A stretch of DNA of 64,000 nt. It comes from a virus. Location: IMG/VR virus record IMGVR_UViG_3300028364_000014, positions 1 to 64,000 of that record; one strand, 5' to 3'. Position numbers and translations under genes: made by a program. Under the pieces are notes generated by a model that worked only from the letters and a program-made list of their open reading frames with translations, made no database searches and was not told the origin of the DNA. Below, piece after piece: positions 1 to 64,000 of the stretch (within the stretch, counting starts at the first letter, position 1; each line of letters opens with the position of its first letter).

Positions 1-3000
1 AGGACCAGACATAGATGCTTTACCTTTAAGCTGGCTTGCTCGATACTTTTGTCCAAAGTCTGAATCCTTTAAATTATTCAAACCTCCAGTCAACTCTTGT
101 ACAATCTTTTGGGCTTCCTCTATTTTAGCGGTCATTTTATCAGAAAACTGTCCGCCACCACCAGTTGTAGCAGCCATACCTCTACCAGCACCTAACATTA
201 CTCCGGCATTATCTGCGATAGAATGAATATGTACAGGAACTACTTTTCCTGAATCATAAGTTAAAGGTCCTCCTCCTGTAAATGAGGGAATTCCTGTGCT
301 TCCACTACCCGTAGAGGCCATCCCTCCTCCTCCACCTACAGAAGTAGCACCAGTACCCATGCTTGGCGGAATGTTAGAAAGATTATATTGACTCCCCTCT
401 TTTAAACGGGATCTGGATTGTTTATACTTTTCTTCAAGGCTTAAATCTGATTTTTCAAATAAAGACCCCAAAAAATCACCCTCTTTAGCCTTAGTAGCAG
501 CAGCTTTAGTAAGCCTATCTAATTGTTCTAACAAAGCTAATTTTTTACGAATTTTGTCATTTTCTACATTAGTCTTCTCTTCATCATTAGGGTCTACCTG
601 ACTACGAACAAAAACCGCAGCATCGTCTGCGTACTTATCTTCTAATTGAATTTGGTCTGCCTTATCCATAACAGGCATTCCTACTGTACGATTTAATTGT
701 TCTAGTGCTTTATAAGCCTCATTAATTGGTTGATCCATGATATCTTTTACAAATGGTAGATGGTTATCTTGGGCTATTCTATTCATTGGAGCGATCTCTA
801 GAATATCTTTATTACCTTCTAACTGAGCATTTATACTCGCAATTTTTTTCTGGTCATTAAAAAGATTTTCTACAGTGGATTGCCCTAACAAAGCGTAACT
901 ACCTAAATCATCTTTCCCATAAGAACTAAGATCACCGAAAGAATCTTTTAAGTTTTTTGCTACAGCCCGAGCTTCTTTAAACTTCTTCTCAAAAACCTTA
1001 CGTTCGTCACTATCTCGTAATTTAAAATTCTTCAGTTCTGGTGCAGCCACATCATCGTATTTCTTATTATATCTAGTACGCTGGGAATAAGGACTAGCTG
1101 CAGAAGTCCTTAAATGATACAAAGGTGTAAGATGCTCTTCAGCCGTATTCTTTATATCTATGCCTTTTGATCTCATTTGATCCCCTATTAAATTTTCAGC
1201 ATACTCTCTAGGCTTCTTAGTACCTAATTTAATATTTCGTTTAGTAGGAGACATCTTGGCAAGATCCCGTTCCACACCCTCTATAGCAGCTTCTTGAATT
1301 TGTCTGCTTAATTCCTCTAAAAAACTATTAAAACCTAAAGCTTCAGTGATATAAGCCTTTAATGCGGAACGATCTAACTTACCTTCAACTTTGTCTTGTG
1401 CTAAAGAGGTGGCTTTAAATTTATCCCCTCCGCCTTGAGCTATCTTCAATGCATCATCAAATAAGTCACTAGTAGACATCCCGCCTAATCTTATACTAGT
1501 AGCTTTTTTCTGAGCATCAGAAAAATCCTTCAAATCACCATAGGATTTATTAGTCTCGATATTACTCTGTAGCTCAGCTACACCTTTAGGTCCTTTAGAT
1601 AATGACCCAACTATCTCACTGGCAATAGGAGTCTCACCAGCATGCTTAACATCCATGCCCTTCTGGATACCAACCCTCACTAGTTCGTTAACCATAGTAT
1701 TTAATTCATTACCCATACCTTTACCAAGCGACTTAAGGTCCATTGGGAATCTTTTCTGTAACTCGACAGAAGGACTAAAATCTGCTGTATCACTAATCTC
1801 TCCCTTGCCAAAACCTAGATTACTTTCAAATATCTTCAGTACTCTATTTAATCCCTCAGTATCTTGTCCAGTATTAATTTTATATAATTGAGCATTTACA
1901 GTATTAGCATGCTTAGCTTCGTATAATTCGTCTCTCACACCTAAATCAATAGATTTACCTACACCTTCTGGTAAGGTAGCTAGAGCCGCCCTAAGCATCT
2001 CAATGTTAATGCCTTTATCATCACCAAGTTTAACACTGTCCAAGGTCTTTACAACACTATCTATAGTTTTGTCATCTCTAAAAATATTTCTTGCTACATT
2101 TTCTAATACTTGTGCTGGTTCAGGGGTAACTCCGGTAGAGTTCGGTATATTAGAAAGAATATCCAACCGTTTTGATTTATCTAAATACTCTAGATCTTCG
2201 GTGAGAAAAGGGCTCTCTAAAAATTTAAAACCTTCTTGTTCTGGAAACTTCTTATTAAACTTCATCTGCTGCTCAGCAAATAAAAATTCACCTGTGGATT
2301 TTTCACCAGTAGTAGCACCGTAAGTAAATGAATCTCTAAACACTTGAGCAGTGGAATTCACATCTTTATCAAACGTGGTTATTTTTTTATAATGTTTTGC
2401 AATGTCTTGTCTAGCCGCCATTGTTTGAGCTGAATGAACTTCTATCTGATCACCGTCAAAATCAAGTTTTTGTTGGTGCGCTATATATTTAGGAATCACA
2501 TCAGATACGGCTTTATTTAATTGATTTATAGTACCAGTTAATTTTTTAATTTTATCAAGGTCTGGGTCTTCCTTATCCCATTCCTCTTCTCTTTTAGCAC
2601 TTAACCCTGTTATTACATCCTCTACTTTATTTTTAGCTTCAGCAAAACCACCTAGATCCATCTCTGGAACACCAGGAGCCATCAGAGTATGTTTAGCTAG
2701 AAATCTACCGCCCCCATCTTTACTCTCTTCTTTTAATAACTTAGCTTCATAGGGCTGAACTGAAGAAGTTCCAGTAAAAGGATAACGAACACTCTCTATA
2801 TAAGGAGTTAGTTCGTTTTTTAATTGGTCTCTAACATCCATCTTATTGACTTCATCCATACCAGAGGGATTACCTGTTTCTAATAATTCCCTATACTCCA
2901 ATAACTCTTTTAAAGTCTCCCCTTGAGTTTGCTTAACCCTTTTTAAATCCCCAGTATTATCTTGAGCGTACCTACGTTTAAACCTAGCTGGTAATTTTTT

Positions 3001-6000
3001 AGCATAATCCTCTGACACACCAAGTTCATGCTGTTTTAAGGTTACAAAACCTTTATCCTTTTGATTCTTAATTATCTCAGAATGACCTTTTGATACACCC
3101 TTAATTTTATTAGCGGCTTCTTGTAAAGATTTTATTTCTTCAGTACCAAGATCAGAGTCTTTTGACACACTTTCAAGAGCTTTAGCAAAAGCATTTAAGT
3201 CATCAGTCTTATCCACCATCGCCGTAGTGGCTTTAGCCATAATAGCTGGAATCTTACGTGTAAAAAAAGCTTCTTGTACAGAACCAGTTTTCCCTAAAAC
3301 AGTTTGAGCAAGCGTGTGATAATATTCTATTTTTGCTCTATCTAAACTATCCACAGCCTGCTGTAATCGATCTTCCTTAGTGGCAGGAGTAACCTTCAAC
3401 CCCTTTGCTAATTTATTAAGGTCTTGAACCCCAGATCTAAAACTCTCATCTATCATAGAGTCAACGTCATAACGTCCTTGATGTTTTAATGGAGAAGACT
3501 CACGTTTACTAGGATCTAACCCTATTATTTGATCAACAGCAGCATTAATAGTCTCAGAATAAGCTTGAGGTTCTTTTTGACCACGTTCCTTTTGTTTTGT
3601 GTAAAGCTGTCCCATAACGTAATCTTTTTTAGTTCCACCTCCCCTATTAAATGCCTGATCTACCTGACTATCCCCCATTACATCAGTCAAGCCGCGTAAT
3701 GTCGCCTCTAAACTAGATTGATCTTGCGGATCTAAAAAATCTTTATATTGTATTTTACCTTGCTCATTTCTACCTTTACCATCTACAGAAACTACACGAT
3801 CTACCTCTTCACGCAGCTCCTGCATATGTTTTATAATCCTACCCTTTGTATCAGATTTATTGGTACTACCGTCATCACTTATCTCGGCACCATTAATAAT
3901 ATCTTCAAGATGTTTTGCAGAGTTAATTACCTGAGTTAGTCTTCTGGATACCCCATCCAAGCCCCGTTCTCCAGCTAGTAAAGGTTCTGGATAAGTAGTC
4001 CTTGCTAAAGCCCCCGGCACATAAAAAGACTCTTTTTTACTTATATCCCTTGTATCTGGAATAGAAACATCCATGGCCCCTGGAAACTTGGCTGTATCTA
4101 ATACAGTACTAACTAAACTCCGTTCCGGATCTAAATCTTTACCAAAACCACCAGTAGACCCGTAAAAAGAATGTAACTCATCTAAACCTACCTTCTGAGC
4201 TGAACCTAACAAACTTTGTTTTAATTCAGGAGAGTCTGTATTTAAAACCTGTAACCCTTTTAAATACTCCCAGTGCTTTCTTGCGTCTAAAGGAATCTCA
4301 CCAGAAACTCCTTGCATCATTGCAGAATCTTTACCAAATATGGTAGAGTAGGCACCATAAGCCGGTATATTTAGTTTCTCACCTTTAACTTGATTCTCTA
4401 TGTCAGACTTGCTCCACGCTGGATTAGCACTTGGATCTTCAACTATCTCTACAAACTTAGGACCAACAAAACCTTTCCTAGCTTTACCAAACTCATCTAT
4501 AATACGTGAGTAATAACTACTTTTAGCTTCTAAAGCTGCAGCTGCGTTTGCTTCTGTAACCGCTTTATCTCGTTTAGATAAAGACTCGGTTTCATCTTCT
4601 GAAAGTACGCCCCCCTTAGTCTTTTTATCTCTAAGTCCCTTTGCCTCAGTACCAGATATCAAACCCCTACTGACTGTCATATCCTTTAACAAAGAATCAC
4701 GTATGGACCCTTGTGACTTTCCAGTGCCTGAAAAACCCAAAACTTTACTATATTCACCTAGACTAGGAAATAACTCTTTACCTTCTTCCATAGTACCAAG
4801 CATGCTTTTATAAGTATTAGTATCAAACTTAGTATTTAATGTTGTAGACCCTTGCCAGCCAGATCCAATTACGTTATTCATCATCATCTCAAGGCTTTCT
4901 GTTTGAAGACCACGTTTACCAGCATTACTAGAGTTAATTCTAATATCTATAGGTTTTTCTTCAAACTGTTTAGCTCCTTCTACTTCCTTACGATGTAACA
5001 TTTTTACACCAGCTATACCAGATAAACCTTGTTCTAACGAACCCCCAAAAGAATTAACCATTTTCTTGGCATCCTCAAAAAGATCCGATTGTACCATTGC
5101 ATCTTTTTCAGAAACCACCCCTGCTGATTTATCAGTAAACATACTCATCATAAATTTACTACCACTAGCTTTTAACTGATCCTTTAATAAATCAACGTCC
5201 TTACCTGTGTACTTGGTCCCTGTTTCAGAGTCCGGGTCACTTCTTAGAATAACTGCTCTATTTTTTTGTATAACCTCAGAAAGTAACGAACCCATACTTT
5301 TTGGAAGAATAGCAGTACCTAATCCTGCTTTTTCTCTCTCAGAATCACTTAGTACTTTTATATTTTTAGTCTTATAGGCGGCTTCTAATACAGACGAATC
5401 TTTAAACCCTTTAGAAGGAGATACAGCCACTCCCTTCATACCATACCTGGTAGTAAATTTTCTACCATAGTAGTTAAAAAAGGTTTCAGCTATCTTAGCG
5501 GTCTGTACGTTTATATCCTGTCCCCTAGCTACGGTAACAGCCTTCTGTATATCTGTTATTAGTGTTTTATCAGCCCTACCTCTATACTTTTGTGGCACAC
5601 CTAGTACATTTTGAAATACTCTATTAAGTTCATCTATTTGCGCTAACGGATCTGTATCAGTAAGTACATTACCCTGCCCTTTCTTTCCGCCTTCCCCTTT
5701 AATTCTAGATCTAATATCTTCCACACTGATTGCATTACTCGGTAGATCTCGTAAATTACCTTCACTTGTTATTAAATCCAATCTACCTAAAGCGTCAGGC
5801 TGCACGATTGTTTTAGTAACACTGGTAAGTACTTCTGCTAATTTACCTGAAATAACCATCTGGTCTTCAAATGTATTTGCAGTACTTCTTAACTCAGCTA
5901 TTACATTGAAACCATAACCTTGATCCCCGTACCTGCCGCCAGCAATCTGCTCGTTCTCCCTAGTAGACCTTAATCCTGGAAACTCAGTACCAGGCACACC

Positions 6001-9000
6001 TTTTTGTCTGTAAGCCATAGCATTAGTAGTACTGGCAATATTTCTGCCTGCCTGCTGAAATTGTTGTCCAAAAGGTGACATCTCAGGTAAAACATCAGAG
6101 TGCATTTTCAAATTAGTAGCCTTTAAACTACTAAGATATTTACTGTCTTCCTTAAAAGATGATCTGTATTCATCTAACGTAGAGGCGGAAGACTCAGGAA
6201 CACCAAGGGTAGATAAAGTTGTAACATCTTGTGGTATATTTCTAGCATACTCAGTAGTAGATAATACCTTAGATTCATTCATATAGTTTTTTAATACCAT
6301 ATTTAAATCACGTATATAACTTTTAGATTGATCAGGATCTAACCCAGCTGCACCTTTCTCATAAACCGGCGAGGTCATAGTCATCATATTGACTATTTTT
6401 TCTTGATGTGCATATCTTCTTGGTCTAGAGGGGTCTGCTATAGGTATTGTACCCACTAGCTTACTTAGATAAGACTCATACTCGCGAACTGTTTTATCAT
6501 GATTTGGATTTTTTGTAAGTTTATCAATTGGAGACTCTCCTGGAGCGTAATTGGATAGTACTTTTTCAAATACTTGGTATATATTTTTAAAATCAACTGT
6601 TTCCATACGTTTAACCACATCAAGAGCAGACACTCCAGCACCATCCATAGCTTGTATGAATTGCCCTACTGAAATTGAACCATCCTTTAAACTTTCACCC
6701 ATTTGATCTATATTTCTAATAGCTTCTACTTTAAATGTTTCAGGGTCACCTTGCTCCGTACGTGCTAACTCCGCTGATCTAACAATAGCCCCTTTTTTAT
6801 ATGTGCTCACTAATCTACCTTTATTTGCGTCACTTGCAGAAGCGAGATCTGTAAGCATCTCCTGAGCTAGTTTATTAGACTCAACATACTCTTTTCTATC
6901 AGGGCGTATACCTGCTTTTTGTATTCTTTCAGTGTACTTTTCTGGCATATTAGTACCAAAACTTTTAAGCTGATTAAATAGATTTTCAAAACCAGTTTTA
7001 TATTCGGCAAATTTAGGTATAACTCGTTGACTACCAGTAGATGTTTCAAATATTTGAGCACCTGTCTCAGTAAGACGTGCTGCGGGTACAGCTAAAGTCC
7101 TGGTAAGAGCACTCCTACTTTTACTACCTTTTGACGATCCAGCTACTCCAATATTAAGCCGTTTATTGGCTTCCATCTCCCCTAAAGTTTCCTGGTAAAT
7201 ACTCTCTAACTTACCAATATTCATACTATTAAGCATATCACTCATTTTTTTAGGAACGCCTGGACCAGCTTCATTAGTTTTATTTTTAATTCTAACTAAA
7301 TTTTCAGCAGAGTCTGGTTGAGAAAACTTCCAAGACTTTATATCATCAGTGGGTACACGCTTTAACCAAGTACCTACGGATTCACCAAGATTACTCCTAT
7401 TCTTATTTAAAAGGTCATTCTTAACTGTATCTTTAAATAAGCTTTTAAGTGCCTCAGGTGATTGAGTCCTATCAACAGGAGTAAAATCTTTATTATCCCG
7501 CCTCATTTTTTCAATTTCTTTAGCGATAGCCCCAACATCCGCAATTTGAAAAGTCCATTGTTTACCTGCTACTTTCTTATTAATACCAGAAGCAAGCTTA
7601 AAATATTCTGACGGATCTTGAGCGTCATCCCCCCTAAGAATTTTCCACTTTTGTGACTGAGTGATGACTTTAGTTTTTTTATCATAAGTTTGTTCAACAG
7701 GACCTCGCAATGCCAAGCCTTCTTCAACCTGCTTAATCATAAAATTCCTTAGATCCATTAAAGATTTAGCAGTAGTATTAACATTCTCTTTAATGATCTG
7801 TCTTGCTTTCTCTCCTGTATCAATACGGGTTTTAGGTGTGGGCAATTCATAATCTTTTCCTGGGGTAATTACATCTGATTTATACCCGTATAAAGTTTCT
7901 TTTGATGTTTTATACTTGTAGTCTGCAGGAGCCGATTTTTGACTAGTTTTAATATCCTTACCAAGTCTAAACTTCTCAGACTGCTCCCTCATACGCTGTC
8001 TTACTTCAATTTGTTTAAGTTTATCTTGCTCATTTGTACTTGGTAGTCTATTTTGAGAAGTAGAACCTGTAGTTCCAGAAAAAGGATTAGATGTTTGTTG
8101 GCTATTTATAGCGTCTGTTAAATCAGATAACTTGTCACCAAGAGAGGCTATTAACCTAGTAATATCACGAGGTAATATTTCCTTAGACAATAAGTTACCA
8201 GCAGTTTTAGTGTCTATACCACTAGTAATCACAGCTTTAAGTTTATTTGGGTCGTCTTTAGAAGCAGCAATCTGTGTTACTACTTTCATAATAGCGTCGT
8301 AAAGGCCCTGTGATGACTGGTTTTTAGGTTCAACGTAAAGATTAGATCTTAAAGTATCTTTAAGTACTGATAAAAACTGGTTAAGGTCAGAAAATATTTT
8401 TTCATCGGGCTTATTTCCTGTAGTACTTGAAGCGGATACTGCGACATTAAATTGTTGTTTAAAATCAGACTGTAGTTGAGTTATAAGTTTTTGAGAATCA
8501 GTAACTAGTTCAATATTAAACGGTGTAGAGTCAGCCTTCTTTCTAAGCTTTTCTAGATCACTTATTATAGTATTTTTAGACACAGAAGCAGTGAAATCGA
8601 CATTCTTACTCCTACCTAAGTCGTCTAAATCTTTTTTTGCACCTTTAAGACTTTTATCTGTAACTACAGATAAGGGAACCTCAATACCGGCTAATGACTT
8701 TATATCTTTAATAAAAGTAGCTACTTCTCCAGCACCTTCTACAACAAGTTCTAATTTAGCATTCCAATCTTTAACCTCTTTATTATTGGTAACACCTTTA
8801 GGTACTAATTCTTTAGGTATCATAGATACAGCGTCAGTTAACTTAACTAAATTCCCCTTTAAAGCATCAGCATCTATAGACCCAGAAGGACTACCCTTCA
8901 ATTCTTCTACTAGCTTAGTTAGCTGCTTCATAACAACAATAAAATCAGGAACACTCTCTAACTTTTTAGCTATAGCATCTAAAGATTTTCCCACCTCAGA

Positions 9001-9921
9001 CTCTTTTGCTTGAGGGATTTTGTTTATTACTTTAGATATTTCTGAAGTTATTACTTGAGCTAATTTTAAAGGATCTTCAGTGGCTTTTTTTACCACCGCA
9101 GTCTTCTTCTTAACAGCGGACGCCCTAAAACTTGTCACACTTTCTTTAAAAGCTGATGCCCCATCATTAAACTCTTTAGGAAGCTTCTTAACTTCACTAC
9201 GCACCAAAGTAATATCAGCAATTAACTCTTTAAAAGCAGTACCCATTTGAGCCATCAAACTTAAATACGTTTTAAACTCGGTTATATCAAAACCACCACC
9301 ACTTTTACGCTGCTCATTTACAGCCTTACCAGCAGAAGCTATTTTAGTAAAACTTGACTCTAATCTTTTTAAAATAGCAGAAATATCTTTGAGAGAAGCT
9401 ATCATATCAGTAGGCATAGCTGCTTTTAAATTAGAATTCAATGCATTCTCAATACCTTTAAAAACTGAGGGATCTATTGTTACTACACCCTTAGTGTTTT
9501 TAGATAACTCATCTGCAAAGTTTTTATATGCGATTTCTCTTTGCTTACTAGATATTTTCAATGCGGAAGCAACATCTACCAGGCCTGACTCTGGAGACTT
9601 TTGTACTTTAGCAGCTACATCTTTAACAGACTGCTTAGTGATGTCCACAACAAGGCGTTGTAACATATTGGCTAATTCAGTCTTGGTTACACCACCACTA
9701 TCTCCAGACGCATTACTAGTTATAACCTTACTAAGGATAGTAGGGAGTTCTTTTTTAATAGCAGATGCTACCGCATTAACGATACCGTCCTGCGTGCTTG
9801 ACATCCCCTTATTAAACTCAGTGTATAATTGCTTTAAGCTGGAATTTGGGGCTGACTGTTCATTTGCCCCTGAAGTGGTACCAGTAGATTTAATATTTAT
9901 ATTGACGTTTTTTTCGCCCAA
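1..9921 (-). CDS. Giant virion RNA polymerase / tail-interior protein (partial, 3' end beyond window)
   Basis: An uninterrupted frame of 3307 codons runs from a TTG start at 9921 to the window edge. GGAGG lies seven bases upstream of the TTG. Residues about 1483-1497 read YGRKFTTRYGMKGV, matching the beta-subunit GDKMAGRHGNKGV with the two catalytic-type lysines (K1488, K1496) eight residues apart. Residues about 1657-1685 resemble the beta segment that follows the barrel in cellular enzymes. Residues 2486-2492 read LDFDGDQ followed by IEVHSA, matching the beta-prime NADFDGDQMAVH metal-binding loop (D2487, D2489, D2491). The first 700 residues are polar and helix-rich with no metal loop; Gly/Ser-rich sequence lies near 3190. 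No membrane segments are obvious. Its position after the tail tube and small tail genes is that of a tape measure protein. I infer a packaged two-barrel polymerase, as known for crAss-like phages and YonO, possibly fused to a tail-interior domain. Confidence 0.85.
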   Translation of the reverse strand, partial: MGEKNVNINIKSTGTTSGANEQSAPNSSLKQLYTEFNKGMSSTQDGIVNAVASAIKKELPTILSKVITSNASGDSGGVTKTELANMLQRLVVDITKQSVKDVAAKVQKSPESGLVDVASALKISSKQREIAYKNFADELSKNTKGVVTIDPSVFKGIENALNSNLKAAMPTDMIASLKDISAILKRLESSFTKIASAGKAVNEQRKSGGGFDITEFKTYLSLMAQMGTAFKELIADITLVRSEVKKLPKEFNDGASAFKESVTSFRASAVKKKTAVVKKATEDPLKLAQVITSEISKVINKIPQAKESEVGKSLDAIAKKLESVPDFIVVMKQLTKLVEELKGSPSGSIDADALKGNLVKLTDAVSMIPKELVPKGVTNNKEVKDWNAKLELVVEGAGEVATFIKDIKSLAGIEVPLSVVTDKSLKGAKKDLDDLGRSKNVDFTASVSKNTIISDLEKLRKKADSTPFNIELVTDSQKLITQLQSDFKQQFNVAVSASSTTGNKPDEKIFSDLNQFLSVLKDTLRSNLYVEPKNQSSQGLYDAIMKVVTQIAASKDDPNKLKAVITSGIDTKTAGNLLSKEILPRDITRLIASLGDKLSDLTDAINSQQTSNPFSGTTGSTSQNRLPSTNEQDKLKQIEVRQRMREQSEKFRLGKDIKTSQKSAPADYKYKTSKETLYGYKSDVITPGKDYELPTPKTRIDTGEKARQIIKENVNTTAKSLMDLRNFMIKQVEEGLALRGPVEQTYDKKTKVITQSQKWKILRGDDAQDPSEYFKLASGINKKVAGKQWTFQIADVGAIAKEIEKMRRDNKDFTPVDRTQSPEALKSLFKDTVKNDLLNKNRSNLGESVGTWLKRVPTDDIKSWKFSQPDSAENLVRIKNKTNEAGPGVPKKMSDMLNSMNIGKLESIYQETLGEMEANKRLNIGVAGSSKGSKSRSALTRTLAVPAARLTETGAQIFETSTGSQRVIPKFAEYKTGFENLFNQLKSFGTNMPEKYTERIQKAGIRPDRKEYVESNKLAQEMLTDLASASDANKGRLVSTYKKGAIVRSAELARTEQGDPETFKVEAIRNIDQMGESLKDGSISVGQFIQAMDGAGVSALDVVKRMETVDFKNIYQVFEKVLSNYAPGESPIDKLTKNPNHDKTVREYESYLSKLVGTIPIADPSRPRRYAHQEKIVNMMTMTSPVYEKGAAGLDPDQSKSYIRDLNMVLKNYMNESKVLSTTEYARNIPQDVTTLSTLGVPESSASTLDEYRSSFKEDSKYLSSLKATNLKMHSDVLPEMSPFGQQFQQAGRNIASTTNAMAYRQKGVPGTEFPGLRSTRENEQIAGGRYGDQGYGFNVIAELRSTANTFEDQMVISGKLAEVLTSVTKTIVQPDALGRLDLITSEGNLRDLPSNAISVEDIRSRIKGEGGKKGQGNVLTDTDPLAQIDELNRVFQNVLGVPQKYRGRADKTLITDIQKAVTVARGQDINVQTAKIAETFFNYYGRKFTTRYGMKGVAVSPSKGFKDSSVLEAAYKTKNIKVLSDSEREKAGLGTAILPKSMGSLLSEVIQKNRAVILRSDPDSETGTKYTGKDVDLLKDQLKASGSKFMMSMFTDKSAGVVSEKDAMVQSDLFEDAKKMVNSFGGSLEQGLSGIAGVKMLHRKEVEGAKQFEEKPIDIRINSSNAGKRGLQTESLEMMMNNVIGSGWQGSTTLNTKFDTNTYKSMLGTMEEGKELFPSLGEYSKVLGFSGTGKSQGSIRDSLLKDMTVSRGLISGTEAKGLRDKKTKGGVLSEDETESLSKRDKAVTEANAAAALEAKSSYYSRIIDEFGKARKGFVGPKFVEIVEDPSANPAWSKSDIENQVKGEKLNIPAYGAYSTIFGKDSAMMQGVSGEIPLDARKHWEYLKGLQVLNTDSPELKQSLLGSAQKVGLDELHSFYGSTGGFGKDLDPERSLVSTVLDTAKFPGAMDVSIPDTRDISKKESFYVPGALARTTYPEPLLAGERGLDGVSRRLTQVINSAKHLEDIINGAEISDDGSTNKSDTKGRIIKHMQELREEVDRVVSVDGKGRNEQGKIQYKDFLDPQDQSSLEATLRGLTDVMGDSQVDQAFNRGGGTKKDYVMGQLYTKQKERGQKEPQAYSETINAAVDQIIGLDPSKRESSPLKHQGRYDVDSMIDESFRSGVQDLNKLAKGLKVTPATKEDRLQQAVDSLDRAKIEYYHTLAQTVLGKTGSVQEAFFTRKIPAIMAKATTAMVDKTDDLNAFAKALESVSKDSDLGTEEIKSLQEAANKIKGVSKGHSEIIKNQKDKGFVTLKQHELGVSEDYAKKLPARFKRRYAQDNTGDLKRVKQTQGETLKELLEYRELLETGNPSGMDEVNKMDVRDQLKNELTPYIESVRYPFTGTSSVQPYEAKLLKEESKDGGGRFLAKHTLMAPGVPEMDLGGFAEAKNKVEDVITGLSAKREEEWDKEDPDLDKIKKLTGTINQLNKAVSDVIPKYIAHQQKLDFDGDQIEVHSAQTMAARQDIAKHYKKITTFDKDVNSTAQVFRDSFTYGATTGEKSTGEFLFAEQQMKFNKKFPEQEGFKFLESPFLTEDLEYLDKSKRLDILSNIPNSTGVTPEPAQVLENVARNIFRDDKTIDSVVKTLDSVKLGDDKGINIEMLRAALATLPEGVGKSIDLGVRDELYEAKHANTVNAQLYKINTGQDTEGLNRVLKIFESNLGFGKGEISDTADFSPSVELQKRFPMDLKSLGKGMGNELNTMVNELVRVGIQKGMDVKHAGETPIASEIVGSLSKGPKGVAELQSNIETNKSYGDLKDFSDAQKKATSIRLGGMSTSDLFDDALKIAQGGGDKFKATSLAQDKVEGKLDRSALKAYITEALGFNSFLEELSRQIQEAAIEGVERDLAKMSPTKRNIKLGTKKPREYAENLIGDQMRSKGIDIKNTAEEHLTPLYHLRTSAASPYSQRTRYNKKYDDVAAPELKNFKLRDSDERKVFEKKFKEARAVAKNLKDSFGDLSSYGKDDLGSYALLGQSTVENLFNDQKKIASINAQLEGNKDILEIAPMNRIAQDNHLPFVKDIMDQPINEAYKALEQLNRTVGMPVMDKADQIQLEDKYADDAAVFVRSQVDPNDEEKTNVENDKIRKKLALLEQLDRLTKAAATKAKEGDFLGSLFEKSDLSLEEKYKQSRSRLKEGSQYNLSNIPPSMGTGATSVGGGGGMASTGSGSTGIPSFTGGGPLTYDSGKVVPVHIHSIADNAGVMLGAGRGMAATTGGGGQFSDKMTAKIEEAQKIVQELTGGLNNLKDSDFGQKYRASQLKGKASMSGP

Positions 9922-10001
9922 GATAGTGCCTCCAAAATTTAATTTATACGAAACTATGGTATAATTAAATACCCTTTAATTCTACACAAGTTACTTAATT
10001 C

Positions 10002-11006
10002 CTATCCGCGTTTCGTCCTTTTTTTCACGTCAGCTCTATCTTTTAATTTTTTTGCCTCTCTAGGTGTATCATACGTTATATCACGATACAGAGAGTTAGA
10101 AGCAGTAATAATAACCTCTTCTTGATCAAATGCAGATAACTTACCAGGTGTCTTATGTTTGCTTCGCCGTGAAGCGTCCTCGCGTGTCCTTTCCTCATAG
10201 AATGATTTCATATAAGCATCTAATGAATCATCATCCTCAATAACTAAGTCACTTGGTCGATCCTCTGGCATCATTTGATAAATACTATCGTAGTAATTAG
10301 ACCAATATGCTAAGCTTAACATATCAGTAGTGTAATCAGAAGAAGGTTTTCCGAACAACTTTTCTGAAACCTTTTGACTATTTACATACCTAATACGCCA
10401 TAAACTATGTCTAGCTATATAACGAATTATATTGGTAGGTATACCATAATAAAACCTTAAAAAAGTATTTAAAACTTCTTCTCTAAAAGATATATTTGTA
10501 GTCTCTTTAAAGTACTTTAATTTACTCCAGTATTTATTGTACCTATGGTCATAGGTACTATCCCAACATAAATATAAAGTACGTTCCTCATTAGCTCTAA
10601 CTTCAGCAGACATCATCATCCTAGAAGATTTTTTGCTAGATATTACAAACATTTCTTCTTTGATCTTTTGTATAATTTTCTTTATACGATCTTGATTAGC
10701 CCTAACTCTAGTAGTCTTCCCTAATAAAATTTTTTGGGCATCCAACTGTGACTCTAATTTAGATAATTTTTTTTCATCTTCAGCTGTAAAAATATTACGA
10801 TCTCTTATCAATTTCTCTAAGTCTATATCATTCAGGAGACCCTCATCGAGAGCCTCCTGATATGCCATTGTATAGATAGCATCTGCGTATAGTTTTACAT
10901 CATTAGTGGGATACTTAAAGATTATAAACTCTTTATTTATTTGAGTTATTAACTTACCAGAAGAAATTCTCACTAAGTATTGATCTACTTCAGCATCTGT
11001 TATCAT
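10002..11006 (-). CDS. Tail-region protein, function unknown
   Basis: This 334-residue protein lies between the major tail protein block and the giant polymerase gene, where tail assembly chaperones are usually found. It is charged and helical. There is a helical middle section, roughly residues 90-150, and a Lys/Arg-rich C-terminal tail ending KKRTKRG. I recognise no catalytic motif. It starts with ATG twelve bases after the preceding stop, so it is probably cotranscribed with it. A tail assembly chaperone or minor tail role is suggested by position only. Confidence 0.7.
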   Translation of the reverse strand: MITDAEVDQYLVRISSGKLITQINKEFIIFKYPTNDVKLYADAIYTMAYQEALDEGLLNDIDLEKLIRDRNIFTAEDEKKLSKLESQLDAQKILLGKTTRVRANQDRIKKIIQKIKEEMFVISSKKSSRMMMSAEVRANEERTLYLCWDSTYDHRYNKYWSKLKYFKETTNISFREEVLNTFLRFYYGIPTNIIRYIARHSLWRIRYVNSQKVSEKLFGKPSSDYTTDMLSLAYWSNYYDSIYQMMPEDRPSDLVIEDDDSLDAYMKSFYEERTREDASRRSKHKTPGKLSAFDQEEVIITASNSLYRDITYDTPREAKKLKDRADVKKRTKRG

Positions 11007-11018
11007 TCTTTTGTGCCT

Positions 11019-11789
11019 TTATTTTTTCTTAGTACTCGTGGATTTTTTAACTGGTGCCTTTTTAACACCTTCTTTAATAGAGGAATCATCTGTTGATTTA
11101 GGGGTTTCAATCTTACCAGGCTTATTTACATCTTTCTCCAAATCAACTAGTCTTGCTTTTTCAGCCTCTACAGAAGCCTGATTAATAATATCTGTTTGTA
11201 CTTCTTGCATTGCTACTGCCTCTGGTGTATTATCAAGAAAGTCAGACTCATATCCCTGCAAAAATAACATAACTTCATACCTTGATTTCAATGACAGTGC
11301 CTGATCTTTTGACGACAAAAAAGCATCATAATCTGGCCAAACCTTGGTACCGTCATCATACTCAATCATACGAGATGTTAGTGCCTCAAGTCTAGCGTCA
11401 TCCGCCATCTGCTCACAAGTGTTACTCATAGGACCACTAAGACGCTGATTCCACTGAAAAAGATTATCTCGTGCTTTAGAAATCTGAATTGCCAACTCAG
11501 CTTTTTCTTCATTATTGCTAGCTTCGCGTAGTCTAAGAATATACTCATTCAGAATAGTAGTTAACTCCTCTACTCTGTTTTCAAAAGCTTCTCCAATCAC
11601 CCCGCGCCTCTTAAGAATATCCAACATCTCTGCACTAGTAGTAATACCCTCCACTAAACAATTAGTGTATGTTTTACTATACTGCCAATCAGCCTTTCTA
11701 ATAGCATCAGCACTTGGAGTACCAATAAAATACTCTGTCTCATCCGTACCTAAAAAACTTCTTCGATCACTTAAATTTTCGTTACTCAT
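11019..11789 (-). CDS. Putative tail assembly chaperone
   Basis: This 256-residue, strongly acidic and helical protein is followed by a Lys/Thr-rich tail (KKSTSTKKK). It lies directly downstream of the tail tube gene and upstream of the giant tail-interior gene, the usual place for tail assembly chaperones. It has a good Shine-Dalgarno (AGGAGAAAA) before the ATG. I saw no obvious slippery sequence joining it to the next frame, so the classical frameshift product is not supported. The function is inferred from order, not from a motif. Confidence 0.65.
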   Translation of the reverse strand: MSNENLSDRRSFLGTDETEYFIGTPSADAIRKADWQYSKTYTNCLVEGITTSAEMLDILKRRGVIGEAFENRVEELTTILNEYILRLREASNNEEKAELAIQISKARDNLFQWNQRLSGPMSNTCEQMADDARLEALTSRMIEYDDGTKVWPDYDAFLSSKDQALSLKSRYEVMLFLQGYESDFLDNTPEAVAMQEVQTDIINQASVEAEKARLVDLEKDVNKPGKIETPKSTDDSSIKEGVKKAPVKKSTSTKKK

Positions 11790-11804
11790 TTTTAATTTTC
11801 TCCT

Positions 11805-12059
11805 TTACCCTTTATTCCTAAACTCAATTACTTCTTCAGTGAGTCTGGTATATTCAATGTTATAGTTATCCAACTCTTTAGCCATATTTCGCATACAATT
11901 GTTCCCTGCCCTTAGGATTTTAGATCTTAATTGTTTAAAATTTTCTGTAGGACAAGCCACGTGTGCAAAATCTAAAGACTGCTCCATCATTTTAGTGATT
12001 TCTTTCCTAGTATCTTGTATTAATCTAGCTCTGCTAGCTTCAATATATTTTTTATCCAT
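11805..12059 (-). CDS. Small helical tail-region protein
   Basis: An 84-residue, highly charged and probably all-helical protein lies between the major tail protein and the putative chaperone gene. It has an ATG start preceded by AAGGAAGGAAAAGGGC. I recognise no family. Size and place fit a small chaperone or tail completion factor. Confidence 0.6.
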   Translation of the reverse strand: MDKKYIEASRARLIQDTRKEITKMMEQSLDFAHVACPTENFKQLRSKILRAGNNCMRNMAKELDNYNIEYTRLTEEVIEFRNKG

Positions 12060-12122
12060 AGCCCTTTTCCTTCCTTTACCGTATTTATATAAGGGAGGGA
12101 ATTACCCCTCCCCTAATCAAAA

Positions 12123-13599
12123 TTATGCGTTACGCGCAAGCCTAGCTTTTGCAGTAGCATAATTAATATCACCTTTTATAACGTATAGATCATTAGTGGT
12201 TCTAAATCCAAAAGTCTGAGTAGCATTAGATCCAACATCTAGAGACATACCTTCATCAGTAATCTTCAGGTTTTTAACTACAACCGTTTTTAGAGCACGT
12301 TCAGTATCCCCAGCTGCATAGGTATCAAGAACACCGTCAAGGAAGTAATCCTCACCGTCAAGAGCAGAACCACTGACAACTTTTCTATCAGTACTAGTTC
12401 CTCCAGCCTCCTCATCTGTTTGTTCATATACCTTAACTACGAGGATAAGATTATCCTTAATCATAAGATCACTAAGTTTAATATCCCCCATAGTATCCAA
12501 ATCATCCAACTTTCCTGCAAACTTTGCCCAGTTCTCCAAATCACCAGCTGTAGTATCTACAGTCAATGTAATAGGAATAGGCATAGTTAGAGGTCTATCA
12601 TAAGGTCCTAAATGCCCTAACTCAGTAAGAGGCTCACGAGTCAAATCAACTGAAATATTAGCACTCGTCAAACGCCAAGCATTAGCAAACGCTGTAGCAG
12701 AAGAATCCGGATCTACGATATACACCTCTACCTGACCCTGTCTAAGGGCACCAACACTATCAGGTCTTTCAGTAGGCTCTTCAAGCTCAACAAAATAATT
12801 ATTAGTAGTAGGAGTATAAGCATCCGCAGAGTAAATCAACTGAAGCCTGTCACCATCTGCTGGAGCATTAGTTCCTGTAGGTAGATAAAGCTTATGTTGT
12901 GCTGGCATAGTGGTATTATCATAAACATAAGTAGTCGCAGCAGCTGCCGTGCCGGTTACAACCTCAACGTTAATCATCTCATTTTTACTTTCATCGAACC
13001 AAGTAACAGCAGGAGCTCCACTATCACTCTTCCGTAGAAAACCAAGCCCTGTAGTTAGTGTAGCTACATCATTACCAGCCCCTAAGGTCATCATAACAAA
13101 TCCATCTGTTAGAGCCCCAGCTGATAAAAGGGTAAACTCCTCGTAGTTTACAAACCTACCATCATTTAACAACCACATCTTGTTATCAGTCTCTGCTCCA
13201 TAATTCTCTGTAGCATTTGCTCCAGTAGAGTAACTAAATTCGAGACTATTAACAAAAAGCTCATCAAGAAACAATGTCTGATCAATATTATTAGACAATG
13301 TTCCAATAGAACATTCCTCTTGTACTGGTGCCCATAAAGTTACACCAGGCAAGTTACCACAAGTTACTGCAAAGTCTGCTAGAGATACCCCATGCAGATA
13401 ATTAGCAGTCCCTGTTGGATCTGATACCAAATTCGCATTACCATCAACTGCGGTAATAGCCATCTCAACCTTGGCTGGGATAACCTGAGCCAATGTGGCT
13501 AAAGTCTTAACATCCCCAAAGTCATTAGTGTTCAATGTTACTGAAACGGCAGGGACATCATCTACTACGTCGATTATATCTAAGTGACCAAGCTCAAAT
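12123..13599 (-). CDS. Major tail (tube) protein, exon 2
   Basis: This is the second exon of a gene split by a group I intron. Joined to exon 1 at 14666-14775 it makes a 528-residue protein. The exon encodes FELGHLDIIDVV before the internal TTG at 13535 that simple ORF finding would use as a start, so the usual-looking N-terminus is artificial. It is beta-rich with many Thr, Ala and Gly. The stretch around residues 310-350 (SANISVDLTREPLTELGHLG) is like repeated domains seen in large phage tail tube proteins. It lies just before the small tail genes and the giant tail-interior gene. No tail sheath is visible in the window, so a siphovirus-like tail is possible. Confidence 0.75.
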
Positions 13600-14665
13600 C
13601 ATTCTGTTACTTTTAGTGACCTCAGCTTTACCTGTTAGGCGGGGAAAGTTCTTCGACTCTCCCTCTTGGCGTCTCCGCCAAGTTCAGACTGTACCTTCAC
13701 CCTTTTTAAAAGGGGTTTCACACGCAGTCGTTGGGGAACAAATTTATAATGTATACATTCTGGTAATATATATGTTACCATATCCAGTAAATCATGTAAG
13801 TATTTAGTTTTACCTAGTCTTATAGTACTATTATAAGTATCAATACTTATAGTACCTTTAAAAAATTTACGTAAAGCTACTATTAAGACCTCTATTTCTT
13901 CTAAAGTAAAACTACATGTAGCAATTGAACCTCTTAAGGCTGTTTTACTACCATGAAAAGAAAAACTTCCATCATCAGCTAACCAAATACAAAGAGCTAA
14001 TAAATCTAAATCTTCTATTACATCAGTAATTACTCTTTTTTTACCTTTAACATAAAACTTATTAAAGTACTCAGTTATATCTGGATGAGCAATTGTGTTA
14101 ATAAAATAGTAACCTGAAGAGTATGAATTTTTACCATTAATAATTTTAGGTCCTGGTTTTTCTGCTAAAGTTATTTTTTTAACAAATGGAGATAATAAAT
14201 CTTTTTTCCATTTTAAGTAATCTAATTGTTTAGTACAATGACCAATTTGCAATCTAGCATTTTTAGATTTCCTATTCTTTAGCAAAGAGCCGTCTCCTAA
14301 AATAGAGCCTAATATAACAGATCTATGAACATCTGATATTTCTACAGATCTTAACTCTTCATAAACAGTCATACAACTAGGTAAAAGTTCTATATCATAA
14401 GATTTATACCACGAATATATAGTACTATAGGGTATAGATAACTCTGTAGCAACTTTGGCCACAGATTTATGACAATCTATTAATTCTTGAAGTTTTTCTT
14501 TACTTACTTTATTTCTTTTCATTATAAATCCTTTCCTGCGGATTGTCTATATCTTTAAGATTATTACTACCAATTCAGGTTAGTACCTAAAGCTTAACTA
14601 GAGTTTCCCGCATACCGTGAAATTTTTTCTCTTACTTGTTACCAAATAAGGGACACATTTAGTTT
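13600..14665 (-). ncRNA. Group I intron in the major tail gene
   Basis: The 1066-nt intron meets the base-pairing rules. Exon 1 ends in GGACAU, which pairs with the internal guide GUGUCC at 14651-14656, leaving the required U-G pair at the 5' splice site. The adjacent AAAU at 14657-14660 pairs with AUUU, the first bases of exon 2 (P10). The intron ends in G. Splicing restores the frame: GAC AT joined to A TTT gives Asp-Ile-Phe. A P7-like pair GACTG (13725-13729) with CAGTC (13687-13691) lies near the 3' end, in an arrangement like the phage td intron. The intron holds a LAGLIDADG endonuclease gene that runs into the core. Confidence 0.88.
13635..14522 (-). CDS. Intron-encoded LAGLIDADG homing endonuclease
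   Basis: This 295-residue protein lies wholly inside the group I intron. An N-terminal helix-turn-helix of about 45 residues (SVAKVATELSIPYSTIYSWY) is followed by two LAGLIDADG-like helices: VILGSILGDGSLL near residues 68-80 and LALCIWLADDGSF near 173-185. Both carry the acidic residue that forms the active site. The last 30 codons overlap the conserved intron core, which is common when such genes invade introns. It probably cuts intronless alleles of the tail gene and drives homing of the intron. Confidence 0.88.
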   Translation of the reverse strand: MKRNKVSKEKLQELIDCHKSVAKVATELSIPYSTIYSWYKSYDIELLPSCMTVYEELRSVEISDVHRSVILGSILGDGSLLKNRKSKNARLQIGHCTKQLDYLKWKKDLLSPFVKKITLAEKPGPKIINGKNSYSSGYYFINTIAHPDITEYFNKFYVKGKKRVITDVIEDLDLLALCIWLADDGSFSFHGSKTALRGSIATCSFTLEEIEVLIVALRKFFKGTISIDTYNSTIRLGKTKYLHDLLDMVTYILPECIHYKFVPQRLRVKPLLKRVKVQSELGGDAKRESRRTFPA

Positions 14666-14775
14666 ATGTCCTCGCTCGTAAATGATGTCGTGGTTCCTAG
14701 AGACTGTACTCGATAGAGCACTTCTCCATTAACCCAAACTGATTGTGAAGCATAGATTATTCTATTTCTTGCCAT
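14666..14775 (-). CDS. Major tail (tube) protein, exon 1
   Basis: Exon 1 starts with ATG at 14775 behind a strong AGGAGG and encodes 36 codons plus two bases (MARNRIIYASQSVWVNGEVL at the start). Read without splicing it meets a stop one codon past the intron boundary. Splicing to 13599 continues the frame into FELGHLDII. The exon is too short for most gene finders and would be missed; the protein would then lack about 58 N-terminal residues. Confidence 0.85.
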
Positions 14776-14867
14776 GTTTTAAATCCTCCTGTTAATTTTT
14801 TTTTATACTGCTTTCAGGTTGGTATGATAATTCATGTCCGTATTACCAGTTATATATTGAGGCTTTA

Positions 14868-15929
14868 CTATACAACCGATAACCTTTCCTTTATATTATA
14901 TCTTTTATACAAAATTGATTGATACCAATTCTTATGCCAAGTTCTATCTTTATTGGCTTTACTATTACAAGAACGACAGATGGTTATTAAATTACTTGGG
15001 TTACAGTTCTTTTTATCATAATCAATGTGATGAATTGTTAAATCCTTTGGATTTTTAGAATTACAGTACGGATTTAAACATTTATTTCCATCACGATTTC
15101 TTATGTCTTGTTTGTATTCTTTATCCTTCCAGGCTTCACAGTACGGCTCAAAGGTGATACCACCCTTCCAATTATAGTTTTTATCCCCTGATATACTTAT
15201 AAAATAGCAATCAGGGCATCTATGTCCAGACGACCAATCTTTCCAATTTATAGAGTTATAATGCCCTTTAGAACATTTATACTTTAATTTAGTACGTGCA
15301 TTTTTATACTCATTACTCAATAAAATATATTCCTCACTTTCAAAGGATTTTCTTATTTCATATATTGTGGGCATTATTTTAGCCATATAACACTTTGAAC
15401 ACCTAGAGCTATTACGATTCCAATTTTCCCAACTTACTTTGTAAACATGCCCTTTTGGGCATATAGAAATAAGTTTACTATTTCTATTAATATATTTATC
15501 ACTTAATAAAGTATAACCTTCTAACTCAAAAGAAGCTTTTATTTTTTTAAATGATGCCCTCTTTTTACCAGAGCACTCCATACACCTATTACCAAGTAAC
15601 CAATTATTCCAAATAACACTACCTAAATGCCCTTTAGGACAAATATACTTTAATTTACTTTTAGAATTTATATATTTATCAGTTAAAAGTACATAGCCAG
15701 CATCATTAAAAGAGGCTCTCACAAAATCGATAGATAATTTCCTATTACCTACACATTTAGAACATCTTACACCCTTTCTTAAATGATCTATACGCATACT
15801 ACCCTCGTGCCCTTTGTCGCAAACATATTTAAAAGATTGTCTAGAATTAACGTATACGGTTGACACTAAAGTATACTTAATTTCTTGAAACTCTTTTCTA
15901 ACTCTCTCTATTGTTAATTTTGAAGGCAT
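14868..15929 (-). CDS. HNH homing endonuclease with four zinc-ribbon modules
   Basis: This 353-residue protein is built from four tandem modules of about 58-60 residues, each of the form Y-x-LLS-x-x-Y-x-N-(12)-CPKGH-(9)-W-(6)-RCxxC. A C-terminal HNH domain follows (CLNPYC, LTIHHIDYDKKNC, ICRSCNSKAN). The modules are likely DNA-recognition units and the HNH part cuts. It is a free-standing gene between the tail tube gene and a connector gene and has close paralogues at 18237 and 38954. It is not needed for virion assembly and is best seen as a mobile endonuclease. Confidence 0.85.
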   Translation of the reverse strand: MPSKLTIERVRKEFQEIKYTLVSTVYVNSRQSFKYVCDKGHEGSMRIDHLRKGVRCSKCVGNRKLSIDFVRASFNDAGYVLLTDKYINSKSKLKYICPKGHLGSVIWNNWLLGNRCMECSGKKRASFKKIKASFELEGYTLLSDKYINRNSKLISICPKGHVYKVSWENWNRNSSRCSKCYMAKIMPTIYEIRKSFESEEYILLSNEYKNARTKLKYKCSKGHYNSINWKDWSSGHRCPDCYFISISGDKNYNWKGGITFEPYCEAWKDKEYKQDIRNRDGNKCLNPYCNSKNPKDLTIHHIDYDKKNCNPSNLITICRSCNSKANKDRTWHKNWYQSILYKRYNIKERLSVV

Positions 15930-15945
15930 ACTGTGACCCTTTCCT

Positions 15946-16986
15946 TTATTTCCTTGTATAAGTCTCTATTTCAAAACTTATTCGTGACCTATAAGCATTA
16001 AGATCACTAAGTATTACTTCATTAGTGCTACGAGACATTACTAACGGTAAATTAATATGTCTAGCAGAAACTTTACTAAAAGTCATATTACCGTGCGTAA
16101 CTCCTAAATCATCTAAAGAGGTTCTATTAAATAGAGAGGTTAGTTTATTAGAAGTTTTCTTTCTACCATAAAAAGTACCATCATAATCTAGTACATCCCC
16201 AGTAGGAAAGTTATATATAGGAGCGGATTTCAAATATAAACTATCATATATAGTTTCTACTAAATCGTTTCGCTCCGAAGGACTACTAGCAAACACATGT
16301 ATATCTACTTTTCGCTGAATCTTTTTACCAGCGCCTAATTGATACCCCTCTTTGTCTGTGCCATGCATGTCTACCACTACTACTGGAGGCTCTGCTGCCT
16401 CAATAGCCGCCCATTCATCGACAACACTTACGTAGTTCCAATAATAATCTATATACCGAGGAATAACCTTATTATTATCAAAAATAACCCTACCATCTTT
16501 GTAATCTATCATATACTCTGTACCAGAAATTACTACAAAATTTTCATCATAAACCTCTACCCTGTTTGATTGTTCAGGAGTACCTACACACTTATTACCA
16601 CCAAATACCATAATCCCAGAACAATTAGTAATCCCACTTTCAGTAGTATAATAACTACCGTCTGAGTATAAACATCCTGAAACAGAAGTATCAAGATCCC
16701 TACCTTGTACTGTAACAAATTCAGGAACACATGTAGAATTCAAATACTGACATTCTCCGTTTTTATCATAAGATGGGCAGTCAAAAAATACCCAACCACG
16801 TCCCCTATCATTAGGACTAGGAAGAGTATTAGACATAGCTTGGTACACATAACTTCCAGCACAAGTTAAATGCTCCATAATCTGTAAAGAAACTTGTTCG
16901 TCTTTCTCAATAAAATTCCTGAGAGCGGTGTCTTTTATATACCTATATAAACTTAGATCTTCTTTTCTTAACTGGGTCATCTCCAT
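15946..16986 (-). CDS. Virion connector or tail completion protein (putative)
   Basis: A 346-residue protein in the head-tail joining cluster. A helical N-terminus is followed by a Cys-containing beta-rich middle and a C-terminal part ending in SRISFEIETYTRK, typical of proteins that end in a beta sheet. I recognise no catalytic motif. It lies between two homing endonuclease insertions and next to the two connector-like genes at 16997 and 17629, so a head-tail joining or tail terminator role is likely but unproven. Confidence 0.65.
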   Translation of the reverse strand: MEMTQLRKEDLSLYRYIKDTALRNFIEKDEQVSLQIMEHLTCAGSYVYQAMSNTLPSPNDRGRGWVFFDCPSYDKNGECQYLNSTCVPEFVTVQGRDLDTSVSGCLYSDGSYYTTESGITNCSGIMVFGGNKCVGTPEQSNRVEVYDENFVVISGTEYMIDYKDGRVIFDNNKVIPRYIDYYWNYVSVVDEWAAIEAAEPPVVVVDMHGTDKEGYQLGAGKKIQRKVDIHVFASSPSERNDLVETIYDSLYLKSAPIYNFPTGDVLDYDGTFYGRKKTSNKLTSLFNRTSLDDLGVTHGNMTFSKVSARHINLPLVMSRSTNEVILSDLNAYRSRISFEIETYTRK

Positions 16987-16996
16987 AACAAGCTCC

Positions 16997-17629
16997 TTAA
17001 TATTTTGTTTTGATCAGTCTAGTGCTTTTTTCGTTTGCTTCGTCTATCCAAGCGTCTATATTTTCCTCATAATACTCATCTGCGGCGCCAAATACTTCGT
17101 CTTCTAGAGGCGGTACATTAGAAAAAGGAAATTTAATCAATTCTCGACTTAAAACAGTTTTCTCTTTATTTTTAAGACTAGGAGTATACTGTATTATATA
17201 TACTCGTTTTTTTCTTGGAACAGTAGAGTCGATAGGATCAGCATTAATAGTTGTTTTACCTGTTATTTTTTCCAAATCATCATGACTAACCTCTACATAA
17301 GTACCAGGAGTACCCTCTAAAATACGTTCTATTATTTTCATACCATTAAAGTCAAAATTTAATAGATCAGGTAAAATAATACGTACACCAGTAGTAGGAT
17401 GTTCCCCTATAAACTTAAATGCATCAAGAGACTCTTGAAATATTTTTCTAAATAAAGCAGGATCGGTGTTACTGTTTGGATCAGTTATCCTATCAGAAAG
17501 CCCATCAAAACCTGTCAATATAAGGTCTTTAAAATTAGGTACTTCAGCCACTAAACGCTCTTTTAAATGATAAGTAAAAGCACGTTCTATATCTTTTACT
17601 ACCCTAGTTATTCTAGAAGAATCAGCCAT
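16997..17629 (-). CDS. Head-tail joining protein (putative)
   Basis: A 210-residue protein whose ATG overlaps the stop of the preceding gene by one base (TAATG), indicating translational coupling. The N-terminus is helical and charged and the C-terminus acidic. No motif is recognised. Length, order after the capsid genes and coupling to the next connector-like gene suggest a neck or tail completion component. Confidence 0.6.
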   Translation of the reverse strand: MADSSRITRVVKDIERAFTYHLKERLVAEVPNFKDLILTGFDGLSDRITDPNSNTDPALFRKIFQESLDAFKFIGEHPTTGVRIILPDLLNFDFNGMKIIERILEGTPGTYVEVSHDDLEKITGKTTINADPIDSTVPRKKRVYIIQYTPSLKNKEKTVLSRELIKFPFSNVPPLEDEVFGAADEYYEENIDAWIDEANEKSTRLIKTKY

Positions 17630-18222
17630 TAACTACTATAATCCTTTATTATCTCATCACTATCAATACTAGGCTTATCAGTAGTAAACGCAGTTATTAC
17701 TAACACAGTTTGATTACCTAGACCTCTTAATACTGGGGGCTTAGATAACTTACAATTTACACCGTCGACTACTAATTTTTTACAATTTTTAAATGTATCA
17801 AAATTTTTAGGATCTGTTTTTAATTGAACTACTGATGACCCCTCAGAACCGGCTGGTGTATAAACCATCTTATTTCTATCATCAGGATTCCAAGTAATCA
17901 AACAATTTGTATAAACTTTACGAGGTGTTTCTAAAAACCCTTTACCTAGACATATAGGGCACCTACCTACTTTAAAATATTTAAACTGTAAAGACATATT
18001 ACCATCAGCTAACCATTCAGACTGTTTAATTTTTGCCTCAAGGGCAGTCCACTTACACTTACCTGTAGAGCTATCTGTGCCTTTATCATAATAACAATTA
18101 CTACATTGACTTTTTATAGATTGTTTATAAACAAGCACTTTTCTACTTAAACATTTTATAACGTCCCTCATAGCCGTACGAAATCTGTTTTTTGTTTTTG
18201 GGCTAATACGTCCACGAGCCAT
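17629..18222 (-). CDS. Head-tail joining protein with Cys clusters (putative)
   Basis: A 197-residue basic protein with CSNCYYDKGTDSSTGKC near residues 40-55 and CPICLGKG near residue 90, which may bind zinc. The C-terminal half is beta-rich. Arrangement and size resemble head completion proteins of tailed phages in which short Cys motifs occur, but I cannot assign a family. It is coupled to the downstream gene through a TAATG overlap. Confidence 0.6.
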   Translation of the reverse strand: MARGRISPKTKNRFRTAMRDVIKCLSRKVLVYKQSIKSQCSNCYYDKGTDSSTGKCKWTALEAKIKQSEWLADGNMSLQFKYFKVGRCPICLGKGFLETPRKVYTNCLITWNPDDRNKMVYTPAGSEGSSVVQLKTDPKNFDTFKNCKKLVVDGVNCKLSKPPVLRGLGNQTVLVITAFTTDKPSIDSDEIIKDYSS

Positions 18223-18236
18223 ATTAAGCTCTCCTT

Positions 18237-19085
18237 TTAATATCTATTTTTAATTATTGCTCTATACCAAGCTTTGTGCCACGTTCTATTTTTATTAGCC
18301 ATAGAATTGCACGATCTGCAAATTGTTATTAGATTACTTGGTTTGCAATTTTTTTTATTATAATCTATATGATGAATAGTTAGATCATTTGGATTTTTAG
18401 AATTGCAATACGGATTTAAGCATTTATTATTGTCACGATCTCTTATACTTTGTTTGTATTCTTTGTCTTTCCAAACTTCACAATAAGGTTCGAACGAGAT
18501 ACCACCTTTCCAATTATAATGACCAGTGCCTGCATTCTTAATATGTGAACAAGTAGGGCATCTGTATCCTTGCTGCCAATCAGCCCAAGTAATTAAATGT
18601 GTGTGCCCTTCCTTACACGTGTAACCTAACTTATCTTTACTACGTTTATATTTATCAGATATAAGTGTATACCCTTCTTTTTCAAAAGATTTTTTAACTG
18701 TGCTTAGAGTTGGCTTACCTTGTCCTACGCAATAAGGACATCTGTGTCCTTGCTGCCAATCAGTCCAAGTAATAGAATGCTTATGCCCCTTAGAACAAAT
18801 ATAATCTAACTTAGTGTAAGCGTTTTTATATACTTTAGAAACAAGTATATAATTAGCATTATTAAAACAAGTTCTTACATATTCAATAACAAGAGTAGTA
18901 TTTCCTACACAAGTAGGGCATCTATGGATTTGTTGCCAATCATTCCAAGCAATGCTGTGCTTATGTCCTTTAGGACAACTATAGTCTAACTTATGTTTAT
19001 TATTGATATACACTTCACTAAGCAAAACATAACCTTCTTTTTCAAAAGAATCTTTTACGTATTCTATTGTTAATTTTTTACCCAT
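18237..19085 (-). CDS. HNH homing endonuclease with three zinc-ribbon modules
   Basis: A 282-residue paralogue of the protein at 14868 with three, not four, modules carrying CPKGH, CSKGH and CKEGH, each followed by W-x-DWQQ and RCPxC. The C-terminal HNH domain is nearly the same (CLNPYCNSKN, LTIHHIDYNKKNC, ICRSCNSMAN). It is inserted between two structural genes with short spacers on both sides. The loss or gain of one module shows that the recognition arrays change length. Confidence 0.85.
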   Translation of the reverse strand: MGKKLTIEYVKDSFEKEGYVLLSEVYINNKHKLDYSCPKGHKHSIAWNDWQQIHRCPTCVGNTTLVIEYVRTCFNNANYILVSKVYKNAYTKLDYICSKGHKHSITWTDWQQGHRCPYCVGQGKPTLSTVKKSFEKEGYTLISDKYKRSKDKLGYTCKEGHTHLITWADWQQGYRCPTCSHIKNAGTGHYNWKGGISFEPYCEVWKDKEYKQSIRDRDNNKCLNPYCNSKNPNDLTIHHIDYNKKNCKPSNLITICRSCNSMANKNRTWHKAWYRAIIKNRY

Positions 19086-19088
19086 AGT

Positions 19089-20093
19089 CTAATCAACTCT
19101 AACCCCCGTAATTCCTTTCAACATTAACGAATTCACTACCTCATCTAAATCTTTCTTCAGGTCATCCAACAACATTTTTCTAATTTTTAAGCCGGCTTCT
19201 GGGTTATAGGAAGATCCTTCATCTTTTATGAAGCTCCCATCTTCAGTAGCGTCCTCCCATAACTCTTTACGCAGTAAGTCTATAGCAGTCTGTAATATAT
19301 ACGCCTGAGAAGTAGCTGTAACAGTTGTTAGCCCAGTAGGAGGCATTACAGTATCATACGCCTCCATAATCTCTCTATCAGAATGCCTAAAAGAGTGGTA
19401 AAAAATATCTACCCCGTGTTCGATCTCTTTTATTGTATCTGTACCACAAATATTAGTTATACCTGAACAAGTTATACATACCTCATCTATGTACTCTTGA
19501 AACTTAAGATACTTATAACCATTTACTGAAGGATTTAAAGTGTCTATAAAAGACTTACCCCCCATAGTTATAAAAACCGGCCATCCTTTTTGATCAAGCT
19601 GAAAAGTTTTACCATCAGGATGAATAGATGATTGAGCTTCAACTCCGTATTCTCTTATAAGTGATAAAGGGTCACCTATATACAACCTTATTCTATTTAT
19701 AATACGTTGATTATCTGTATCATATAAGACTTCTCTGGGGAATTCCGGATTATAATAAAGATCCCCAGTCTCTCCTAGTATTGGAGATGACCACCCATTA
19801 GCAGCACTAATAGTATCAATACCACTTTCAGTAGTAACCATAATATACCTAGAACTATACCAATCACTGAAGTTACCGTCAGTATCATAAGTTTGATAGA
19901 AAGTCTGACCTGCGTGTAATGCAATAGGTATTGGAAAAGTCTCTGACCCTAATACAGTTACCCAATCAATTAAATCCTCAGTAGGGTTTGGTGGCTGATC
20001 CGGTTCATTGCCTGCGTACTTAGCAATCTGTATATAGTTATACGCTGTAAGTACTGTAGCTATATTATCAACTGTAAACGATAAACTTATCAT
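19089..20093 (-). CDS. Virion protein in the connector cluster, unknown
   Basis: A 334-residue protein. The first 100 residues look like an Ig- or fibronectin-type beta sandwich (TAYNYIQIAKYAG, TYDTDGNFSDWYSSRYIMV). The rest is mixed, with a helical C-terminus resembling head-tail adaptor proteins (YILQTAIDLLRKELWEDA). It starts with ATG after AAGGAGAA. A head-tail adaptor or neck protein with a surface beta domain is the best guess from position and fold pattern. Confidence 0.6.
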   Translation of the reverse strand: MISLSFTVDNIATVLTAYNYIQIAKYAGNEPDQPPNPTEDLIDWVTVLGSETFPIPIALHAGQTFYQTYDTDGNFSDWYSSRYIMVTTESGIDTISAANGWSSPILGETGDLYYNPEFPREVLYDTDNQRIINRIRLYIGDPLSLIREYGVEAQSSIHPDGKTFQLDQKGWPVFITMGGKSFIDTLNPSVNGYKYLKFQEYIDEVCITCSGITNICGTDTIKEIEHGVDIFYHSFRHSDREIMEAYDTVMPPTGLTTVTATSQAYILQTAIDLLRKELWEDATEDGSFIKDEGSSYNPEAGLKIRKMLLDDLKKDLDEVVNSLMLKGITGVRVD

Positions 20094-20210
20094 GTATTCT
20101 CCTTAGTATTATGTATTCAGTAGTAAGTCAGTATCAATCACCGTAGTCTGCTCCCAATACCGAAATAATTATCTGCAAAAACCAACTAGTTATAAGCAGG
20201 TTACATAAAT

Positions 20211-20248
20211 AAAAAAAGGACCATACGCTAATAAACGCACAGCCCTTT
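20211..20248 (-). terminator. Rho-independent terminator after the 20271 gene
   Basis: On the minus strand a hairpin of about 14 base pairs (AAAGGGCTGTGCGT, loop TTATTA, GCGTATGGTCCTTT, with four G-U pairs) is followed at once by a T-rich tract TTTTTATTTA. It lies just beyond the stop of the gene ending at 20271 and before the connector gene at 20093. Confidence 0.75.
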
Positions 20249-20270
20249 AATAGGTCATAACTAATTTTAT

Positions 20271-20747
20271 TTATCTTGAAATCTGTAATTCACGTACTCT
20301 CTTATGTAATAATTTACATAGACTATCCTTTCCAGTAAGCTGATTAGCCTCTTTCAAAGCGTATCTTAGTAAATTAAGATTAGTAATTTTTGGTAAAGCT
20401 TCTCTTGCTTTTCTTACAGATAATGACGTTATATCATCTACAGTAGTCTCCTTACTAACCATCGGAGGTACATTACTGCCCCCTTGGCTTCTTGTTTGAG
20501 GTTCTACCGGAATATCAACTTCTAACTTATCCAAATCTTCATTATAGACAATCTTCCAAGTAGTTTTATCCGGTAGCTTTACATCTTTAAGCCAACTAAT
20601 AAATTGTTCATTAGGAGGCATACCGTGCTTTTTACCGTACTGCTCAAAAAGATCTTGAAGTGCAATTTCTCCTCCAGGGCGTACAGACCTTTTCATAGCG
20701 TATGCCCAATTAGGTGTAATGTTCTTAACATATCCTCGCATAATCAT
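20271..20747 (-). CDS. Virion-associated protein with C-terminal helical domain
   Basis: A 158-residue protein starting at an ATG behind GGAGAAAA. The N-terminal 80 residues contain RGYVKNITPNWAYAMKRSV and RPGGEIALQDLFEQYGKKHG. The last 50 residues form a compact helical unit (ITNLNLLRYALKEANQL) like the HeH or Rho-N type modules found in phage head proteins. The gene lies after the capsid gene and ends in a terminator. A minor capsid or head-associated role is inferred. Confidence 0.6.
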   Translation of the reverse strand: MIMRGYVKNITPNWAYAMKRSVRPGGEIALQDLFEQYGKKHGMPPNEQFISWLKDVKLPDKTTWKIVYNEDLDKLEVDIPVEPQTRSQGGSNVPPMVSKETTVDDITSLSVRKAREALPKITNLNLLRYALKEANQLTGKDSLCKLLHKRVRELQISR

Positions 20748-20788
20748 AATAGTTTTCTCCTTTTCTGTTTGTTAATTACCTTGTCCTT

Positions 20789-21106
20789 TTAATTAGTTCT
20801 TGTTTTATCTATCAAATTATGTATTAAATTTGATAAACGGTGTATAATAAGTCCTGTAATAAAAAATAAAATCGGTGTATAATCAGAATTTAATACTAAC
20901 ACCAGTGAAAAAAAACCAGCCCAAACTGAAAAACAATACCCACAATCTATAAGCTCATGGAAAAAGCTAAATACTCTACTATTTTGTCCACGATCAAATA
21001 ACCATTTTCTCATTGGCCAAAAAAGCTCAGATTTAACCACTAATTCAGTTAATGCTTCAGTTAGTATCACAGCCATTACGATATTATACATAAATATATA
21101 CATCAA
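20789..21106 (-). CDS. Small membrane protein, DUF1360-like
   Basis: A 105-residue protein with three likely membrane segments (an N-terminal one near residues 1-20, one around 52-72 and one around 75-92). Between them is the motif HELIDCGYCFSVWAGFF, like the small phage membrane family DUF1360 with its C-x-x-C-x-x-W signature. Function is unknown in the family; holin-like or cell-envelope roles have been considered for such proteins. It sits apart from obvious lysis genes. Confidence 0.55.
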   Translation of the reverse strand: MMYIFMYNIVMAVILTEALTELVVKSELFWPMRKWLFDRGQNSRVFSFFHELIDCGYCFSVWAGFFSLVLVLNSDYTPILFFITGLIIHRLSNLIHNLIDKTRTN

Positions 21107-21124
21107 TACCTACTTATTATAAAG

Positions 21125-21973
21125 TCAGTTAATTACAAAATTAGTTATTAAATCAAAGCACTCATCTCTATACCAACTTTTATCACTAATACGTAATAAG
21201 TTAATATTATTATCCGCACAAAATATATCCTTAATTTTATCTCTAAAAATCATGTCTTTTCTGGAATGCCAATATTCACCGTCACATTCTATTGCTTTAT
21301 TAATATCCGGCAAATAAATATCAAGCTCTAAATATTTACCAGTTACTTCGTTAAATACTACCTCTCTATTATTATATAAAATATTACCATCATATATATT
21401 TTTTATGTACTCTCTAACGGATTGTTCAAACTTAGAAGTATAATTATTTTGTGAGTAACAAATAAAACATCTATTATTATTATCTTTAAAATTATGAACG
21501 GTCGAATACCATTTATGCCCTTCTGGACATTCTAATAATAATTTACCAACATGCGAATTAATGTAATTTGAACTATCAATTATATTATAATTATAATTAT
21601 TCAAATAAATAGTAAAAATTTTAAGATCATTTATTCGTTTTTTTTCTTGATTTGATTTAGTAATATATTTTTTCTTAATATTACGCTTTTTTTCTGCTTT
21701 TAGATTATTTTTTTTTAATCTGGATTTTTCACATGATAGACTGCCACAAGTAGTCTTATTTTTATAATAAGTAATAAATTCTACACCGCAAAACTTACAA
21801 TTGCGCGTAAATTCTACATAATTATTTCTTTTCCTACTTTGGTTTCTCCATTGAATCTTTTCTCTATCTTGTTTAGCAATATCTTTACAATTATTACAAT
21901 ATTTTTGACTGCCTGAAGTAGGTGTAAAAACCTCATTACAACCCGACATAGTGCATACTTTATCTTTATACAT
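21125..21973 (-). CDS. Vsr-like homing endonuclease
   Basis: I start this gene at ATG 21973, behind AAAAGGACTAAA, rather than at the TTG at 21991, giving 282 residues. The first part carries zinc-finger-like Cys motifs (CNEVFTPTSGSQKYC, CKFCGVEF) and one CPEGH zinc ribbon. The C-terminal 100 residues show the Vsr/EDxHD nuclease pattern: FEQSVREYIKNIY, then LELDIYLPDINKAIECDGEYWH and INLLRISDKSW. It is free-standing, next to an HNH gene, between capsid and connector genes. Confidence 0.75.
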   Translation of the reverse strand: MYKDKVCTMSGCNEVFTPTSGSQKYCNNCKDIAKQDREKIQWRNQSRKRNNYVEFTRNCKFCGVEFITYYKNKTTCGSLSCEKSRLKKNNLKAEKKRNIKKKYITKSNQEKKRINDLKIFTIYLNNYNYNIIDSSNYINSHVGKLLLECPEGHKWYSTVHNFKDNNNRCFICYSQNNYTSKFEQSVREYIKNIYDGNILYNNREVVFNEVTGKYLELDIYLPDINKAIECDGEYWHSRKDMIFRDKIKDIFCADNNINLLRISDKSWYRDECFDLITNFVIN

Positions 21974-21991
21974 TTTAGTCCTTTTATCCAA

Positions 21992-22801
21992 TTAACATAC
22001 AAAATTTGCTATATTAATTGTTGTGCAATTATCCCTATGCCCAAATTTGTAATGACAGATACTGCAACAGGCTATTCCATTGTCTGGGTCCAAAGCATAA
22101 AACGATTCTAGTTTTTTTGGTTGTATATGATGTGCGACTGTTGCTTGCTTACCACAATATTCACATACGTACTTAGCTCTTTTAAGTACCTCTTTTGACC
22201 ATATTTGTAATTCATAACTTGTATATTCAATTATATTCCTACTTTTTCTTACATTAAATCCTACTGGATATTTATGTTTATTAAATATACTACAAGATGA
22301 TCTACACCCATCAGAACAATAAAGTTTTGATTCTCTATCTATATTACCTTTTATATATTGTGCACGAGCCTCCACAGAAGTTCTTTTAGCTACAAACCAT
22401 TCACCACATAATGAGCATTTTACTAAAAGAATACCATTATCATTCTTTACCTCTTCTATAGGAAAAATTTGATGAGCATAAGTATCAAATAATGGAATGT
22501 TTTTTTTAATCACACCGCCTTTTGACATTCTTTTTGAAATAGCCTTACACTCTTGTTTTGACTTCTTTACACCAGACATACTTTTTGAAATTTTCTTTTT
22601 TATTGTTTCTGATTGATGAGCACAATTAGCACTACATATTTTTGTAGGATAAGTAGCCCTCATAAAAAATGACTCACCACACACACTACAGGAATTTATA
22701 AATTTATAATACAAACGTTTTCTTCGAAACACATCTCTTTTATATATATAAGAAAAACTATCTAAATTTTCAAGTCCATCATTACCATACTTAATCTTCA
22801 T
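21992..22801 (-). CDS. HNH endonuclease
   Basis: A 269-residue protein with an N-terminal zinc finger (CSVCGESF, CSANCAHQ), a second pair (CSLCGEWF, CSDGCRSSC) and a C-terminal HNH domain (YVCEYCGKQATVAHHIQPKK, NGIACCSICHYKFGH). The Cys spacing matches zinc-bound HNH homing enzymes. It abuts the Vsr-like gene, so two endonucleases occupy the same gap downstream of the capsid gene. It probably represents a second, independent insertion. Confidence 0.8.
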   Translation of the reverse strand: MKIKYGNDGLENLDSFSYIYKRDVFRRKRLYYKFINSCSVCGESFFMRATYPTKICSANCAHQSETIKKKISKSMSGVKKSKQECKAISKRMSKGGVIKKNIPLFDTYAHQIFPIEEVKNDNGILLVKCSLCGEWFVAKRTSVEARAQYIKGNIDRESKLYCSDGCRSSCSIFNKHKYPVGFNVRKSRNIIEYTSYELQIWSKEVLKRAKYVCEYCGKQATVAHHIQPKKLESFYALDPDNGIACCSICHYKFGHRDNCTTINIANFVC

Positions 22802-22830
22802 AACATAATGCCTTTATTTATTTATTAGTA

Positions 22831-22863
22831 TGGGTCCTTAAAAATAATATTCCTAAGGACCCA
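22831..22863 (-). terminator. Stem-loop after the major capsid gene
   Basis: A perfect 10-bp inverted repeat (TGGGTCCTTA with TAAGGACCCA, 13-nt loop) lies 22 bases beyond the capsid gene stop. No T tract follows on the minus strand, so it may be an attenuator or a 3'-end stabiliser instead of a strict intrinsic terminator. Confidence 0.5.
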
Positions 22864-22884
22864 CACCATATTAAAATATTTACA

Positions 22885-23958
22885 TTATAAACTTCTATCT
22901 ATAATACCCATGCCCAGCATTCTCGAATCTAGGCAAGCGAATCCGAGCTCTGCCCAACCAAAGAAACCTTGTTTCTGAACACGAAGAAGAGTGGGATCAT
23001 CATGAGCCTCATATTCTTTACGAATAGGCATAACAAGAGAATCATTAACACTAAGGTCAAACCCCATAATCTGTGTCTCGCCGAGATCACTAATAGTACC
23101 ATCAGCAGCAGTCACATTAGGATTATCAAGTGTATACCCATTATACTGCTCAGTACCAGCAGTGGCCACAAACTTACCATAAGCAGAGGCACTACCATTA
23201 ATGTTATAAAGTCCTGTTGCTCCTAGATGTTGAATCTCATGAAGAGTTACATTCCAAATACTACCCATACCTGACGCCTGAAAAATCTCACGCCTAGTAA
23301 CAGGGTCAATATCAGTGTCAGTCCACTCTCTGATGTCAGCAGCATCCTCTGGGGATACATAAAGATCAGTAAGTGTCCTGCCTGTCCTCTTAAATCCTAC
23401 AATCATCTTATTAATTAATTCCTTAGAAAGATATCCAGCTCCAGCAGCAGAAGGTGCGATCTCATAAAGAGGTGCAGGGCGTGAACCAAGTAGCCCTTTT
23501 CCTGAGAAAGCAGAAGTAGCAGCAGGCATAATAACACGCCAACCACACTCCTCCTCATAATTTGCTAGATCTTTTGCGGCACGCGTTGCTGCTCTTGAGG
23601 CAATATCAATCCTGGAATCCCTTGCGTATGTAATTTTCCAGTCAGCTGCCGCATCAATAGTAAACGTAGGAACGTATACCTCTTCACCAATACCTTCGAT
23701 GAAGTTCTGTGCAACATAACCAAGTCCTGGAAGTACCCATACTGGAATCTCAAAATCTTCTGCGACGGGATAAACCGCCTGAGCGCCCGGGCCTAATCTT
23801 TCCACTGTAAAGAGCTGACGCATAATAGAGTCGAGCTCGATCTTTTGTAGTATTGGAGTTGTTAAAGCAGCTGCAAATGCTCGATAAGCAGCCAAACCTT
23901 CAGGGGTATTAACCTCTGCGGTTGCTCTAAAAAGCTCCATCATTTCCTTTCTTTCCAT
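22885..23958 (-). CDS. Major capsid protein
   Basis: A 357-residue protein with features of HK97-fold capsid proteins: a helical start, an E-loop-like region near residues 60-100 (GPGAQAVYPVAEDFEIPVW), a long helix region (RDSRIDIASRAATRAAKDLA) resembling the spine helix, and a beta-rich C-terminal A-domain pattern (LYVSPEDAADIREW, GLYNINGSASAYGKF). It lies downstream of protease-like, decoration-like and scaffold-like genes in the order expected for tailed phages. The ribosome site AGGAGG is strong. No N-terminal delta domain is obvious, which fits a separate scaffold gene. Confidence 0.8.
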   Translation of the reverse strand: MERKEMMELFRATAEVNTPEGLAAYRAFAAALTTPILQKIELDSIMRQLFTVERLGPGAQAVYPVAEDFEIPVWVLPGLGYVAQNFIEGIGEEVYVPTFTIDAAADWKITYARDSRIDIASRAATRAAKDLANYEEECGWRVIMPAATSAFSGKGLLGSRPAPLYEIAPSAAGAGYLSKELINKMIVGFKRTGRTLTDLYVSPEDAADIREWTDTDIDPVTRREIFQASGMGSIWNVTLHEIQHLGATGLYNINGSASAYGKFVATAGTEQYNGYTLDNPNVTAADGTISDLGETQIMGFDLSVNDSLVMPIRKEYEAHDDPTLLRVQKQGFFGWAELGFACLDSRMLGMGIIDRSL

Positions 23959-24027
23959 AATTTCCTCCTAAATGTATTATAATAATTTTGGATGTGTATA
24001 TCACATTAATCCAAAGTTTTTTAAAAT

Positions 24028-24651
24028 CTAAACTAAAAGTTTAATTCTAATTGGGTATAGCGTGGTGTTAGCAATATTAGCAGTAGCTTTAGCAGCACTA
24101 GCTCCCTTAACTACTCTAGCAACAACAGTACCAGACGCGCCACTAATAGCTGCGCCAGTTGCTTTGTCAGTAGAACCATCAGATGAACCAACACTCGTTG
24201 TTACTCTTGCTTCATCAGCAGCAGCCCTCAAGGACTCACCTGGCGCTATTGCAGCAACACCATTAAGTGATGTGTAATGCACGGTGTCAAAAATACCGAG
24301 GTGCGCTACACCTACTGGTACCGATTTAGTACCCACAATCGCACCAGTGTTATCATAAACTGGTTGAGATATAGCATCACTGGAACCTAAATCACCTGGC
24401 ATAACAAACCCAGTTGGATGTACACTGTGGTATCCAGCTTTAACTTTTTGCATAAGAAATCCAAACGGTGTTTCTGAAACACTGTGAGCCATTTTTTTTA
24501 CCATTGCTTCTTGGTTAGTTGCGTCAGGATCAAGATACACTACAGAACCGGCATAAGCAATAACACCCCCAACCCCGGCAGCCCCAAAAGAAGCATTCTC
24601 CGCGTAGCTACAAAATTGATTCTCTACAACTGAATGTCTAGGAATAAACAT
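24028..24651 (-). CDS. Capsid decoration or head-fibre-like protein
   Basis: A 207-residue protein rich in Gly, Ala, Ser and Val with few charged residues, typical of surface virion proteins. It lies between the scaffold and major capsid genes. The C-terminal part (GSSDGSTDKATGAAISGASG, then IANTTLYPIRIKLLV) looks like a flexible linker before a final beta strand. I recognise no exact family; a head decoration protein is the best fit from place and composition. Confidence 0.6.
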   Translation of the reverse strand: MFIPRHSVVENQFCSYAENASFGAAGVGGVIAYAGSVVYLDPDATNQEAMVKKMAHSVSETPFGFLMQKVKAGYHSVHPTGFVMPGDLGSSDAISQPVYDNTGAIVGTKSVPVGVAHLGIFDTVHYTSLNGVAAIAPGESLRAAADEARVTTSVGSSDGSTDKATGAAISGASGTVVARVVKGASAAKATANIANTTLYPIRIKLLV

Positions 24652-24689
24652 ACTTTATTTCCTCCTTATTAATTTCAATATTTATTTAT

Positions 24690-25397
24690 TTATTTATCAG
24701 TCTTAGTCATACTAGCAGCCATGGCTTTACCCATATTAGCGTACTTAGTCAACATATCATCTGATGGTTTACTTTCAAAATTCATTGCAGCAGCCATACT
24801 CTGTCCAGGAGTAATTTTAGCTGGAGGAGTCTTTACGTCTTTATTAGACGCAGTTTCTTTCCCAGAAGTACCCTCTTCTTTGTCAGAAGCAGGCTCTTGT
24901 TTAGAAGCAGCCTCTAGCTCTGCAGATACAGCATTACGAAGTTCTACACGGTCAGCCTTATAAGATGCAAACTCTTCATCAGTAAGTTCCTTAACTTTGG
25001 CGGTCTGTGTTTTAAGATCAGACAAAATAGCTACCTTCTCTTCTTTGAGTTCAGTCATTCTAGACTCAGCTACCCTATCTTTTTCTATACTCTCCAGTGC
25101 TTCTTTGGTTTCTACAAGAGAAGCCTCTAATTCCGTTACTTTTAACTGTGCCGCCTCAAGCTCAGTAGTAAGTTCGGAAATTTTAGTATCTTTCTCAGCA
25201 GTAAGTGTCTTAGAAGATACATTAGCTTCTTCTAGCTCAATCACTTTTGCTTCCAGTGACTGAGTAAGTGTTTCGATTGTTTCAGCAGACTCATTGAGTG
25301 CATCCTGTGTTTTTTGTACTTGTCCAGCCCTTTCTTTATCAGAAAAGATTTCTGTTACAATAGCTTCAATGTCTTGCTTTAATGTGTCTTTATCCAT
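24690..25397 (-). CDS. Putative capsid scaffold protein
   Basis: A 235-residue, highly charged coiled-coil protein. Residues 20-140 are nearly continuous heptads rich in Glu, Lys and Leu. A Ser/Lys/Glu-rich linker (SKQEPASDKEEGTSGKETAS) follows, and then a short C-terminal helix likely to touch the capsid. This is the classic layout of tailed-phage scaffolds. It lies immediately upstream of the decoration-like and capsid genes. Confidence 0.72.
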   Translation of the reverse strand: MDKDTLKQDIEAIVTEIFSDKERAGQVQKTQDALNESAETIETLTQSLEAKVIELEEANVSSKTLTAEKDTKISELTTELEAAQLKVTELEASLVETKEALESIEKDRVAESRMTELKEEKVAILSDLKTQTAKVKELTDEEFASYKADRVELRNAVSAELEAASKQEPASDKEEGTSGKETASNKDVKTPPAKITPGQSMAAAMNFESKPSDDMLTKYANMGKAMAASMTKTDK

Positions 25398-25526
25398 TAA
25401 GGTATTTCCTCCTTATAAATTGTTTTTTTTGTTATTAACTTTTGTTTACTCATTTTGGCTACCAACCTATTTTAGTAAAAATTTTAATACCCTTTTCCGC
25501 AATAGTTAATAAGCTATTTTAATTAA

Positions 25527-25955
25527 TTATGGGTAACTCTGTGATGGTGCTCCAGTACCTCTAGTACTAAGTGTGCTTACATCAATTTTTGGTCCTAACA
25601 TAAACTGTAAATTAAAATCTACATCTGCATCGGCTTTTACACTGGCCATTTTAATTTCGATTGTGTTAGCTTCAGTATCAAAAGCCACCCAATGATCTGA
25701 GCCTGCATTAGTTGTAGGTGTAGCTGTTACACTAGCGTAAGCAGCCAAGTCCATATCATAGAACTTAACCCCACTAGCAACAGTAACAGAGGTAGTACCA
25801 CTTGCAACAGTAGCAGTAGCAGACCACATAAACGGTACATTATGGTTATTACCCATATTCTTGAATACAGTAGCAGAATTTGCTGAGCTTGTAATCTTTA
25901 CCTGTCTAGGTGTGCTGTTTAAAGAACCTGTTTGTGCTTGTCCTAAATCTGGCAT
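25527..25955 (-). CDS. Small beta-rich virion protein (decoration-like)
   Basis: A 142-residue protein, rich in Thr, Ser, Ala and Val, with alternating beta-strand pattern (SATATVASGTTSVTVASGVKF) and no Cys. Its start overlaps the stop of the protease-like gene (TAATG). Position between the protease-like and scaffold genes suggests a capsid decoration or stabilising protein. Confidence 0.6.
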   Translation of the reverse strand: MPDLGQAQTGSLNSTPRQVKITSSANSATVFKNMGNNHNVPFMWSATATVASGTTSVTVASGVKFYDMDLAAYASVTATPTTNAGSDHWVAFDTEANTIEIKMASVKADADVDFNLQFMLGPKIDVSTLSTRGTGAPSQSYP

Positions 25956-27118
25956 TAGTTTTCCTCCTTATTTTTGTCAGTAAAAACTTTTTTGGCATTA
26001 ACCAATGCTTTTTCTAATCTTAACAAACATCTCGAACTTTCTTTACTATCGAGTTCAAATTGTTTACCAGCTAGAAGCTTCTTTGTATAAGATGACGCCG
26101 TAAATTCTGCAATAAACCTGAGACAGCGCGGGTCAAGCGCATCTCTTGTATCAGAAGTACACGGAGAATCAAACAAAGTACAGTAGTTTTCAGCCAAAAC
26201 AACATCGTGCTTATCAGTGAGACGTTTTTTGTAATTTATACAAATACCCACTGTATCATCATAATTTAAATTAGAGTTTTCTTTTTTATCTTCTATACTT
26301 TGGGAGGTTACATTAATACCCTCAACTTTTTTATCAATAACAGGTGTGACAACTTCTTCTTTTGTAGAACTATTTTCTACTAAATCAAGATCAAATATAA
26401 TCGGTTTAATATCATCATCAGACGCGGTTTCTAAAATAACACTCGGAGGATTAGCTGGATTTTTAACAATCCCGCACCCAGAGAAACATATCCCTCTAAG
26501 TACTCTAGCTACAGTGCCTTCGGCTACCTCTTTACCACCTTTCATTATCTTTGCTGATTTTCCAAAAATACTTTCATCAGATAACTCAATACCTAAAGAG
26601 TTTGCTACAGACTTTGGTATAATCATATCACCTACTTTAATATCAAAGTCTTTAAAATAACATTCCATAGATACCTTCCATTCATTATTAGCAATTTCTT
26701 TTGCTATGTCTGGAAATCTATTTTTATAAACAATAGAACCTATTTGTATATGCATATCCTTAGTATCTAAAGTTGCAGTCTCAGTAGAGGACAACTCAGT
26801 AAGGTCAAGTGCTTTATGCTGATCATCAGTAAAAGCATGAGAATATAAATGACCAATAATCTCAGTCTCTTCATGTTCCACATCTAGTGCTTTACTAACA
26901 ATAGTATTAGCAGCGGCTACTAGCTCTGACCCTAAGAAAAAAGCATGGTTAAGGTTTTCACCTGAGCTAACAAGAATGGCAGAAAAATAAGAAAGGTCGG
27001 GTTGTTTCTCACCAGGACCTGGTAAATTGATTACAGAAGCCACCTCCTTCTTTAATTCCTCTGTTTCCTCATCCATGTCAATACTAGCTGTTAAATAAAA
27101 TTTATACTTATCTTCCAT
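25955..27118 (-). CDS. Prohead protease / head maturation protein (putative)
   Basis: A 387-residue protein between portal and capsid genes. The N-terminal two thirds show HEETEIIGHLYSHAF and later NEWKVSMECYFKDFDIKVG, which resemble XkdF-like head maturation proteins where a His and a Trp-x-x-S-x-E pattern recur. The C-terminal 130 residues carry CTLFDSPCTSDTRDALDPRC, perhaps a zinc site. I cannot prove protease activity; a classic Ser-His pair is not clearly placed. A portal-associated structural role is possible. Confidence 0.55.
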   Translation of the reverse strand: MEDKYKFYLTASIDMDEETEELKKEVASVINLPGPGEKQPDLSYFSAILVSSGENLNHAFFLGSELVAAANTIVSKALDVEHEETEIIGHLYSHAFTDDQHKALDLTELSSTETATLDTKDMHIQIGSIVYKNRFPDIAKEIANNEWKVSMECYFKDFDIKVGDMIIPKSVANSLGIELSDESIFGKSAKIMKGGKEVAEGTVARVLRGICFSGCGIVKNPANPPSVILETASDDDIKPIIFDLDLVENSSTKEEVVTPVIDKKVEGINVTSQSIEDKKENSNLNYDDTVGICINYKKRLTDKHDVVLAENYCTLFDSPCTSDTRDALDPRCLRFIAEFTASSYTKKLLAGKQFELDSKESSRCLLRLEKALVNAKKVFTDKNKEEN

Positions 27119-27143
27119 TATCCTCTCCTAGTAATTATTTATT

Positions 27144-27260
27144 CTATTTATTTCCATACTTCTCTCTTAATATCTCAAGAGCGCTATAAAAATCATAACC
27201 ATTCATAATCAATTCTTTCATTTCATTATAAAACGCCACATAGTCTATATCAAAAGTCAT
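27144..27260 (-). CDS. Small unknown protein, 38 residues
   Basis: A short frame starts at ATG 27260 with GGAGAATATTA just upstream and encodes a 38-residue protein (begins MTFDIDYVAFYNEMKELIMN, ends REKYGNK). It is acidic, predicted helical, and lies between the protease-like gene and the GIY-YIG gene in the same direction. The good ribosome site supports translation; the function is unknown. Confidence 0.55.
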   Translation of the reverse strand: MTFDIDYVAFYNEMKELIMNGYDFYSALEILREKYGNK

Positions 27261-27304
27261 TAATATTCTCCGTGAGTTTTTATTTATTATGAATCAACTA
27301 ATTA

Positions 27305-27958
27305 TTACTGACTTGCTTTTATATTATCTATTCTTTGGCATTTAAATCCTCTGTGGTGATTTCTACCATAAAGTGCTACCAATCTCATTCCTGAATCATT
27401 TAAATTATTCTCTCTACAAAAAGCACTTAAGTTTTTTATTACCTTATGAGTACCGTTAGGATACACTACATCCCAATACTTACTTTTTGATGCTACTACA
27501 TTAGCCACATGAGCTTTTGATTTTTTAACCCCACGACGCATAGTTGATAATTTTTTCTTAAATTCTTCAGACATTTTTTTACCAGTTTTAGCTTTGGAAA
27601 TTTTACATTTAGTACTTTCCTTACATATTCTTCCTACAGTACCTTCACCACCTAAAGTCATATTATACCCGTTTTTATATGTATCATAATACTCGATGTA
27701 GTACACCTCTTTCTTGTCTAACTCAGCCTTTCTATTACAAGAACATAGAATTTGCCAAACAAAATTAGTTTCCCCGTATTTATTAATTGCCCTATGAAAA
27801 TGAGTTTTTATATTTGATCTTGTAGCCAGATTTAAATGTTTAATTTTTCTTTTATTCAAAGAATGGATAGTTTGTCCTATATAAGCTTTATTATTTATCA
27901 TATTAGTTACTTTATAAACAATACCGTCTACTTTTATATTTGAATCATATTTATACAT
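27305..27958 (-). CDS. GIY-YIG homing endonuclease
   Basis: A 217-residue protein with the GIY-YIG signature GIVYKVTNMINNKAYIGQT near residues 10-28, a conserved Arg (NKRKIKH), and a later Glu in KKEVYYIEYY. The C-terminal part (GTHKVIKNLSAFCRENNLND) looks like a NUMOD-type DNA-binding unit. It is inserted between portal and protease genes and overlaps the HNH remnant upstream by eight bases. Confidence 0.82.
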   Translation of the reverse strand: MYKYDSNIKVDGIVYKVTNMINNKAYIGQTIHSLNKRKIKHLNLATRSNIKTHFHRAINKYGETNFVWQILCSCNRKAELDKKEVYYIEYYDTYKNGYNMTLGGEGTVGRICKESTKCKISKAKTGKKMSEEFKKKLSTMRRGVKKSKAHVANVVASKSKYWDVVYPNGTHKVIKNLSAFCRENNLNDSGMRLVALYGRNHHRGFKCQRIDNIKASQ

Positions 27959-28136
27959 ATGACACCGCTTTTATATTATACCTATTCTTAAGCACCACCC
28001 GATGCCAACCTTTATGCCCCTTCTGACAAATACAATCTAATTTATAACCATTATTGACATACTCTTTACTAAGTAAAGTATAATCTTCTGAATCAAATGA
28101 CTCTTTAACAAATGCATATGTAAGTCTCTTACTCAT
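27951..28136 (-). pseudogene. Deleted remnant of a zinc-ribbon HNH endonuclease
   Basis: This 61-codon frame begins like the modular HNH enzymes at 18237 and 38954 (MSKRLTYAFVKESFDSEDYT, then LDCICQKGHKGW) and then jumps straight to their common C-terminal end (WHRVVLKNRYNIK). Most of the first module after QKGH, any further modules and the whole HNH domain are missing, while the frame is kept. It is best explained by an internal deletion, perhaps through recombination between similar sequences. Confidence 0.75.
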
Positions 28137-30108
28137 ACCTAACTACCTCTACAGCTTCCAAAAATTCTGCGTATTCTGTATCATCTAAAACACTTCTTGC
28201 GCCACCCAGAAAAGCCGAATACTGTTCATCATCCATAACACTTATATCCCCAATAGCCGCTGTCTTTTTTGGTTTAGTAGGCTTACTACCAGGTTGTTTG
28301 TCTGGGTTTGTATTAGGTTTTTTCTTTGTCTTTGTTTCACCAGCCGGTCTTCCTTTACTAGGTGTTCCTGTAGGTGATTTTTGCTTAGGCTGAACTCCTG
28401 GACCATCTACTGCTTTTTGAAACGGGCTGCCAATTATACCAAAAATACCACCTTCTACTAAAGGCAACTCTGTTTGCATATTCTTTAATTCATTATCGTA
28501 ATCAAACCCTAAGGCCTCTAAGGCTGTTTGATATGACAACATCCTTCTATCGACTAGCGAACTCAATGTGCTCATATATAATACCTCATCACGTAACACA
28601 CTATCGTCCCAACGTATTTTAGGAAAACGATCAAAACCCATTGCCTCTGCTATTTGTCTATATTCCTTATAAATCCATTTCTCTACTTGCCGACGGGCAT
28701 AATGAATCTCCTCCATTAGACCTTTAGTAAGTAAATTTACTTCTGCTGCATTGATATCCCCTGTTCCATCTATTATGGCACGAGTTACAGCAAGACCTGC
28801 TGTCATATCCTCGTTTACCTGTTTGTACTTATCTTGCCCTAAAATAGCTTCAATCTCGGGCGAAACTATTTTTTGAATATCCAGTGTATGGTTCCATACC
28901 ACATCAAATGCTTTTGATGGACTATTAAATAACTGAGCAACTGTCTCTAATTCTTGCTGACTAACGACTGGGTACTCATCATTACCTATGGTAATCTTTA
29001 GAATATAATTAGAAATACCATCAAGTGTACTTACATCAGCCTCTTGTAGTGATTGTTTATATTTTATAGTATCCAATATCCTAGTTACCCTAGGTCTTGC
29101 ATAACGTTCATAAGGCTGTTTTCTATAAGTAACCATTCCCACAAGTCTCGAATCTAGTTGAAACTCACCGCCTTGCTCTGCTGCAGATTTAATCTCTTTA
29201 GGTAGTGACTTAATTAGTTCTTTTTCTTCTTCTGTTAGTTCTCCAGAAGCTTTTTGTAATAACTGACCTAGCTCTTGTGGGGGAGTTAATTTTACAGCTA
29301 CTTTATCAAATAAAAGGTTACCTTCTATATTAACTAGTTGATGATTTAAAACTGTGTATGAGGAGGGAAGAAATCCTTTGGACCATATATTTTTTTTGGC
29401 GGCTTTTTCAACCTCCATTAACTGCTCAAAAGAAGCACCTTTTTTCTTAGCAGACTCGACAAGCTTTGCCACTTCCGCATCTTTTTCATCTTCAAATTCA
29501 GCATGTAATTTATGAAGCCTGACAGTTTCTGAAGCAGAGTCGCCTTTTTTAGTCTTCTGCCCTGGTACGGGTGATAAAAAAGATACTCTAGGTTCATACT
29601 TAGATAAAACTTTATAAGTTACAACATGTCCTATCTTAAAAAAATCAAGAAAAATCCACTCTAGTACTTCTTTAAAATCTACATCAAATGTCCAGGTATC
29701 ATAAAACTGTTTGATATTCTCATCATCAATATCATTTTCAAACCCTTTCATTGACAAAGAGGCTAAGGCGTTTGTAGCAGAACCAACCAATGGATCAGTG
29801 TAATAATGTTTTTCTGCTTGTTTATATAGTGTTTTAGGGTCTTCGTCATAAGGATTTTTACTCAGGGCTAAATCCAAAGTTTGCCGTGAAGTATAGTCTC
29901 TATTTATAGTTGCAGCAGATTCAAGCCTAGGTTTAATAGCCATACCAGGTTTATCTAATATAGCTAGATTACGTTTATTTGGTTTGAGCATAAAAACAGA
30001 TTGACCAGTCTCTCTATTTATCTCTAGAGATTCTATACCAGCATCTGGGTATCTATTTTGTAGATCAGAAGTTAGTTTATTTATATCTATTATATTATCA
30101 TCTGCCAT
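28129..30108 (-). CDS. Portal protein
   Basis: A 659-residue protein just downstream of the terminase block. It has portal-like features: an N-terminal region with YYTDPLVGSATNALASL, a clip/stem-like middle (ILDTIKYKQSLQEADVSTLD), and a long helical part (RRQVEKWIYKEYRQIAEAMG, WDDSVLRDEVLYMSTLSSLV) as seen in SPP1-type portals. A Pro/Lys/Thr-rich linker (KTKKKPNTNPDKQPGSKPTK) precedes a short C-terminal helix. Size and order agree with a portal forming the packaging ring. Confidence 0.75.
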   Translation of the reverse strand: MADDNIIDINKLTSDLQNRYPDAGIESLEINRETGQSVFMLKPNKRNLAILDKPGMAIKPRLESAATINRDYTSRQTLDLALSKNPYDEDPKTLYKQAEKHYYTDPLVGSATNALASLSMKGFENDIDDENIKQFYDTWTFDVDFKEVLEWIFLDFFKIGHVVTYKVLSKYEPRVSFLSPVPGQKTKKGDSASETVRLHKLHAEFEDEKDAEVAKLVESAKKKGASFEQLMEVEKAAKKNIWSKGFLPSSYTVLNHQLVNIEGNLLFDKVAVKLTPPQELGQLLQKASGELTEEEKELIKSLPKEIKSAAEQGGEFQLDSRLVGMVTYRKQPYERYARPRVTRILDTIKYKQSLQEADVSTLDGISNYILKITIGNDEYPVVSQQELETVAQLFNSPSKAFDVVWNHTLDIQKIVSPEIEAILGQDKYKQVNEDMTAGLAVTRAIIDGTGDINAAEVNLLTKGLMEEIHYARRQVEKWIYKEYRQIAEAMGFDRFPKIRWDDSVLRDEVLYMSTLSSLVDRRMLSYQTALEALGFDYDNELKNMQTELPLVEGGIFGIIGSPFQKAVDGPGVQPKQKSPTGTPSKGRPAGETKTKKKPNTNPDKQPGSKPTKPKKTAAIGDISVMDDEQYSAFLGGARSVLDDTEYAEFLEAVEVVRYE

Positions 30109-30118
30109 TTAATAACCT

Positions 30119-30328
30119 TTATCCTTTTAAAATACTACCAGGAGTACCTGATACTGTAGCTACAGAATCAGTAGATAATATCCATTTAGTAACATCTTTT
30201 CTTCCTATTATATCATCCATTGTCCAAGTAGCCTTACCAGATCTACTTTTGGTATAGTCAGCAGGCATATTATTTATCCACCAAGGTGTACCAATAGCTT
30301 CACCTCTATTTTCTTCTGACATATTCAA
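30119..30328 (-). CDS. Small unknown protein before portal
   Basis: A 69-residue protein with a Trp-rich stretch (GTPWWINNMPADYTKSRSG) and no membrane segment. Its ATG lies behind AGGAGGATTGAAT. It sits ten bases upstream of portal and is probably a small head protein, but I recognise no family. Confidence 0.55.
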   Translation of the reverse strand: MNMSEENRGEAIGTPWWINNMPADYTKSRSGKATWTMDDIIGRKDVTKWILSTDSVATVSGTPGSILKG

Positions 30329-30343
30329 TCCTCCTATTATTAA

Positions 30344-30410
30344 AAGTGGGTACCTGGGTAATCAAAAGCTTTATTTATTTTTTTACCATGTACCAAGGCC
30401 CCACTATATA
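30344..30410 (-). other. Long stem-loop between receiver and portal-cluster genes
   Basis: On the minus strand GTGGG-CC-T-GGTA near 30402 can pair with TACC-AGG-CCCAC near 30346 around a 27-nt AT-rich loop. No T tract follows. It may separate expression of the packaging genes from portal, or it may protect message ends. Confidence 0.35.
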
Positions 30411-30436
30411 AATACTCTAATTATTACAGAGGTTAG

Positions 30437-30814
30437 TTAATTATTACCTGTTAAATCTTTTTTAATTTGCTCAACAAGCTCAGTAAAACCAAAACCTTTA
30501 CTCAATACCTTATCAAATCCAGCTACTGACGGTTCTATAGAATCAAATATATTAGAATAACCAGTCATAGCATAAATCTTAGCATCTTTAAATTTCTTCC
30601 TAAAAACTACACCTAAATCAACACCAGATAGTTCCTTACTTCTTAAATTAATGTCTACTATAAAAATATCAAAAGACATAGTCTCTATTAACTGCAGCGC
30701 TTCTTCTCCGGTTGTAGCTATTTTATAAGAGTAAGGAGATAGTGCCATAATAGCTCTATATACTGATATTATATTTTTATCATCGTCGATAAATAAAATA
30801 TTATAATTTTCCAT
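30437..30814 (-). CDS. Stand-alone response-regulator receiver domain
   Basis: A 125-residue CheY-like protein with the family's key residues: acidic cluster D10-D12, phospho-acceptor D54 in FIVDINLR, T84 in YAMTGYS, and K106 in KVLSKGF. There is no output domain and no histidine kinase nearby. It lies between the large terminase and portal genes with short spacers, so it is made with the packaging genes. It could sense or titrate host phosphorelay signals or act as a fold with another use. Confidence 0.85.
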   Translation of the reverse strand: MENYNILFIDDDKNIISVYRAIMALSPYSYKIATTGEEALQLIETMSFDIFIVDINLRSKELSGVDLGVVFRKKFKDAKIYAMTGYSNIFDSIEPSVAGFDKVLSKGFGFTELVEQIKKDLTGNN

Positions 30815-30828
30815 TATAAACTTCCCCC

Positions 30829-33819
30829 TTATTTAATTCTTTTCTTTAATACCGCGTGGCCTAGTCCGTATTCCAATAGTGGGGGTGCTTGAAAACTTGA
30901 AGTGCCTTGAGATCCTAAATAATCAAAACTAGTCCCTACTCTACTACGCACTAAGCCACTTACACTATGAAGAATAGGACCATCTCCCTCTTCGAGTTCC
31001 CTCTCAACCTGTCTTGCTCCATGGGCTCCTAATATAAGTGCAGAATATAAATCCTTATTCATATGCTTAGTAGGAGTATCGAAATGCAATATACCAGTAG
31101 AAGTTTGAGTAACTACTATATTTAATAACTGTGATTTAAGCGTTATTATATTTATATAAGCCCTAGCTAATAAATCGTTAGTAGAATTAGATGGATTATC
31201 TGGAAATAAAAGACTCTTATCCTCAAACATAGCTTTTGTAGTAAAATTGGCATCAGCTATCCAAGTAGGATTAAAATTAACCATATCTAGTATATGTCTT
31301 CCTTCTAAATGTATATGATCTTGGTTTCCTCTATCAATAATAGGTTCGGTTTCTCCGTAACCCTCCTCTAATAAATCACATACTGCCTTTCCACCTCCGC
31401 CTTTATCCATGAATATTCTAATGATATTATATTGATTACAAAGTTGTTGTACTGATCTTGTAAGTCCTTGTGTGGTCTGCTTTTTAAGTTCTATTACATT
31501 AACTATTTTATTAGGTTTACCTATTTCAATAATAACCACACCACAACTGGCGCTTCCCCCCTGATTAGGGTCAATACCCATTATATACTGTTTATTAGGC
31601 GCTCCATTGAACTGTAAAGTAAAATCATTCCCTAAAGTACAATCATCTAATAGGGATGCCTTAAAAAATCCCTCTGAATCTGAAACCATGGCAGCTTCAT
31701 ATTCCATACTATACTCATGTCTAGACATAATACGTTTAGCTTCAGCAATATTATTATTATCCAAGAACCCCTCAGGTAAGTCCCAATAAGGTACTTGCCA
31801 CACTGCATAATCACAATCCTTACCTTGAGCTTCAGCTTCCGCCACCATCTTCCAATGGTCCCTCATACGTCGCCACATATGATTAAATTTATAATACCCT
31901 GAGGAAGTCATTACCATCTTGTTAACTTTTTCCTCAGCAAAATCATCAGCAGCAGCAAGACCAGCATTAATCAAACGAGTCTGTTCCTCTAGTCTACGAA
32001 CTCTTTCCATCGGTGCCAAAGAGGTTGCTCCCATTGGTCTTACTACCATATCCAAAGTTTGATCTGGAACTTGCGCTAACTCATCCACAAGAATTAGATA
32101 GAAACGTGATCCACGAATTTTACTACCATCTCCTAGTGGTAGTCCCTCAATATATGATGGAGTTTTACCAGCAACCGACTTAAATTTTAAATAAGCTGTG
32201 TCTGAACCACGAGTTGGTTTCTTTGCAGAAGCTTCTCTAAGAATTGAAGATTGATCATATAGTTTCTCTACTTCAGCAAATATCATTTTTGAATTGTGAT
32301 TAATAAACCCGTTAGCCCAATAACAGTGTTCATTTTTTACTTCTATATCTATTGTTTCTGAAAAGAAGTAATCAACCTCTTTAATTTTAACAAAGTATAA
32401 CCCTTGTTCATATAATTTTTTGGCTTTATTGTAATTATCCTTTATTAATTTATTTGTAAGACCAATAGCCCTAGCTAAACTTTCTTCTTGATTAAAATGG
32501 TTATCTATATAAGCATTAAGCTTTTCTTTCTTTCTTAAGCATCTAAATCCAACAGTATCATTGAATCTTTTGATAAAAGTTTGTCCTGTAATCCTAACTT
32601 TATAGGCTTCTGCACATTTAGACGGTTTATTTCCTTGCGATAATTGTCTTATACATGCCTTTTTACTTATACCAAAGTTAGACACTATACCTAAATTTAG
32701 TAGTATAGCCTGCACTTCTTTAGCTAGTTGTTTAGAAGAAGTACTAAAGGCAATTTCAGAACCTTTATTTTTTTGCACATAAAAACACCCATCTGTGTCA
32801 TATAAACCCTGTAAACAAGCTATTAAGTTATCTCGTGAAGCTTTTTTTAAAATACTAGGAATCTTTTTATCCAGAGCTGTTGTTTTAGTAAAACCACACT
32901 CTAATAAATACTGGGCTAGTTGCTTACAAAAGTATTGAATTTCCCAAGTATCATTCCTTCTATTCCTTCTATCTATCTTTTCTTCTTTATCTACACAAAA
33001 ATATCTTCTTAGATTATTCTCAAAAGAGTCTAATAAATCCTGGTCTTCACTTACAAAGTCTACACGCTGTTTTCTTTTATTTTTACTAACAGAAACACAG
33101 CCATCACCTAGTAAAAGACCCATCCAATAAGATAAAGAAGGTGTTAATTCTTTAGGTATTAAACAATTTTTAGTTCTCCAATCATGTTCAAATTCAAATT
33201 CAGGCATCGAGTTATCATTACCAAAATAATTAAATCCTGTTTTTATTGCTATATATTCATCTTTTATATCCTGTAAGTCTTTAAATTCAGTATCTAAATC
33301 ATCGTTTAAACACACAACGGCATGATCTATAGTACCAGACAATTCAAATCCTTTTGTAGTTTTTATATACTTACATGCTTTATCTTTATCTGTCCATTTA
33401 CTGACTACTGTATTATGATTAAAATTTGACTGTACTCTTGTTTTTCCTGGAATTACTTTATTATAAAAATCCTCTGTACCTGTATTTAATCCTTCATTTG
33501 TCCAAAACGTAGCAAGTGTGTCTGATTTTATTAACGATTGTCTAAATACTGGGCCAATTAGACCTACCCTATAACCTGGATACAACAAGCAACTTAATGC
33601 AGCTAAAGTACCGAGCATAAAAGTTTTTCCCACGCCACGTCCACAAATAGCTATGACGTAGTTCTTAAACCACATGTCTCTAAAAACCAATCGCTGAATA
33701 GGTGCTAAATCTACCCCTAGGAGCTCATAAGCGGCTGTACAAGGGTGAGCTCTATAAAACTCTATAAGTTCCTTACCTTGTACCAGCAACGCTTCCATGT
33801 TTTGTCTTTTTTTAGCCAT
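30829..33819 (-). CDS. Large terminase subunit with intein
   Basis: The 996-residue precursor encodes a terminase of 581 residues after removal of an intein. The ATPase has Walker A GRGVGKT at residues 60-66 and a Walker B FYLILVDELAQ after the intein. The C-terminal RNase H-type nuclease shows YIMGIDPNQGG. The intein (residues 95-509) splits the ATPase between GPVFRQ and SKMIFAEVEK, inside the conserved segment after the first strands. The enzyme pumps DNA into the prohead through portal and cuts concatemers. Its start overlaps the stop of the small upstream gene. Confidence 0.9.
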   Translation of the reverse strand: MAKKRQNMEALLVQGKELIEFYRAHPCTAAYELLGVDLAPIQRLVFRDMWFKNYVIAICGRGVGKTFMLGTLAALSCLLYPGYRVGLIGPVFRQSLIKSDTLATFWTNEGLNTGTEDFYNKVIPGKTRVQSNFNHNTVVSKWTDKDKACKYIKTTKGFELSGTIDHAVVCLNDDLDTEFKDLQDIKDEYIAIKTGFNYFGNDNSMPEFEFEHDWRTKNCLIPKELTPSLSYWMGLLLGDGCVSVSKNKRKQRVDFVSEDQDLLDSFENNLRRYFCVDKEEKIDRRNRRNDTWEIQYFCKQLAQYLLECGFTKTTALDKKIPSILKKASRDNLIACLQGLYDTDGCFYVQKNKGSEIAFSTSSKQLAKEVQAILLNLGIVSNFGISKKACIRQLSQGNKPSKCAEAYKVRITGQTFIKRFNDTVGFRCLRKKEKLNAYIDNHFNQEESLARAIGLTNKLIKDNYNKAKKLYEQGLYFVKIKEVDYFFSETIDIEVKNEHCYWANGFINHNSKMIFAEVEKLYDQSSILREASAKKPTRGSDTAYLKFKSVAGKTPSYIEGLPLGDGSKIRGSRFYLILVDELAQVPDQTLDMVVRPMGATSLAPMERVRRLEEQTRLINAGLAAADDFAEEKVNKMVMTSSGYYKFNHMWRRMRDHWKMVAEAEAQGKDCDYAVWQVPYWDLPEGFLDNNNIAEAKRIMSRHEYSMEYEAAMVSDSEGFFKASLLDDCTLGNDFTLQFNGAPNKQYIMGIDPNQGGSASCGVVIIEIGKPNKIVNVIELKKQTTQGLTRSVQQLCNQYNIIRIFMDKGGGGKAVCDLLEEGYGETEPIIDRGNQDHIHLEGRHILDMVNFNPTWIADANFTTKAMFEDKSLLFPDNPSNSTNDLLARAYINIITLKSQLLNIVVTQTSTGILHFDTPTKHMNKDLYSALILGAHGARQVERELEEGDGPILHSVSGLVRSRVGTSFDYLGSQGTSSFQAPPLLEYGLGHAVLKKRIK
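32293..33537 (-). other. Intein with LAGLIDADG endonuclease in large terminase
   Basis: The element covers 415 residues. It begins with Ser (SLIKSDTL, where most inteins start with Cys), has a block B GTIDH, two LAGLIDADG helices (YWMGLLLGDG and LQGLYDTDG) and ends with the C-terminal block NGFINHN followed by the extein Ser510. Rejoined exteins give GPVFRQ-SKMIFAEVEK, a normal terminase segment. It should splice out and the nested endonuclease should home into intein-free terminase genes. Confidence 0.9.
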
Positions 33820-34328
33820 TAGTCTTCTTCGCCTTTTGTTTCCTCTATATCAAGCCTGTTGCCATCATAACTTTCTCTATTTTTCCTCATCAACTTCTCT
33901 TCAGCTCTTAGTTTAGCCATACGTTTGGCTTGAGCTGCTTTTGCTTGCTGGTCATAGGCTACCGCTAAATCAACAATGGAGAAGCCTTTAAGCTCATTAG
34001 GATTAATCCTATCTCGCCTCCTAGAAGACAAGTTTTCTTTAAGTTTTTCATTTCGTTTATCAAGCTTCTCTATAGTAGCCGCCATATCAAGTTGTTTATC
34101 AGAGTCACCCTTAGTTTCTTTTAATAGTCTAAACGACAATACTTTATTCATAGACAAACTCATAATGTCATCTAGATCACTAGAAATTAACTCATCAGCA
34201 TCAAAATCTGCTAAGTATACCTCTACATACTCTCCGTACAATTTCAACTCATCATCATCAAAAATATCTTTAGCTGGCAAAAGGTCTCTAACTTTTCTAT
34301 GTGCTGGATGTAATTTTGGTCTAGCCAT
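33819..34328 (-). CDS. Candidate small terminase subunit
   Basis: A 169-residue, charged helical protein directly upstream of the large terminase; the stop and start overlap by one base. A helical N-terminal domain (HPAHRKVRDLLPAKDIFDD) is followed by a long coiled coil and a basic C-terminus (RRRDRINPNELKG). Gene order and predicted oligomerising helices fit a small terminase that recognises DNA for packaging, but no family match can be shown here. Confidence 0.5.
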   Translation of the reverse strand: MARPKLHPAHRKVRDLLPAKDIFDDDELKLYGEYVEVYLADFDADELISSDLDDIMSLSMNKVLSFRLLKETKGDSDKQLDMAATIEKLDKRNEKLKENLSSRRRDRINPNELKGFSIVDLAVAYDQQAKAAQAKRMAKLRAEEKLMRKNRESYDGNRLDIEETKGEED

Positions 34329-34333
34329 TATCT

Positions 34334-34735
34334 TTACTCCTCCATTTTTTGTTTGTACATTAGGAGTAATTCAGGAGTTAAAGAATGACCAAACATTTCT
34401 TCTATGTTTTCACCATATGAAATCTCTATTCTTAATTTATTCTGTAAAGACTTAAAAGTCAATACATCACGTATATCATCCAATTCCTCCTCTACATTTA
34501 ATACCCACTCACACATATCATCATCAATTATTCTACAATAAGTATTTATAATTTCTTGTGATAAAGGGTCTTTTCTTCTAAAATAATTCTGTAAAGATCT
34601 TGATATTTTATTTTTTGTAGCCTCTTTATGTTTTTGTCCCTTCTTGGCTTCACTTATAGCATGCTTACTAGCTTCACTAAGTTTAAAACCAATAGGTCTA
34701 CCTTTTCTACCTTGAGTTAGTCTAATCGGTTTCAT
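34334..34735 (-). CDS. NUMOD3-motif protein in packaging cluster
   Basis: A 133-residue protein. Its first 50 residues (GRPIGFKLSEASKHAISEAK, then HKEATKNKISRSLQNYF) carry two NUMOD3-like DNA-binding repeats, usually found in homing endonucleases. The rest is an acidic helical region with no nuclease motif. It overlaps the upstream gene by 14 bases. It may be a domesticated DNA-binding protein that takes part in packaging, or an endonuclease remnant. Confidence 0.55.
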   Translation of the reverse strand: MKPIRLTQGRKGRPIGFKLSEASKHAISEAKKGQKHKEATKNKISRSLQNYFRRKDPLSQEIINTYCRIIDDDMCEWVLNVEEELDDIRDVLTFKSLQNKLRIEISYGENIEEMFGHSLTPELLLMYKQKMEE

Positions 34736-35036
34736 AAGTTACCTCCGATACTGAAGAAAATTTATTACAACCACTACATATTACACCTACAGTAGCAGTC
34801 GTTCCATAAAGTATTTTACCACAATTATCACACCTAATAACGGAAGATCTCCCTTTAGATTTTAACGGTTTTCTAAACTCAAACGGTAAGTTTTTATAAT
34901 GATCTGCAAACTTACTCTCTTTATGTATTTTCTCATTTAGTTTAGTAACCCCTCCTTCCGGTTCCCATCTTCTAGGCGTTTGCCCAGGTCTTAATTCCCC
35001 TGTACCTAAACTACCAAATGTATTATCTTTATTCAT
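34722..35036 (-). CDS. Zinc-ribbon protein
   Basis: A 104-residue protein with a C-terminal zinc ribbon (CDNCGKILYGTTATVGVICS then GCNKF). The N-terminal half is basic and polar. It lies in the packaging operon with overlapping neighbours, suggesting a DNA- or protein-binding accessory. The family is unknown. Confidence 0.55.
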   Translation of the reverse strand: MNKDNTFGSLGTGELRPGQTPRRWEPEGGVTKLNEKIHKESKFADHYKNLPFEFRKPLKSKGRSSVIRCDNCGKILYGTTATVGVICSGCNKFSSVSEVTYETD

Positions 35037-35049
35037 ATACTTCTCCTGT

Positions 35050-35463
35050 TCAACTTTCGAGATCTATATTTAGAATTTTTAAAATATCTTCTATCTCTAT
35101 ATACAAAAGCTGCTTAGCTTCCTCTATCCCTAACTCATAATCCTCTTGTAATTTTAAAGGAACTACTACTGAGTCATTAAACCTTTTCCCAGGTTCAGGT
35201 CTATCCTCTATAATTCTATTATATACTTCTAAGTTAGCCTTATATTTCCTTACCATAAAAAGCATTGAAGAATCTAGTATTTCTTTTATTAGTGTTATTT
35301 TTTTACTATTACTTAAATTATCCATCTGAGAAATACTTAACACAAAAGAAAATAGACCACAGTAACCTTTAAATGCATCCATTACATCTCTAACCACTAA
35401 ACCTTCACCCTCAAGTAACAAACTATCTAGATACTCAGTACTACTCTTATTAACTCTACTCAT
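35050..35463 (-). CDS. Helical protein, unknown
   Basis: A 137-residue, mostly helical acidic protein with no recognised motif. It overlaps the HD-domain gene by eight bases, which suggests joint translation. No membrane segment or Cys cluster is seen. Confidence 0.5.
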   Translation of the reverse strand: MSRVNKSSTEYLDSLLLEGEGLVVRDVMDAFKGYCGLFSFVLSISQMDNLSNSKKITLIKEILDSSMLFMVRKYKANLEVYNRIIEDRPEPGKRFNDSVVVPLKLQEDYELGIEEAKQLLYIEIEDILKILNIDLES

Positions 35464-36025
35464 GTTTTATATCCTTATATTGAACGTCTAAGAACTTTTT
35501 AGACCCTATATAATCACTTATATAAACACAAAGTTCTGGTAAAGTATATTCAGTCATAGGCTTAGCAAAAGCTTTAGTAGTCCAAGGACCATAGTGATAA
35601 TAAACACTACCATAAATTATGTTATAATCTTCTTCAGTTAGTAATTGAGTGTCTCTCTGTACCTCCATAACCAAATCAGCCGCTAATCTAGGATGATTTT
35701 TTAAGGTCCAGCTGGTTTTTTCCTTTCCGCGTTTTAATAAATCATGAATTATACAAGCACTTAAAACAGCATCACGATTACTGTCTATAGCAAGGGCTCT
35801 AGTTAGAGCGTAAGCTATATGAAATACTTTTTTAGTGTGTATAATAGTACCATCCCAACTCAATTCATTTAGAGGGTGATACTTACCAGTAGAACTAGCA
35901 GGACAATCTGTAAAAATATAATCAGGAGCTAATGCTAAACATAATTTAGTAAATTCTCTAATATTAGAATCAGTTATTAGTGCTAATTCAGCTTCAAACA
36001 TCTCTTCTCTTTGTTTACTTCTCAT
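35456..36025 (-). CDS. HD-domain phosphohydrolase-like protein
   Basis: A 189-residue protein with the HD signature: an early His in TKKVFHIAYAL, then ACIIHDLLKRG with the paired His-Asp, and later VYYHYGPW and YISDYIGSKKF with the final Asp. Such enzymes hydrolyse nucleotides, cyclic nucleotides or nucleic-acid phosphates on a metal centre. Phage HD proteins often act in nucleotide metabolism or against signalling nucleotides; the substrate is unknown here. Confidence 0.7.
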   Translation of the reverse strand: MRSKQREEMFEAELALITDSNIREFTKLCLALAPDYIFTDCPASSTGKYHPLNELSWDGTIIHTKKVFHIAYALTRALAIDSNRDAVLSACIIHDLLKRGKEKTSWTLKNHPRLAADLVMEVQRDTQLLTEEDYNIIYGSVYYHYGPWTTKAFAKPMTEYTLPELCVYISDYIGSKKFLDVQYKDIKHE

Positions 36026-36040
36026 TTAATTCTCCAAATA

Positions 36041-36286
36041 CTAGTACGGACGAAGTTGTAAATCATCCGTAGTTAAATTAATTCTTTCGATAGATGTAGA
36101 ATTGTGATTAGGGTTGTACCCTGGTTGTTTCCAACCACTACCATCTATACTATGCGATCTGCCTTGAGCTATTTTAGGATTAACTACTGTAGCAGTCCAC
36201 CTATCATTTTTATTATAACTAATAGGGTATCTTTCTCGGTATCTACTTAGTTGGGGTTCTCTAAATTCATTTTCACTAATTGGCAT
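36041..36286 (-). CDS. Small polar protein, unknown
   Basis: An 81-residue basic protein rich in Arg, Asn, Ser and Tyr with low predicted secondary structure (QGRSHSIDGSGWKQPGYNPN). It might be an intrinsically disordered virion or DNA-binding protein. No family recognised. Confidence 0.5.
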   Translation of the reverse strand: MPISENEFREPQLSRYRERYPISYNKNDRWTATVVNPKIAQGRSHSIDGSGWKQPGYNPNHNSTSIERINLTTDDLQLRPY

Positions 36287-36314
36287 TATACTCCCCCTTT
36301 ATTCACATAATTAA

Positions 36315-36704
36315 TTACTTTTTTTTCTTATCATCTTTTTTATTTTTCTTAAAAGGAAAACCATCATCTTCTTCGTCTTCCATATCTTTCTTATCTTTCT
36401 TATCCTCTTTCATTTTAGCTGCTTGCTCGATAAAAAAGTTCCCAGCCCTTTCCAAAGAAGCTGCATAATCATTATCTTTAGATGATTCTTCCTTACCTAT
36501 TGATTTCATGATTTCCATAACATTTAGTGCAAACTCAGGAATTTGTTTCCCACTCCACTCATAGTGCACACTCATATACTCATTATCACCCATTTTAGAA
36601 GAGATACTAGCGTAATTATATCCATCACTGTATCTACTAATAACAGCATTCTTAACCGTTTTAACATCAATACCTACATTAAAGTTACTATCTTTCATTT
36701 TCAA
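36315..36704 (-). CDS. Small protein with Lys/Asp-rich tail
   Basis: A 129-residue protein with a folded N-terminal two-thirds (VGIDVKTVKNAVISRYSDGY, HYEWSGKQIPEF) and a highly charged C-terminal tail of Lys, Asp and Glu. It overlaps the dNMP kinase gene by 17 bases. No motif recognised. Confidence 0.5.
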   Translation of the reverse strand: MKMKDSNFNVGIDVKTVKNAVISRYSDGYNYASISSKMGDNEYMSVHYEWSGKQIPEFALNVMEIMKSIGKEESSKDNDYAASLERAGNFFIEQAAKMKEDKKDKKDMEDEEDDGFPFKKNKKDDKKKK

Positions 36705-37275
36705 TCTCCTTTTTAATTTCTAAAGCTTTTAATTTCAATTCATCTAATGTACCATTATTATCTACCACAAAATCGGCATCACAAAAGTCATCAAGAGATG
36801 TCTCTGAGGTATGCTGAGTATTATGTATTTTAATATCATGATTTCTATTTATTTTTATATGGTAACCTCCACGATCTGTAACAGCTTTAATTTCGTCAGG
36901 GAATCTACCATCGGTGATAATAACATTTTTAAGACCACTACTGTCTATATGATTAAATAACTGTTTTATCCAAAACTTATTATCTATAGTTCTATAAGCT
37001 TCAGTACCCATATACTGCATAATCTCTCTTGGAGTCCAATACTCTATCTCAGATAAGTCGTTATCAAGTAGAGTTTTAGGATACCTCTTATCAGGTACTT
37101 CCTTTAAGTCACCATACAATTGGGCGGAGCTTAAACCAAAATCGTTAGCTAACCTTTCTTTAAGATTATTAGCGTAACCCATAATAAAATAATTAGCATC
37201 CATTACATCTTGTAACATTTTACCTAAGGTGTCTTTTCCACATCTAGCCTTAGAGCTTATAACTATTAGAGCCAT
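36688..37275 (-). CDS. Deoxynucleoside monophosphate kinase
   Basis: A 195-residue P-loop kinase. The N-terminus VISSKARCGKDTLGKML is the nucleotide-binding loop, and NVIITDGRFPDEIKAV is the characteristic second motif of T4 gp1-type dNMP kinases. These enzymes phosphorylate dNMPs to feed phage DNA synthesis, and can accept modified bases. It lies among small genes upstream of the terminase cluster. Confidence 0.8.
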   Translation of the reverse strand: MALIVISSKARCGKDTLGKMLQDVMDANYFIMGYANNLKERLANDFGLSSAQLYGDLKEVPDKRYPKTLLDNDLSEIEYWTPREIMQYMGTEAYRTIDNKFWIKQLFNHIDSSGLKNVIITDGRFPDEIKAVTDRGGYHIKINRNHDIKIHNTQHTSETSLDDFCDADFVVDNNGTLDELKLKALEIKKEIENER

Positions 37276-37284
37276 TTTAATTCC

Positions 37285-37374
37285 TTATTTATTTTTTAAA
37301 AGTCTAATTACACTACAAAATGTATCCCAATCTTTTATACCACTTAGTGCTTGCTTATCATAGGCGTTTTCCAT
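37285..37374 (-). CDS. Tiny unknown protein, 29 residues
   Basis: A frame from ATG 37374 behind AAAGGAGTACCT encodes 29 residues (starts MENAYDKQALSGIKDWDTFC). The ribosome site is strong and the frame fills the gap between two genes. The function is unknown and translation is inferred. Confidence 0.5.
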   Translation of the reverse strand: MENAYDKQALSGIKDWDTFCSVIRLLKNK

Positions 37375-37389
37375 AGGTACTCCTTTATA

Positions 37390-37794
37390 TTAATCAATAG
37401 TTACTCTCCAATCAAGCTGTCTAATAGCGCTATCAATACTAACAAACTCGTGCAATAAACCGTCCCTTTGTTTTTGTAAAGTTATTATATCCAAACTTTT
37501 ATTATCAGAACCAATAAGTTCCGTAATAACAGCTACTTTTAATTCTATAGCTTCTCTGAGTTCAATAGCAGTACTAAGAGTTACTTCAGTATCTCCTATA
37601 CTAATCTTAGACTGTGTATTAGCCTGAATTAATATTAAATTTATAGTTTGTAATTTATTAATATAATTTAATAACACAACTACAATACCATTAGCTTCTA
37701 TCTCATTTACAAGCCCAGAAGATAATTTTCTCCTGAGCTCGTTTATTTTTTGTTTTAATAATATACGTTCATCTAATTTTTCTCGTAAGTACAT
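37390..37794 (-). CDS. Coiled-coil protein, unknown
   Basis: A 134-residue helical protein with heptad-like Leu and Ile spacing throughout (KLDERILLKQKINELRRKLS, LINKLQTINLILIQANTQ-like region). No catalytic motif. It could be an assembly or anti-host protein. Confidence 0.5.
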   Translation of the reverse strand: MYLREKLDERILLKQKINELRRKLSSGLVNEIEANGIVVVLLNYINKLQTINLILIQANTQSKISIGDTEVTLSTAIELREAIELKVAVITELIGSDNKSLDIITLQKQRDGLLHEFVSIDSAIRQLDWRVTID

Positions 37795-37807
37795 AATCTC
37801 CTATTGT

Positions 37808-38524
37808 TTAATAGCGTAAGCTTGTTGAACAATTACCGCAGTACTTAATATTACTTTTCCAACGATGGCCACAGGTTGGGCAAGTAACTTTAGTTTTAAC
37901 AGTAATAGGTTTTTGTATTTTTTTTCTTTTAACCTCACCTTTAAGGTTTAGTATAATTGTGTATGGAAAAAGTTCTAACTTACCAATAGCCCCAGTAACA
38001 AACTCTTGAAAAATCTCTTTACCAGGGACTGTGATACCTACGGCATTTTCGGGCTCATTATAGTCAGATACAATAGATTCAAATTTATTTGCAGAATAAG
38101 CAAGAGGATCACAAAAGTTACCATAACGAATACCAGTTTCTTTAAAAAAAGAAGGTCTAGTCTGGCTAATAAACTCTCGTTCCTCAAACCTATAAGTTAC
38201 TTCTATCAAACCATCCTCTATTAAATTACCTCTAAATTTAGATATAGACTCAGTACGCTCTATAAATCTAAACTTATTAGTAACTTTTAATCCATTCATA
38301 AATCCTTTTAATTCTGTAGACCCGTTAGGATCAATTATTATACTATTACCATTTAAAACATCCTGACCGTCGACTTTCACCTCTACGAGTGCCTTTCTAC
38401 TTTCTTTATTTTTTAATAAAAGAGAGTAGTCTGAACCAAATGGTAATCGTACTACATTATTATTGAATTCTCTTAATACTTTACCCTTATGCTTAATCAC
38501 TACTATAAAATTATTACCGTACAT
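37808..38524 (-). CDS. Protein with C-terminal zinc ribbon
   Basis: A 238-residue protein. The first 200 residues are beta-rich (IVVIKHKGKVLREFNNNVVR, VEVKVDGQDVLNG). The last 25 form a zinc ribbon (CPTCGHRWKSNIKYCGNCST). The layout suggests a virion or regulatory protein with a nucleic-acid or protein-binding tail. Function unknown. Confidence 0.6.
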   Translation of the reverse strand: MYGNNFIVVIKHKGKVLREFNNNVVRLPFGSDYSLLLKNKESRKALVEVKVDGQDVLNGNSIIIDPNGSTELKGFMNGLKVTNKFRFIERTESISKFRGNLIEDGLIEVTYRFEEREFISQTRPSFFKETGIRYGNFCDPLAYSANKFESIVSDYNEPENAVGITVPGKEIFQEFVTGAIGKLELFPYTIILNLKGEVKRKKIQKPITVKTKVTCPTCGHRWKSNIKYCGNCSTSLRY

Positions 38525-38601
38525 TATTTTTATCCTTTAACGGGCTACTAGTTAAAGCCCCTATTTATTTTAAACTAGTTAGTGTTATTATTAATTAGTT
38601 A

Positions 38602-38817
38602 CTATACAGGTGTTACATCTATTGCTTGAGTACCTTTATCGGTAATTTTCAACGCAAACGTAACTGCTTGTCCATCAGTCAAAGTTTTATACCCTGATAC
38701 ATTTATAGCACTATAATGAACAAAATACTCCTCTGTATCCATTTCTTCCTCGTAGACAAATCCATACCCTCTGTCATTATTAAACCATTTTACAATTCCA
38801 TCAATCTTTTCTACCAT
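38602..38817 (-). CDS. Cold-shock domain protein
   Basis: A 71-residue single cold-shock domain with RNP1-like GIVKWFNNDRGYGFV and RNP2-like EEYFVHYSAI. Such proteins bind single-stranded RNA or DNA and melt message structure. Its own promoter region carries a palindrome (38858-38883), hinting at separate control from its neighbours. Confidence 0.88.
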   Translation of the reverse strand: MVEKIDGIVKWFNNDRGYGFVYEEEMDTEEYFVHYSAINVSGYKTLTDGQAVTFALKITDKGTQAIDVTPV

Positions 38818-38857
38818 GTTAATTATTCTCCATTTTTTAATTTTATTTTAGTTTTTA

Positions 38858-38883
38858 CTAGTCATTGTGGCCATAATGATTAG
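38858..38883. promoter_or_regulatory. 26-bp palindrome upstream of cold-shock gene
   Basis: CTAGTCATTG-TGGCCA-TAATGATTAG is a near-perfect palindrome centred on TGGCCA, about 40 bases before the cold-shock gene start. It has the size and symmetry of a dimeric repressor site. No protein is assigned to it. Confidence 0.45.
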
Positions 38884-38953
38884 TAATTATAATTCTTATT
38901 TTTAATTTAATCAAAGTATTTTATCACTATACATCTAGAAGTTACATTAATAG

Positions 38954-39994
38954 TTATATTTTATATCTATTATTTAATATAGCCTGATACCAAGACTTAT
39001 GCCACTCTCTATCTTTATTAGCCCTTGAATTACAAGAGCGACATACCGTTATTAAATTACTTGGTTTACAATTCTTTTTATTATAATCTATATGATGGAT
39101 TGTTAGTACCTTGTCCCTATTCCAACAAACAGGATTTAGACACACATTCCCATCACGATCCATAATACCTTGTTTATATTCTTTATCCTTCCATGCTTCA
39201 CAATAAGGGTCAAATGTAATACCACCTCTCCAATTCGGAGTATTTGATCCAAAATAGTTATTAATATAACATGTAGAGCATCTATTACCTTGACTAAAAT
39301 TATTCCAAGTCACATAATTAGTATGTCCATTATCACATATGTATTTTAATTTCTGTTTTCCATTTCTATATTCAGTAGACAGTAAAGTATATCCTACTTT
39401 ACTAAACTCATCTTTTATATACTCTACATTGTGTCTAACTTTACCAGAGCACACTGAGCACCTATTACCGTTACTCCAATTTGCCCAAGTAATATTTCTA
39501 ATATGACCTTTGGGGCATTTAACTTTTAAATTAGAAAAAGCATTTTTATATTTATTTAATAGCACATAACCCTCTGACGCTAGTAACTCAAACACATCAT
39601 CAGTAGTTAACTTGGCATTATTACTACATATAGCACATCTACTATTTTTAGAACTCCAAGCATCCCAAGAAGTACTATACTTATGACCATTTGGACATAT
39701 ATAATCTAATTTTTCAGAACAATTTATATATTCAGAGGTTAATAAAACATACCCCTCGTCAGCAAAGGCTTTCCTTATACTCTCGATTGTTCTTCTTCTT
39801 ACTCTACCATTAGGATTACAATAAGAACATCTTCTTCCAGTTTGCCATTTATTCCACGATATTTTATATTTATGCCCTTTAGGACAAATATATTCTAACA
39901 ACGTAGCTGAGTTTGTATAACTAGTAGCTAATAATTTATATCCTTCAGACTCAAAAGAACTTTTTACATATTCTATAGTAAGCTTTTTAGACAT
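38954..39994 (-). CDS. HNH homing endonuclease with four zinc-ribbon modules
   Basis: A 346-residue paralogue of the 14868 and 18237 proteins. Four modules carry CPKGH, CPNGH, CPKGH and CDNGH, each with a following W and RCxxC. The C-terminal HNH domain reads CLNPVCWNRDK, LTIHHIDYNKKNC and VCRSCNSRAN. It is located between the cold-shock gene and the peptidase gene. The modules differ from those in the paralogues, which suggests a different target. Confidence 0.85.
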   Translation of the reverse strand: MSKKLTIEYVKSSFESEGYKLLATSYTNSATLLEYICPKGHKYKISWNKWQTGRRCSYCNPNGRVRRRTIESIRKAFADEGYVLLTSEYINCSEKLDYICPNGHKYSTSWDAWSSKNSRCAICSNNAKLTTDDVFELLASEGYVLLNKYKNAFSNLKVKCPKGHIRNITWANWSNGNRCSVCSGKVRHNVEYIKDEFSKVGYTLLSTEYRNGKQKLKYICDNGHTNYVTWNNFSQGNRCSTCYINNYFGSNTPNWRGGITFDPYCEAWKDKEYKQGIMDRDGNVCLNPVCWNRDKVLTIHHIDYNKKNCKPSNLITVCRSCNSRANKDREWHKSWYQAILNNRYKI

Positions 39995-39995
39995 A

Positions 39996-40397
39996 TCACT
40001 CTACTAACTCAAAATGAGGTCCGTCGAAGAATTTATTATTCATTTTCCTATTAGAAGACCAGTCGCCTCCCCATCGAATATTTATACCCATCTGTGATGC
40101 TACGCCAAGAACAAACCCCGCAAAAAGTACAAATTTTTCTTTACTCTCCCAAGGGATACCCTCCCCTACATAATACGGAGTTACATCAACTGCTTTAGAT
40201 GGAAATGTATTGTGGTTACTATTAGGCCACTTTACTTTAGAACGTCCAGAATTAAATGCATTATCTTGTTCCGTTTGCTCTCTATGCCCGCATATAACAC
40301 TACAATCGTAATACTTAATAATCTCATTAAATAATCTTTGTAGAGCTACATCAGTTGTTTCAAGATTTCTTTTAGATCTTTTTCCAAACTCTGGCAT
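39996..40397 (-). CDS. M15-family peptidoglycan peptidase (endolysin candidate)
   Basis: A 133-residue protein with the M15 zinc-peptidase pattern: NHNTFPSKAVDVTPY supplies the first His and the Asp, and FFDGPHFELVE supplies the second His. GGDW lies between them. The family includes L-alanyl-D-glutamate and D-Ala-D-Ala peptidases such as the T5 endolysin. It probably cuts cell-wall cross-links at lysis. There is no signal peptide, so a holin would be needed; none is clearly visible next to it. Confidence 0.8.
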   Translation of the reverse strand: MPEFGKRSKRNLETTDVALQRLFNEIIKYYDCSVICGHREQTEQDNAFNSGRSKVKWPNSNHNTFPSKAVDVTPYYVGEGIPWESKEKFVLFAGFVLGVASQMGINIRWGGDWSSNRKMNNKFFDGPHFELVE

Positions 40398-40435
40398 ATT
40401 TCTATCTCCTGCTGATTTAGAGGTTACATTAATGT

Positions 40436-41488
40436 TTATAAATTAGCCGCCAATAAAGCACCATTAGCCACAGAAGTTAGTGGAGAAGCTGCTAATCTTA
40501 CTTCCGATATCTTTATAGGTAACTCTGTTTTAGCTAGTTGTTCTTCTACTCTTCTAACAAAACCTTCAGCTAGTGCTAAGCCTCCAGATACTACCAGAGG
40601 TATTCCATCTTTAAATACTGGAAGTTTTTTACTATTCTTTTTTAACTCATAAGCTATATTCTCTATAGTGTATTTAATAACATTATTGTAGTAAACACAA
40701 ATTGCATCAGCTATATCACCTTTAGGATTATATAAATCAGTTCCAGCTTCTTTTTCTTGTAGTACAAGAGACGGAGATATATCTAACGCGCGTCCAACTG
40801 AGCTATCTATAAAATCACCAGACTTGGTCATAGAGAATTCTAGTAAAGGGTCGCCATCTACTATCACAATGCAGTTAGCCATCCCAGCCCCAAAACTAAC
40901 AGCAATACCGACCAACCCATCATCAATTAATTCAGAAAGTGCTATAGCGAATGCTTCATTAATAGGCTGTGGGGCATAGCCCAAACTTCCAAGATACTGA
41001 TTAATAATTTCCGTATGATAAAGAATGTCAAAGTCACTGTCAATAGGAGCGGCAGGTACGCTATATACTACCTTTGAACCAGGAACAGCTTCGCCTAATA
41101 AATTTTTAATAATTAATTTAATTATTGGCAATGATTTTTTTGACTTAGGGCTAATAACCCCCTGACTAAGAGGTCTTTCAGCAACTCCTCTACGCTCTAT
41201 AGCAATATCTAATGCATCATCTCCTATCACTATAAATGATCCATCTGTATCTATAATATAGTCAGCATCTCTTTTATCCAACGACATTTTAATAGCGTTA
41301 CTATTAACTTCTGATTTAGGTACTAGTCTATAGAATGCATCACGTTGCATTTTGAATATTGGATTTCCTTCTGTATCCATACTAGATGCAATTAGAAGAT
41401 TAGTTCCCACATCTAGTCCTTTATGTATCAGTGCTTGTGTAGTTGGAACTTCTACAACCACACCAACAGCTTCATTTTCTTCAGTCAT
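40436..41488 (-). CDS. Actin/ParM-like ATPase
   Basis: A 350-residue protein with actin-HSP70 ATPase motifs: phosphate loop 1 KGLDVGTNLLIAS (D26), phosphate loop 2 GIAVSFGAGMANCIVIVDG, and adenosine motif PLVVSGGLALAEGF. The fold forms filaments in plasmid segregation (ParM) and in some phages. The upstream coiled-coil gene may encode a partner. It may move or position phage DNA, or serve another filament-based task. Confidence 0.8.
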   Translation of the reverse strand: MTEENEAVGVVVEVPTTQALIHKGLDVGTNLLIASSMDTEGNPIFKMQRDAFYRLVPKSEVNSNAIKMSLDKRDADYIIDTDGSFIVIGDDALDIAIERRGVAERPLSQGVISPKSKKSLPIIKLIIKNLLGEAVPGSKVVYSVPAAPIDSDFDILYHTEIINQYLGSLGYAPQPINEAFAIALSELIDDGLVGIAVSFGAGMANCIVIVDGDPLLEFSMTKSGDFIDSSVGRALDISPSLVLQEKEAGTDLYNPKGDIADAICVYYNNVIKYTIENIAYELKKNSKKLPVFKDGIPLVVSGGLALAEGFVRRVEEQLAKTELPIKISEVRLAASPLTSVANGALLAANL

Positions 41489-41497
41489 TTATATCTC

Positions 41498-42109
41498 CTA
41501 TTTTTTAGGTAATTTATCCATAAGATTTTTTAATTTATTTATGTTAGCTTCAGTATTAGAATTATACTTAATCTCTTTAATTTTAACATGAGATTCCATT
41601 TTATCTTCAGCCCCTTTCTTAGACGGGTCAATAAATATATCATCCATAGAAGGTCTATCAGATCCTTCTTCTGATTGAGTATTACTAATTGAAGGCGCGC
41701 TACCTGTTAAACTTGATAACTTAGTTATTTTATCAGTTAAACTTAAAATAATGTTATCTTTAGACTCAAGTACCGCCTCTTTCTTGTCTAAAACTAGTTC
41801 CATTTTATCCATGGTTGTAGTAATTTCTACTATTTTTAACTCAAGTTGTTTAATATTTTGTATATATTTTTTTTCTAACTCAATCGAAACCTCTGCTATT
41901 GCCTCATTCAACATATCATCTACTTGCTGCTGGGAATAACCACTAGAAACTATATTACTACTATTAGCCAATTTAATTATTTCAGCTTTAAGTTCTTTTA
42001 TGTCTTCAGAAGCGTTATTTACTATAGAAGCCCTACTCTGAACATTTCTTGGTCCAGTAGAACTCAATCTTCTACCTCCTTTTAAGGAGGACTCTTTATT
42101 ATATATCAT
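41498..42109 (-). CDS. Coiled-coil protein, possible partner of actin-like ATPase
   Basis: A 203-residue protein with a basic N-terminus (SLKGGRRLSSTGPRNVQSR) and a long coiled coil from about residue 35 to 130, followed by an acidic, polar tail. It lies nine bases upstream of the actin-like gene and is probably cotranscribed, like adaptor proteins in actin-based segregation systems. No ribbon-helix-helix is obvious, so the link is by position only. Confidence 0.5.
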   Translation of the reverse strand: MIYNKESSLKGGRRLSSTGPRNVQSRASIVNNASEDIKELKAEIIKLANSSNIVSSGYSQQQVDDMLNEAIAEVSIELEKKYIQNIKQLELKIVEITTTMDKMELVLDKKEAVLESKDNIILSLTDKITKLSSLTGSAPSISNTQSEEGSDRPSMDDIFIDPSKKGAEDKMESHVKIKEIKYNSNTEANINKLKNLMDKLPKK

Positions 42110-43019
42110 TATTGCACCTCAACTCACTGTAACTACAACCAGGTAATTTATGCACATCTTTATGACATTCTTTACAAAGTGTTATACAATTAACTACGTC
42201 ATTACCTAAACGAGGATTTTGAGTGTACCCTTCGATGTGATGACAATGAAGTGTGGCCTCTTTTTGAGTAGCACCACAAATTTGACATCTCCAATTATCT
42301 CGTTCAAAACAAAGCTGCCTAATTAGAGGATCAACTTCCCGCGAGGTTGCTTTTTTAAAACCTTTAGGATATAACTCTTGCCCATAGGTAGGGCAAGATT
42401 CTTTACAATAATTAGAACAATATAGATAACAATCACCTCTACAATTACCTAACCCGTCTAAAGCACTCACCCTCGACTGTATCTGTAAATTAGTTGGTAT
42501 AAAATATCCATTACAGTATTTACAAAGCACTTCCAAAGAAACCCCGTCTTTAGCTAATCTTGGTAACTCGTCTACAGTTAATCTACCACAATAAGTTTCA
42601 TAATTTGCTCCACTTTTATAATACTTTTGGAGATATAACAATCTATCAGTTTTATTTTTTTTATAATATAGCATACTCTTATCAGATAATCTAGCCTTAT
42701 TACTCTTTCTATAAAGCTTATTAACATCAGCAATTCTCTCTTTATTACTATTTCTATATATTTTAGATTTTTTAGCTATCTTTTCTTTATTTTTTTGATA
42801 GTATTGTTTTTGTTTAGACAAACTAACTTCTCTATTATCATAATAATAGTCACTAGACTGTCTATTAAGTAACTCTTTATTAGAGTCTCTATATAACTTT
42901 CTGCATGACTTGCAAACGTACTGTAATCCATCAGCATTACATTTGCATTTACCAAAACATGTAATGCTTTTAGAAATACCACATCTGGTACACACCTTAA
43001 TACCATCCTTAGCCATCAT
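42099..43019 (-). CDS. HNH endonuclease with 15-residue repeats
   Basis: A 306-residue protein. An N-terminal Cys pair (CTRCGISKSITCFGKC) precedes about six 15-residue repeats of the form YYxxNKEKIxxKSK, then a Cys-rich middle, then a C-terminal HNH domain (WRCQICGATQKEATLHCHHI, TLCKECHKDVHKLPG). It is closely related to the gene at 45779. The coding end overlaps the coiled-coil gene by 11 bases. It acts as a mobile endonuclease. Confidence 0.85.
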   Translation of the reverse strand: MMAKDGIKVCTRCGISKSITCFGKCKCNADGLQYVCKSCRKLYRDSNKELLNRQSSDYYYDNREVSLSKQKQYYQKNKEKIAKKSKIYRNSNKERIADVNKLYRKSNKARLSDKSMLYYKKNKTDRLLYLQKYYKSGANYETYCGRLTVDELPRLAKDGVSLEVLCKYCNGYFIPTNLQIQSRVSALDGLGNCRGDCYLYCSNYCKESCPTYGQELYPKGFKKATSREVDPLIRQLCFERDNWRCQICGATQKEATLHCHHIEGYTQNPRLGNDVVNCITLCKECHKDVHKLPGCSYSELRCNNDI

Positions 43020-43028
43020 TTACTAAAA

Positions 43029-43610
43029 TCACCTCTTATCTTGTATTTTGTCAATAACACCATAAGTAACAGCCTCTTCAGCTGACATATAGAAGTCCTT
43101 CTTCATATCTTCTTTCACTGTTTCAATACTTTGACCTGTAAACTCTACATAGTATTTTGCCATCTTCTCATATAAATGTTTAGTGTGTGCAAAACTATTT
43201 TCCATTTCATGATATTTACCTTGATGCCCGCTGCTTAACTCATGTAACATAATCGATGAATTAGTTAGTGCAAAACGTTTGCCCTTTGTGCCTGCAGCTA
43301 GAATAAATGAACCTGCTGAGGAAGCTTGTCCATAAGCTAACGTACAGATATCTGGTTTAATATAGTTCATCGTGTCAAATATTGAGAACATAGCGGTTAT
43401 TTCACCGCCAGGACTATTGATATACATATTAATATCTTTAGTGGCATCGGAAGATTCAAGAAACAGTAACTGTGCTACTACAGCATCAGCCATGTGCTGA
43501 TCAAAAACTCCCTTAATAAAAACTACGCGGTCCTTTAACAGACGAGAATAGATATCGTAAGTCCTCTCCTGTCCTTTATCACCTTTTTCAATAACGTATG
43601 GTACACTCAT
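43029..43610 (-). CDS. clpP: ClpP-like protease subunit
   Basis: A 193-residue Clp protease-like protein with an intact catalytic triad: S98 in GQASSAG, H123 in MLHELSSG and D172 in [11 protein letters not shown]. It also has the family's NSPGGE loop. No ClpX or ClpA partner gene lies nearby, so it may form rings with host chaperones, or process virion proteins such as prohead parts. A strong promoter lies just upstream. Confidence 0.88.
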
Positions 43611-43671
43611 AATTCTTTAATTCCTTTTTCGTTAATTAATTCATAATTATGCGGGACCATCCCACATGTAT

Positions 43672-43701
43672 ATAATATAAACATATTTAGTTATTTGTCA
43701 A
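43672..43701 (-). promoter_or_regulatory. Sigma70-like promoter for clpP and downstream genes
   Basis: On the minus strand TTGACA (43696-43701) and TATTAT (43672-43677) are spaced by 18 bases. The text just downstream, TATACATGTGGGA, is shared with the promoter near 53563. A 6-bp hairpin (GTGGGA/TCCCGC) lies in the leader. Confidence 0.65.
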
Positions 43702-43713
43702 GTATTTTTTTAA

Positions 43714-43935
43714 TCAAGCTAAAAACTGTTTCACTACTGCTTTTATTATTACCATATCTTCTTGTTGTAACACAGGATTTAACAACATATCCGATATAGT
43801 ACAATTTAAATTGTTATACAGTATGAGAAGAGGTCTATCTCTCCAAATCATATGAACGAAACTTAAACAAGCATTTTGGCTCTTCAGAGTGATAGTTCTT
43901 TCGGCTACATACTTAGTAATATTGTTATCAACCAT
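43714..43935 (-). CDS. Small protein, unknown
   Basis: A 73-residue protein with one Trp-Arg-rich centre (HMIWRDRPLLILYNNLNCTI). Probably folded, no membrane segment. It lies just downstream of the repeat-bearing intergenic region and upstream of the clpP promoter. Confidence 0.5.
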   Translation of the reverse strand: MVDNNITKYVAERTITLKSQNACLSFVHMIWRDRPLLILYNNLNCTISDMLLNPVLQQEDMVIIKAVVKQFLA

Positions 43936-44362
43936 AGTTATTAGTATCCATTATCCTATTATGATGTATTTAAACGAGTTTAAACATACCTTAGGGCTCG
44001 TTACAAATAAAACTGATAGTAGTGTACCAACTAAGGTATAAGTACATTCTTAATACCTACTAAGGACTACTAGTATGTTATTAAACTTAGTTTACTCTTG
44101 TATCTTCTGTGAAAGGTAAATAACTTACACAAAAAAATACCTAGAAGAACTTCCTTAATCAAGACTTATTTTTAATATTATTGCGTGAGTTTCTTTATTT
44201 TTAAAGTATTGCATTTTTCCAAAAATGCTATTAATACTTATGAATTAAATACTAGTCATAAGTATTGTTATCTTATTATATGAGTATCTTCTTATATTGG
44301 GTACATTTCGGCCCCTTTCACATGGGTACATTTTGGAACTGTTGTCTGGTATGAGGGGCTCT
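43936..44362. other. 427-bp non-coding region with inverted and direct repeats
   Basis: No convincing gene is present. It holds a perfect 8-bp-arm palindrome GCATTTTT-CC-AAAAATGC (44211-44228), an 11-bp-arm inverted repeat AATACTTATGA/TCATAAGTATT (44233-44266), and two direct copies of TGGGTACATTT-Y-GG 25 bases apart (44298-44336). A TACTAAGGACTACTAG segment (44058-44073) resembles units of the array at 58564. The layout suits a control region or replication origin near the winged-helix genes. Confidence 0.5.
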
Positions 44363-44854
44363 TCATCCCCTTAATTCAGCAAGCATTATTGGACCCATAC
44401 TTTCTTCCCAAGCAGTTTGTTTTTCTTGATCGGTGGTTTCTAAGTCTAACATAATATCCTTAAATAAGTGTTCTCTATAATTTTTATTACTGCCTTTATG
44501 TGTTCCTAGCATATATACATTTTGACCATTACTTACTTTTCTATTTTTTTTAATCCATCCAGCATTAAGTAATAGTTTAATATGTTTTTTAGTTTTGCGC
44601 TCACCCATTTTAGTGAATTTCATTATTTCAACTATAGGGTATGTACACGCTAATATACCTTCATCAAAATAGTTTTTTTTAATAGGGTATCCTGTATAAT
44701 CATTCCAAGTGTTTCGTATTATTTTATCCCATAGTACTGAGTAAGTAAGGATTGCTCCATTACGAAGTATCTCTATATTCATTTCTTGTTGTTTTGTTAA
44801 CTTATCTTTAGTACTAATGCTTTTACTGTATATTTTAAAAAATGTATCTGCCAT
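44363..44854 (-). CDS. Winged-helix protein, paralogue A
   Basis: A 163-residue basic protein with a winged-helix pattern (ACTYPIVEIMKFTKMGERKT, then KKHIKLLLNAGWIKKNRKV). It shares YMLGTHKGSNK and FKDIM with the next gene, so the two are diverged duplicates. Similar domains occur in replication initiators and regulators. It lies beside an intergenic region rich in repeats, which could be its target. Confidence 0.65.
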   Translation of the reverse strand: MADTFFKIYSKSISTKDKLTKQQEMNIEILRNGAILTYSVLWDKIIRNTWNDYTGYPIKKNYFDEGILACTYPIVEIMKFTKMGERKTKKHIKLLLNAGWIKKNRKVSNGQNVYMLGTHKGSNKNYREHLFKDIMLDLETTDQEKQTAWEESMGPIMLAELRG

Positions 44855-45252
44855 TAGTCTACTTCCTCTGACATAATATCTTTGAATAGTTTTATATTAC
44901 CATCTATATGCGTTCCTAATATATAAACACATTGACTAGAGAACCCGTCTTTATTTATTTTTATCCAGCCCTTATCCACAAGGGTTTTGATAGCCCTATT
45001 TAATACTTTTATGCCACACCCGAGTTTAGCCATTAGTGTTTTTTTACTGAGACTTGCTACAATAAACCCTTTGTCATAGAAATCTTTTTTAAGCGGTGGA
45101 AATTTACATAAATGCCAATAACCTTTATATTCTGGCGCAGACTGCTCCAACCAGTACTCATCCGTGTAATACTCATCAGCTATGTTGAACCATAAGTATC
45201 CAAATAGTTTTTTTGAAACATCTTTTTTCATAATTTTAGCTCCTGGGCTCAA
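44854..45252 (-). CDS. Winged-helix protein, paralogue B
   Basis: A 132-residue protein related to its neighbour: KKTLMAKLGCGIKVLNRAIK, then TLVDKGWIKINKDG, and a C-terminal YILGTHIDGNIKLFKDIM. The start of paralogue A overlaps this stop by one base. The alternative ATG at codon 8 (MKKDVSKK) is possible. A paired regulator or replication factor is likely. Confidence 0.65.
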   Translation of the reverse strand: MSPGAKIMKKDVSKKLFGYLWFNIADEYYTDEYWLEQSAPEYKGYWHLCKFPPLKKDFYDKGFIVASLSKKTLMAKLGCGIKVLNRAIKTLVDKGWIKINKDGFSSQCVYILGTHIDGNIKLFKDIMSEEVD

Positions 45253-45285
45253 TTACTGTATTTCTTTTTACTGATTATTAGTTAT

Positions 45286-45546
45286 TTAGTATACAAATTC
45301 CCTTATTAATCTGTATCTATTAATTGGAGTATACATACTACATTCATGAACTATTGTGTCTAAATCTTCCCCTGTAATTAAACATTTATATTGCTCTAAA
45401 AAAAGATCGAAGTCGTCTGTGTCTTCTAAGTCAAACATTTCTGCGTAATAATCTCTATCTTCTTGTGTTATAGGTTCAAGTAGTCTTGATAGTCTATGTT
45501 CGCATGTAGAGCACTTTGATTTTTCAAGTAGGTTAATGATATTCAT
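45286..45546 (-). CDS. Small acidic protein with Cys motif
   Basis: An 86-residue protein with CSTCEHRLSRLLEPITQEDR near the N-terminus and two later Cys (YKCLITG, ECSMY). The four Cys could bind zinc. It is acidic and helical. No family recognised. Confidence 0.5.
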   Translation of the reverse strand: MNIINLLEKSKCSTCEHRLSRLLEPITQEDRDYYAEMFDLEDTDDFDLFLEQYKCLITGEDLDTIVHECSMYTPINRYRLIREFVY

Positions 45547-45564
45547 AAATGATCTCTCCAGTAA

Positions 45565-45789
45565 CTAGTTATTATTTAAATCTATACCTCTTTGTTTATA
45601 TGCTCTTTTAATAGTAGTATCATCTTTTCCATCTAATATTTCACCAGAGCGTTTCATTCTTTTAATCTTATTGTTTATTGATTCACGAGTTCTGTTAGGA
45701 AACATGTCCTCTAGTTCTTTTATAGTCATAGTTTCATAATTGTCAAGTAATAATCTTTTTTCTGAGTATCCCCAACTTTTAGTTTTCAT
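45565..45789 (-). CDS. Myb/SANT-like DNA-binding protein
   Basis: A 74-residue protein with the pattern SWGYSEKRLLLDNYETMTIK then ELEDMFPNRTRESINNKIKR, typical of SANT/Myb-like helix-turn-helix units that often precede HNH domains in phage enzymes. Here it stands alone and overlaps the HNH gene upstream by 11 bases, so it may work with it or be its former recognition part. Confidence 0.7.
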   Translation of the reverse strand: MKTKSWGYSEKRLLLDNYETMTIKELEDMFPNRTRESINNKIKRMKRSGEILDGKDDTTIKRAYKQRGIDLNNN

Positions 45790-46780
45790 TTATAGCCCCC
45801 TTGTTATTACACCTAAGTTCATAATACCCACATCCTGGAAGCTTATGCACATCTTTATGGCATGTTTTACATAAAGTAGTAGTGTTAGTCACATCATTTC
45901 CTAAACGTGGATTCTGGGTGTATCCTTCGATGTGATGGCAATGTAGTGGAGCTTCATTTTGAGTTGCTCCACAGATTTGACATCTCCAATTATCTCGCTC
46001 GAAACACATTTGTCTAACTAGTGGATTTACTTCGCGAGAAGATGCAGGTTTGAATCCTTTAGGGTATAGAATTTGTCCGTATATTGGGCAAGATTCTTTG
46101 CATCCAGCAGAACAATATAATAAATTTTCTGATGTTATTATTCCATTTATAGCACTTATTCTATGTATTACTTGAGAATTAGTAGGCATAAAATATTTAC
46201 CACAATAACGGCATTTAACTTCTAGTGACTTATTATCCTTAGCAAGTCTGGGTGATTCTTCAATTGTTAATTTATCTTTGTATGGGTAGTACTTTGCATT
46301 TGATTTACGATATTGGTTTTTGTTGCTTGATATTTTTTCTTTATTGTTTTCTCCATATAGTTTTGATTTTTTATCTAGGTGTTTTTTATTATTTAAATAG
46401 TACTGTTTAATGTAATCTGCTAATTCTTCCTTATTGTCTTTTTGGTATTGTTTAATATATTTAGCTAGTTTTTTCTTATTATTTTTACGATACGTTTTAT
46501 TATATTCCGATGTTTTTTCTTTATTATTTATACGGCACTGTTTAGTTTGTTCATTCATCTTAATTTTATTATTTCTATAATAATTTTTACTATATTTTAG
46601 TGTCTTTTCTCTATTTCCTTCTCTATAAACTTTATTACATATACTAATTTTGTTTTTATTAACTATTCTGTATTCTTTATCGCACAATTTGCATCTATAA
46701 CTTAAACCGTCTTCGGTATTTTTATTTTTACTAAAGTCACTATAATTTTTTTCTTTTTTACACTTAGTACATCTTTTCAC
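45779..46780 (-). CDS. HNH endonuclease with 15-residue repeats (longer array)
   Basis: A 333-residue relative of the 42099 protein. About nine 15-residue repeats (for example YRKNNKKKLAKYIKQ) connect an N-terminal Cys pair (CTKCKKEKNYSDFSKN) to the C-terminal HNH domain (WRCQICGATQNEAPLHCHHI, TLCKTCHKDVHKLPG). The HNH part is nearly identical to that of 42099, but the repeat number differs. The repeats probably form a long helical linker. Confidence 0.85.
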   Translation of the reverse strand: MKRCTKCKKEKNYSDFSKNKNTEDGLSYRCKLCDKEYRIVNKNKISICNKVYREGNREKTLKYSKNYYRNNKIKMNEQTKQCRINNKEKTSEYNKTYRKNNKKKLAKYIKQYQKDNKEELADYIKQYYLNNKKHLDKKSKLYGENNKEKISSNKNQYRKSNAKYYPYKDKLTIEESPRLAKDNKSLEVKCRYCGKYFMPTNSQVIHRISAINGIITSENLLYCSAGCKESCPIYGQILYPKGFKPASSREVNPLVRQMCFERDNWRCQICGATQNEAPLHCHHIEGYTQNPRLGNDVTNTTTLCKTCHKDVHKLPGCGYYELRCNNKGAINEN

Positions 46781-46804
46781 AATCTTTATCCTCCTCTTTA
46801 AGTA

Positions 46805-47052
46805 CTAAAAACAATTCAACTGCTCAGAATTATTAATTGACATAACAGCCTTTGTCTCTTGAGAATGTCTAAAATTTTTACGTATGCTAGATGATTTTTG
46901 TTTTACTGTAGAATTACATACAAAACATTTAGTACTGCAATATAATCCTTTGGTAATACTTCTCACTAAACAATACTCATTACAGGTTTCACATATTTTT
47001 ATATAGTAAGTAGCTGTACCTTTTTCCAATTACCATTTCTAGTAAGTAACAT
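46805..47052 (-). pseudogene. Frameshifted remnant of an HNH endonuclease
   Basis: The frame from ATG 47052 reads MLLTRNGNWKK and then goes out of phase at a run of five A; reading on in the next phase gives GTATYYIKICETCNEYCLVR and a CSTKC zinc pair, with a NUMOD3-like HSQETKAVMS. This matches the start of the HNH protein at 47614 (VYLTTRGTFRKG, ICPLCKETFLR, CSKRC). One A was probably lost, and the nuclease part is gone. Confidence 0.6.
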
Positions 47053-47060
47053 ATTACTAA

Positions 47061-47624
47061 TCATCGAATTGAGAATGTCAAATCCTTATTAAAAGTGTTT
47101 AATATTATAGAAGTTACTTTATTTATAGTTTTTAAGCCTGGTTCTAAATTTATATAATTGATTTTATGTTGATCTAAGACAGATTTAATTATACCATCGA
47201 TATCTATTGCCTCTGCTTTAGATTGCTTTCTACCAAATTTTTCATACTTAATTGAATTATTTCTCGTCAAATATATATTTAAATTATTATATGAGTTGTA
47301 TACACTCATAATATAGTCCTCAAACTCCTTAGTTAGGGTGTTCCTTTGATAAACTAAAGAAAGCAGTAGTGACGTATCAGTAACTACTACAGCCGCTTTA
47401 TTCTCTATTCTAGCGAGTCGTCTATTTTGTTCCCCAAACACTGAACCTTGCATACTAAGTGCTTTCCAATTTTCTTCAAAGGTTAATTCTTTAGGGTATT
47501 CAGTCACTAGTTCACAATCTATATAGTGTAATTTTAGTAATGAAAATATTCCTGAGGCGGACGCTGATTTTAGACTGCCAGGTCCTCCTAGGAAATTTAT
47601 TATTAGTGGTTTTTTAATACTCAA
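47061..47624 (-). CDS. P-loop nucleotide kinase-like protein
   Basis: A 187-residue protein with an N-terminal P-loop NFLGGPGSLKSASASGIF. The usual Gly before Lys is Leu here. Later segments (AVVVTDTSLLLSLVY, LNIYLTRNNSIKY, KFGRKQSKAEAID) match the layout of AAA_28/NadR-type kinases in phages: Walker B-like strand, lid with basic residues. The substrate is unknown. The start overlaps the HNH gene by 11 bases. Confidence 0.65.
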   Translation of the reverse strand: MSIKKPLIINFLGGPGSLKSASASGIFSLLKLHYIDCELVTEYPKELTFEENWKALSMQGSVFGEQNRRLARIENKAAVVVTDTSLLLSLVYQRNTLTKEFEDYIMSVYNSYNNLNIYLTRNNSIKYEKFGRKQSKAEAIDIDGIIKSVLDQHKINYINLEPGLKTINKVTSIILNTFNKDLTFSIR

Positions 47625-48189
47625 ATTCTTTATCCTTTTTACTATTCATAAAAATGGCTAATTGTTCTTTAGTATTATTTCCATACCCAAAATATTTATG
47701 GAATTTTATATGGCATTTTTCACACAGGGTTATACCATTGTCAACATTTAATCTATACTTAGGATAAGCTGAATAAGACATTATGTGATGAGCCACTAAA
47801 TTACCACCTTTATCATCATTACATTTTTTACAATTGTAATTATCTTTTTTATACACCTTAAGTCGCCAATCTATATAATCTGTATAATCCCTGTTACGTA
47901 TTCTATCTTCATCAGATAAGTTTGGGTTATACCTATAGCTGCTTTTGCCACTGTTTGCTTTAGATATTATTAATTTATGTGCTTTGGACATTGACTTACC
48001 ATACCTTGGGTTATTATCTCCTAAATTTGCACAACGCTTACTGCAAAAAGTATTTTTCTTACTTTTTATTCTTAAAAATGTTTCTTTACAAAGGGGACAA
48101 ATATCTATTACGTAAATATCCGACCCCTTTCTAAAAGTGCCTCTAGTAGTTAAGTATACATTCTCTAAATTATCCCAACAAATAATCAT
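47614..48189 (-). CDS. HNH endonuclease with NUMOD3 motif
   Basis: A 191-residue protein with a zinc pair (ICPLCKETFLR, FCSKRCANLG), a NUMOD3-like segment (SMSKAHKLIISKANSGK) and a C-terminal HNH domain (YNCKKCNDDKGGNLVAHHIM, GITLCEKCHIKFHKYFG). It is inserted between the PhoH gene and the kinase-like gene. A decayed relative lies just beyond the kinase gene. Confidence 0.82.
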   Translation of the reverse strand: MIICWDNLENVYLTTRGTFRKGSDIYVIDICPLCKETFLRIKSKKNTFCSKRCANLGDNNPRYGKSMSKAHKLIISKANSGKSSYRYNPNLSDEDRIRNRDYTDYIDWRLKVYKKDNYNCKKCNDDKGGNLVAHHIMSYSAYPKYRLNVDNGITLCEKCHIKFHKYFGYGNNTKEQLAIFMNSKKDKEFEY

Positions 48190-48192
48190 TTA

Positions 48193-49533
48193 TTACCCTA
48201 TTGTTTTATCTTGTAGTAAATCAGCTATTTCTAATATATCACTTCTATATGAGTTCTGTAATTCAACATAAGCTATAGATCTGTGTGGTAGAACTCTAAG
48301 TAATTTTAATAGACCTGATTCTGATGGCTTAACTACGTTATATGTTTGTTTTAAATCACCAAGTAGTATCAACCTACCAGAAGCCGATGGACGACTTAGA
48401 ATCATGCTCATATAGTCTACAGTAATAAGTTGAACTTCATCTACGATTAGTGTGTCGTTATCTAGAAGAGATAGTCCTTGAATTGAATTTAAAGATATAG
48501 GCTCAAACTTTTCTTTAAAAATTATATCTTTAACGTAATCATAGCGTTTCTTTATGTCTTGACCTCTAGTATTTGAATAGATATAATATAGAGCGCTCAT
48601 AAAACCAGCAAGCCAGTCTTGCATTTTATCCATTTTATCCCCAGGAAGAAATCCCAACTCATACTTAGAATTAATTCCTATAGGTGCTCTCGACACAAAC
48701 ACTTTTTTATCTCGATCTTTAGCTAATGCCGCTGCTGAAGCCAGCAAAGTCTTACCAGAGCCCCATCTGCCGGTGATTAAGCAATGAGGGGCTTCTTTGA
48801 GTGCAAATATAGCGCATACTTGATAAGCATCTCTTGCTTTTACAGTAGTTTGTTCTACTTTTATTTCCCTATATTCAGGATTATCATCTATTTTAATAAA
48901 TACTTTTTTTATGGGATTATGTGCATATATAATCGTGTTAGGGGTAGGATTTTTAATAAATACAAAAAACCAGGAGTTTTCATCTAATGATTTTTCACTG
49001 GATCTTTCAAATAAATCAAATGTGTTTGAATAATCATTACCGTTTGGGTCATCACTAATGTATCTCCCATAACCAAATACACCTTCTTCACAATTCCAAT
49101 AAAGAGCGTCTTGTTCAATGTAAACATAAGGATTAAATAAATTATTTAACACAACATCAAAAAGCTTTACCATCACTCCTTGAGATTCAGCGATTATTGA
49201 CATTGACATATCTTTTGTAGCCAGTACTGCTCCGTGTTTTTTTGCGGAAGCTATAATAGCTTGATCATTATTGAACGTGCCATTAAACGCCTCAGTGTCA
49301 AATTCTATCTTATCTGGAAATTCTTTTTTAAAGTCTATAATAGCTCTTATAGCCTCTCTCGCACTATAAGAAGTGTCTGGTTTAAATTTATGTTTATCTA
49401 GTTCTTGTAATACAGTAATAGGCAGAATTAACTTTATATATTCTTTTGAAAGTTTAAATAAGATTTTTGAGTCATCAAGTAATAAGTTAGTATCAATAAC
49501 TACTTTAGTGTTGTTTTTTATTGACTTAAGCAT
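48193..49533 (-). CDS. phoH: PIN-PhoH fusion protein
   Basis: A 446-residue protein with an N-terminal PIN nuclease domain (TKVVIDTNLLLDDSKILF, later NNDQAIIASAKKHGAVLATK) and a C-terminal PhoH ATPase (Walker A GRWGSGKTLLAS, Walker B DNDTLIVDEVQLI, GRLILLGDLKQTYNV). Family members are thought to unwind and cleave RNA. PhoH genes are common in phages; the full PIN-PhoH form is less so. It lies just downstream of the IscB insertion. Confidence 0.88.
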   Translation of the reverse strand: MLKSIKNNTKVVIDTNLLLDDSKILFKLSKEYIKLILPITVLQELDKHKFKPDTSYSAREAIRAIIDFKKEFPDKIEFDTEAFNGTFNNDQAIIASAKKHGAVLATKDMSMSIIAESQGVMVKLFDVVLNNLFNPYVYIEQDALYWNCEEGVFGYGRYISDDPNGNDYSNTFDLFERSSEKSLDENSWFFVFIKNPTPNTIIYAHNPIKKVFIKIDDNPEYREIKVEQTTVKARDAYQVCAIFALKEAPHCLITGRWGSGKTLLASAAALAKDRDKKVFVSRAPIGINSKYELGFLPGDKMDKMQDWLAGFMSALYYIYSNTRGQDIKKRYDYVKDIIFKEKFEPISLNSIQGLSLLDNDTLIVDEVQLITVDYMSMILSRPSASGRLILLGDLKQTYNVVKPSESGLLKLLRVLPHRSIAYVELQNSYRSDILEIADLLQDKTIG

Positions 49534-49925
49534 AAATAAGTCTCCTTATTGTGTATTGGGATTTATTTTGAAAAAACATAGGTTAGTTAAATACACTAAC
49601 ACTTTTTATGAACAAAACTGGGAAGGGGTTTTATAAAATCATTGGCATACTCTAGCTCCTAGTAAATATATATTGTAAGAAGGTAAGAGGCTAACCTCCT
49701 TAATAATAAGAAGGTTAGTTAAAGCTAGATTATAGAGAGATGTATTAATAATTTCATCGATATTACAGTGGGGGACACTGTTGAAGTTTGTTGTTAGTAT
49801 TATGGCTACAGATTTTTTTATCAGTTCGGCCTTTAGGCCGTAAAACCCAATGCTTTAGCTTTGGGATATAAGCCTTTGCTTTAGCAGTTTTTGTTAGATA
49901 TGATTCATTTACCGCAACAAGGATA
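49534..49925. other. Non-coding region at the downstream end of the IscB element
   Basis: No gene is seen. It holds hairpins CGGCC-TTTA-GGCCG-type (49827-49840) and CCCAA-TGCTTTAGCT-TTGGG (49846-49865), which resemble the CCCAAG hairpin on the far side of IscB, and a separate stem CTAACCT...AGGTTAG (49691-49718) that could stop transcription from either side. The last may terminate messages near PhoH. Confidence 0.5.
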
Positions 49926-51413
49926 TTAGTAAGTCACCAAGCCGCAATTGTTTGTCAATTTACGACAACGTTTAATGCCAAAAGTATCTAATTTTTTTGG
50001 ATTAAGAATGTTCTCAAAAGTAATAACCTCACCTTTGTTTTGCACGCCTTTACAAACTTGTATCATTGATTCTACGTTGACAACATCACCTTTTCGGATC
50101 TTGTAGTCAGTGATTAAACTTCTCATTACTTTTTTTCCTGGGATTGCAACTATAACTGTTGAGTTAAGCTTCCCCTCAACCATGAGAGATTGTTTTAATT
50201 CGGTAAGACTCTTTTTCTTAGGGTCTTGTCCTGCCCGTCGTTTACGATTCCAGGCTACTATCTTTTTCTTTTTTTCCGGTATTGAGTCAAAAATCATATA
50301 TCTACGATCCGTAGATCTTAACGTAAATGACCGGGTGTGCCTAGGAAATTGTCTCATATTCAACTCAGAATTATAATCTTTCCAAGAGTAATCTTGTAAA
50401 TCCTGATTTCCTAAACTGTCGTTGAATGCAATGAGGCTTGCATCACTGGCATGAGATTTAATAATATTGTCTCGATTCCTAACGCCACTCGTAATATATC
50501 CGTAAGTGTCTTGAATTGGACATTTGTCTTCAAATTCATTCCAGATCGTTTTCATGACTGAATTTAAAACTCCAGCATCACGGTATCCGTTTACAGAAGT
50601 AGATTCCTTTGGACATTTTAATCCATTTTTGTGAACTTTGTTATGACAATTTTCACACAGCAATATTAAATTTTCAGGTCGATCTGAACCACCATTACTC
50701 TTCCAAGTGATATGATGAACTTCGTTTCTAATTTTACCAACATCTTTTTTACAGATTTGACATTGGTAATTGTCTCTATTCCTTACATAACTTTTTACGT
50801 TTTCAAAACCAAATTGTAATCCTTTTTGATACCAAAAAGATTGGACCTTTGGAGTAATCATCTTGTGGATATCAAATTTATTATACTCTAAATGAATTTT
50901 AACTTGTTCAATTGGAACCAACTTTAATAACTTTGCCAATACATTTCTATGCGATTGGATCAAATGAAGATGAGTAACTTGAAACTTATGTTTACTTCGA
51001 TTTTTCCAAATAGGGTGCTTGAACTTAGCATTTCCAGCCCCATACTTTTTTTTGATACCTTTTCGAGCCAGATATCTTCGACTGCGGCGATACATTCTTT
51101 TGGCATCAAGCCCTTCTTTGATCTTTGCTGTGCGTAGGTATACCTCTCCGTTAATAAGTTTAGTAATAACATCCCTTTGGATTTTAAATACTGCAAACCC
51201 AATGTTCGCATATCCAGGATCAATACCTATTCTAAACTCACAATTAATTGTTTCACTTTTATAAAATACTTTTGTTAATAATTGAACAATAATTACGTCT
51301 TTGTTTAATCGTTTTATAACTTTAGCTTTCTTGTTTCGAATCAACCTTCCCACCATATCGTGTTTTTTGGTAGGGTGGCCGATATTGTTTCTTGCGTCTA
51401 CAATGTAAATCAT
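49926..51413 (-). CDS. iscB: IscB RNA-guided nuclease
   Basis: A 495-residue protein with all IscB parts: an N-terminal PLMP-type domain (YIVDARNNIGHPTKKHDMVG), RuvC-I GIDPGYANIGFAVF (D65), an Arg-rich bridge helix (KRMYRRSRRYLARKGIKKKY), RuvC-II VKIHLEYNKFD (E176), an HNH domain (YQCQICKKDVG, VHHITWKSNGGSDRPENL, CENCHNKVH), and RuvC-III KSHASDASLIAF (H321, D324). All catalytic residues are present, so it should be active. IscB is the ancestor-like relative of Cas9. It lies alone; no IS605-type TnpA transposase gene is visible. Confidence 0.93.
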   Translation of the reverse strand: MIYIVDARNNIGHPTKKHDMVGRLIRNKKAKVIKRLNKDVIIVQLLTKVFYKSETINCEFRIGIDPGYANIGFAVFKIQRDVITKLINGEVYLRTAKIKEGLDAKRMYRRSRRYLARKGIKKKYGAGNAKFKHPIWKNRSKHKFQVTHLHLIQSHRNVLAKLLKLVPIEQVKIHLEYNKFDIHKMITPKVQSFWYQKGLQFGFENVKSYVRNRDNYQCQICKKDVGKIRNEVHHITWKSNGGSDRPENLILLCENCHNKVHKNGLKCPKESTSVNGYRDAGVLNSVMKTIWNEFEDKCPIQDTYGYITSGVRNRDNIIKSHASDASLIAFNDSLGNQDLQDYSWKDYNSELNMRQFPRHTRSFTLRSTDRRYMIFDSIPEKKKKIVAWNRKRRAGQDPKKKSLTELKQSLMVEGKLNSTVIVAIPGKKVMRSLITDYKIRKGDVVNVESMIQVCKGVQNKGEVITFENILNPKKLDTFGIKRCRKLTNNCGLVTY

Positions 51414-51625
51414 CTTTTCCCCTCTTAATAAATACCCATTGATCGGGCAAACTAAGAATAGTTCGGTTCGTCTCCCCCGACTTAATCAAAAGTAATACTG
51501 ATCTTCGTTACCTACTAATCAGCAATGAGGACTTGTAATGCTCCGCTTACCTCCATTGCTACGGACTGGGAGTGGCATCCGTAGGTGAACTCTCGATTAA
51601 ACGTCTGTTCAATCCTGAATTAAAT
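51414..51625 (-). ncRNA. Candidate omega-RNA (HEARO) upstream of iscB
   Basis: The 200 bases before iscB have no gene and strong secondary structure on the minus strand: CTACGGA...TCCGTAG, and GCAATGG-AGG...CCTCATTGC, followed by GGGGGAGACGAACC. IscB guide RNAs are encoded right here, upstream of and reading into the nuclease gene, with the guide at the 5' end. The exact ends are not determined. Confidence 0.72.
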
Positions 51626-51841
51626 CAGCTTGCTGTTGATTGCAAGCCCAAGTCCTTTAGGCTTGGGTAATTGACTATTATTTTGTAAGTATGTGTTAAT
51701 GATGGTTGATTGGTCATCAGAAGATAGGTTATTAAATAATTCGTTACACATAATTAAGCAATCTGTTGGTGACACATCAATTGTTAAATTAAACTTTGCT
51801 CCGCTTGTTTCTAAGGTAGTTTCAAAAAATTTCTTACTCAT
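51620..51841 (-). CDS. Small protein, possibly truncated by the IscB element
   Basis: A 73-residue protein. The first 58 residues look like a normal small phage protein (begins MSKKFFETTLETSGAKFNLT). The last 15 (KPKGLGLAINSKLI) are read from hairpin-forming DNA (CCCAAG...CTTGGG at 51647-51667 and GCTTGC...GCAAGC at 51631-51650) that probably belongs to the IscB element end. The original C-terminus may have been lost. Confidence 0.5.
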   Translation of the reverse strand: MSKKFFETTLETSGAKFNLTIDVSPTDCLIMCNELFNNLSSDDQSTIINTYLQNNSQLPKPKGLGLAINSKLI

Positions 51842-51848
51842 AGTCCTC

Positions 51849-52340
51849 CTAAATTCTAAAATATTTTTCTAAGATGTGACACGCCTCTTCTTCAGTACGT
51901 ACCCAACAATTAACCACACTTTTAACAAACGGATGGTTGCATTTGGCATCTTTGGTAGGGTCTCCGTCCAAGATCCCTATTACGGCTTTATGGTTATTAT
52001 CGTGATACCATGCCAATTCAAAAAAAGTACCTATCATGTCTTTGGCTGTGTCATAATGATTCATATTTGCTATAGCCCCTGTAGACTTCATAACATACAT
52101 CTTGTCTTTAGGAACTAGTAGGTTAATCCCTTCAGTGGTATACACCTTAGTTCTATCTGGATCAGATCCGTCGCTGTATTCTTTTTGTACTGATTTATTA
52201 AATTCATTTTTGCATGGGTCAATGAAATAAAACTGTCTATCACCGTTAAAATGGTTTTTTACTCTTTTTCTCCAGTTATAAGTTTCTGGCTCATTAACGC
52301 TGATTTGTCCAATTAAATAAATCTTATCTCTCATAACCAT
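51849..52340 (-). CDS. Nucleoside 2-deoxyribosyltransferase-like protein
   Basis: A 163-residue protein of the deoxyribosyltransferase fold: IYLIGQISVNEPETYNWR at the N-terminus, then the family's catalytic-type helix KDMIGTFFELAWYHDNN with the Glu nucleophile. These enzymes move deoxyribose between bases, or hydrolyse nucleotides. In a phage this could serve nucleotide salvage or base modification. An upstream small gene overlaps its start. Confidence 0.7.
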   Translation of the reverse strand: MVMRDKIYLIGQISVNEPETYNWRKRVKNHFNGDRQFYFIDPCKNEFNKSVQKEYSDGSDPDRTKVYTTEGINLLVPKDKMYVMKSTGAIANMNHYDTAKDMIGTFFELAWYHDNNHKAVIGILDGDPTKDAKCNHPFVKSVVNCWVRTEEEACHILEKYFRI

Positions 52341-52482
52341 AATTCCTTGTTTCTAAGTGTGTTTTTAAAAAAGCTATTTCATTTTCAATGGTGATTTTTT
52401 CTTTTCCTTTTGTAACATCTAATATTGTATTTAATAAATTAAGTTTTTTTATTAAATTATCATTCTGTAATTTTTTTTTCAT
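52324..52482 (-). CDS. Small coupled protein, 52 residues
   Basis: A frame from ATG 52482 to the stop at 52324 encodes 52 residues (begins MKKKLQNDNLIKKLNLLNTI). It overlaps the stop of the upstream gene by four bases (ATGA) and the start of the deoxyribosyltransferase-like gene, so translation is likely coupled. It is helical and basic; function unknown. Confidence 0.55.
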   Translation of the reverse strand: MKKKLQNDNLIKKLNLLNTILDVTKGKEKITIENEIAFLKTHLETRNYGYER

Positions 52483-52733
52483 AATATTAAATCTTCCTCA
52501 GTGTAAACATCTCCGTTTAGTTCAATCTTACTATTTTCATAATTTTCTATGACTCGTCTATAGAATTCTAGTTTAGCTCCTTCACATGCACCTATTATAT
52601 CATTAAATGTTGAATAACACTTACCGTTGTGTCTCATATACTTAAGTAATAACTCTGTTATCATAAAATTTAATTCTCCCGATGTTTCTGGAGTAGTTAT
52701 GTCGTTTCTTCTAAATTGTTCAATATATGGCAT
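52479..52733 (-). CDS. Small protein, unknown
   Basis: An 84-residue protein, acidic and helical, with a short motif YMRHNGKCYSTFNDIIGACE. No family recognised. Its stop overlaps the start of the 52-residue gene. Confidence 0.5.
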   Translation of the reverse strand: MPYIEQFRRNDITTPETSGELNFMITELLLKYMRHNGKCYSTFNDIIGACEGAKLEFYRRVIENYENSKIELNGDVYTEEDLIL

Positions 52734-52745
52734 TATATCTCCTTT

Positions 52746-52934
52746 TTATCCAACACTGATGTTTTTATATAACCAACTATCGTAATGTTTTCTAATACTT
52801 TTGGCATATTCATGTTTGTCTTTAAACTCTTCTCTTTTGTATATTGATTTGTCTATTAAAAACTTTATTTCCTCGTCTACAAACTTTTCATCTAAGTCTG
52901 TTTCAGGTATTACAAAGAAATCGCTATATTTCAT
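52746..52934 (-). CDS. Small protein, unknown
   Basis: A 62-residue acidic helical protein ending DSWLYKNISVG. It lies in a run of small genes with short gaps and clear Shine-Dalgarno sites. No function can be suggested. Confidence 0.5.
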   Translation of the reverse strand: MKYSDFFVIPETDLDEKFVDEEIKFLIDKSIYKREEFKDKHEYAKSIRKHYDSWLYKNISVG

Positions 52935-52986
52935 TTTAAGTTTTCTCCTGATAGTGTTTAAATTTACTTATTAAAACATAGTGTTA

Positions 52987-53304
52987 TTATCCCTTTTTTA
53001 AACTATCTATATAGAGCATCTGTCTAGCTATAGTAGACATCAGCATTACTTCAATTATATCTGAAGCCACTTCCTCTGTCGTGGTGTTGAATTTAGTTGC
53101 AGTAGTTTTAACTCCCGGATCTATTAACAATTCATTTTCTACTGATTGTATGTACTCCATTACTTCGTATGTTTTTTCTGTTAGTTTTGGCAAGTCAATT
53201 TGATCCTCGAAAGTAGGGTCACTTTGGTAAAGTTTGGACAAGGTTTGCCCAAGGTTGTTCATAATTTCTTGTTTCTCTATAAAATCTGATAATTTACTCG
53301 TCAT
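52987..53304 (-). CDS. Helical protein, unknown
   Basis: A 105-residue acidic all-helical protein (IEKQEIMNNLGQTLSKLYQS). No motif is recognised. It belongs to the small-gene operon started at the promoter near 53563. Confidence 0.5.
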   Translation of the reverse strand: MTSKLSDFIEKQEIMNNLGQTLSKLYQSDPTFEDQIDLPKLTEKTYEVMEYIQSVENELLIDPGVKTTATKFNTTTEEVASDIIEVMLMSTIARQMLYIDSLKKG

Positions 53305-53318
53305 AATTAGTCCCTTAA

Positions 53319-53519
53319 TTAAATTTTATTAAATAAATCATCTATTGCATCAATTAAAGATGTTTTTAATTTAGCTAGATCATTAGATTGCATAGTTATA
53401 ACTGGTTGCTTTTGTTCTGTACCATCTTCAAATACTATTCTTATATCACTAACACCGGTAGCAAAATTTCTATCATGTAATCCAATTGTTGCTATTAGTT
53501 GATATTTATTTTTCTTCAT
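53319..53519 (-). CDS. Small protein, unknown
   Basis: A 66-residue protein with alternating beta pattern (KYQLIATIGLHDRNFATGVS, DIRIVFEDGTEQKQPVI) and a C-terminal helix. It is the first gene after the promoter at 53563-53590. No family recognised. Confidence 0.5.
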   Translation of the reverse strand: MKKNKYQLIATIGLHDRNFATGVSDIRIVFEDGTEQKQPVITMQSNDLAKLKTSLIDAIDDLFNKI

Positions 53520-53562
53520 TTTTAATTCCTTTATTAGTTAATATTATTTCCGACATGTATAT

Positions 53563-53590
53563 ATTATAAGCATGTTTTTATGTTTGTCAA
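53563..53590 (-). promoter_or_regulatory. Sigma70-like promoter of small-gene operon
   Basis: TTGACA (53585-53590) and TATAAT (53563-53568) are spaced by 16 bases on the minus strand, with TATACATGTCGGA just downstream. The text closely follows that of the clpP promoter. The transcript would start near 53555 and lead into the 66-residue gene. Confidence 0.7.
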
Positions 53591-53593
53591 GTT

Positions 53594-53914
53594 TTATTTA
53601 CTAAAATATTTTTTACCTAAATGAGTTAGTCTAAATGCAAACATTGAACCACCATTAACATTCCCTCTAACTGTTACTTCTAATAATCGCTCATCCGCGA
53701 ATTCATCTAAATAACCCCAATCATTTTCTTCTATGTCAATATAAACTACATCCGAATTAGGAGACTCTAAGATAGCTCTTTGTATAGCCCTTCCTTCTGT
53801 AGTTTTTAATAAAGCTTTTATATAAGGTTCTCGTTTTTTTATAGCTTTATCTATTTTATATTTTAACCATACAAATTTAAATGCATGACTTAGTGCCGAA
53901 AGTGGTACAGTCAT
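53594..53914 (-). CDS. Basic protein, unknown
   Basis: A 106-residue protein with a helical basic start (FKFVWLKYKIDKAIKKREPY) and a beta-type C-terminal part (VTVRGNVNGGSMFAFRLTHL) that could be a small winged helix. One-base spacing from the membrane gene upstream suggests cotranslation. Function unknown. Confidence 0.5.
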   Translation of the reverse strand: MTVPLSALSHAFKFVWLKYKIDKAIKKREPYIKALLKTTEGRAIQRAILESPNSDVVYIDIEENDWGYLDEFADERLLEVTVRGNVNGGSMFAFRLTHLGKKYFSK

Positions 53915-53915
53915 A

Positions 53916-54158
53916 TTAACCCTCCTTTTCTTTTGCTTTAAAGCCTGTATAAAAAGCTATCGCTGTGCCAGCTACCGTACTAAATGAGTAGTAAAAAGGC
54001 GCGAAGGTATCAATCGCTAACCCAAACAATGAACTAACCATTAATGCTAATGTAATAAAGATATAAATTAATACGGTGCTAAATAATACTACACGTCTAG
54101 CCCTATTAGGCTCTTTCTCTGCCCATTCTATTAGTTCTAATACATTAGTCATTTCCAT
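53916..54158 (-). CDS. Small membrane protein with two segments
   Basis: An 80-residue protein with two hydrophobic segments (VVLFSTVLIYIFITLALMVS and the second near FYYSFSTVAGTAIAFYTGF) separated by a short loop. It has a charged N-terminus and a short KAKEKEG tail. The layout is compatible with a holin or another envelope protein, but it is far from the peptidase gene. Confidence 0.55.
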   Translation of the reverse strand: MEMTNVLELIEWAEKEPNRARRVVLFSTVLIYIFITLALMVSSLFGLAIDTFAPFYYSFSTVAGTAIAFYTGFKAKEKEG

Positions 54159-54164
54159 TATAGT

Positions 54165-54374
54165 TTATCCTTTTTCTACATTTTCTATATACTCCTTATA
54201 TAGTTTTAATTCTTTTTTATTTAACATCCTACATTTTACAGATGTGCCTTTCTGGCTACCTATAAAACAAATTTCTTCAGTAGTACAATTTTCTGCTTTA
54301 TGCGGTCGTCCATGTAAACAGGTATCATGACAATGGTCCACTTTCTTTTTTTTATTACATATATAATAGATCAT
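54165..54374 (-). CDS. Small Cys/His-rich protein
   Basis: I start this at ATG 54374 (behind AGAGGTTTATAAT) not the GTG 39 bases earlier, giving 69 residues. It holds CNKKKKVDHCHDTCLHGRPH and later Cys residues, which can bind zinc. No family recognised. It may be a small regulatory or anti-host protein. Confidence 0.5.
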   Translation of the reverse strand: MIYYICNKKKKVDHCHDTCLHGRPHKAENCTTEEICFIGSQKGTSVKCRMLNKKELKLYKEYIENVEKG

Positions 54375-54739
54375 ATTATAAACCTCTGTGTTATAGTATA
54401 AGTATTTAGACACATCTAATATAGCTTTTTAATGACCATAATGGTATTTATGAAATAGATAGTTGATTTAGAACTGACCATCATGTTCATTATAATTTCA
54501 AAGATAAAGGCGCAACTACTATCTTTAAAATTATAACTATAATTGTTATTATTGAAGTATTCAGTCTTCTAGTATTCAGTCTTCTAGTATTTACCCCATA
54601 GTATTTTTCATACTAGTAATAATGATTGTTTCAAAATAGTGCTTAAATATTTAAATTAAAAAAATAAATAAACAAAAAAAATATCTGTATTATGTAATAA
54701 GTATTTTTAACTACCCACTCACGCAAGAATGTTTTAAAT
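54375..54739. other. Non-coding region with 15-bp tandem repeat
   Basis: No gene is seen. AGTATTCAGTCTTCT is repeated 2.4 times (54556-54591). The unit shares GTCTTC and AGTA-Y-T with the array at 58564-58702. A TATACT box occurs at 54395-54400 just upstream of the Cys/His gene, without a good partner box. The rest is AT-rich and featureless. Confidence 0.5.
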
Positions 54740-54976
54740 TTATAAGCTTTCATTGTACTTATCTGTTCTTAGTTCTTTATCAGTACCGTCCAGGTAGTTA
54801 CTTGTTAGACAATAGAACTTATATAGAATGTCCGATACATACTCGGCTTGTTTTTTTAATTCAGGGTTAGATTGCACCGCCGGATGATCTACTATATGCT
54901 CATTAAATATGTCTACGGCTATATAAGATCTATCCATAACTTCAAAGTAATGATAATCGGTTAATTTATTATCCAC
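54740..54976 (-). CDS. Small protein, unknown
   Basis: A 78-residue acidic protein (YHYFEVMDRSYIAVDIFNEH) with helical pattern and no motif I recognise. The start has GGAGAATC. It lies upstream of the repeat region 54375-54739. Confidence 0.5.
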   Translation of the reverse strand: MDNKLTDYHYFEVMDRSYIAVDIFNEHIVDHPAVQSNPELKKQAEYVSDILYKFYCLTSNYLDGTDKELRTDKYNESL

Positions 54977-55016
54977 AGATTCTCCTAGTATTTAATTAGT
55001 TAGTAAAACTATAAAA

Positions 55017-55358
55017 CTATATAACTATGAACTGATATAGTATAATTATTCCTAGTACTAATATATTTATTATCTTTATATGGTTAGTGTATATAAAATT
55101 AAGCAACTTATTAGTATCATTTTTAATAACATCTAATGTCGCTGTTTTAAGTTCTATATAAGCTTTATTTAACTCGTTGATACATTCACTGGACGACTTA
55201 ATATGTTCTTTAGTCATTTGATGTGTTATTTTAGGGTTATACTCGTTATAGTACCAACCTGTAGGTGATTCTATAGCCCCGCAATTTAAACACTTCTCTG
55301 GAGACCACGAACCTCCAGAGGTATTCGTACTTCTGCTTTGTTGACATTCATTTATCAT
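55017..55358 (-). CDS. Small protein with zinc motif and C-terminal membrane segment
   Basis: A 113-residue protein with CLNCGAIESPTGWYYNEYNP near residue 20 and a hydrophobic C-terminal segment (IINILVLGIIILYQFIVI). It looks tail-anchored, with its soluble part in the cytoplasm. No family recognised. Confidence 0.55.
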   Translation of the reverse strand: MINECQQSRSTNTSGGSWSPEKCLNCGAIESPTGWYYNEYNPKITHQMTKEHIKSSSECINELNKAYIELKTATLDVIKNDTNKLLNFIYTNHIKIINILVLGIIILYQFIVI

Positions 55359-55404
55359 ATTTTAACCCTTTTCTCCTCCCGCCCTTGTTTAATTTATTAC
55401 AGTG

Positions 55405-55659
55405 TTATTCCTCATAATATGCTAAACACGTCTCTGTGTTAGGAGGTACTTCAGTGTAACCAGCGTCTATAACCCTGTAGTGACGGGTATCTTGAAGTTT
55501 TTCGGCATTTTCAAAATATTTATTATCACTCATCATTAAAACTATTACACTCAAATTACAGTCAGTTACACCTAGTCCGATTACAGCGTGACAGGTTTGT
55601 GCTGCTAGCTTCTGTGGTGACATTTTTAAATTACGTCTGTATAAAATTTTTACTTTCAT
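55405..55659 (-). CDS. Pth2-type peptidyl-tRNA hydrolase-like protein
   Basis: An 84-residue protein that matches the Pth2 fold in its key parts: KILYRRNLKMSPQKLAAQTC then HAVIGLG, the family's LKM-x-x-GK-x-AAQ-x-x-HA pattern, and VIDAGYTEVPPNTETCLAYY near the end (GRTQI/P-x-T motif region). It is shorter than cellular Pth2 (about 115-120 residues). It may recycle peptidyl-tRNA during intense translation or bind tRNA in another way. It has its own promoter. Confidence 0.7.
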   Translation of the reverse strand: MKVKILYRRNLKMSPQKLAAQTCHAVIGLGVTDCNLSVIVLMMSDNKYFENAEKLQDTRHYRVIDAGYTEVPPNTETCLAYYEE

Positions 55660-55699
55660 TTAAATTCCTTTATGTAGATAACGTGCATGTGTATATTTA

Positions 55700-55727
55700 A
55701 GTATAAGCACTAATAGTTATTTGTCAA
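55700..55727 (-). promoter_or_regulatory. Sigma70-like promoter for the Pth2-like gene
   Basis: TTGACA (55722-55727) and TATACT (55700-55705) are spaced by 16 bases on the minus strand. The spacer begins AATAACTA, as in the clpP promoter, and ATACACATG follows downstream. Confidence 0.65.
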
Positions 55728-55731
55728 TGTA

Positions 55732-56661
55732 TTAACTTCCAAAAATATTACGTGATTTAATTAGGGTATTATCTCCAGTCAGTTGTGGTTCTTGAGTATA
55801 TCCATTAATATTTAAAGTAGCTGTAATATCTTCATGTATATTAATCCAATTTTTATTAGAATTACTCTTAATTGTGTTAATTAGGTACGAAGTCATGGCA
55901 CCTTGCCACTTACCTTCTATATACGCATCAGCCGATGTTTGATTGTCTTTACAACCTGATAGAAGTACATACTCTTGATAGCTTTTAATTTCTTTATTAA
56001 GTCTATTTATAGGAGTATCCACATTATTTCGTATCTGAATATCAATCGGGGGACTTATGAATCTATCCTCCTGTTTTATAGACCTAGCCATTGAACCACT
56101 ATGACATGAATCACAAATGAATGTTAAAAACACTCCATTGGCTTTTTTATTGAAATTATGTCGAATAATGTCATCTGTTAATGGGTCATCCCAATTTAAA
56201 TCCGTAGGGCAAAGTATTTCATCTAAATGATCATTAAGTTCATCTCCATCACGATCTCTCACTTGAGACCCGTGCCCTGAAAAATGAAGAACCAATTCAT
56301 CACCTGGAACAGTGTGACTTAATAACCAGTCTATTCTACTTAAAATGTTCTTTTTAGTAGCTCTTTTGTCTACTAGTACTCTAACATTGTCTGATGGAAA
56401 CTTATAGATATTAACTAATACATCGTGCATAGCAACAGCGTCATTTACACAGCCTTTGAGATCTGAGTTAAGGCTTGAATCATAGATATTAATACCTATA
56501 ATAACGGCGAACTTAGATGGTTCCCTCTTAGCAGTAATACCCTCTTCTATGGTCTCATCTATAGTGGCGTAAATAGGGTTATTCTTTATCTCCCCTGTTG
56601 TTTCTGGAGTTTTTAATACTGTAGTAATCCAACCCCAAAAGCTTGTTAAAAAGTTTGTCAT
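55732..56661 (-). CDS. Metacaspase-like cysteine protease
   Basis: A 309-residue C14-family protein. Residues about 50-200 form a caspase-like p20 domain: FAVIIGINIYDSS at the first strand, LKGCVNDAVAMHDVLV, catalytic H130 in LHFSGHGSQ, and catalytic C186 in ICDSCHSGS. Later DNQTSADAYIEGKWQGAMTS matches the p10-like part. The short N-terminal stretch is hydrophobic and could touch a membrane. In bacteria such proteases serve in defence or cell death; in a phage it may process host or viral proteins or counter a defence system. Its stop lies close to the Pth2 promoter. Confidence 0.88.
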   Translation of the reverse strand: MTNFLTSFWGWITTVLKTPETTGEIKNNPIYATIDETIEEGITAKREPSKFAVIIGINIYDSSLNSDLKGCVNDAVAMHDVLVNIYKFPSDNVRVLVDKRATKKNILSRIDWLLSHTVPGDELVLHFSGHGSQVRDRDGDELNDHLDEILCPTDLNWDDPLTDDIIRHNFNKKANGVFLTFICDSCHSGSMARSIKQEDRFISPPIDIQIRNNVDTPINRLNKEIKSYQEYVLLSGCKDNQTSADAYIEGKWQGAMTSYLINTIKSNSNKNWINIHEDITATLNINGYTQEPQLTGDNTLIKSRNIFGS

Positions 56662-56662
56662 A

Positions 56663-56923
56663 TTATTTCTCCTTATTATTTTTATACATCTCTGCTAATA
56701 AATCTAATTGAAATTTTTCTGGTAATTCCCAATACTCCCATTCTATTCCTTTTAGTGGTTTTTCACATAAAGATTGTTTTATGATGTTTCCATCCATTAT
56801 ACACCAACCACCAAATAAAATTTTTATAAAAACATATTTAGATTTTGATGGAAAAACTCTTGATGCAATAAGTATTAAAAATTTTGCTATTTGTTCTCGT
56901 GCACTCTTATTAGAGTAACTCAT
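56663..56923 (-). CDS. Small protein upstream of the metacaspase
   Basis: An 86-residue basic protein with a hydrophobic centre (AKFLILIASRVFPSKSKYVF) and Trp-rich C-terminus (GIEWEYWELPEKFQLDLLAE). It ends one base before the metacaspase start, so the two are probably translated together. It could be a partner, substrate or inhibitor. Confidence 0.5.
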   Translation of the reverse strand: MSYSNKSAREQIAKFLILIASRVFPSKSKYVFIKILFGGWCIMDGNIIKQSLCEKPLKGIEWEYWELPEKFQLDLLAEMYKNNKEK

Positions 56924-56989
56924 TTTTTCTCCTTATTTATTTTTTTAAAATACTAGTTCATAGTTCTTATCCATAAGTAGGTTTGTTTA

Positions 56990-58102
56990 TTACGAATTAT
57001 TTAGTAAATAAGCTTTACATATTATGTATAATTCCTTTTCTGTATAATGACCTAATCCCGCATTAAACACCCAAATAACCAATCTACAGTTTTCAGGTGT
57101 ATATCCCTTACTAACATCAATTCTATCAATACTTGGTCCGAATGGGTTTCTCTGAAGAGTGGTATCGTAGTCGAATGGTAATTCAGTGACCTCACATAAA
57201 TTTGACTCTGTCTTCTCGTTTAACCATTTTCTAGTTATACTGTGATCCATATTTTTTTCTTTCGCGCGGACTTTTGAGTACACAAACAACCGTCTTAGTT
57301 TAAACTCCTTAGGGTTTTCTGTCCTTAGTTTTTCTAATCGTTCTTTCTGGTCTCTACTATAGTCATTAGGCGTCTTATAGTTGGCTATTCGCTCTAATCT
57401 CTTACGTTCTTTTTCTAGCTCTCTAATTTCTTTTAATTTCTTACGTTTTAATACTAGTAAAGCTTGCCGCTCTTTCTTTTCTTTCTTTTTTATTATTTTA
57501 CTAAGGTAAAGTTCTTTTTCCCTTATTGCTTCTCTTTCTTCTATTATAAATTGCTCTATAGGTATATTTTTCTTATACCACAGATTAGTAAGTCTCCTTA
57601 GTTCTCGATAGAGTAGTGTTTGGTGTTCAGTACAACAATAGAAGGTACTGATTATTTTTTTACTGTTATGTCCTTGTACGAAGCACTTAACTTTAGTAGC
57701 TGTGTTAATACTAGGGGTAAACCACTCATGGCAATAAGCACATTTTATTTCTAAATAGTCTCTATCTAGTACTGCTCTTCTTATCTCATAATATGGAGCT
57801 AGTATTTCATACCTCTCGTATAATGGATGTATTTGACCTTTATCAATCAATTCGAAGTATCTCTTGTTTTTAATTACCTTAGCTTCCTCTACTTCTTCCC
57901 AATCTTTAAGTTCTTCCTCTGATGGTTTATACTTATGTTTACACTTGGCACCACAGAATAATGACTGGTGTTGATTTGAAGTTAAATACGGCTCGCCACA
58001 GTTCTTGCATGCATCCTTATATATATAGGAGCACCCTTTTCTCCTAAAGAACCCGTTCCTACTAAGTGTCATTTGATCCAGTTTTTCATAACACAATCTC
58101 AT
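56990..58102 (-). CDS. HNH-type endonuclease, long form
   Basis: I start this at ATG 58102, behind AGGAGGATAACA, rather than at 58117, giving 370 residues. Zinc pairs (CKNCGEPYLTSNQHQSLFCG, CAYCHEWF) and a long charged coiled coil lead to a C-terminal domain of the EVTELPFD...PSIDRIDVSKGYTPENCRLV type, found in phage HNH-like nucleases. It is related to the short gene at 58086. The two genes overlap by 17 bases. Confidence 0.75.
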   Translation of the reverse strand: MRLCYEKLDQMTLSRNGFFRRKGCSYIYKDACKNCGEPYLTSNQHQSLFCGAKCKHKYKPSEEELKDWEEVEEAKVIKNKRYFELIDKGQIHPLYERYEILAPYYEIRRAVLDRDYLEIKCAYCHEWFTPSINTATKVKCFVQGHNSKKIISTFYCCTEHQTLLYRELRRLTNLWYKKNIPIEQFIIEEREAIREKELYLSKIIKKKEKKERQALLVLKRKKLKEIRELEKERKRLERIANYKTPNDYSRDQKERLEKLRTENPKEFKLRRLFVYSKVRAKEKNMDHSITRKWLNEKTESNLCEVTELPFDYDTTLQRNPFGPSIDRIDVSKGYTPENCRLVIWVFNAGLGHYTEKELYIICKAYLLNNS

Positions 58103-58439
58103 TGTTATCCTCCTCATACTTCTTCACAAATGCAGCAGCCCAATAGGCAAACACTTCCTCAGGAAACTCACATTTGGCCGTATTATACATATGACAAACC
58201 ATTTGGCAGTTATTTTCTGTATATCCTTTGTTTGAATCTACTCTATCAATACTTGGGTAGTAGGGATTTACATACGGATCTCTGTGAGTCTTAAAAGGCA
58301 AGCCAGTGACCTCACAACGACCAGCATCCAATTTATCACGTATCCAGTTAGGTGTTAAACTAAACGGGATATTTTTTCGGCGGGCGCGCTTTTCAAGTTT
58401 TTGTAGTTTGTTGTTTAAATTACTAAAATAATTATCCAT
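58086..58439 (-). CDS. HNH-type endonuclease, short form
   Basis: Starting at ATG 58439 (AAGGA with seven-base spacing) it has 117 residues; an ATG at 58472 would add 11. It has the same core as the gene downstream: ARRKNIPFSLTPNWIRDKLD, CEVTGLPFK, YPSIDRVDSNKGYTENNCQM. It is the first gene leftward of the divergent repeat region, and could be a small endonuclease or a recognition partner for its paralogue. Confidence 0.68.
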   Translation of the reverse strand: MDNYFSNLNNKLQKLEKRARRKNIPFSLTPNWIRDKLDAGRCEVTGLPFKTHRDPYVNPYYPSIDRVDSNKGYTENNCQMVCHMYNTAKCEFPEEVFAYWAAAFVKKYEEDNNEIVL

Positions 58440-58472
58440 GGTTGGTTCCTTTTTTTTATCTTTTTCCCCCAT

Positions 58473-58997
58473 CTCTTCTTCGGAGGTAAGTCCTAATCGT
58501 GGTTGTTTGTAAGCAGTGCTTCAAAAATAAATAATCAATAGAAAGGTGTTCTGACGAGTTAGATACTAAAGGTCTTCAGTACTAAAGGTCTTCAGTACTA
58601 ATAGTTTAAGTACTAATAGTTTAAGTACTAATAGTTTAAGTACTAAAGGTCTTCAGTATTGATAGTTTAAGTACTAAAGGTCTTCAGTACTGATGAGTTA
58701 GATACTATGTAGTTACTGCCTATATAGTAGTTAGTTTAATATAGCCTAAAGGTACTACTATCGTGGTCTAATACAATTTTAGAACCCCCAAAATAAGTGG
58801 GACAGGGACACTGTAGTATGATAGAGTATTATTGCATACATACAATACATTATAGGCCCCTTACTTCTTATTTAGTAGAGTGCCTTTATGCGATGACAGC
58901 TCTATGATAAACATACCAGCCGGGTGAGTCGGTTTGATATGAGATCAAGTTTGATCCCCCCCCCTCCCCCTGGGAGGCAACTACAAAGGAGATTATT
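58473..58997. other. Divergent intergenic region with repeat array
   Basis: Genes leave this 525-bp region in both directions. Its left part is the tandem array listed separately. The right part has a GGGACACTG element, an AT-rich tract, a GATCAAGTTTGATC palindrome (58943-58956) and a pyrimidine run C9-T-C5 (58956-58970) just before the AAAGGAG of the first right gene. I see no convincing promoter pair. The region is a good candidate for early control or a replication origin. Confidence 0.55.
58551..58712. repeat. Tandem array of 15/16-bp units
   Basis: Nine complete units run from 58564 to 58702, with partial ones at the edges. Type A is TACTAAAGGTCTTCAG (four copies), type B is TACTAATAGTTTAAG (three copies plus one variant TATTGATAGTTTAAG), and one unit is TACTGATGAGTTAGA, matched by the partial unit before the array. 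The types are mixed, in the order A A B B B A B' A C. Such mixed arrays may be binding sites for an initiator or repressor. Confidence 0.85.
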
Positions 58998-59231
58998 ATG
59001 ACTACCACACAAAAGACTTATGAGCAAGTAATCGAGACTAAGGAATCTTATATTGATGTATATCAGCCAGTTGCAGGTTGGAAACCTCAACTAATGGTTT
59101 GGATGGAAGAGGATGGCATGACTGGATTTGTATGTCTCAACACAAGCTACTTCGCATATGAAACAAGGGAGAAGGCTGTTGTTGAGGCTAAGCAGTGGGC
59201 TGAGGATGAGGATATAGCCTATGTAGAATAA
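58998..59231 (+). CDS. Small early protein, unknown
   Basis: A 77-residue acidic protein, starting behind AAAGGAGATTATT, with beta pattern (WKPQLMVWMEEDGMTGFVCL) and an acidic helix at the end. It is the first gene of the rightward operon, right after the divergent region, so it may be expressed early. No family recognised. Confidence 0.6.
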   Translation: MTTTQKTYEQVIETKESYIDVYQPVAGWKPQLMVWMEEDGMTGFVCLNTSYFAYETREKAVVEAKQWAEDEDIAYVE

Positions 59232-59327
59232 ACAATCCGAAACGGGACTATACATCCCGTCTACAGCCTTAAGCAAGCTGTACTGATGAAGGTAGCTTAA
59301 TTAATATATAACTTAAGGAGACTTATC
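59232..59327 (+). promoter_or_regulatory. Intergenic stem-loops
   Basis: ACGGGA-CTATACA-TCCCGT (59241-59259 region) and ACAGC...GCTGT follow the first early gene and precede AAGGAGACTTATC. The text ACAG-CCTTAAGC recalls the loop of the RNA element at 59710 and 62702. They may be processing sites or a leader structure. Confidence 0.4.
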
Positions 59328-59516
59328 ATGACTAATTCAATCAACATTACTGACGCACCAAAATGTAAAACATTTGAAATGAATGGTAATACTTGTGAAG
59401 GTTGTTTGGTTGACCCTTGTCCTTGTGGAACCGATGACGCTAATTCACTTGAATACATCGATCATGTTGGATATTGTATAATTAACAAAAATAACGAAAT
59501 TGTGGAGGTGATGTAA
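59328..59516 (+). CDS. Small Cys-rich protein
   Basis: A 62-residue protein with CEGCLVDPCPCG and two more Cys, likely a small metal-binding fold. The next tiny gene begins on its stop (TAATG). No family recognised. Confidence 0.55.
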   Translation: MTNSINITDAPKCKTFEMNGNTCEGCLVDPCPCGTDDANSLEYIDHVGYCIINKNNEIVEVM

Positions 59517-59662
59517 TGATAAAGTTTATTAAACCTTTAGTAATGTTTACCACATCATTCAGCGCAGTATGGTACGCAGCATTCATTCTTGACCCAGACT
59601 TTGTTAAGTTTGTCTGGGAAGCAGTCAAATACACTACCCAGCATTGGCTGTGGATAGTGTAG
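59516..59662 (+). CDS. Tiny Trp-rich protein, 48 residues
   Basis: A 48-residue frame begins at the ATG that overlaps the preceding stop. It has one hydrophobic stretch (LVMFTTSFSAVWYAAFILDP) and later FVWEAVKYTTQHWLWIV. It could be membrane-associated. Translation is supported by the overlap; function is unknown. Confidence 0.5.
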   Translation: MIKFIKPLVMFTTSFSAVWYAAFILDPDFVKFVWEAVKYTTQHWLWIV

Positions 59663-59709
59663 ATTTTAACTCTTTCGTCTTGGGCAGGACGTTAACTTAC
59701 CCATCACTC

Positions 59710-59775
59710 GTCTGAGCGAGTATAAACAGTCCTTAGGCTCAGAGCGTCGTCCCACTTCGGTGGGGCGGGTGGCAA
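59710..59775 (+). ncRNA. Structured RNA element, copy 1
   Basis: Stem CTGAGC/GCTCAG is followed by AGCGTC and a seven-pair hairpin GTCCCAC-TTCG-GTGGGGC, then GGGTGGCAA. Copy 2 at 62702 keeps both stems while changing bases in them. It lies 33 bases before an early gene and is likely a leader element that acts on translation or transcription. Confidence 0.7.
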
Positions 59776-59807
59776 TAACGCCTTAATTAGTTAAATAGGA
59801 GTTTATT

Positions 59808-60095
59808 ATGAAAGTAAGAACAACTGCACTTATTATGTCGTCTATCCTCGATTCAGGACGCACCATTGATATGAGTGGGGCAAGTAACCTTCTTCAGTTT
59901 GGTAATAAAGCCAGTTACCTTGGTGGTGGGTGGTGGTACATCAGTGATAGTGGAGGAACATCATTGAAGAAAACCATTATGGCTATTAGGTCACTTACCA
60001 GGTCTGGTAAGGTGTGTGTGGAATGTGGAAAACTTCACATCTGTAATGACAAGTGTGTAAAATGCGCCAGTGCATCATCGCCTGAATACTGGTAA
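59808..60095 (+). CDS. Small protein with zinc motif
   Basis: A 95-residue protein. The first 60 residues are Gly/Ser-rich (ASYLGGGWWYISDSGGTSLK) and the last 25 contain CVECGKLHICNDKCVKC, a probable zinc-binding site. It follows the structured RNA element, so its expression may be controlled by it. Confidence 0.55.
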   Translation: MKVRTTALIMSSILDSGRTIDMSGASNLLQFGNKASYLGGGWWYISDSGGTSLKKTIMAIRSLTRSGKVCVECGKLHICNDKCVKCASASSPEYW

Positions 60096-60146
60096 TCAAC
60101 AGTCCTTTCGAATATTAAATATATAGATATTAAAAGGAGTATTACT

Positions 60147-60347
60147 ATGGAATTAAAGGAAGTGGGAAAAAGAGAACTAGCGGAACAGTACAATATTCCT
60201 GAAGAGTATTTAAGGTATATAGGACCCACTGATTGCTCAATGCTAGCTGGAGGAGGTAAACTTCATCAGTATAATATCCACCTCAAAGGACACCCGAACG
60301 ACAAATCGACGGTTGCATACAGACAAAAGGAGGTACAAAATGGTTAA
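60147..60347 (+). CDS. Small protein, unknown
   Basis: A 66-residue protein, starting behind AAAGGAGTATTACT. No motif. Its end overlaps the HAD-like gene by eight bases, so the two are probably coupled. Confidence 0.5.
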   Translation: MELKEVGKRELAEQYNIPEEYLRYIGPTDCSMLAGGGKLHQYNIHLKGHPNDKSTVAYRQKEVQNG

Positions 60348-60744
60348 TGTATACGTAGACCTTGACGGCACCCTACTAGATAGCCGGCTTGATGATAAGT
60401 ACAAAGCCATCAGCACTCAGTATGGTAAGGGTTTTGCTGATGACTGGTATGAATCCACCTATTACGATACCCTTGAGCTCAATTTGGCTCTGTGGTGTCG
60501 TCTATTGGTATTAAAGGAAGAGGGTGCTTCTATTGTAGCCTGGACTAATAGACGAGAATCTAAGGCTGACATGACATTCAGTAATTTGGCTAAGCTTGGT
60601 ATTATGGATTTGTTTTCAGGATTTATGTTCTGTAACGGACAAAAACATACTATGCCACTCAGGGATGGAGTAGTATTTGAGAATGAGTTCGACAATGAGA
60701 TTGAATGTTCAGAATTTAATTTTATCCCAACATTTAAACTGTAA
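60340..60744 (+). CDS. HAD-like phosphatase
   Basis: Starting at ATG 60340 behind AAAGGAGGTACAAA, the 134-residue protein begins MVNVYVDLDGTLLDSRLDD, the HAD motif I with both Asp. Motif II is VAWTNRR. A later acidic part (FENEFDNEIE) could be motif IV. It lacks an obvious large cap. Such phage HAD proteins are often 5' nucleotidases or polynucleotide phosphatases. Substrate unknown. Confidence 0.75.
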   Translation: MVNVYVDLDGTLLDSRLDDKYKAISTQYGKGFADDWYESTYYDTLELNLALWCRLLVLKEEGASIVAWTNRRESKADMTFSNLAKLGIMDLFSGFMFCNGQKHTMPLRDGVVFENEFDNEIECSEFNFIPTFKL

Positions 60745-60755
60745 GGAGATTCAAG

Positions 60756-60848
60756 ATGGATAAATGGTTAGAAATTGTGTCTGGAATTGTGTGTGGGTTG
60801 CTGATTGTTGGTATGATATATATGGCAATGCTCGGAATGGCTAACTAA
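60756..60848 (+). CDS. Tiny membrane protein, 30 residues
   Basis: A 30-residue frame behind AAGGAGATTCAAG encodes a single membrane segment (IVSGIVCGLLIVGMIYMAML). It lies between the HAD gene and the next small gene with tight spacing. Function unknown. Confidence 0.6.
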   Translation: MDKWLEIVSGIVCGLLIVGMIYMAMLGMAN

Positions 60849-60860
60849 TAAGGAGGCATT

Positions 60861-61058
60861 ATGAAGGTAAGCAGATTTACTACAAAAAAGAATAACTATA
60901 GCAAGAGATACCTTGAGAAAGAGTATAGAGAGGAGTATTTGGTCGCTAAGTTATCAAAGAAATCCTCTACTCTTGCATACGATTTTAATTCTCCTACAGA
61001 AAATACAATAAACAACTGGGAAAGAACTTCAAATGGAGCAAAGATTTGGAGTTTTTAA
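60861..61058 (+). CDS. Small basic protein
   Basis: A 65-residue basic protein (KKNNYSKRYLEKEYREEYLV) behind AAGGAGGCATT. Possibly nucleic-acid binding. No family recognised. Confidence 0.5.
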   Translation: MKVSRFTTKKNNYSKRYLEKEYREEYLVAKLSKKSSTLAYDFNSPTENTINNWERTSNGAKIWSF

Positions 61059-61383
61059 TATATTAACCTATAACTGCCCCTTACTTAGAGGGGCACCACT
61101 AAAGCACCGTTGTCAGGGTTCCCAAGTCCTGGATGAGAAAACTGCTGAGGGGTGGTTACAATTATCACTATAAGGATAAATGCGTATGTTACTATTATGA
61201 TGTTCTTAATGGCCCTAAAGTGTTTTACCATCAACTACAGGTGTTGCTCCAAAATGTAGTGTAGTAGCTATCTAATACCTACGGGGCAAAATCACATCTT
61301 AGGATACCATAACTAAAAGATACGAGTGAACTTTTAAAAGCAATTCTATCTATATTTATAAATAACTAATAGGAGATTACACC
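61059..61383 (+). other. 325-bp non-coding region with structured leader
   Basis: It starts with a hairpin GCCCCT...AGGGGC-type (61075-61093 region), then CAGG...CCTG and GGGTGGTTAC text that suggests a folded RNA. A seven-codon frame (ATG CGT ATG TTA CTA TTA TGA) behind ATAAGGATAA may be a leader peptide. The last 100 bases are AT-rich up to AGGAGATTACACC before the 435-residue gene. Confidence 0.4.
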
Positions 61384-62691
61384 ATGAAGACAATCACAGT
61401 TGAAAACAATCAGGTATTTATCACAAACACCATTACCAATGAGAAAGTAAAACATAACTATTCAATGAACAACCGACCACTCAGTGTTGTTGAACTGTAT
61501 ACGAGTATTGATCCTATAGATATTAGAAAATCTCGTGAAAAGAAAGAAATAACTGCATTGTGGCGAGCAGCTGGAGATGAGCTAGGGACTTCAGTAGCTA
61601 ACTTCTCCAGAATGTTAAATGGTGCGTGTTATAAAGCTTATATTAAAGACAATGAAGACCTACACAACAGGTTTGGGGTTGAGTACAAAAAAGTTGGAGG
61701 AAAAGTTAAAAGAGTCAGAACCCGTTTAGCTGTTGAAATGGTAAATACTTACTGTGAAGTAATACGACAATATATTGCTGACGGTAATACTCATTTAGCC
61801 GGATTTAGTATTCCGTTCGGTGAAGCTAGTGTAGCTAAAAAGAAATTAGGCAAAGGATTGTGGAAACAACTAAATAAGAATTCTAAAACTAAGAATGATT
61901 TAATATGTAAGATACTTAATGCGTACTCTGAACCTAAACTTGATACTACAGCTTATACAGCCATGTTGAATAATACACCATCTACAATACTCAGTATGGT
62001 AGACAGTGCCAATACATTGCTGGCTTTCTTTAATACGGAAAGTTCAACAGGGATGAAGGATACTGTTAAAAAGTCAATTCAGCACATAGGACTTCCTATG
62101 TACAAATTAGATTATGAAAGACTGCAACGTGTTATTGTATTGATTCGTGATACACACCGTATGCATCAAAACTTTAACCCTAATTGGTCTTTAACTAGAA
62201 TTAAAGAAGAACATCAAATAACAATAAACGAGCAGTTTGCCTTAAGACACTCTAAAGAGAGGTTTAGTTGGTTAAACCTCATTACTCAGTACTTTGAGGC
62301 TAATGGTAATAAAGCTGAACTCATGTGCTCAGCATATGATATAGCTATACTAGGTAAGGACCAAGGACATTACGTAGGTAATTATGCACGTTTCAGTAAA
62401 GATGCTAACTACGTTGTATATAGAATTACTGACTGTGAGGGAACGATCTCTACATTAGGGATTAGGCACCCAGATGAAACAAATCACTTATGTGATCAAC
62501 ACTACCTGAGATTTAATTATATAGTAGCTAATGAAGCTTGTTTATCCTTTGCAGCTAAAATTACCAGACAAGTAAAAAAGGAATTAGAGTTGATTGATAT
62601 ATCCAAAAAACAGGAACCTTTAAAACCTATCACACAAGCTATCGATTTTCCTCAAATTGAAGCTGATGATCCAGAAGACACCCCATTCTAG
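61384..62691 (+). CDS. Large early protein, unknown
   Basis: A 435-residue protein, mainly helical and mildly basic. The C-terminal 100 residues hold IRHPDETNHLCDQHYLRFNY, which faintly recalls His/Cys motifs of PcfJ-like proteins, but I cannot assign it. The N-terminus has a beta stretch with ITVENNQVFITNTITNEKVK. It follows a long leader and precedes the second structured RNA element. It is the only large gene of the right operon and may have a role in replication or takeover. Confidence 0.6.
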   Translation: MKTITVENNQVFITNTITNEKVKHNYSMNNRPLSVVELYTSIDPIDIRKSREKKEITALWRAAGDELGTSVANFSRMLNGACYKAYIKDNEDLHNRFGVEYKKVGGKVKRVRTRLAVEMVNTYCEVIRQYIADGNTHLAGFSIPFGEASVAKKKLGKGLWKQLNKNSKTKNDLICKILNAYSEPKLDTTAYTAMLNNTPSTILSMVDSANTLLAFFNTESSTGMKDTVKKSIQHIGLPMYKLDYERLQRVIVLIRDTHRMHQNFNPNWSLTRIKEEHQITINEQFALRHSKERFSWLNLITQYFEANGNKAELMCSAYDIAILGKDQGHYVGNYARFSKDANYVVYRITDCEGTISTLGIRHPDETNHLCDQHYLRFNYIVANEACLSFAAKITRQVKKELELIDISKKQEPLKPITQAIDFPQIEADDPEDTPF

Positions 62692-62701
62692 TCAATTATC
62701 T

Positions 62702-62765
62702 GTTTGAGCAGGTACACAGGCCTTAAGCTCAAAGCGTCGCCTCACTTCGGTGGGGCGGGTGGCAA
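62702..62765 (+). ncRNA. Structured RNA element, copy 2
   Basis: Stem TTGAGC/GCTCAA, then AGCGTC and hairpin GCCTCAC-TTCG-GTGGGGC followed by GGGTGGCAA. Compared with copy 1, one pair changes from C-G to T-A, and two hairpin pairs swap between G-U and G-C. It lies 49 bases before the zinc-protein gene. Confidence 0.7.
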
Positions 62766-62814
62766 AATGGACATTCCGTCCACAATTAAACCGTAATACA
62801 TAGGAGATTACACC

Positions 62815-63420
62815 ATGACTAACATTATCAAAAAGAATGCTAAAGTACTTAACAATCGTGAACTTATAACTGGAATGGGCGCTAATGGTATTGTGCCCTC
62901 TCTTAACAACAAAGGCACACTTATTTTTACTCATTGCCCTATGTGCGAAGCAGAGCTCCTTGCAGATAACCCTGGTTATACTAAAGCTATTCTTAGTAAT
63001 AAACCTTGGTATCAAGCTACGCCAGCTATTGTGTTCAAAATGCCTAATGGCTCTACTCTCAAGGCGTGCTGTTGTGGTTATAGAGAGCTAGTAATTATTA
63101 CACCTAAACCTAGGTGCTCTAACTGCGGTAGTGTTCTTAAGAACGAAGGGGACAGGTGCTATGGTCCTAACTGCCAGCCTCCTACACAACAGGAGCTGGA
63201 CTCCATTGCGACCGAGAAAAAGCAAGCTCAGGAGATAAAGGCTGCTGAATTGAAAGCCAAACAAGAGGCTAAGCAAAAAGCCACTAAACCTCCTGTCAAA
63301 CAGTGCGTAACTCCTGGATGTACAAACCCAGTGCCTGAGAGTCGTTTTGTTAGATGCGAGGCATGTCGTGCAACACGAAGAACCCCAAAGGAGGAGGCTT
63401 GTACTGAAGTTCAGATGTAA
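62815..63420 (+). CDS. Multi-zinc-motif protein
   Basis: A 201-residue protein with three or four Cys clusters: CPMCEAELL near residue 42, CSNCGSVLKNEGDRCYGPNC near 102, and CVTPGCTNPVPESRFVRCEA then CRATRR at the end. A Lys/Ala-rich helix lies between the last two. It follows the second RNA element. It may be a nucleic-acid-binding protein. Confidence 0.65.
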   Translation: MTNIIKKNAKVLNNRELITGMGANGIVPSLNNKGTLIFTHCPMCEAELLADNPGYTKAILSNKPWYQATPAIVFKMPNGSTLKACCCGYRELVIITPKPRCSNCGSVLKNEGDRCYGPNCQPPTQQELDSIATEKKQAQEIKAAELKAKQEAKQKATKPPVKQCVTPGCTNPVPESRFVRCEACRATRRTPKEEACTEVQM

Positions 63421-63589
63421 TCTGCTGGCTACCGAAGATGAACTCATCTATCTCATGATAGATGGACTAACCTATATCTACTGCCTTGATAAAGCTAAGC
63501 ATCCATACTTCATTAAAACATTGAAGTATAAACCAGGCAAAGCTATTAACTATATCAAAGCAGAAGCCTATTGGACAGAGATGGGTTAA
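63404..63589 (+). CDS. Small protein with non-ATG start
   Basis: A strong AAAGGAGGAGG lies within the end of the preceding gene. The open frame after it has no ATG, GTG or TTG at the right distance; CTG 63404 is six bases away. From there the protein has 61 residues (starting LKFRCNLLATEDELIYLMID in translation). It could instead be made by a +1 shift from the upstream gene. Function unknown. Confidence 0.4.
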   Translation: MKFRCNLLATEDELIYLMIDGLTYIYCLDKAKHPYFIKTLKYKPGKAINYIKAEAYWTEMG

Positions 63590-63598
63590 ATTAAACCT

Positions 63599-63623
63599 GG
63601 GCACCTGAGTAATTAAGGTGTCC
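63599..63623 (+). other. Stem-loop before the last gene
   Basis: GGGCACCT...AGGTGTCC forms an eight-pair stem with a nine-base loop just before AAGGAGAATTATC. It may terminate or modulate expression of the gene that follows. Confidence 0.45.
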
Positions 63624-63641
63624 AAATTAAGGAGAATTATC

Positions 63642-63980
63642 ATGCAAAAAGCACTAAAAACTGTTAAACGAGCTACCTATGCACAAAAACGACAAGAGGC
63701 TTTTGATATGTTGAACAACACATATGAGGAAGAAGGTGTTCTTCTGTGCAGTGGGGAATTTAAAATCAATTCTCTGATGGCTATGATGATGGCAAGATCT
63801 GCTTTTAAAGAGACTTATGGAGCACTCGCCCCAAGGTACTTCAACATACCGGCTGACGAGCTTCCAGGAACTGAAGTACACCCAGGTGTATATATTTCAC
63901 GAGATGAGAATTCTCATTATTCTTTGGAGTACGAAGACGGTTTCCAAATGGAGGAATTTATTCAACAATGGGTATGTTAA
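63642..63980 (+). CDS. Small protein, unknown
   Basis: I start this at ATG 63642 (behind AAGGAGAATTATC), giving 112 residues. The N-terminus is basic and helical (KTVKRATYAQKRQEAFDMLN), the rest acidic with beta pattern. No family recognised. Confidence 0.55.
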   Translation: MQKALKTVKRATYAQKRQEAFDMLNNTYEEEGVLLCSGEFKINSLMAMMMARSAFKETYGALAPRYFNIPADELPGTEVHPGVYISRDENSHYSLEYEDGFQMEEFIQQWVC

Positions 63981-64000
63981 ATAAATAAACAAGGGGCTCT

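Follow-up and report, generated by a model that had tools for sequence, protein, structure and literature searches.

A predicted single-chain RNA polymerase fused to a giant phage tape-measure protein

Introduction

A tape measure and an RNA polymerase are joined in one chain in the Thermus phage P23-45. Its gp96, a 5002-residue tape measure, carries an N-terminal virion RNA polymerase, and the same genome encodes gp64, a second, non-virion RNA polymerase (Chaban et al. 2024, PMC10770324). No report of a tape-measure/RNA polymerase fusion other than gp96 was found in a literature search. Virion-borne or single-chain polymerases occur in other phages. Gp66 of the crAss-like phage phi14:2 (PDB 6VR4) is a single-chain two-barrel polymerase carried in virions; unlike the protein described here, it shows a DFDID metal motif context and has no long-tail tape measure joined to it. 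The prophage SPbeta encodes YonO, a single-chain relative of beta/beta-prime (PMC5467207), likened to our protein by its published description. Jumbo phages have two polymerases, one of them injected (review, PMC7598289), as may be the case here, judging from the genes alone; their enzymes are made of several polypeptides and are not fused to a tape measure.

The gene analyzed here lies at one end of an IMG/VR contig of 237,910 bp, which has no end repeat; the first 64,000 nucleotides of the contig are referred to as the window. The first-pass annotation had considered a fusion of polymerase and tape measure unusual. A single Thermus phage group was known to feature it, and gp96 (PMC10770324) makes the arrangement not unprecedented. 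The giant protein and gp96 both carry DFDGD and R-x-P motifs (RNP in gp96) N-terminal to the tape measure within one giant chain, and both genomes hold a second single-chain polymerase gene. In contrast to gp96, the giant protein has a 1250-residue N-terminal extension before the polymerase, a K-x7-K motif similar to that of the cellular enzyme, and helical sequence inserted into the beta-like half; chains in its family reach 8654 codons, and contigs 238 kb. No direct sequence similarity to gp96 was found (hhalign E 0.07-0.27), and a weak link passes through the free polymerase P0006 of the same genome (66%, 73 columns around DFDGD). Because the direct comparison is negative, the giant protein is placed outside the gp96 sequence family, and may be viewed as a very divergent functional parallel, alike in architecture and probably in logic. 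Similarity to phi14:2 gp66 was not directly detectable either.

Results

The giant open reading frame and its neighbourhood

Reading of the sequence bears out that the minus strand of positions 1-9921 is a single open frame of 3307 codons starting at a TTG, as annotated earlier. The 3' end of the frame is cut by the first base of the contig, and only the N-terminal part of the protein is present. An attempt to regain the C-terminus by connecting the two contig ends was rejected, as the ends do not overlap and the far end carries the frame of a fibre-like gene. The features are:

1..9921, minus strand: giant open frame, at least 3307 codons, N-terminal and polymerase parts of the predicted tape-measure/RNA polymerase fusion
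9929..9933, minus strand: ribosome-binding site GGAGG, read from the sequence, 7 nt before the TTG, which is a normal spacing
6175..9921, minus strand: N-terminal extension, residues 1-1249, conservation weaker among relatives

Searched directly against Pfam, PHROG and PDB sequences, the giant protein of the window gave nothing significant, family libraries returned no direct match to any RNA polymerase profile, and residues 1-1249 have no Pfam match.

The gene had been assigned to the tape-measure slot, which fits the gene order: it follows the terminase, portal, major head and tail-region genes. The same head-to-tail order is found in the contig G002 (28-88% identity), and the tail part is kept also in G001. 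Genes of this region are, from the giant gene outward:

10002..11006, minus strand: gene directly upstream of the tape-measure gene, 58.9% identical to G002 and 51.5% to G001
11019..11789, minus strand: conserved tail-region gene, 66.7% to G002, 57.3% to G001
12123..13535, minus strand: conserved tail-region gene, 470 aa, possible tube or sheath, 69.6% to G002, 60.0% to G001; no Pfam or PHROG match
22885..23958, minus strand: major head protein (phrog_2522, E 1.4e-10)
28129..30108, minus strand: portal protein (phrog_16240, E 6.9e-9)
30829..33819, minus strand: terminase large subunit (phrog_2, E 3.9e-20) with LAGLIDADG-type intein-like insert (endonuclease profiles at 225-480)

An intein-like LAGLIDADG insert is found also in a helicase (L003:15461-17962, plus strand), and several HNH endonuclease genes reside in the window. 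The product of 55732-56661 (minus strand) resembles by eye a metacaspase/caspase-like protease, featuring HFSGHGSQ and an acidic loop.

Relatives and the tape-measure core

The first search revealed two near-identical copies of the giant gene. Relatives of the giant protein are encoded by about 40 IMG/VR contigs, and an alignment-based search of the viral collection identified 42 loci. When 2.9 million viral contigs were scanned at the DNA level for nothing but the lysine motif, 44 loci were marked, nearly all belonging to the same family, and a few members were added. The open frames on the contigs of the longest relatives measure 6910 to 8654 codons (7939 in G002); residues 238-3300 of the giant protein are 35.8% identical to the G002 protein. 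The 28 non-redundant members are about 28-58% identical outside the invariant motifs. No relative of the polymerase region was found by tblastn in about 50,000 GenBank phages. GTDB genomes hold no relative of the giant protein that could be found.

The frames of G002 and L047 match PhageMin_Tail (PF10145; E 1e-30 and 9e-26) starting near residue 4050, and tape-measure PHROGs to E 1e-89 in the same frame. The core is recognized by Pfam in G002, L047, L082 and L083, and a model made from four seeds detects it in every first-lineage locus with a long enough frame (34/34); loci without it are all truncated before it. The window frame itself ends about 750 residues before the place where the core is expected from the relatives. 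As read in the relatives, the fusion of polymerase region and tape measure is real, since every long enough relative has the downstream PF10145 core. In both lineages the polymerase is N-terminal to the tape measure in one polypeptide.

The second lineage (L082, L083, L119) features GSKxxTxGGxKG (GGKxxTxGGxKG in L083) and DxDGD, and has the same tape-measure core and giant frames. L135 is also counted in this lineage, whose metal motif is D(F/L)DGD and which aligns to the first lineage at 99.8% over 916 columns.

L047 (4534) and L049 (4842) were rejected as short full-length members, because tape-measure sequence goes on past the stop, in L047 in another frame; these stops are probably sequencing indels. 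The split gene of L071 was likewise rejected as a subunit split. At 6329-20452 of this locus the giant gene is broken by in-frame TAG codons and measures 4738 codons when these are read through; TAG recoding in this phage is possible. In G002, RecB/Cas4-like PD-(D/E)XK motifs are seen at residues about 3390-3450, just past the polymerase region, and a metallopeptidase-like HELSH motif close to the C-terminal end of the 7939-codon frame. Both are motif readings, and the two regions have no Pfam match.

Conserved motifs of the polymerase region

The two catalytic signatures reported earlier, GRKFTTRYGMKG at 1486-1497 (K1488, K1496) and DFDGDQ at 2487-2492, are present in the giant frame as described. 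Their presence goes beyond chance: of all frames of 100 codons or more on the contig, the giant frame alone has the beta-type pattern, and it shares D[FY]DGD only with a second polymerase-like gene. Elements of the region are, all on the minus strand:

4672..6174: beta-like (DPBB-B) region, residues 1250-1750, with an insertion at about 1500-1655; aligned by hhalign to the free polymerase (probability 95%, E 4e-8)
5860..5871: FEDQ 1351-1354, putative counterpart of beta FED (E813, D814 in E. coli)
5431..5466: GRKFTTRYGMKG 1486-1497, putative counterpart of beta GDKMAGRHGNKG
4912..4953: PIDIRINSSNAGKR 1657-1670, equated by eye with beta VDIVLNPLGVPSR, and aligned to KIDVIVSAKSVKRR of the free polymerase
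2779..2787: R-x-P 2379-2381, putative counterpart of beta-prime NRAP
2446..2463: DFDGDQ 2487-2492, predicted metal-binding motif of the beta-prime-like barrel
1636..1665: QKGMDVKHAG 2753-2762, helix-like conserved segment after the barrel

Residues which never vary in the 28 non-redundant members are FEDQ1351-1354, G1486, R1487, K1488, T1491, R1492, G1494, K1496, G1497, R1670, R2379, P2381, D2487, D2489, G2490 and D2491. They appear to map in order to FED, GDKMAGRHGNKG, the VDIVLNP..SR segment, NRAP and NADFDGD of E. coli beta/beta-prime, a correspondence drawn by eye and partly backed by hhalign. Q2753, G2755, D2757, K2759 and G2762 are also invariant in the last segment, whose KH is kept in the free polymerase as well; a possible assignment of this segment is the bridge-helix/trigger region.

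The region might descend from an RNA polymerase that is no longer catalytic and now has only a structural or DNA-gripping role within the tape measure. Large insertions between the motifs and the lack of detectable similarity to gp96 would fit such a history. Catalytic residues should decay in a dead enzyme; instead, every metal-binding aspartate and each of the two active-site lysines is unchanged across the 28 members, and lysines and DxDGD are kept also in the second, far diverged lineage, which makes this origin improbable.

Homology to RNA polymerases

The giant protein shares with cellular beta/beta-prime the order FED, K-x7-K, VDI..R, R-x-P, DFDGDQ, but is one chain with long helical insertions. 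Aligned directly to rpoB and rpoC by hhalign, it gives matches that fall on the right motifs and are not significant alone: the best local match to rpoB is at FEDQ/rpoB FED, and DFDGDQ is placed on rpoC 460. Among Pfam families, PF00623 (Rpb1 domain 2) is the one most often matched by 13 members scanned singly (7/13), with weak scores (best E 0.0019).

The connection is provided by the free polymerase. P0006 (contig 112994-116533, plus strand, 1180 codons) matches Rpb2_6 (PF00562, E 1e-4) and Rpb1_2 (PF00623, E 3e-4) in the expected order. Its alignment to rpoB spans 220 columns (probability 67%). G007, a contig of 228 kb that belongs to the giant-protein family, encodes a relative 44% identical to P0006. 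The profile of the giant protein aligns collinearly to P0006 over 454 columns (93%, E 2.5e-7); adding the second lineage raises the match to 98.8%, E 9e-17. These alignments span 454-462 columns. Reversed-profile controls gave E about 0.5. Homology of the giant protein to RNA polymerases is best supported indirectly, by its collinearity with a protein that itself matches RNA polymerase Pfam domains. The reading of the region as a single-chain polymerase of the two-barrel type is upheld through P0006 and the invariant motifs, the barrels being predicted from the sequence. YonO, which is not known to be a virion protein or to be fused to a tape measure, more likely finds its functional counterpart in P0006 than in the giant protein. 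A further frame of 1442 codons in a short viral contig (L013, 1690-6015, minus strand), with GDKLSGRYGNKG and DFDGDQIAVHVP, resembles a fused beta/beta-prime polymerase and is unlike the giant-protein family.

AlphaFold models are of low confidence, with mean pLDDT 66 for residues 1330-2529 (13 sequences) and 60 for residues 1240-1750 (31 sequences). Strands of moderate confidence lie near R-x-P and DFDGD; the lysine-motif region and the beta-like barrel have no resolved fold. Foldseek gave no match at E <= 0.001 with these models; many of the weak PDB matches are to beta-prime/Rpb1 chains. The best BFVD match that merited a check, to a protein of Acinetobacter phage ME3 (probability 0.98), was discarded, as both motifs are absent from it. 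A two-barrel fold is what the sequence data would predict.

The low confidence of these models, together with the missing direct profile match of the window protein, is what one would see if the motifs had arisen by chance or convergence in a tape-measure protein of coiled-coil type that has no kinship with RNA polymerase. Such an origin is contradicted by the invariance of the motifs and by the collinear alignment, about 460 columns long, to a protein matching RNA polymerase Pfam domains; with negative reversed controls and the same motifs in a second tape-measure lineage, it is extremely improbable.

Cysteine exclusion

The giant protein of the window has no cysteine in 3307 residues. Other frames of the same genome average 1.9% cysteine, and absence by chance from the giant protein has a probability of about 2e-28. 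The polymerase region of the 28 non-redundant members contains none in 46,604 residues; because the members are related, this amounts to a single evolutionary statement and not to 28 independent ones. In the free polymerase 15 of 1144 residues are cysteines, and in its G007 relative 18 of 1088. Four tape measures from phages outside the giant-protein group have none. P23-45 gp96 also lacks cysteine (0 of 5002), a comparison confounded by thermophily, gp64 being devoid of cysteine as well; phi14:2 gp66 is low in cysteine (2/2180).

Being cysteine-free, the embedded polymerase obeys the composition rule of its tape-measure partner, which suggests that it travels in the tail. Virion packaging is supported indirectly by cysteine exclusion, head-tail synteny and promoter layout. 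Alternatively, an active polymerase could be cut from the tape-measure precursor and work as an ordinary late or non-virion enzyme, without being injected. Proteolysis is possible, given the HELSH motif near the C-terminus of one relative, which is a motif only. We give this route little credence: cysteine exclusion covers the whole polymerase region, matching tape measures and not the free polymerase; a second non-virion enzyme would be redundant given the free polymerase gene; and gp96 is full-sized in P23-45 virions (PMC10770324).

Promoters and genome arms

The contig divides into a plus-strand arm (about 59-165 kb), where the free polymerase is encoded together with a helicase and 16 tRNAs, and a minus-strand arm. 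Sites of the TTGACA-N16-18-TATATT type occur 20 times on the minus strand of the minus arm, where 2.2 would be expected, and do not exceed background in the plus arm. Upstream regions with a sigma70-type promoter were 12/54 versus 0/58 (Fisher p 8e-5). The sites, about 20 strong sigma70-type promoters similar to one another, lie on the minus strand at contig 171-232 kb and at window positions 43701 and 53590. The layout suggests a division of labour between the two arms, which is put forward as a hypothesis, since a search of the plus arm for a promoter motif specific to the phage enzyme gave no clear signal over shuffled sequence. The arm of the free polymerase, with no recognizable host promoters, poses a problem that an injected polymerase would solve. 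A Ro60 homologue (TROVE E 7e-37, Ro60 vWA domain E 1e-50) is encoded at L002:13692-15338 (contig 97692-99338, plus strand).

Discussion

The giant gene most probably encodes a tape-measure protein with a fused single-chain two-barrel virion RNA polymerase, carried in the tail, injected, and transcribing the genes that enter first. In this scheme a DNA-dependent RNA polymerase would be fused upstream of the tape-measure core, and the giant protein would most likely reside in the tail tube and set the tail length. At infection it would be ejected ahead of the DNA or with it, and the cysteine-free polymerase domain would refold at the inner side of the envelope. The injected enzyme would then transcribe the first-entering genes, proposed to include that of the free polymerase, on the arm devoid of host-type promoters. 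Catalysis, packaging, ejection and the choice of genes transcribed are features we infer for the giant protein.

The finding widens the distribution of the fusion from one Thermus phage group to about 40 contigs and a second, far diverged lineage. The motifs of the giant family are nearer to the cellular enzyme than those of P23-45, and many sequences are now available to study how a polymerase is built into a tail. Cysteine exclusion offers a simple sequence test for tail-travelling proteins, and the arms of the genome yield a concrete prediction as to which half the injected enzyme reads. A broader view, which we hold tentatively and consider somewhat doubtful, is that this is an old and widespread device of giant environmental phages: a cysteine-free chain would thread the tail, and the enzyme would refold at the inner membrane, transcribe the arm free of host promoters, start the infection and help to pull the genome in, while the host RNA polymerase would read the other arm.

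What the first reader, a model, noticed from the sequence alone, without database searches (positions are those of the whole stretch)
49926..51625. Apparently intact IscB with a structured upstream RNA in a phage genome
All RuvC and HNH residues are present (D65, E176, HNH with HH at 233-234, H321/D324). The 200 bases upstream form stems as expected for omega-RNA. In a phage full of homing enzymes it may act as an RNA-guided homing nuclease or as a weapon against rival phages.
Basis: partly seen in the sequence, partly recalled or inferred. Interest (0 to 1): 0.72.

Follow-up and report, generated by a model that had tools for sequence, protein, structure and literature searches.

The report
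Mobile IscB element in a phage
A large phage carries two copies of a small mobile element that encodes an intact-looking IscB (the RNA-guided DNA-cutting enzyme ancestral to Cas9) with its guide RNA, and the enzyme most likely cuts copies of the insertion site that lack the element; this is a real but already known kind of system.

Summary
The ORF at 49926-51413(-) is IscB: NCBIfam equivalog NF040563 above cut-off, best PDB matches all IscB, and D65, E176, H233/H234, H321 and D324 conserved. The upstream RNA is a divergent HEARO/omega-RNA (46.5 bits, below gathering, E=2e-9 over the genome).

New findings. The 237.9-kb phage record holds a second copy (B, 84% aa). Between A and B, 62% of synonymous sites differ (dN/dS 0.07), yet the omega-RNA core is 97% identical. 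With a 47%-identical bacterial-MAG relative, 13 RNA pairs show compensatory changes. A, B and an iscB-less mini-element share end hairpins followed by ATAAAAA; ATAAA is OrufIscB's best motif. Three relatives have the host gene uninterrupted. So A is a mobile ISC/IS200-605-like element without its own TnpA. Best reading: IscB, guided by the flanking sequence, cuts element-free alleles (retention/homing). No evidence supports a weapon. IscB plus HEARO is common in virus contigs (17 of 20 checked). In Staphylococcus Silviavirus the inserted IscB is followed by a duplicated, synonymously recoded target, suggestive of homing. No exact empty target for A or B was found.

The parts
49926..51413 (-). 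iscB (copy A), 495 aa: RRXRR/PLMP-type N-terminus, RuvC-I D65, RuvC-II E176, HNH H233/H234, RuvC-III H321/D324, HNH zinc cysteines C218/C221/C253/C256
51430..51675 (-). omega-RNA scaffold (divergent HEARO, RF02033; Rfam match 51492-51675, conserved sequence continues to about 51430)
51676..51691 (-). predicted 16-nt guide TACTTACAAAATAATA, taken from the 3' part of the 73-aa gene; its 3' edge is ambiguous by 3 nt (ATA is repeated at the right end)
   Evidence: 16-nt length by analogy with OgeuIscB (PMC13180657)
51646..51667 (-). left-end hairpin CCCAAGCCTAAAGGACTTGGG (CCCAAACCTAAAGGATTTGGG in copy B: one compensatory pair change)
49827..49865 (-). right-end hairpins CCCAAAGCTAAAGCATTGGG and CGGCCTAAAGGCCG, shared with copy B and, in part, mini-element C
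49817..49821 (-). TAM-like ATAAA directly 3' of the right end (ATAAAAA in A, B and C; CTAAAA in L059)
   Evidence: ATAAA as TAM of OrufIscB from PMC13180657
49822..51678 (-). whole mobile element A (ends uncertain by 3 nt)
   Evidence: homology of copies A and B starts and stops here:
51620..51841 (-). 73-aa host gene interrupted near its 3' end; last codons (SQLPKPKGLGLAINSKLI*) come from the element; uninterrupted in three relatives

Best explanation
Copy A is an ISC-type (IS200/IS605-like) mobile element that encodes only IscB and its omega-RNA and has inserted near the 3' end of a small phage gene, next to an ATAAA motif. Transcription through the host gene would produce an RNA whose 5' end is the flanking phage sequence (guide) and whose body is the HEARO scaffold. 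IscB bound to this RNA would cut the same site in a DNA copy that lacks the element (after excision, or in a co-infecting sibling), and repair from the element-bearing copy restores or spreads the element. Shown here: protein family and catalytic residues, conserved and compensated RNA structure, element boundaries, multiple copies, insertion relative to uninterrupted relatives, and the TAM-like motif. Inferred: transcription, RNP formation, cleavage, repair, and a transposase acting in trans.
For: IscB equivalog above cut-off with all catalytic residues. HEARO match. Copies A and B: dS 1.32, dN/dS 0.069, omega-RNA core 97.2% identical against 80.8% in the CDS. 13 of 64 pairs with compensatory double changes among A, B and L059. 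A/B homology starts within 3 nt of the HEARO start and ends at ATAAAAA. Mini-element C carries both ends without iscB. The host gene is uninterrupted in L024, L025 and L026. L059 has the same layout with CTAAAA at its right end. ATAAA is the best TAM of OrufIscB (PMC13180657). TnpB of the same transposon superfamily acts as a gene drive in plasmids (PMC11870625).
Against: No Y1 transposase (PF01797) in the 238-kb record, so mobility must come from outside or be lost. No relative has an empty site matching the guide: the nearest homologues are only about 80-84% identical in the adjacent protein. HEARO scores are below the Rfam gathering cut-off. No expression data. A and B are strongly diverged and sit at unrelated sites, so they give no direct evidence of a recent move. 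The end motif ATAAAAA rests on three copies in one genome plus one relative.
Confidence: 0.75

Rival explanations
1. The element no longer moves; IscB-A is a stationary RNA-guided homing or marker-exclusion nuclease that spreads only by cutting element-free alleles in mixed infections, like free-standing phage homing enzymes.
For: No TnpA in the record. The phage carries many HNH/LAGLIDADG/GIY-like ORFs. In Silviavirus an IscB insert is followed by a duplicated target recoded synonymously (AAT AGT AAA to AAT TCG AAG in VL10), as expected for immunity to its own cut.
Against: Two copies at unrelated sites and an iscB-less mini-element with the same ends point to transposition. No duplicated or recoded target flanks A or B.
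Confidence: 0.2
2. IscB-A is a weapon used against rival phages or host DNA through guides matching them.
For: Purifying selection on protein and RNA is compatible with a useful function.
Against: The guide is simply the flanking phage sequence. No match in other viruses for the guide-bearing 20-mer or for B's flank. The best guide-A hit with a TAM in a relative has 2 mismatches, in an AT-rich neighbouring gene, and is judged a chance match.
Confidence: 0.04
3. Decayed or inactive IscB remnant.
For: Below-gathering HEARO score; C-terminal third poorly modelled (pLDDT below 50 for 359-403 and 415-451).
Against: Open frame, all catalytic residues, dN/dS 0.069 at dS 1.32, 97% identical RNA core.
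Confidence: 0.03

Closest known systems
IscB/omega-RNA (OMEGA) nucleases, e.g. OgeuIscB and OrufIscB
   Same: Domain order, catalytic residues, HEARO-type RNA directly 5' of the ORF, ATAAA-type motif on the right flank
   Different: Only distantly alike in sequence (structure-aligned identity 19-26%); divergent HEARO; C-terminal region not alignable by sequence beyond about residue 411
HEARO RNA (Rfam RF02033)
   Same: P1, left-end hairpin with UAAAG loop, central CACC...GGAUGC...CCAGUCC helix
   Different: 46.5 bits, below the gathering score of 83; shorter variable arm
ISC / IS200-IS605 transposons
   Same: Left and right hairpins, guide from the left flank, fixed motif at the right flank, iscB-less mini-element
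   Different: No TnpA in the record; resident in a phage genome
IscB/HEARO insertions in Staphylococcus Silviavirus phages (HEARO noted in PMC13346280)
   Same: Phage-borne IscB with HEARO at the insertion boundary
   Different: About 22% identical IscB; target duplicated and recoded on the right side; weaker HEARO score (32.5 bits)

Membership tests
IscB RNA-guided nuclease | Curated IscB family score | tested here: met
   NF040563 195.2 bits, cut-off 175; PHROG 119 5e-28
IscB RNA-guided nuclease | RuvC D/E/H-D and HNH catalytic residues | tested here: met
   D65, E176, H233/H234, H321, D324 conserved in 44 sequences and in alignment to OgeuIscB
IscB RNA-guided nuclease | IscB fold | tested here: met
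   AlphaFold2 model (mean pLDDT 67.6); Foldseek top hits 8csz, 9liq, 9nvu, all IscB, E to 2.9e-19, though TM-scores are low, about 0.35
IscB RNA-guided nuclease | RNA-guided cleavage | not testable with these tools
   needs biochemistry
HEARO RNA (RF02033) | Score at or above gathering threshold | tested here: not met
   46.5 and 45.1 bits against 83; hence called HEARO-like and divergent
HEARO RNA (RF02033) | Conserved structure with covariation | tested here: met
   13 of 64 pairs compensated among three sequences
ISC / IS200-IS605 element | Conserved terminal hairpins, several copies | tested here: met
   copies A, B and mini-element C
ISC / IS200-IS605 element | Y1 transposase TnpA (autonomous elements) | tested here: not met
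   PF01797 absent from G000; positive in control genomes. Many IscB loci lack TnpA (PMC9755519), so A is called ISC-like and non-autonomous, not an autonomous ISC transposon
ISC / IS200-IS605 element | Motif at the right flank (TAM) | tested here: met
   ATAAAAA in A, B, C; CTAAAA in L059
RNA-guided homing element | Empty allele carries guide sequence plus TAM | tested here: inconclusive
   Relatives have the gene uninterrupted but too diverged; no exact flank in other viral contigs

The most novel reading that the evidence does not exclude
Phage IscBs, including this one, act as reprogrammable RNA-guided homing nucleases: on insertion the flank becomes the guide, element-free alleles are cut in mixed infections, and self-immunity comes from separating the target from its TAM or from recoding the target, as the Silviavirus junctions suggest.
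Probability: 0.4. Interest if true: 0.7.

Novelty: new member of a known kind. Interest (0 to 1): 0.45.

Why it matters
It shows a complete IscB element, in two diverged but selectively maintained copies plus a mini-element, living inside one large phage genome with no transposase of its own. Phages with many genome copies per cell are a natural setting for an RNA-guided gene drive, as already shown for TnpB on plasmids (PMC11870625), and the Staphylococcus phage junctions found on the way make that idea directly testable in cultivable phages.

Tried and rejected
B's host gene has no homologue in viral contigs or in the four related records, so no empty site for B. Exact flank search for A finds only a near-identical contig (same virus, 99.8%), for B nothing. 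Right-end motif search finds only the same virus. The 2-mismatch guide-A hit in L024 followed by ATAAA lies in another gene and is judged chance in AT-rich DNA. Promoter scan no better than shuffles. Altae-Tran 2021 and Schuler 2022 are not in the library, so IscB background beyond PMC13180657 and PMC9755519 rests on my own knowledge. Rejected: weapon; decayed remnant.

Full report
What is there. The finding lies in a 237,910-base IMG/VR virus record of which the window is bases 1-64000. The record is a tailed-phage genome: terminase large subunit with a homing-type insertion, portal and major head protein. The ORF at 49926-51413(-) is a 495-aa IscB: RRXRR and HNH domains, the NCBIfam equivalog 'RNA-guided endonuclease IscB' above its cut-off, and IscB structures as the best PDB matches by sequence and by fold (model confidence moderate, mean pLDDT 67.6, C-terminal third poor).

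The RNA. Rfam's HEARO model matches 51492-51675(-) with 46.5 bits, under the gathering score of 83 but with E=8e-8 in a 2.2-kb scan and 2e-9 over the genome. The strand folds better than all 200 shuffles (z -2.96); copy B is weaker (z -1.87). An alignment of A, B and a relative (L059) gives 64 consensus pairs, 13 with changes on both sides that keep the pair, including the central helix and the closing P1 helix. The scaffold therefore starts at about 51675, inside the 3' end of the 73-aa ORF 51620-51841, and the predicted guide is 51676-51691.

A second copy and selection. The same record has a full second copy B at 90011-91498(+), 84% identical in protein. The DNA homology runs from 51678 to 49815 in A. 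Between A and B, dS is 1.32 and dN 0.091 (ratio 0.069), the CDS is 80.8% identical, but the omega-RNA core is 97.2% and the 3' end region 93.7% identical. So protein, RNA and element ends all appear to be held by selection, which a decayed remnant would not show.

Element ends. A third site, about 143,530-143,650(-), has the left and right hairpins without iscB, in a tRNA cluster. In A, B and C the right hairpin is followed by ATAAAAA. The relative L059 in a Bacteroidetes MAG contig (47% identical IscB, HEARO 55 bits) has CTAAAA there. OrufIscB uses NTAAA, best ATAAA, as its TAM (PMC13180657). No Y1 transposase is found in the record, with the control genomes positive. IscB loci without TnpA are usual (PMC9755519).

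Insertion. Three related contigs have the genes in the same order (163-aa gene, short gene, PhoH) with the short gene uninterrupted and no iscB at the site. Across these related records only HNH-domain matches are found, no other IscB. In A and B the element supplies a new C-terminal tail (SQLPKPKG[LF]GLA[IV]N[SR]KLI*) in frame with the host gene. The relatives are too diverged to test the guide against an empty target, and neither flank occurs in other viruses of the collection.

Context. It is also in phage records of Staphylococcus, Nodularia, Microcoleus and Clostridioides and in a 484-kb metagenomic phage. HEARO in Silviavirus was reported before (PMC13346280). In Silviavirus the insertion boundary coincides with the HEARO start (1815/1816 in VL10; 3447/3448 in MRSA28). 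The empty phages read CATGACAAATAGTAAAAAAAAAGGTG. The occupied ones keep ATGACAAATAGTAAAA on the left and have CTGACAAATTCGAAGAAAAAAGGTG (VL10) on the right, that is, the same amino acids TNSKKKG with recoded codons. That is what a homing insert immune to its own guide would look like, but the poly-A stretch leaves the exact guide edge open and nothing was tested at the bench.

Mechanism. The best-supported account is an ISC-like, non-autonomous element whose IscB, guided by the sequence flanking the insertion, cuts element-free copies, so that repair keeps or spreads the element. TnpB of the same transposon superfamily has been shown to act as a gene drive on plasmids (PMC11870625). The weapon hypothesis has no support. 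Steps not shown: transcription, RNP assembly, cleavage, repair, source of transposase.

Verdict. Observation confirmed with corrected coordinates; interpretation partly supported; a new member of a known kind, with the multi-copy phage setting and the Silviavirus recoding as the interesting parts.

Noticed in passing
window 59706-59774(+) and 62698-62764(+): Two Pistol self-cleaving ribozymes above the Rfam gathering score (71.3 and 49.0 bits), about 3 kb apart in the same phage.
   Followed up: no
L143:1809-3014(-), about 156,608-157,813 of the 237.9-kb record: An intact-looking 401-aa TnpB beside a cyclopropane-fatty-acid-synthase-like ORF, so the phage has both IscB and TnpB.
   Followed up: partly
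L019, about 143,530-143,650 of the record, minus strand: Mini-element with the left and right hairpins of the IscB element but no iscB, in a tRNA cluster.
   Followed up: yes
L044, L053 (occupied) against L052, L054, L055 (empty): Silviavirus IscB insertion with duplicated, synonymously recoded target on the right side (S AGT to TCG, in VL10 also K AAA to AAG): suggests RNA-guided homing in cultivable phages.
   Followed up: partly
L049 against L056-L058: Staphylococcus phage Golestan101-M has an IscB inserted immediately upstream of a PhoH-like gene; window copy A also lies just upstream of a PIN-PhoH gene (48193-49533). Probably coincidence.
   Followed up: no
window 55732-56661(-): Caspase-like (C14-type) ORF with GHGSQ and CDSCHSGS motifs in a phage genome; judged by eye from the translation only.
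   Followed up: no
window 30829-33819(-): Terminase large subunit interrupted by a homing-endonuclease-bearing insertion read in frame, probably an intein.
   Followed up: no
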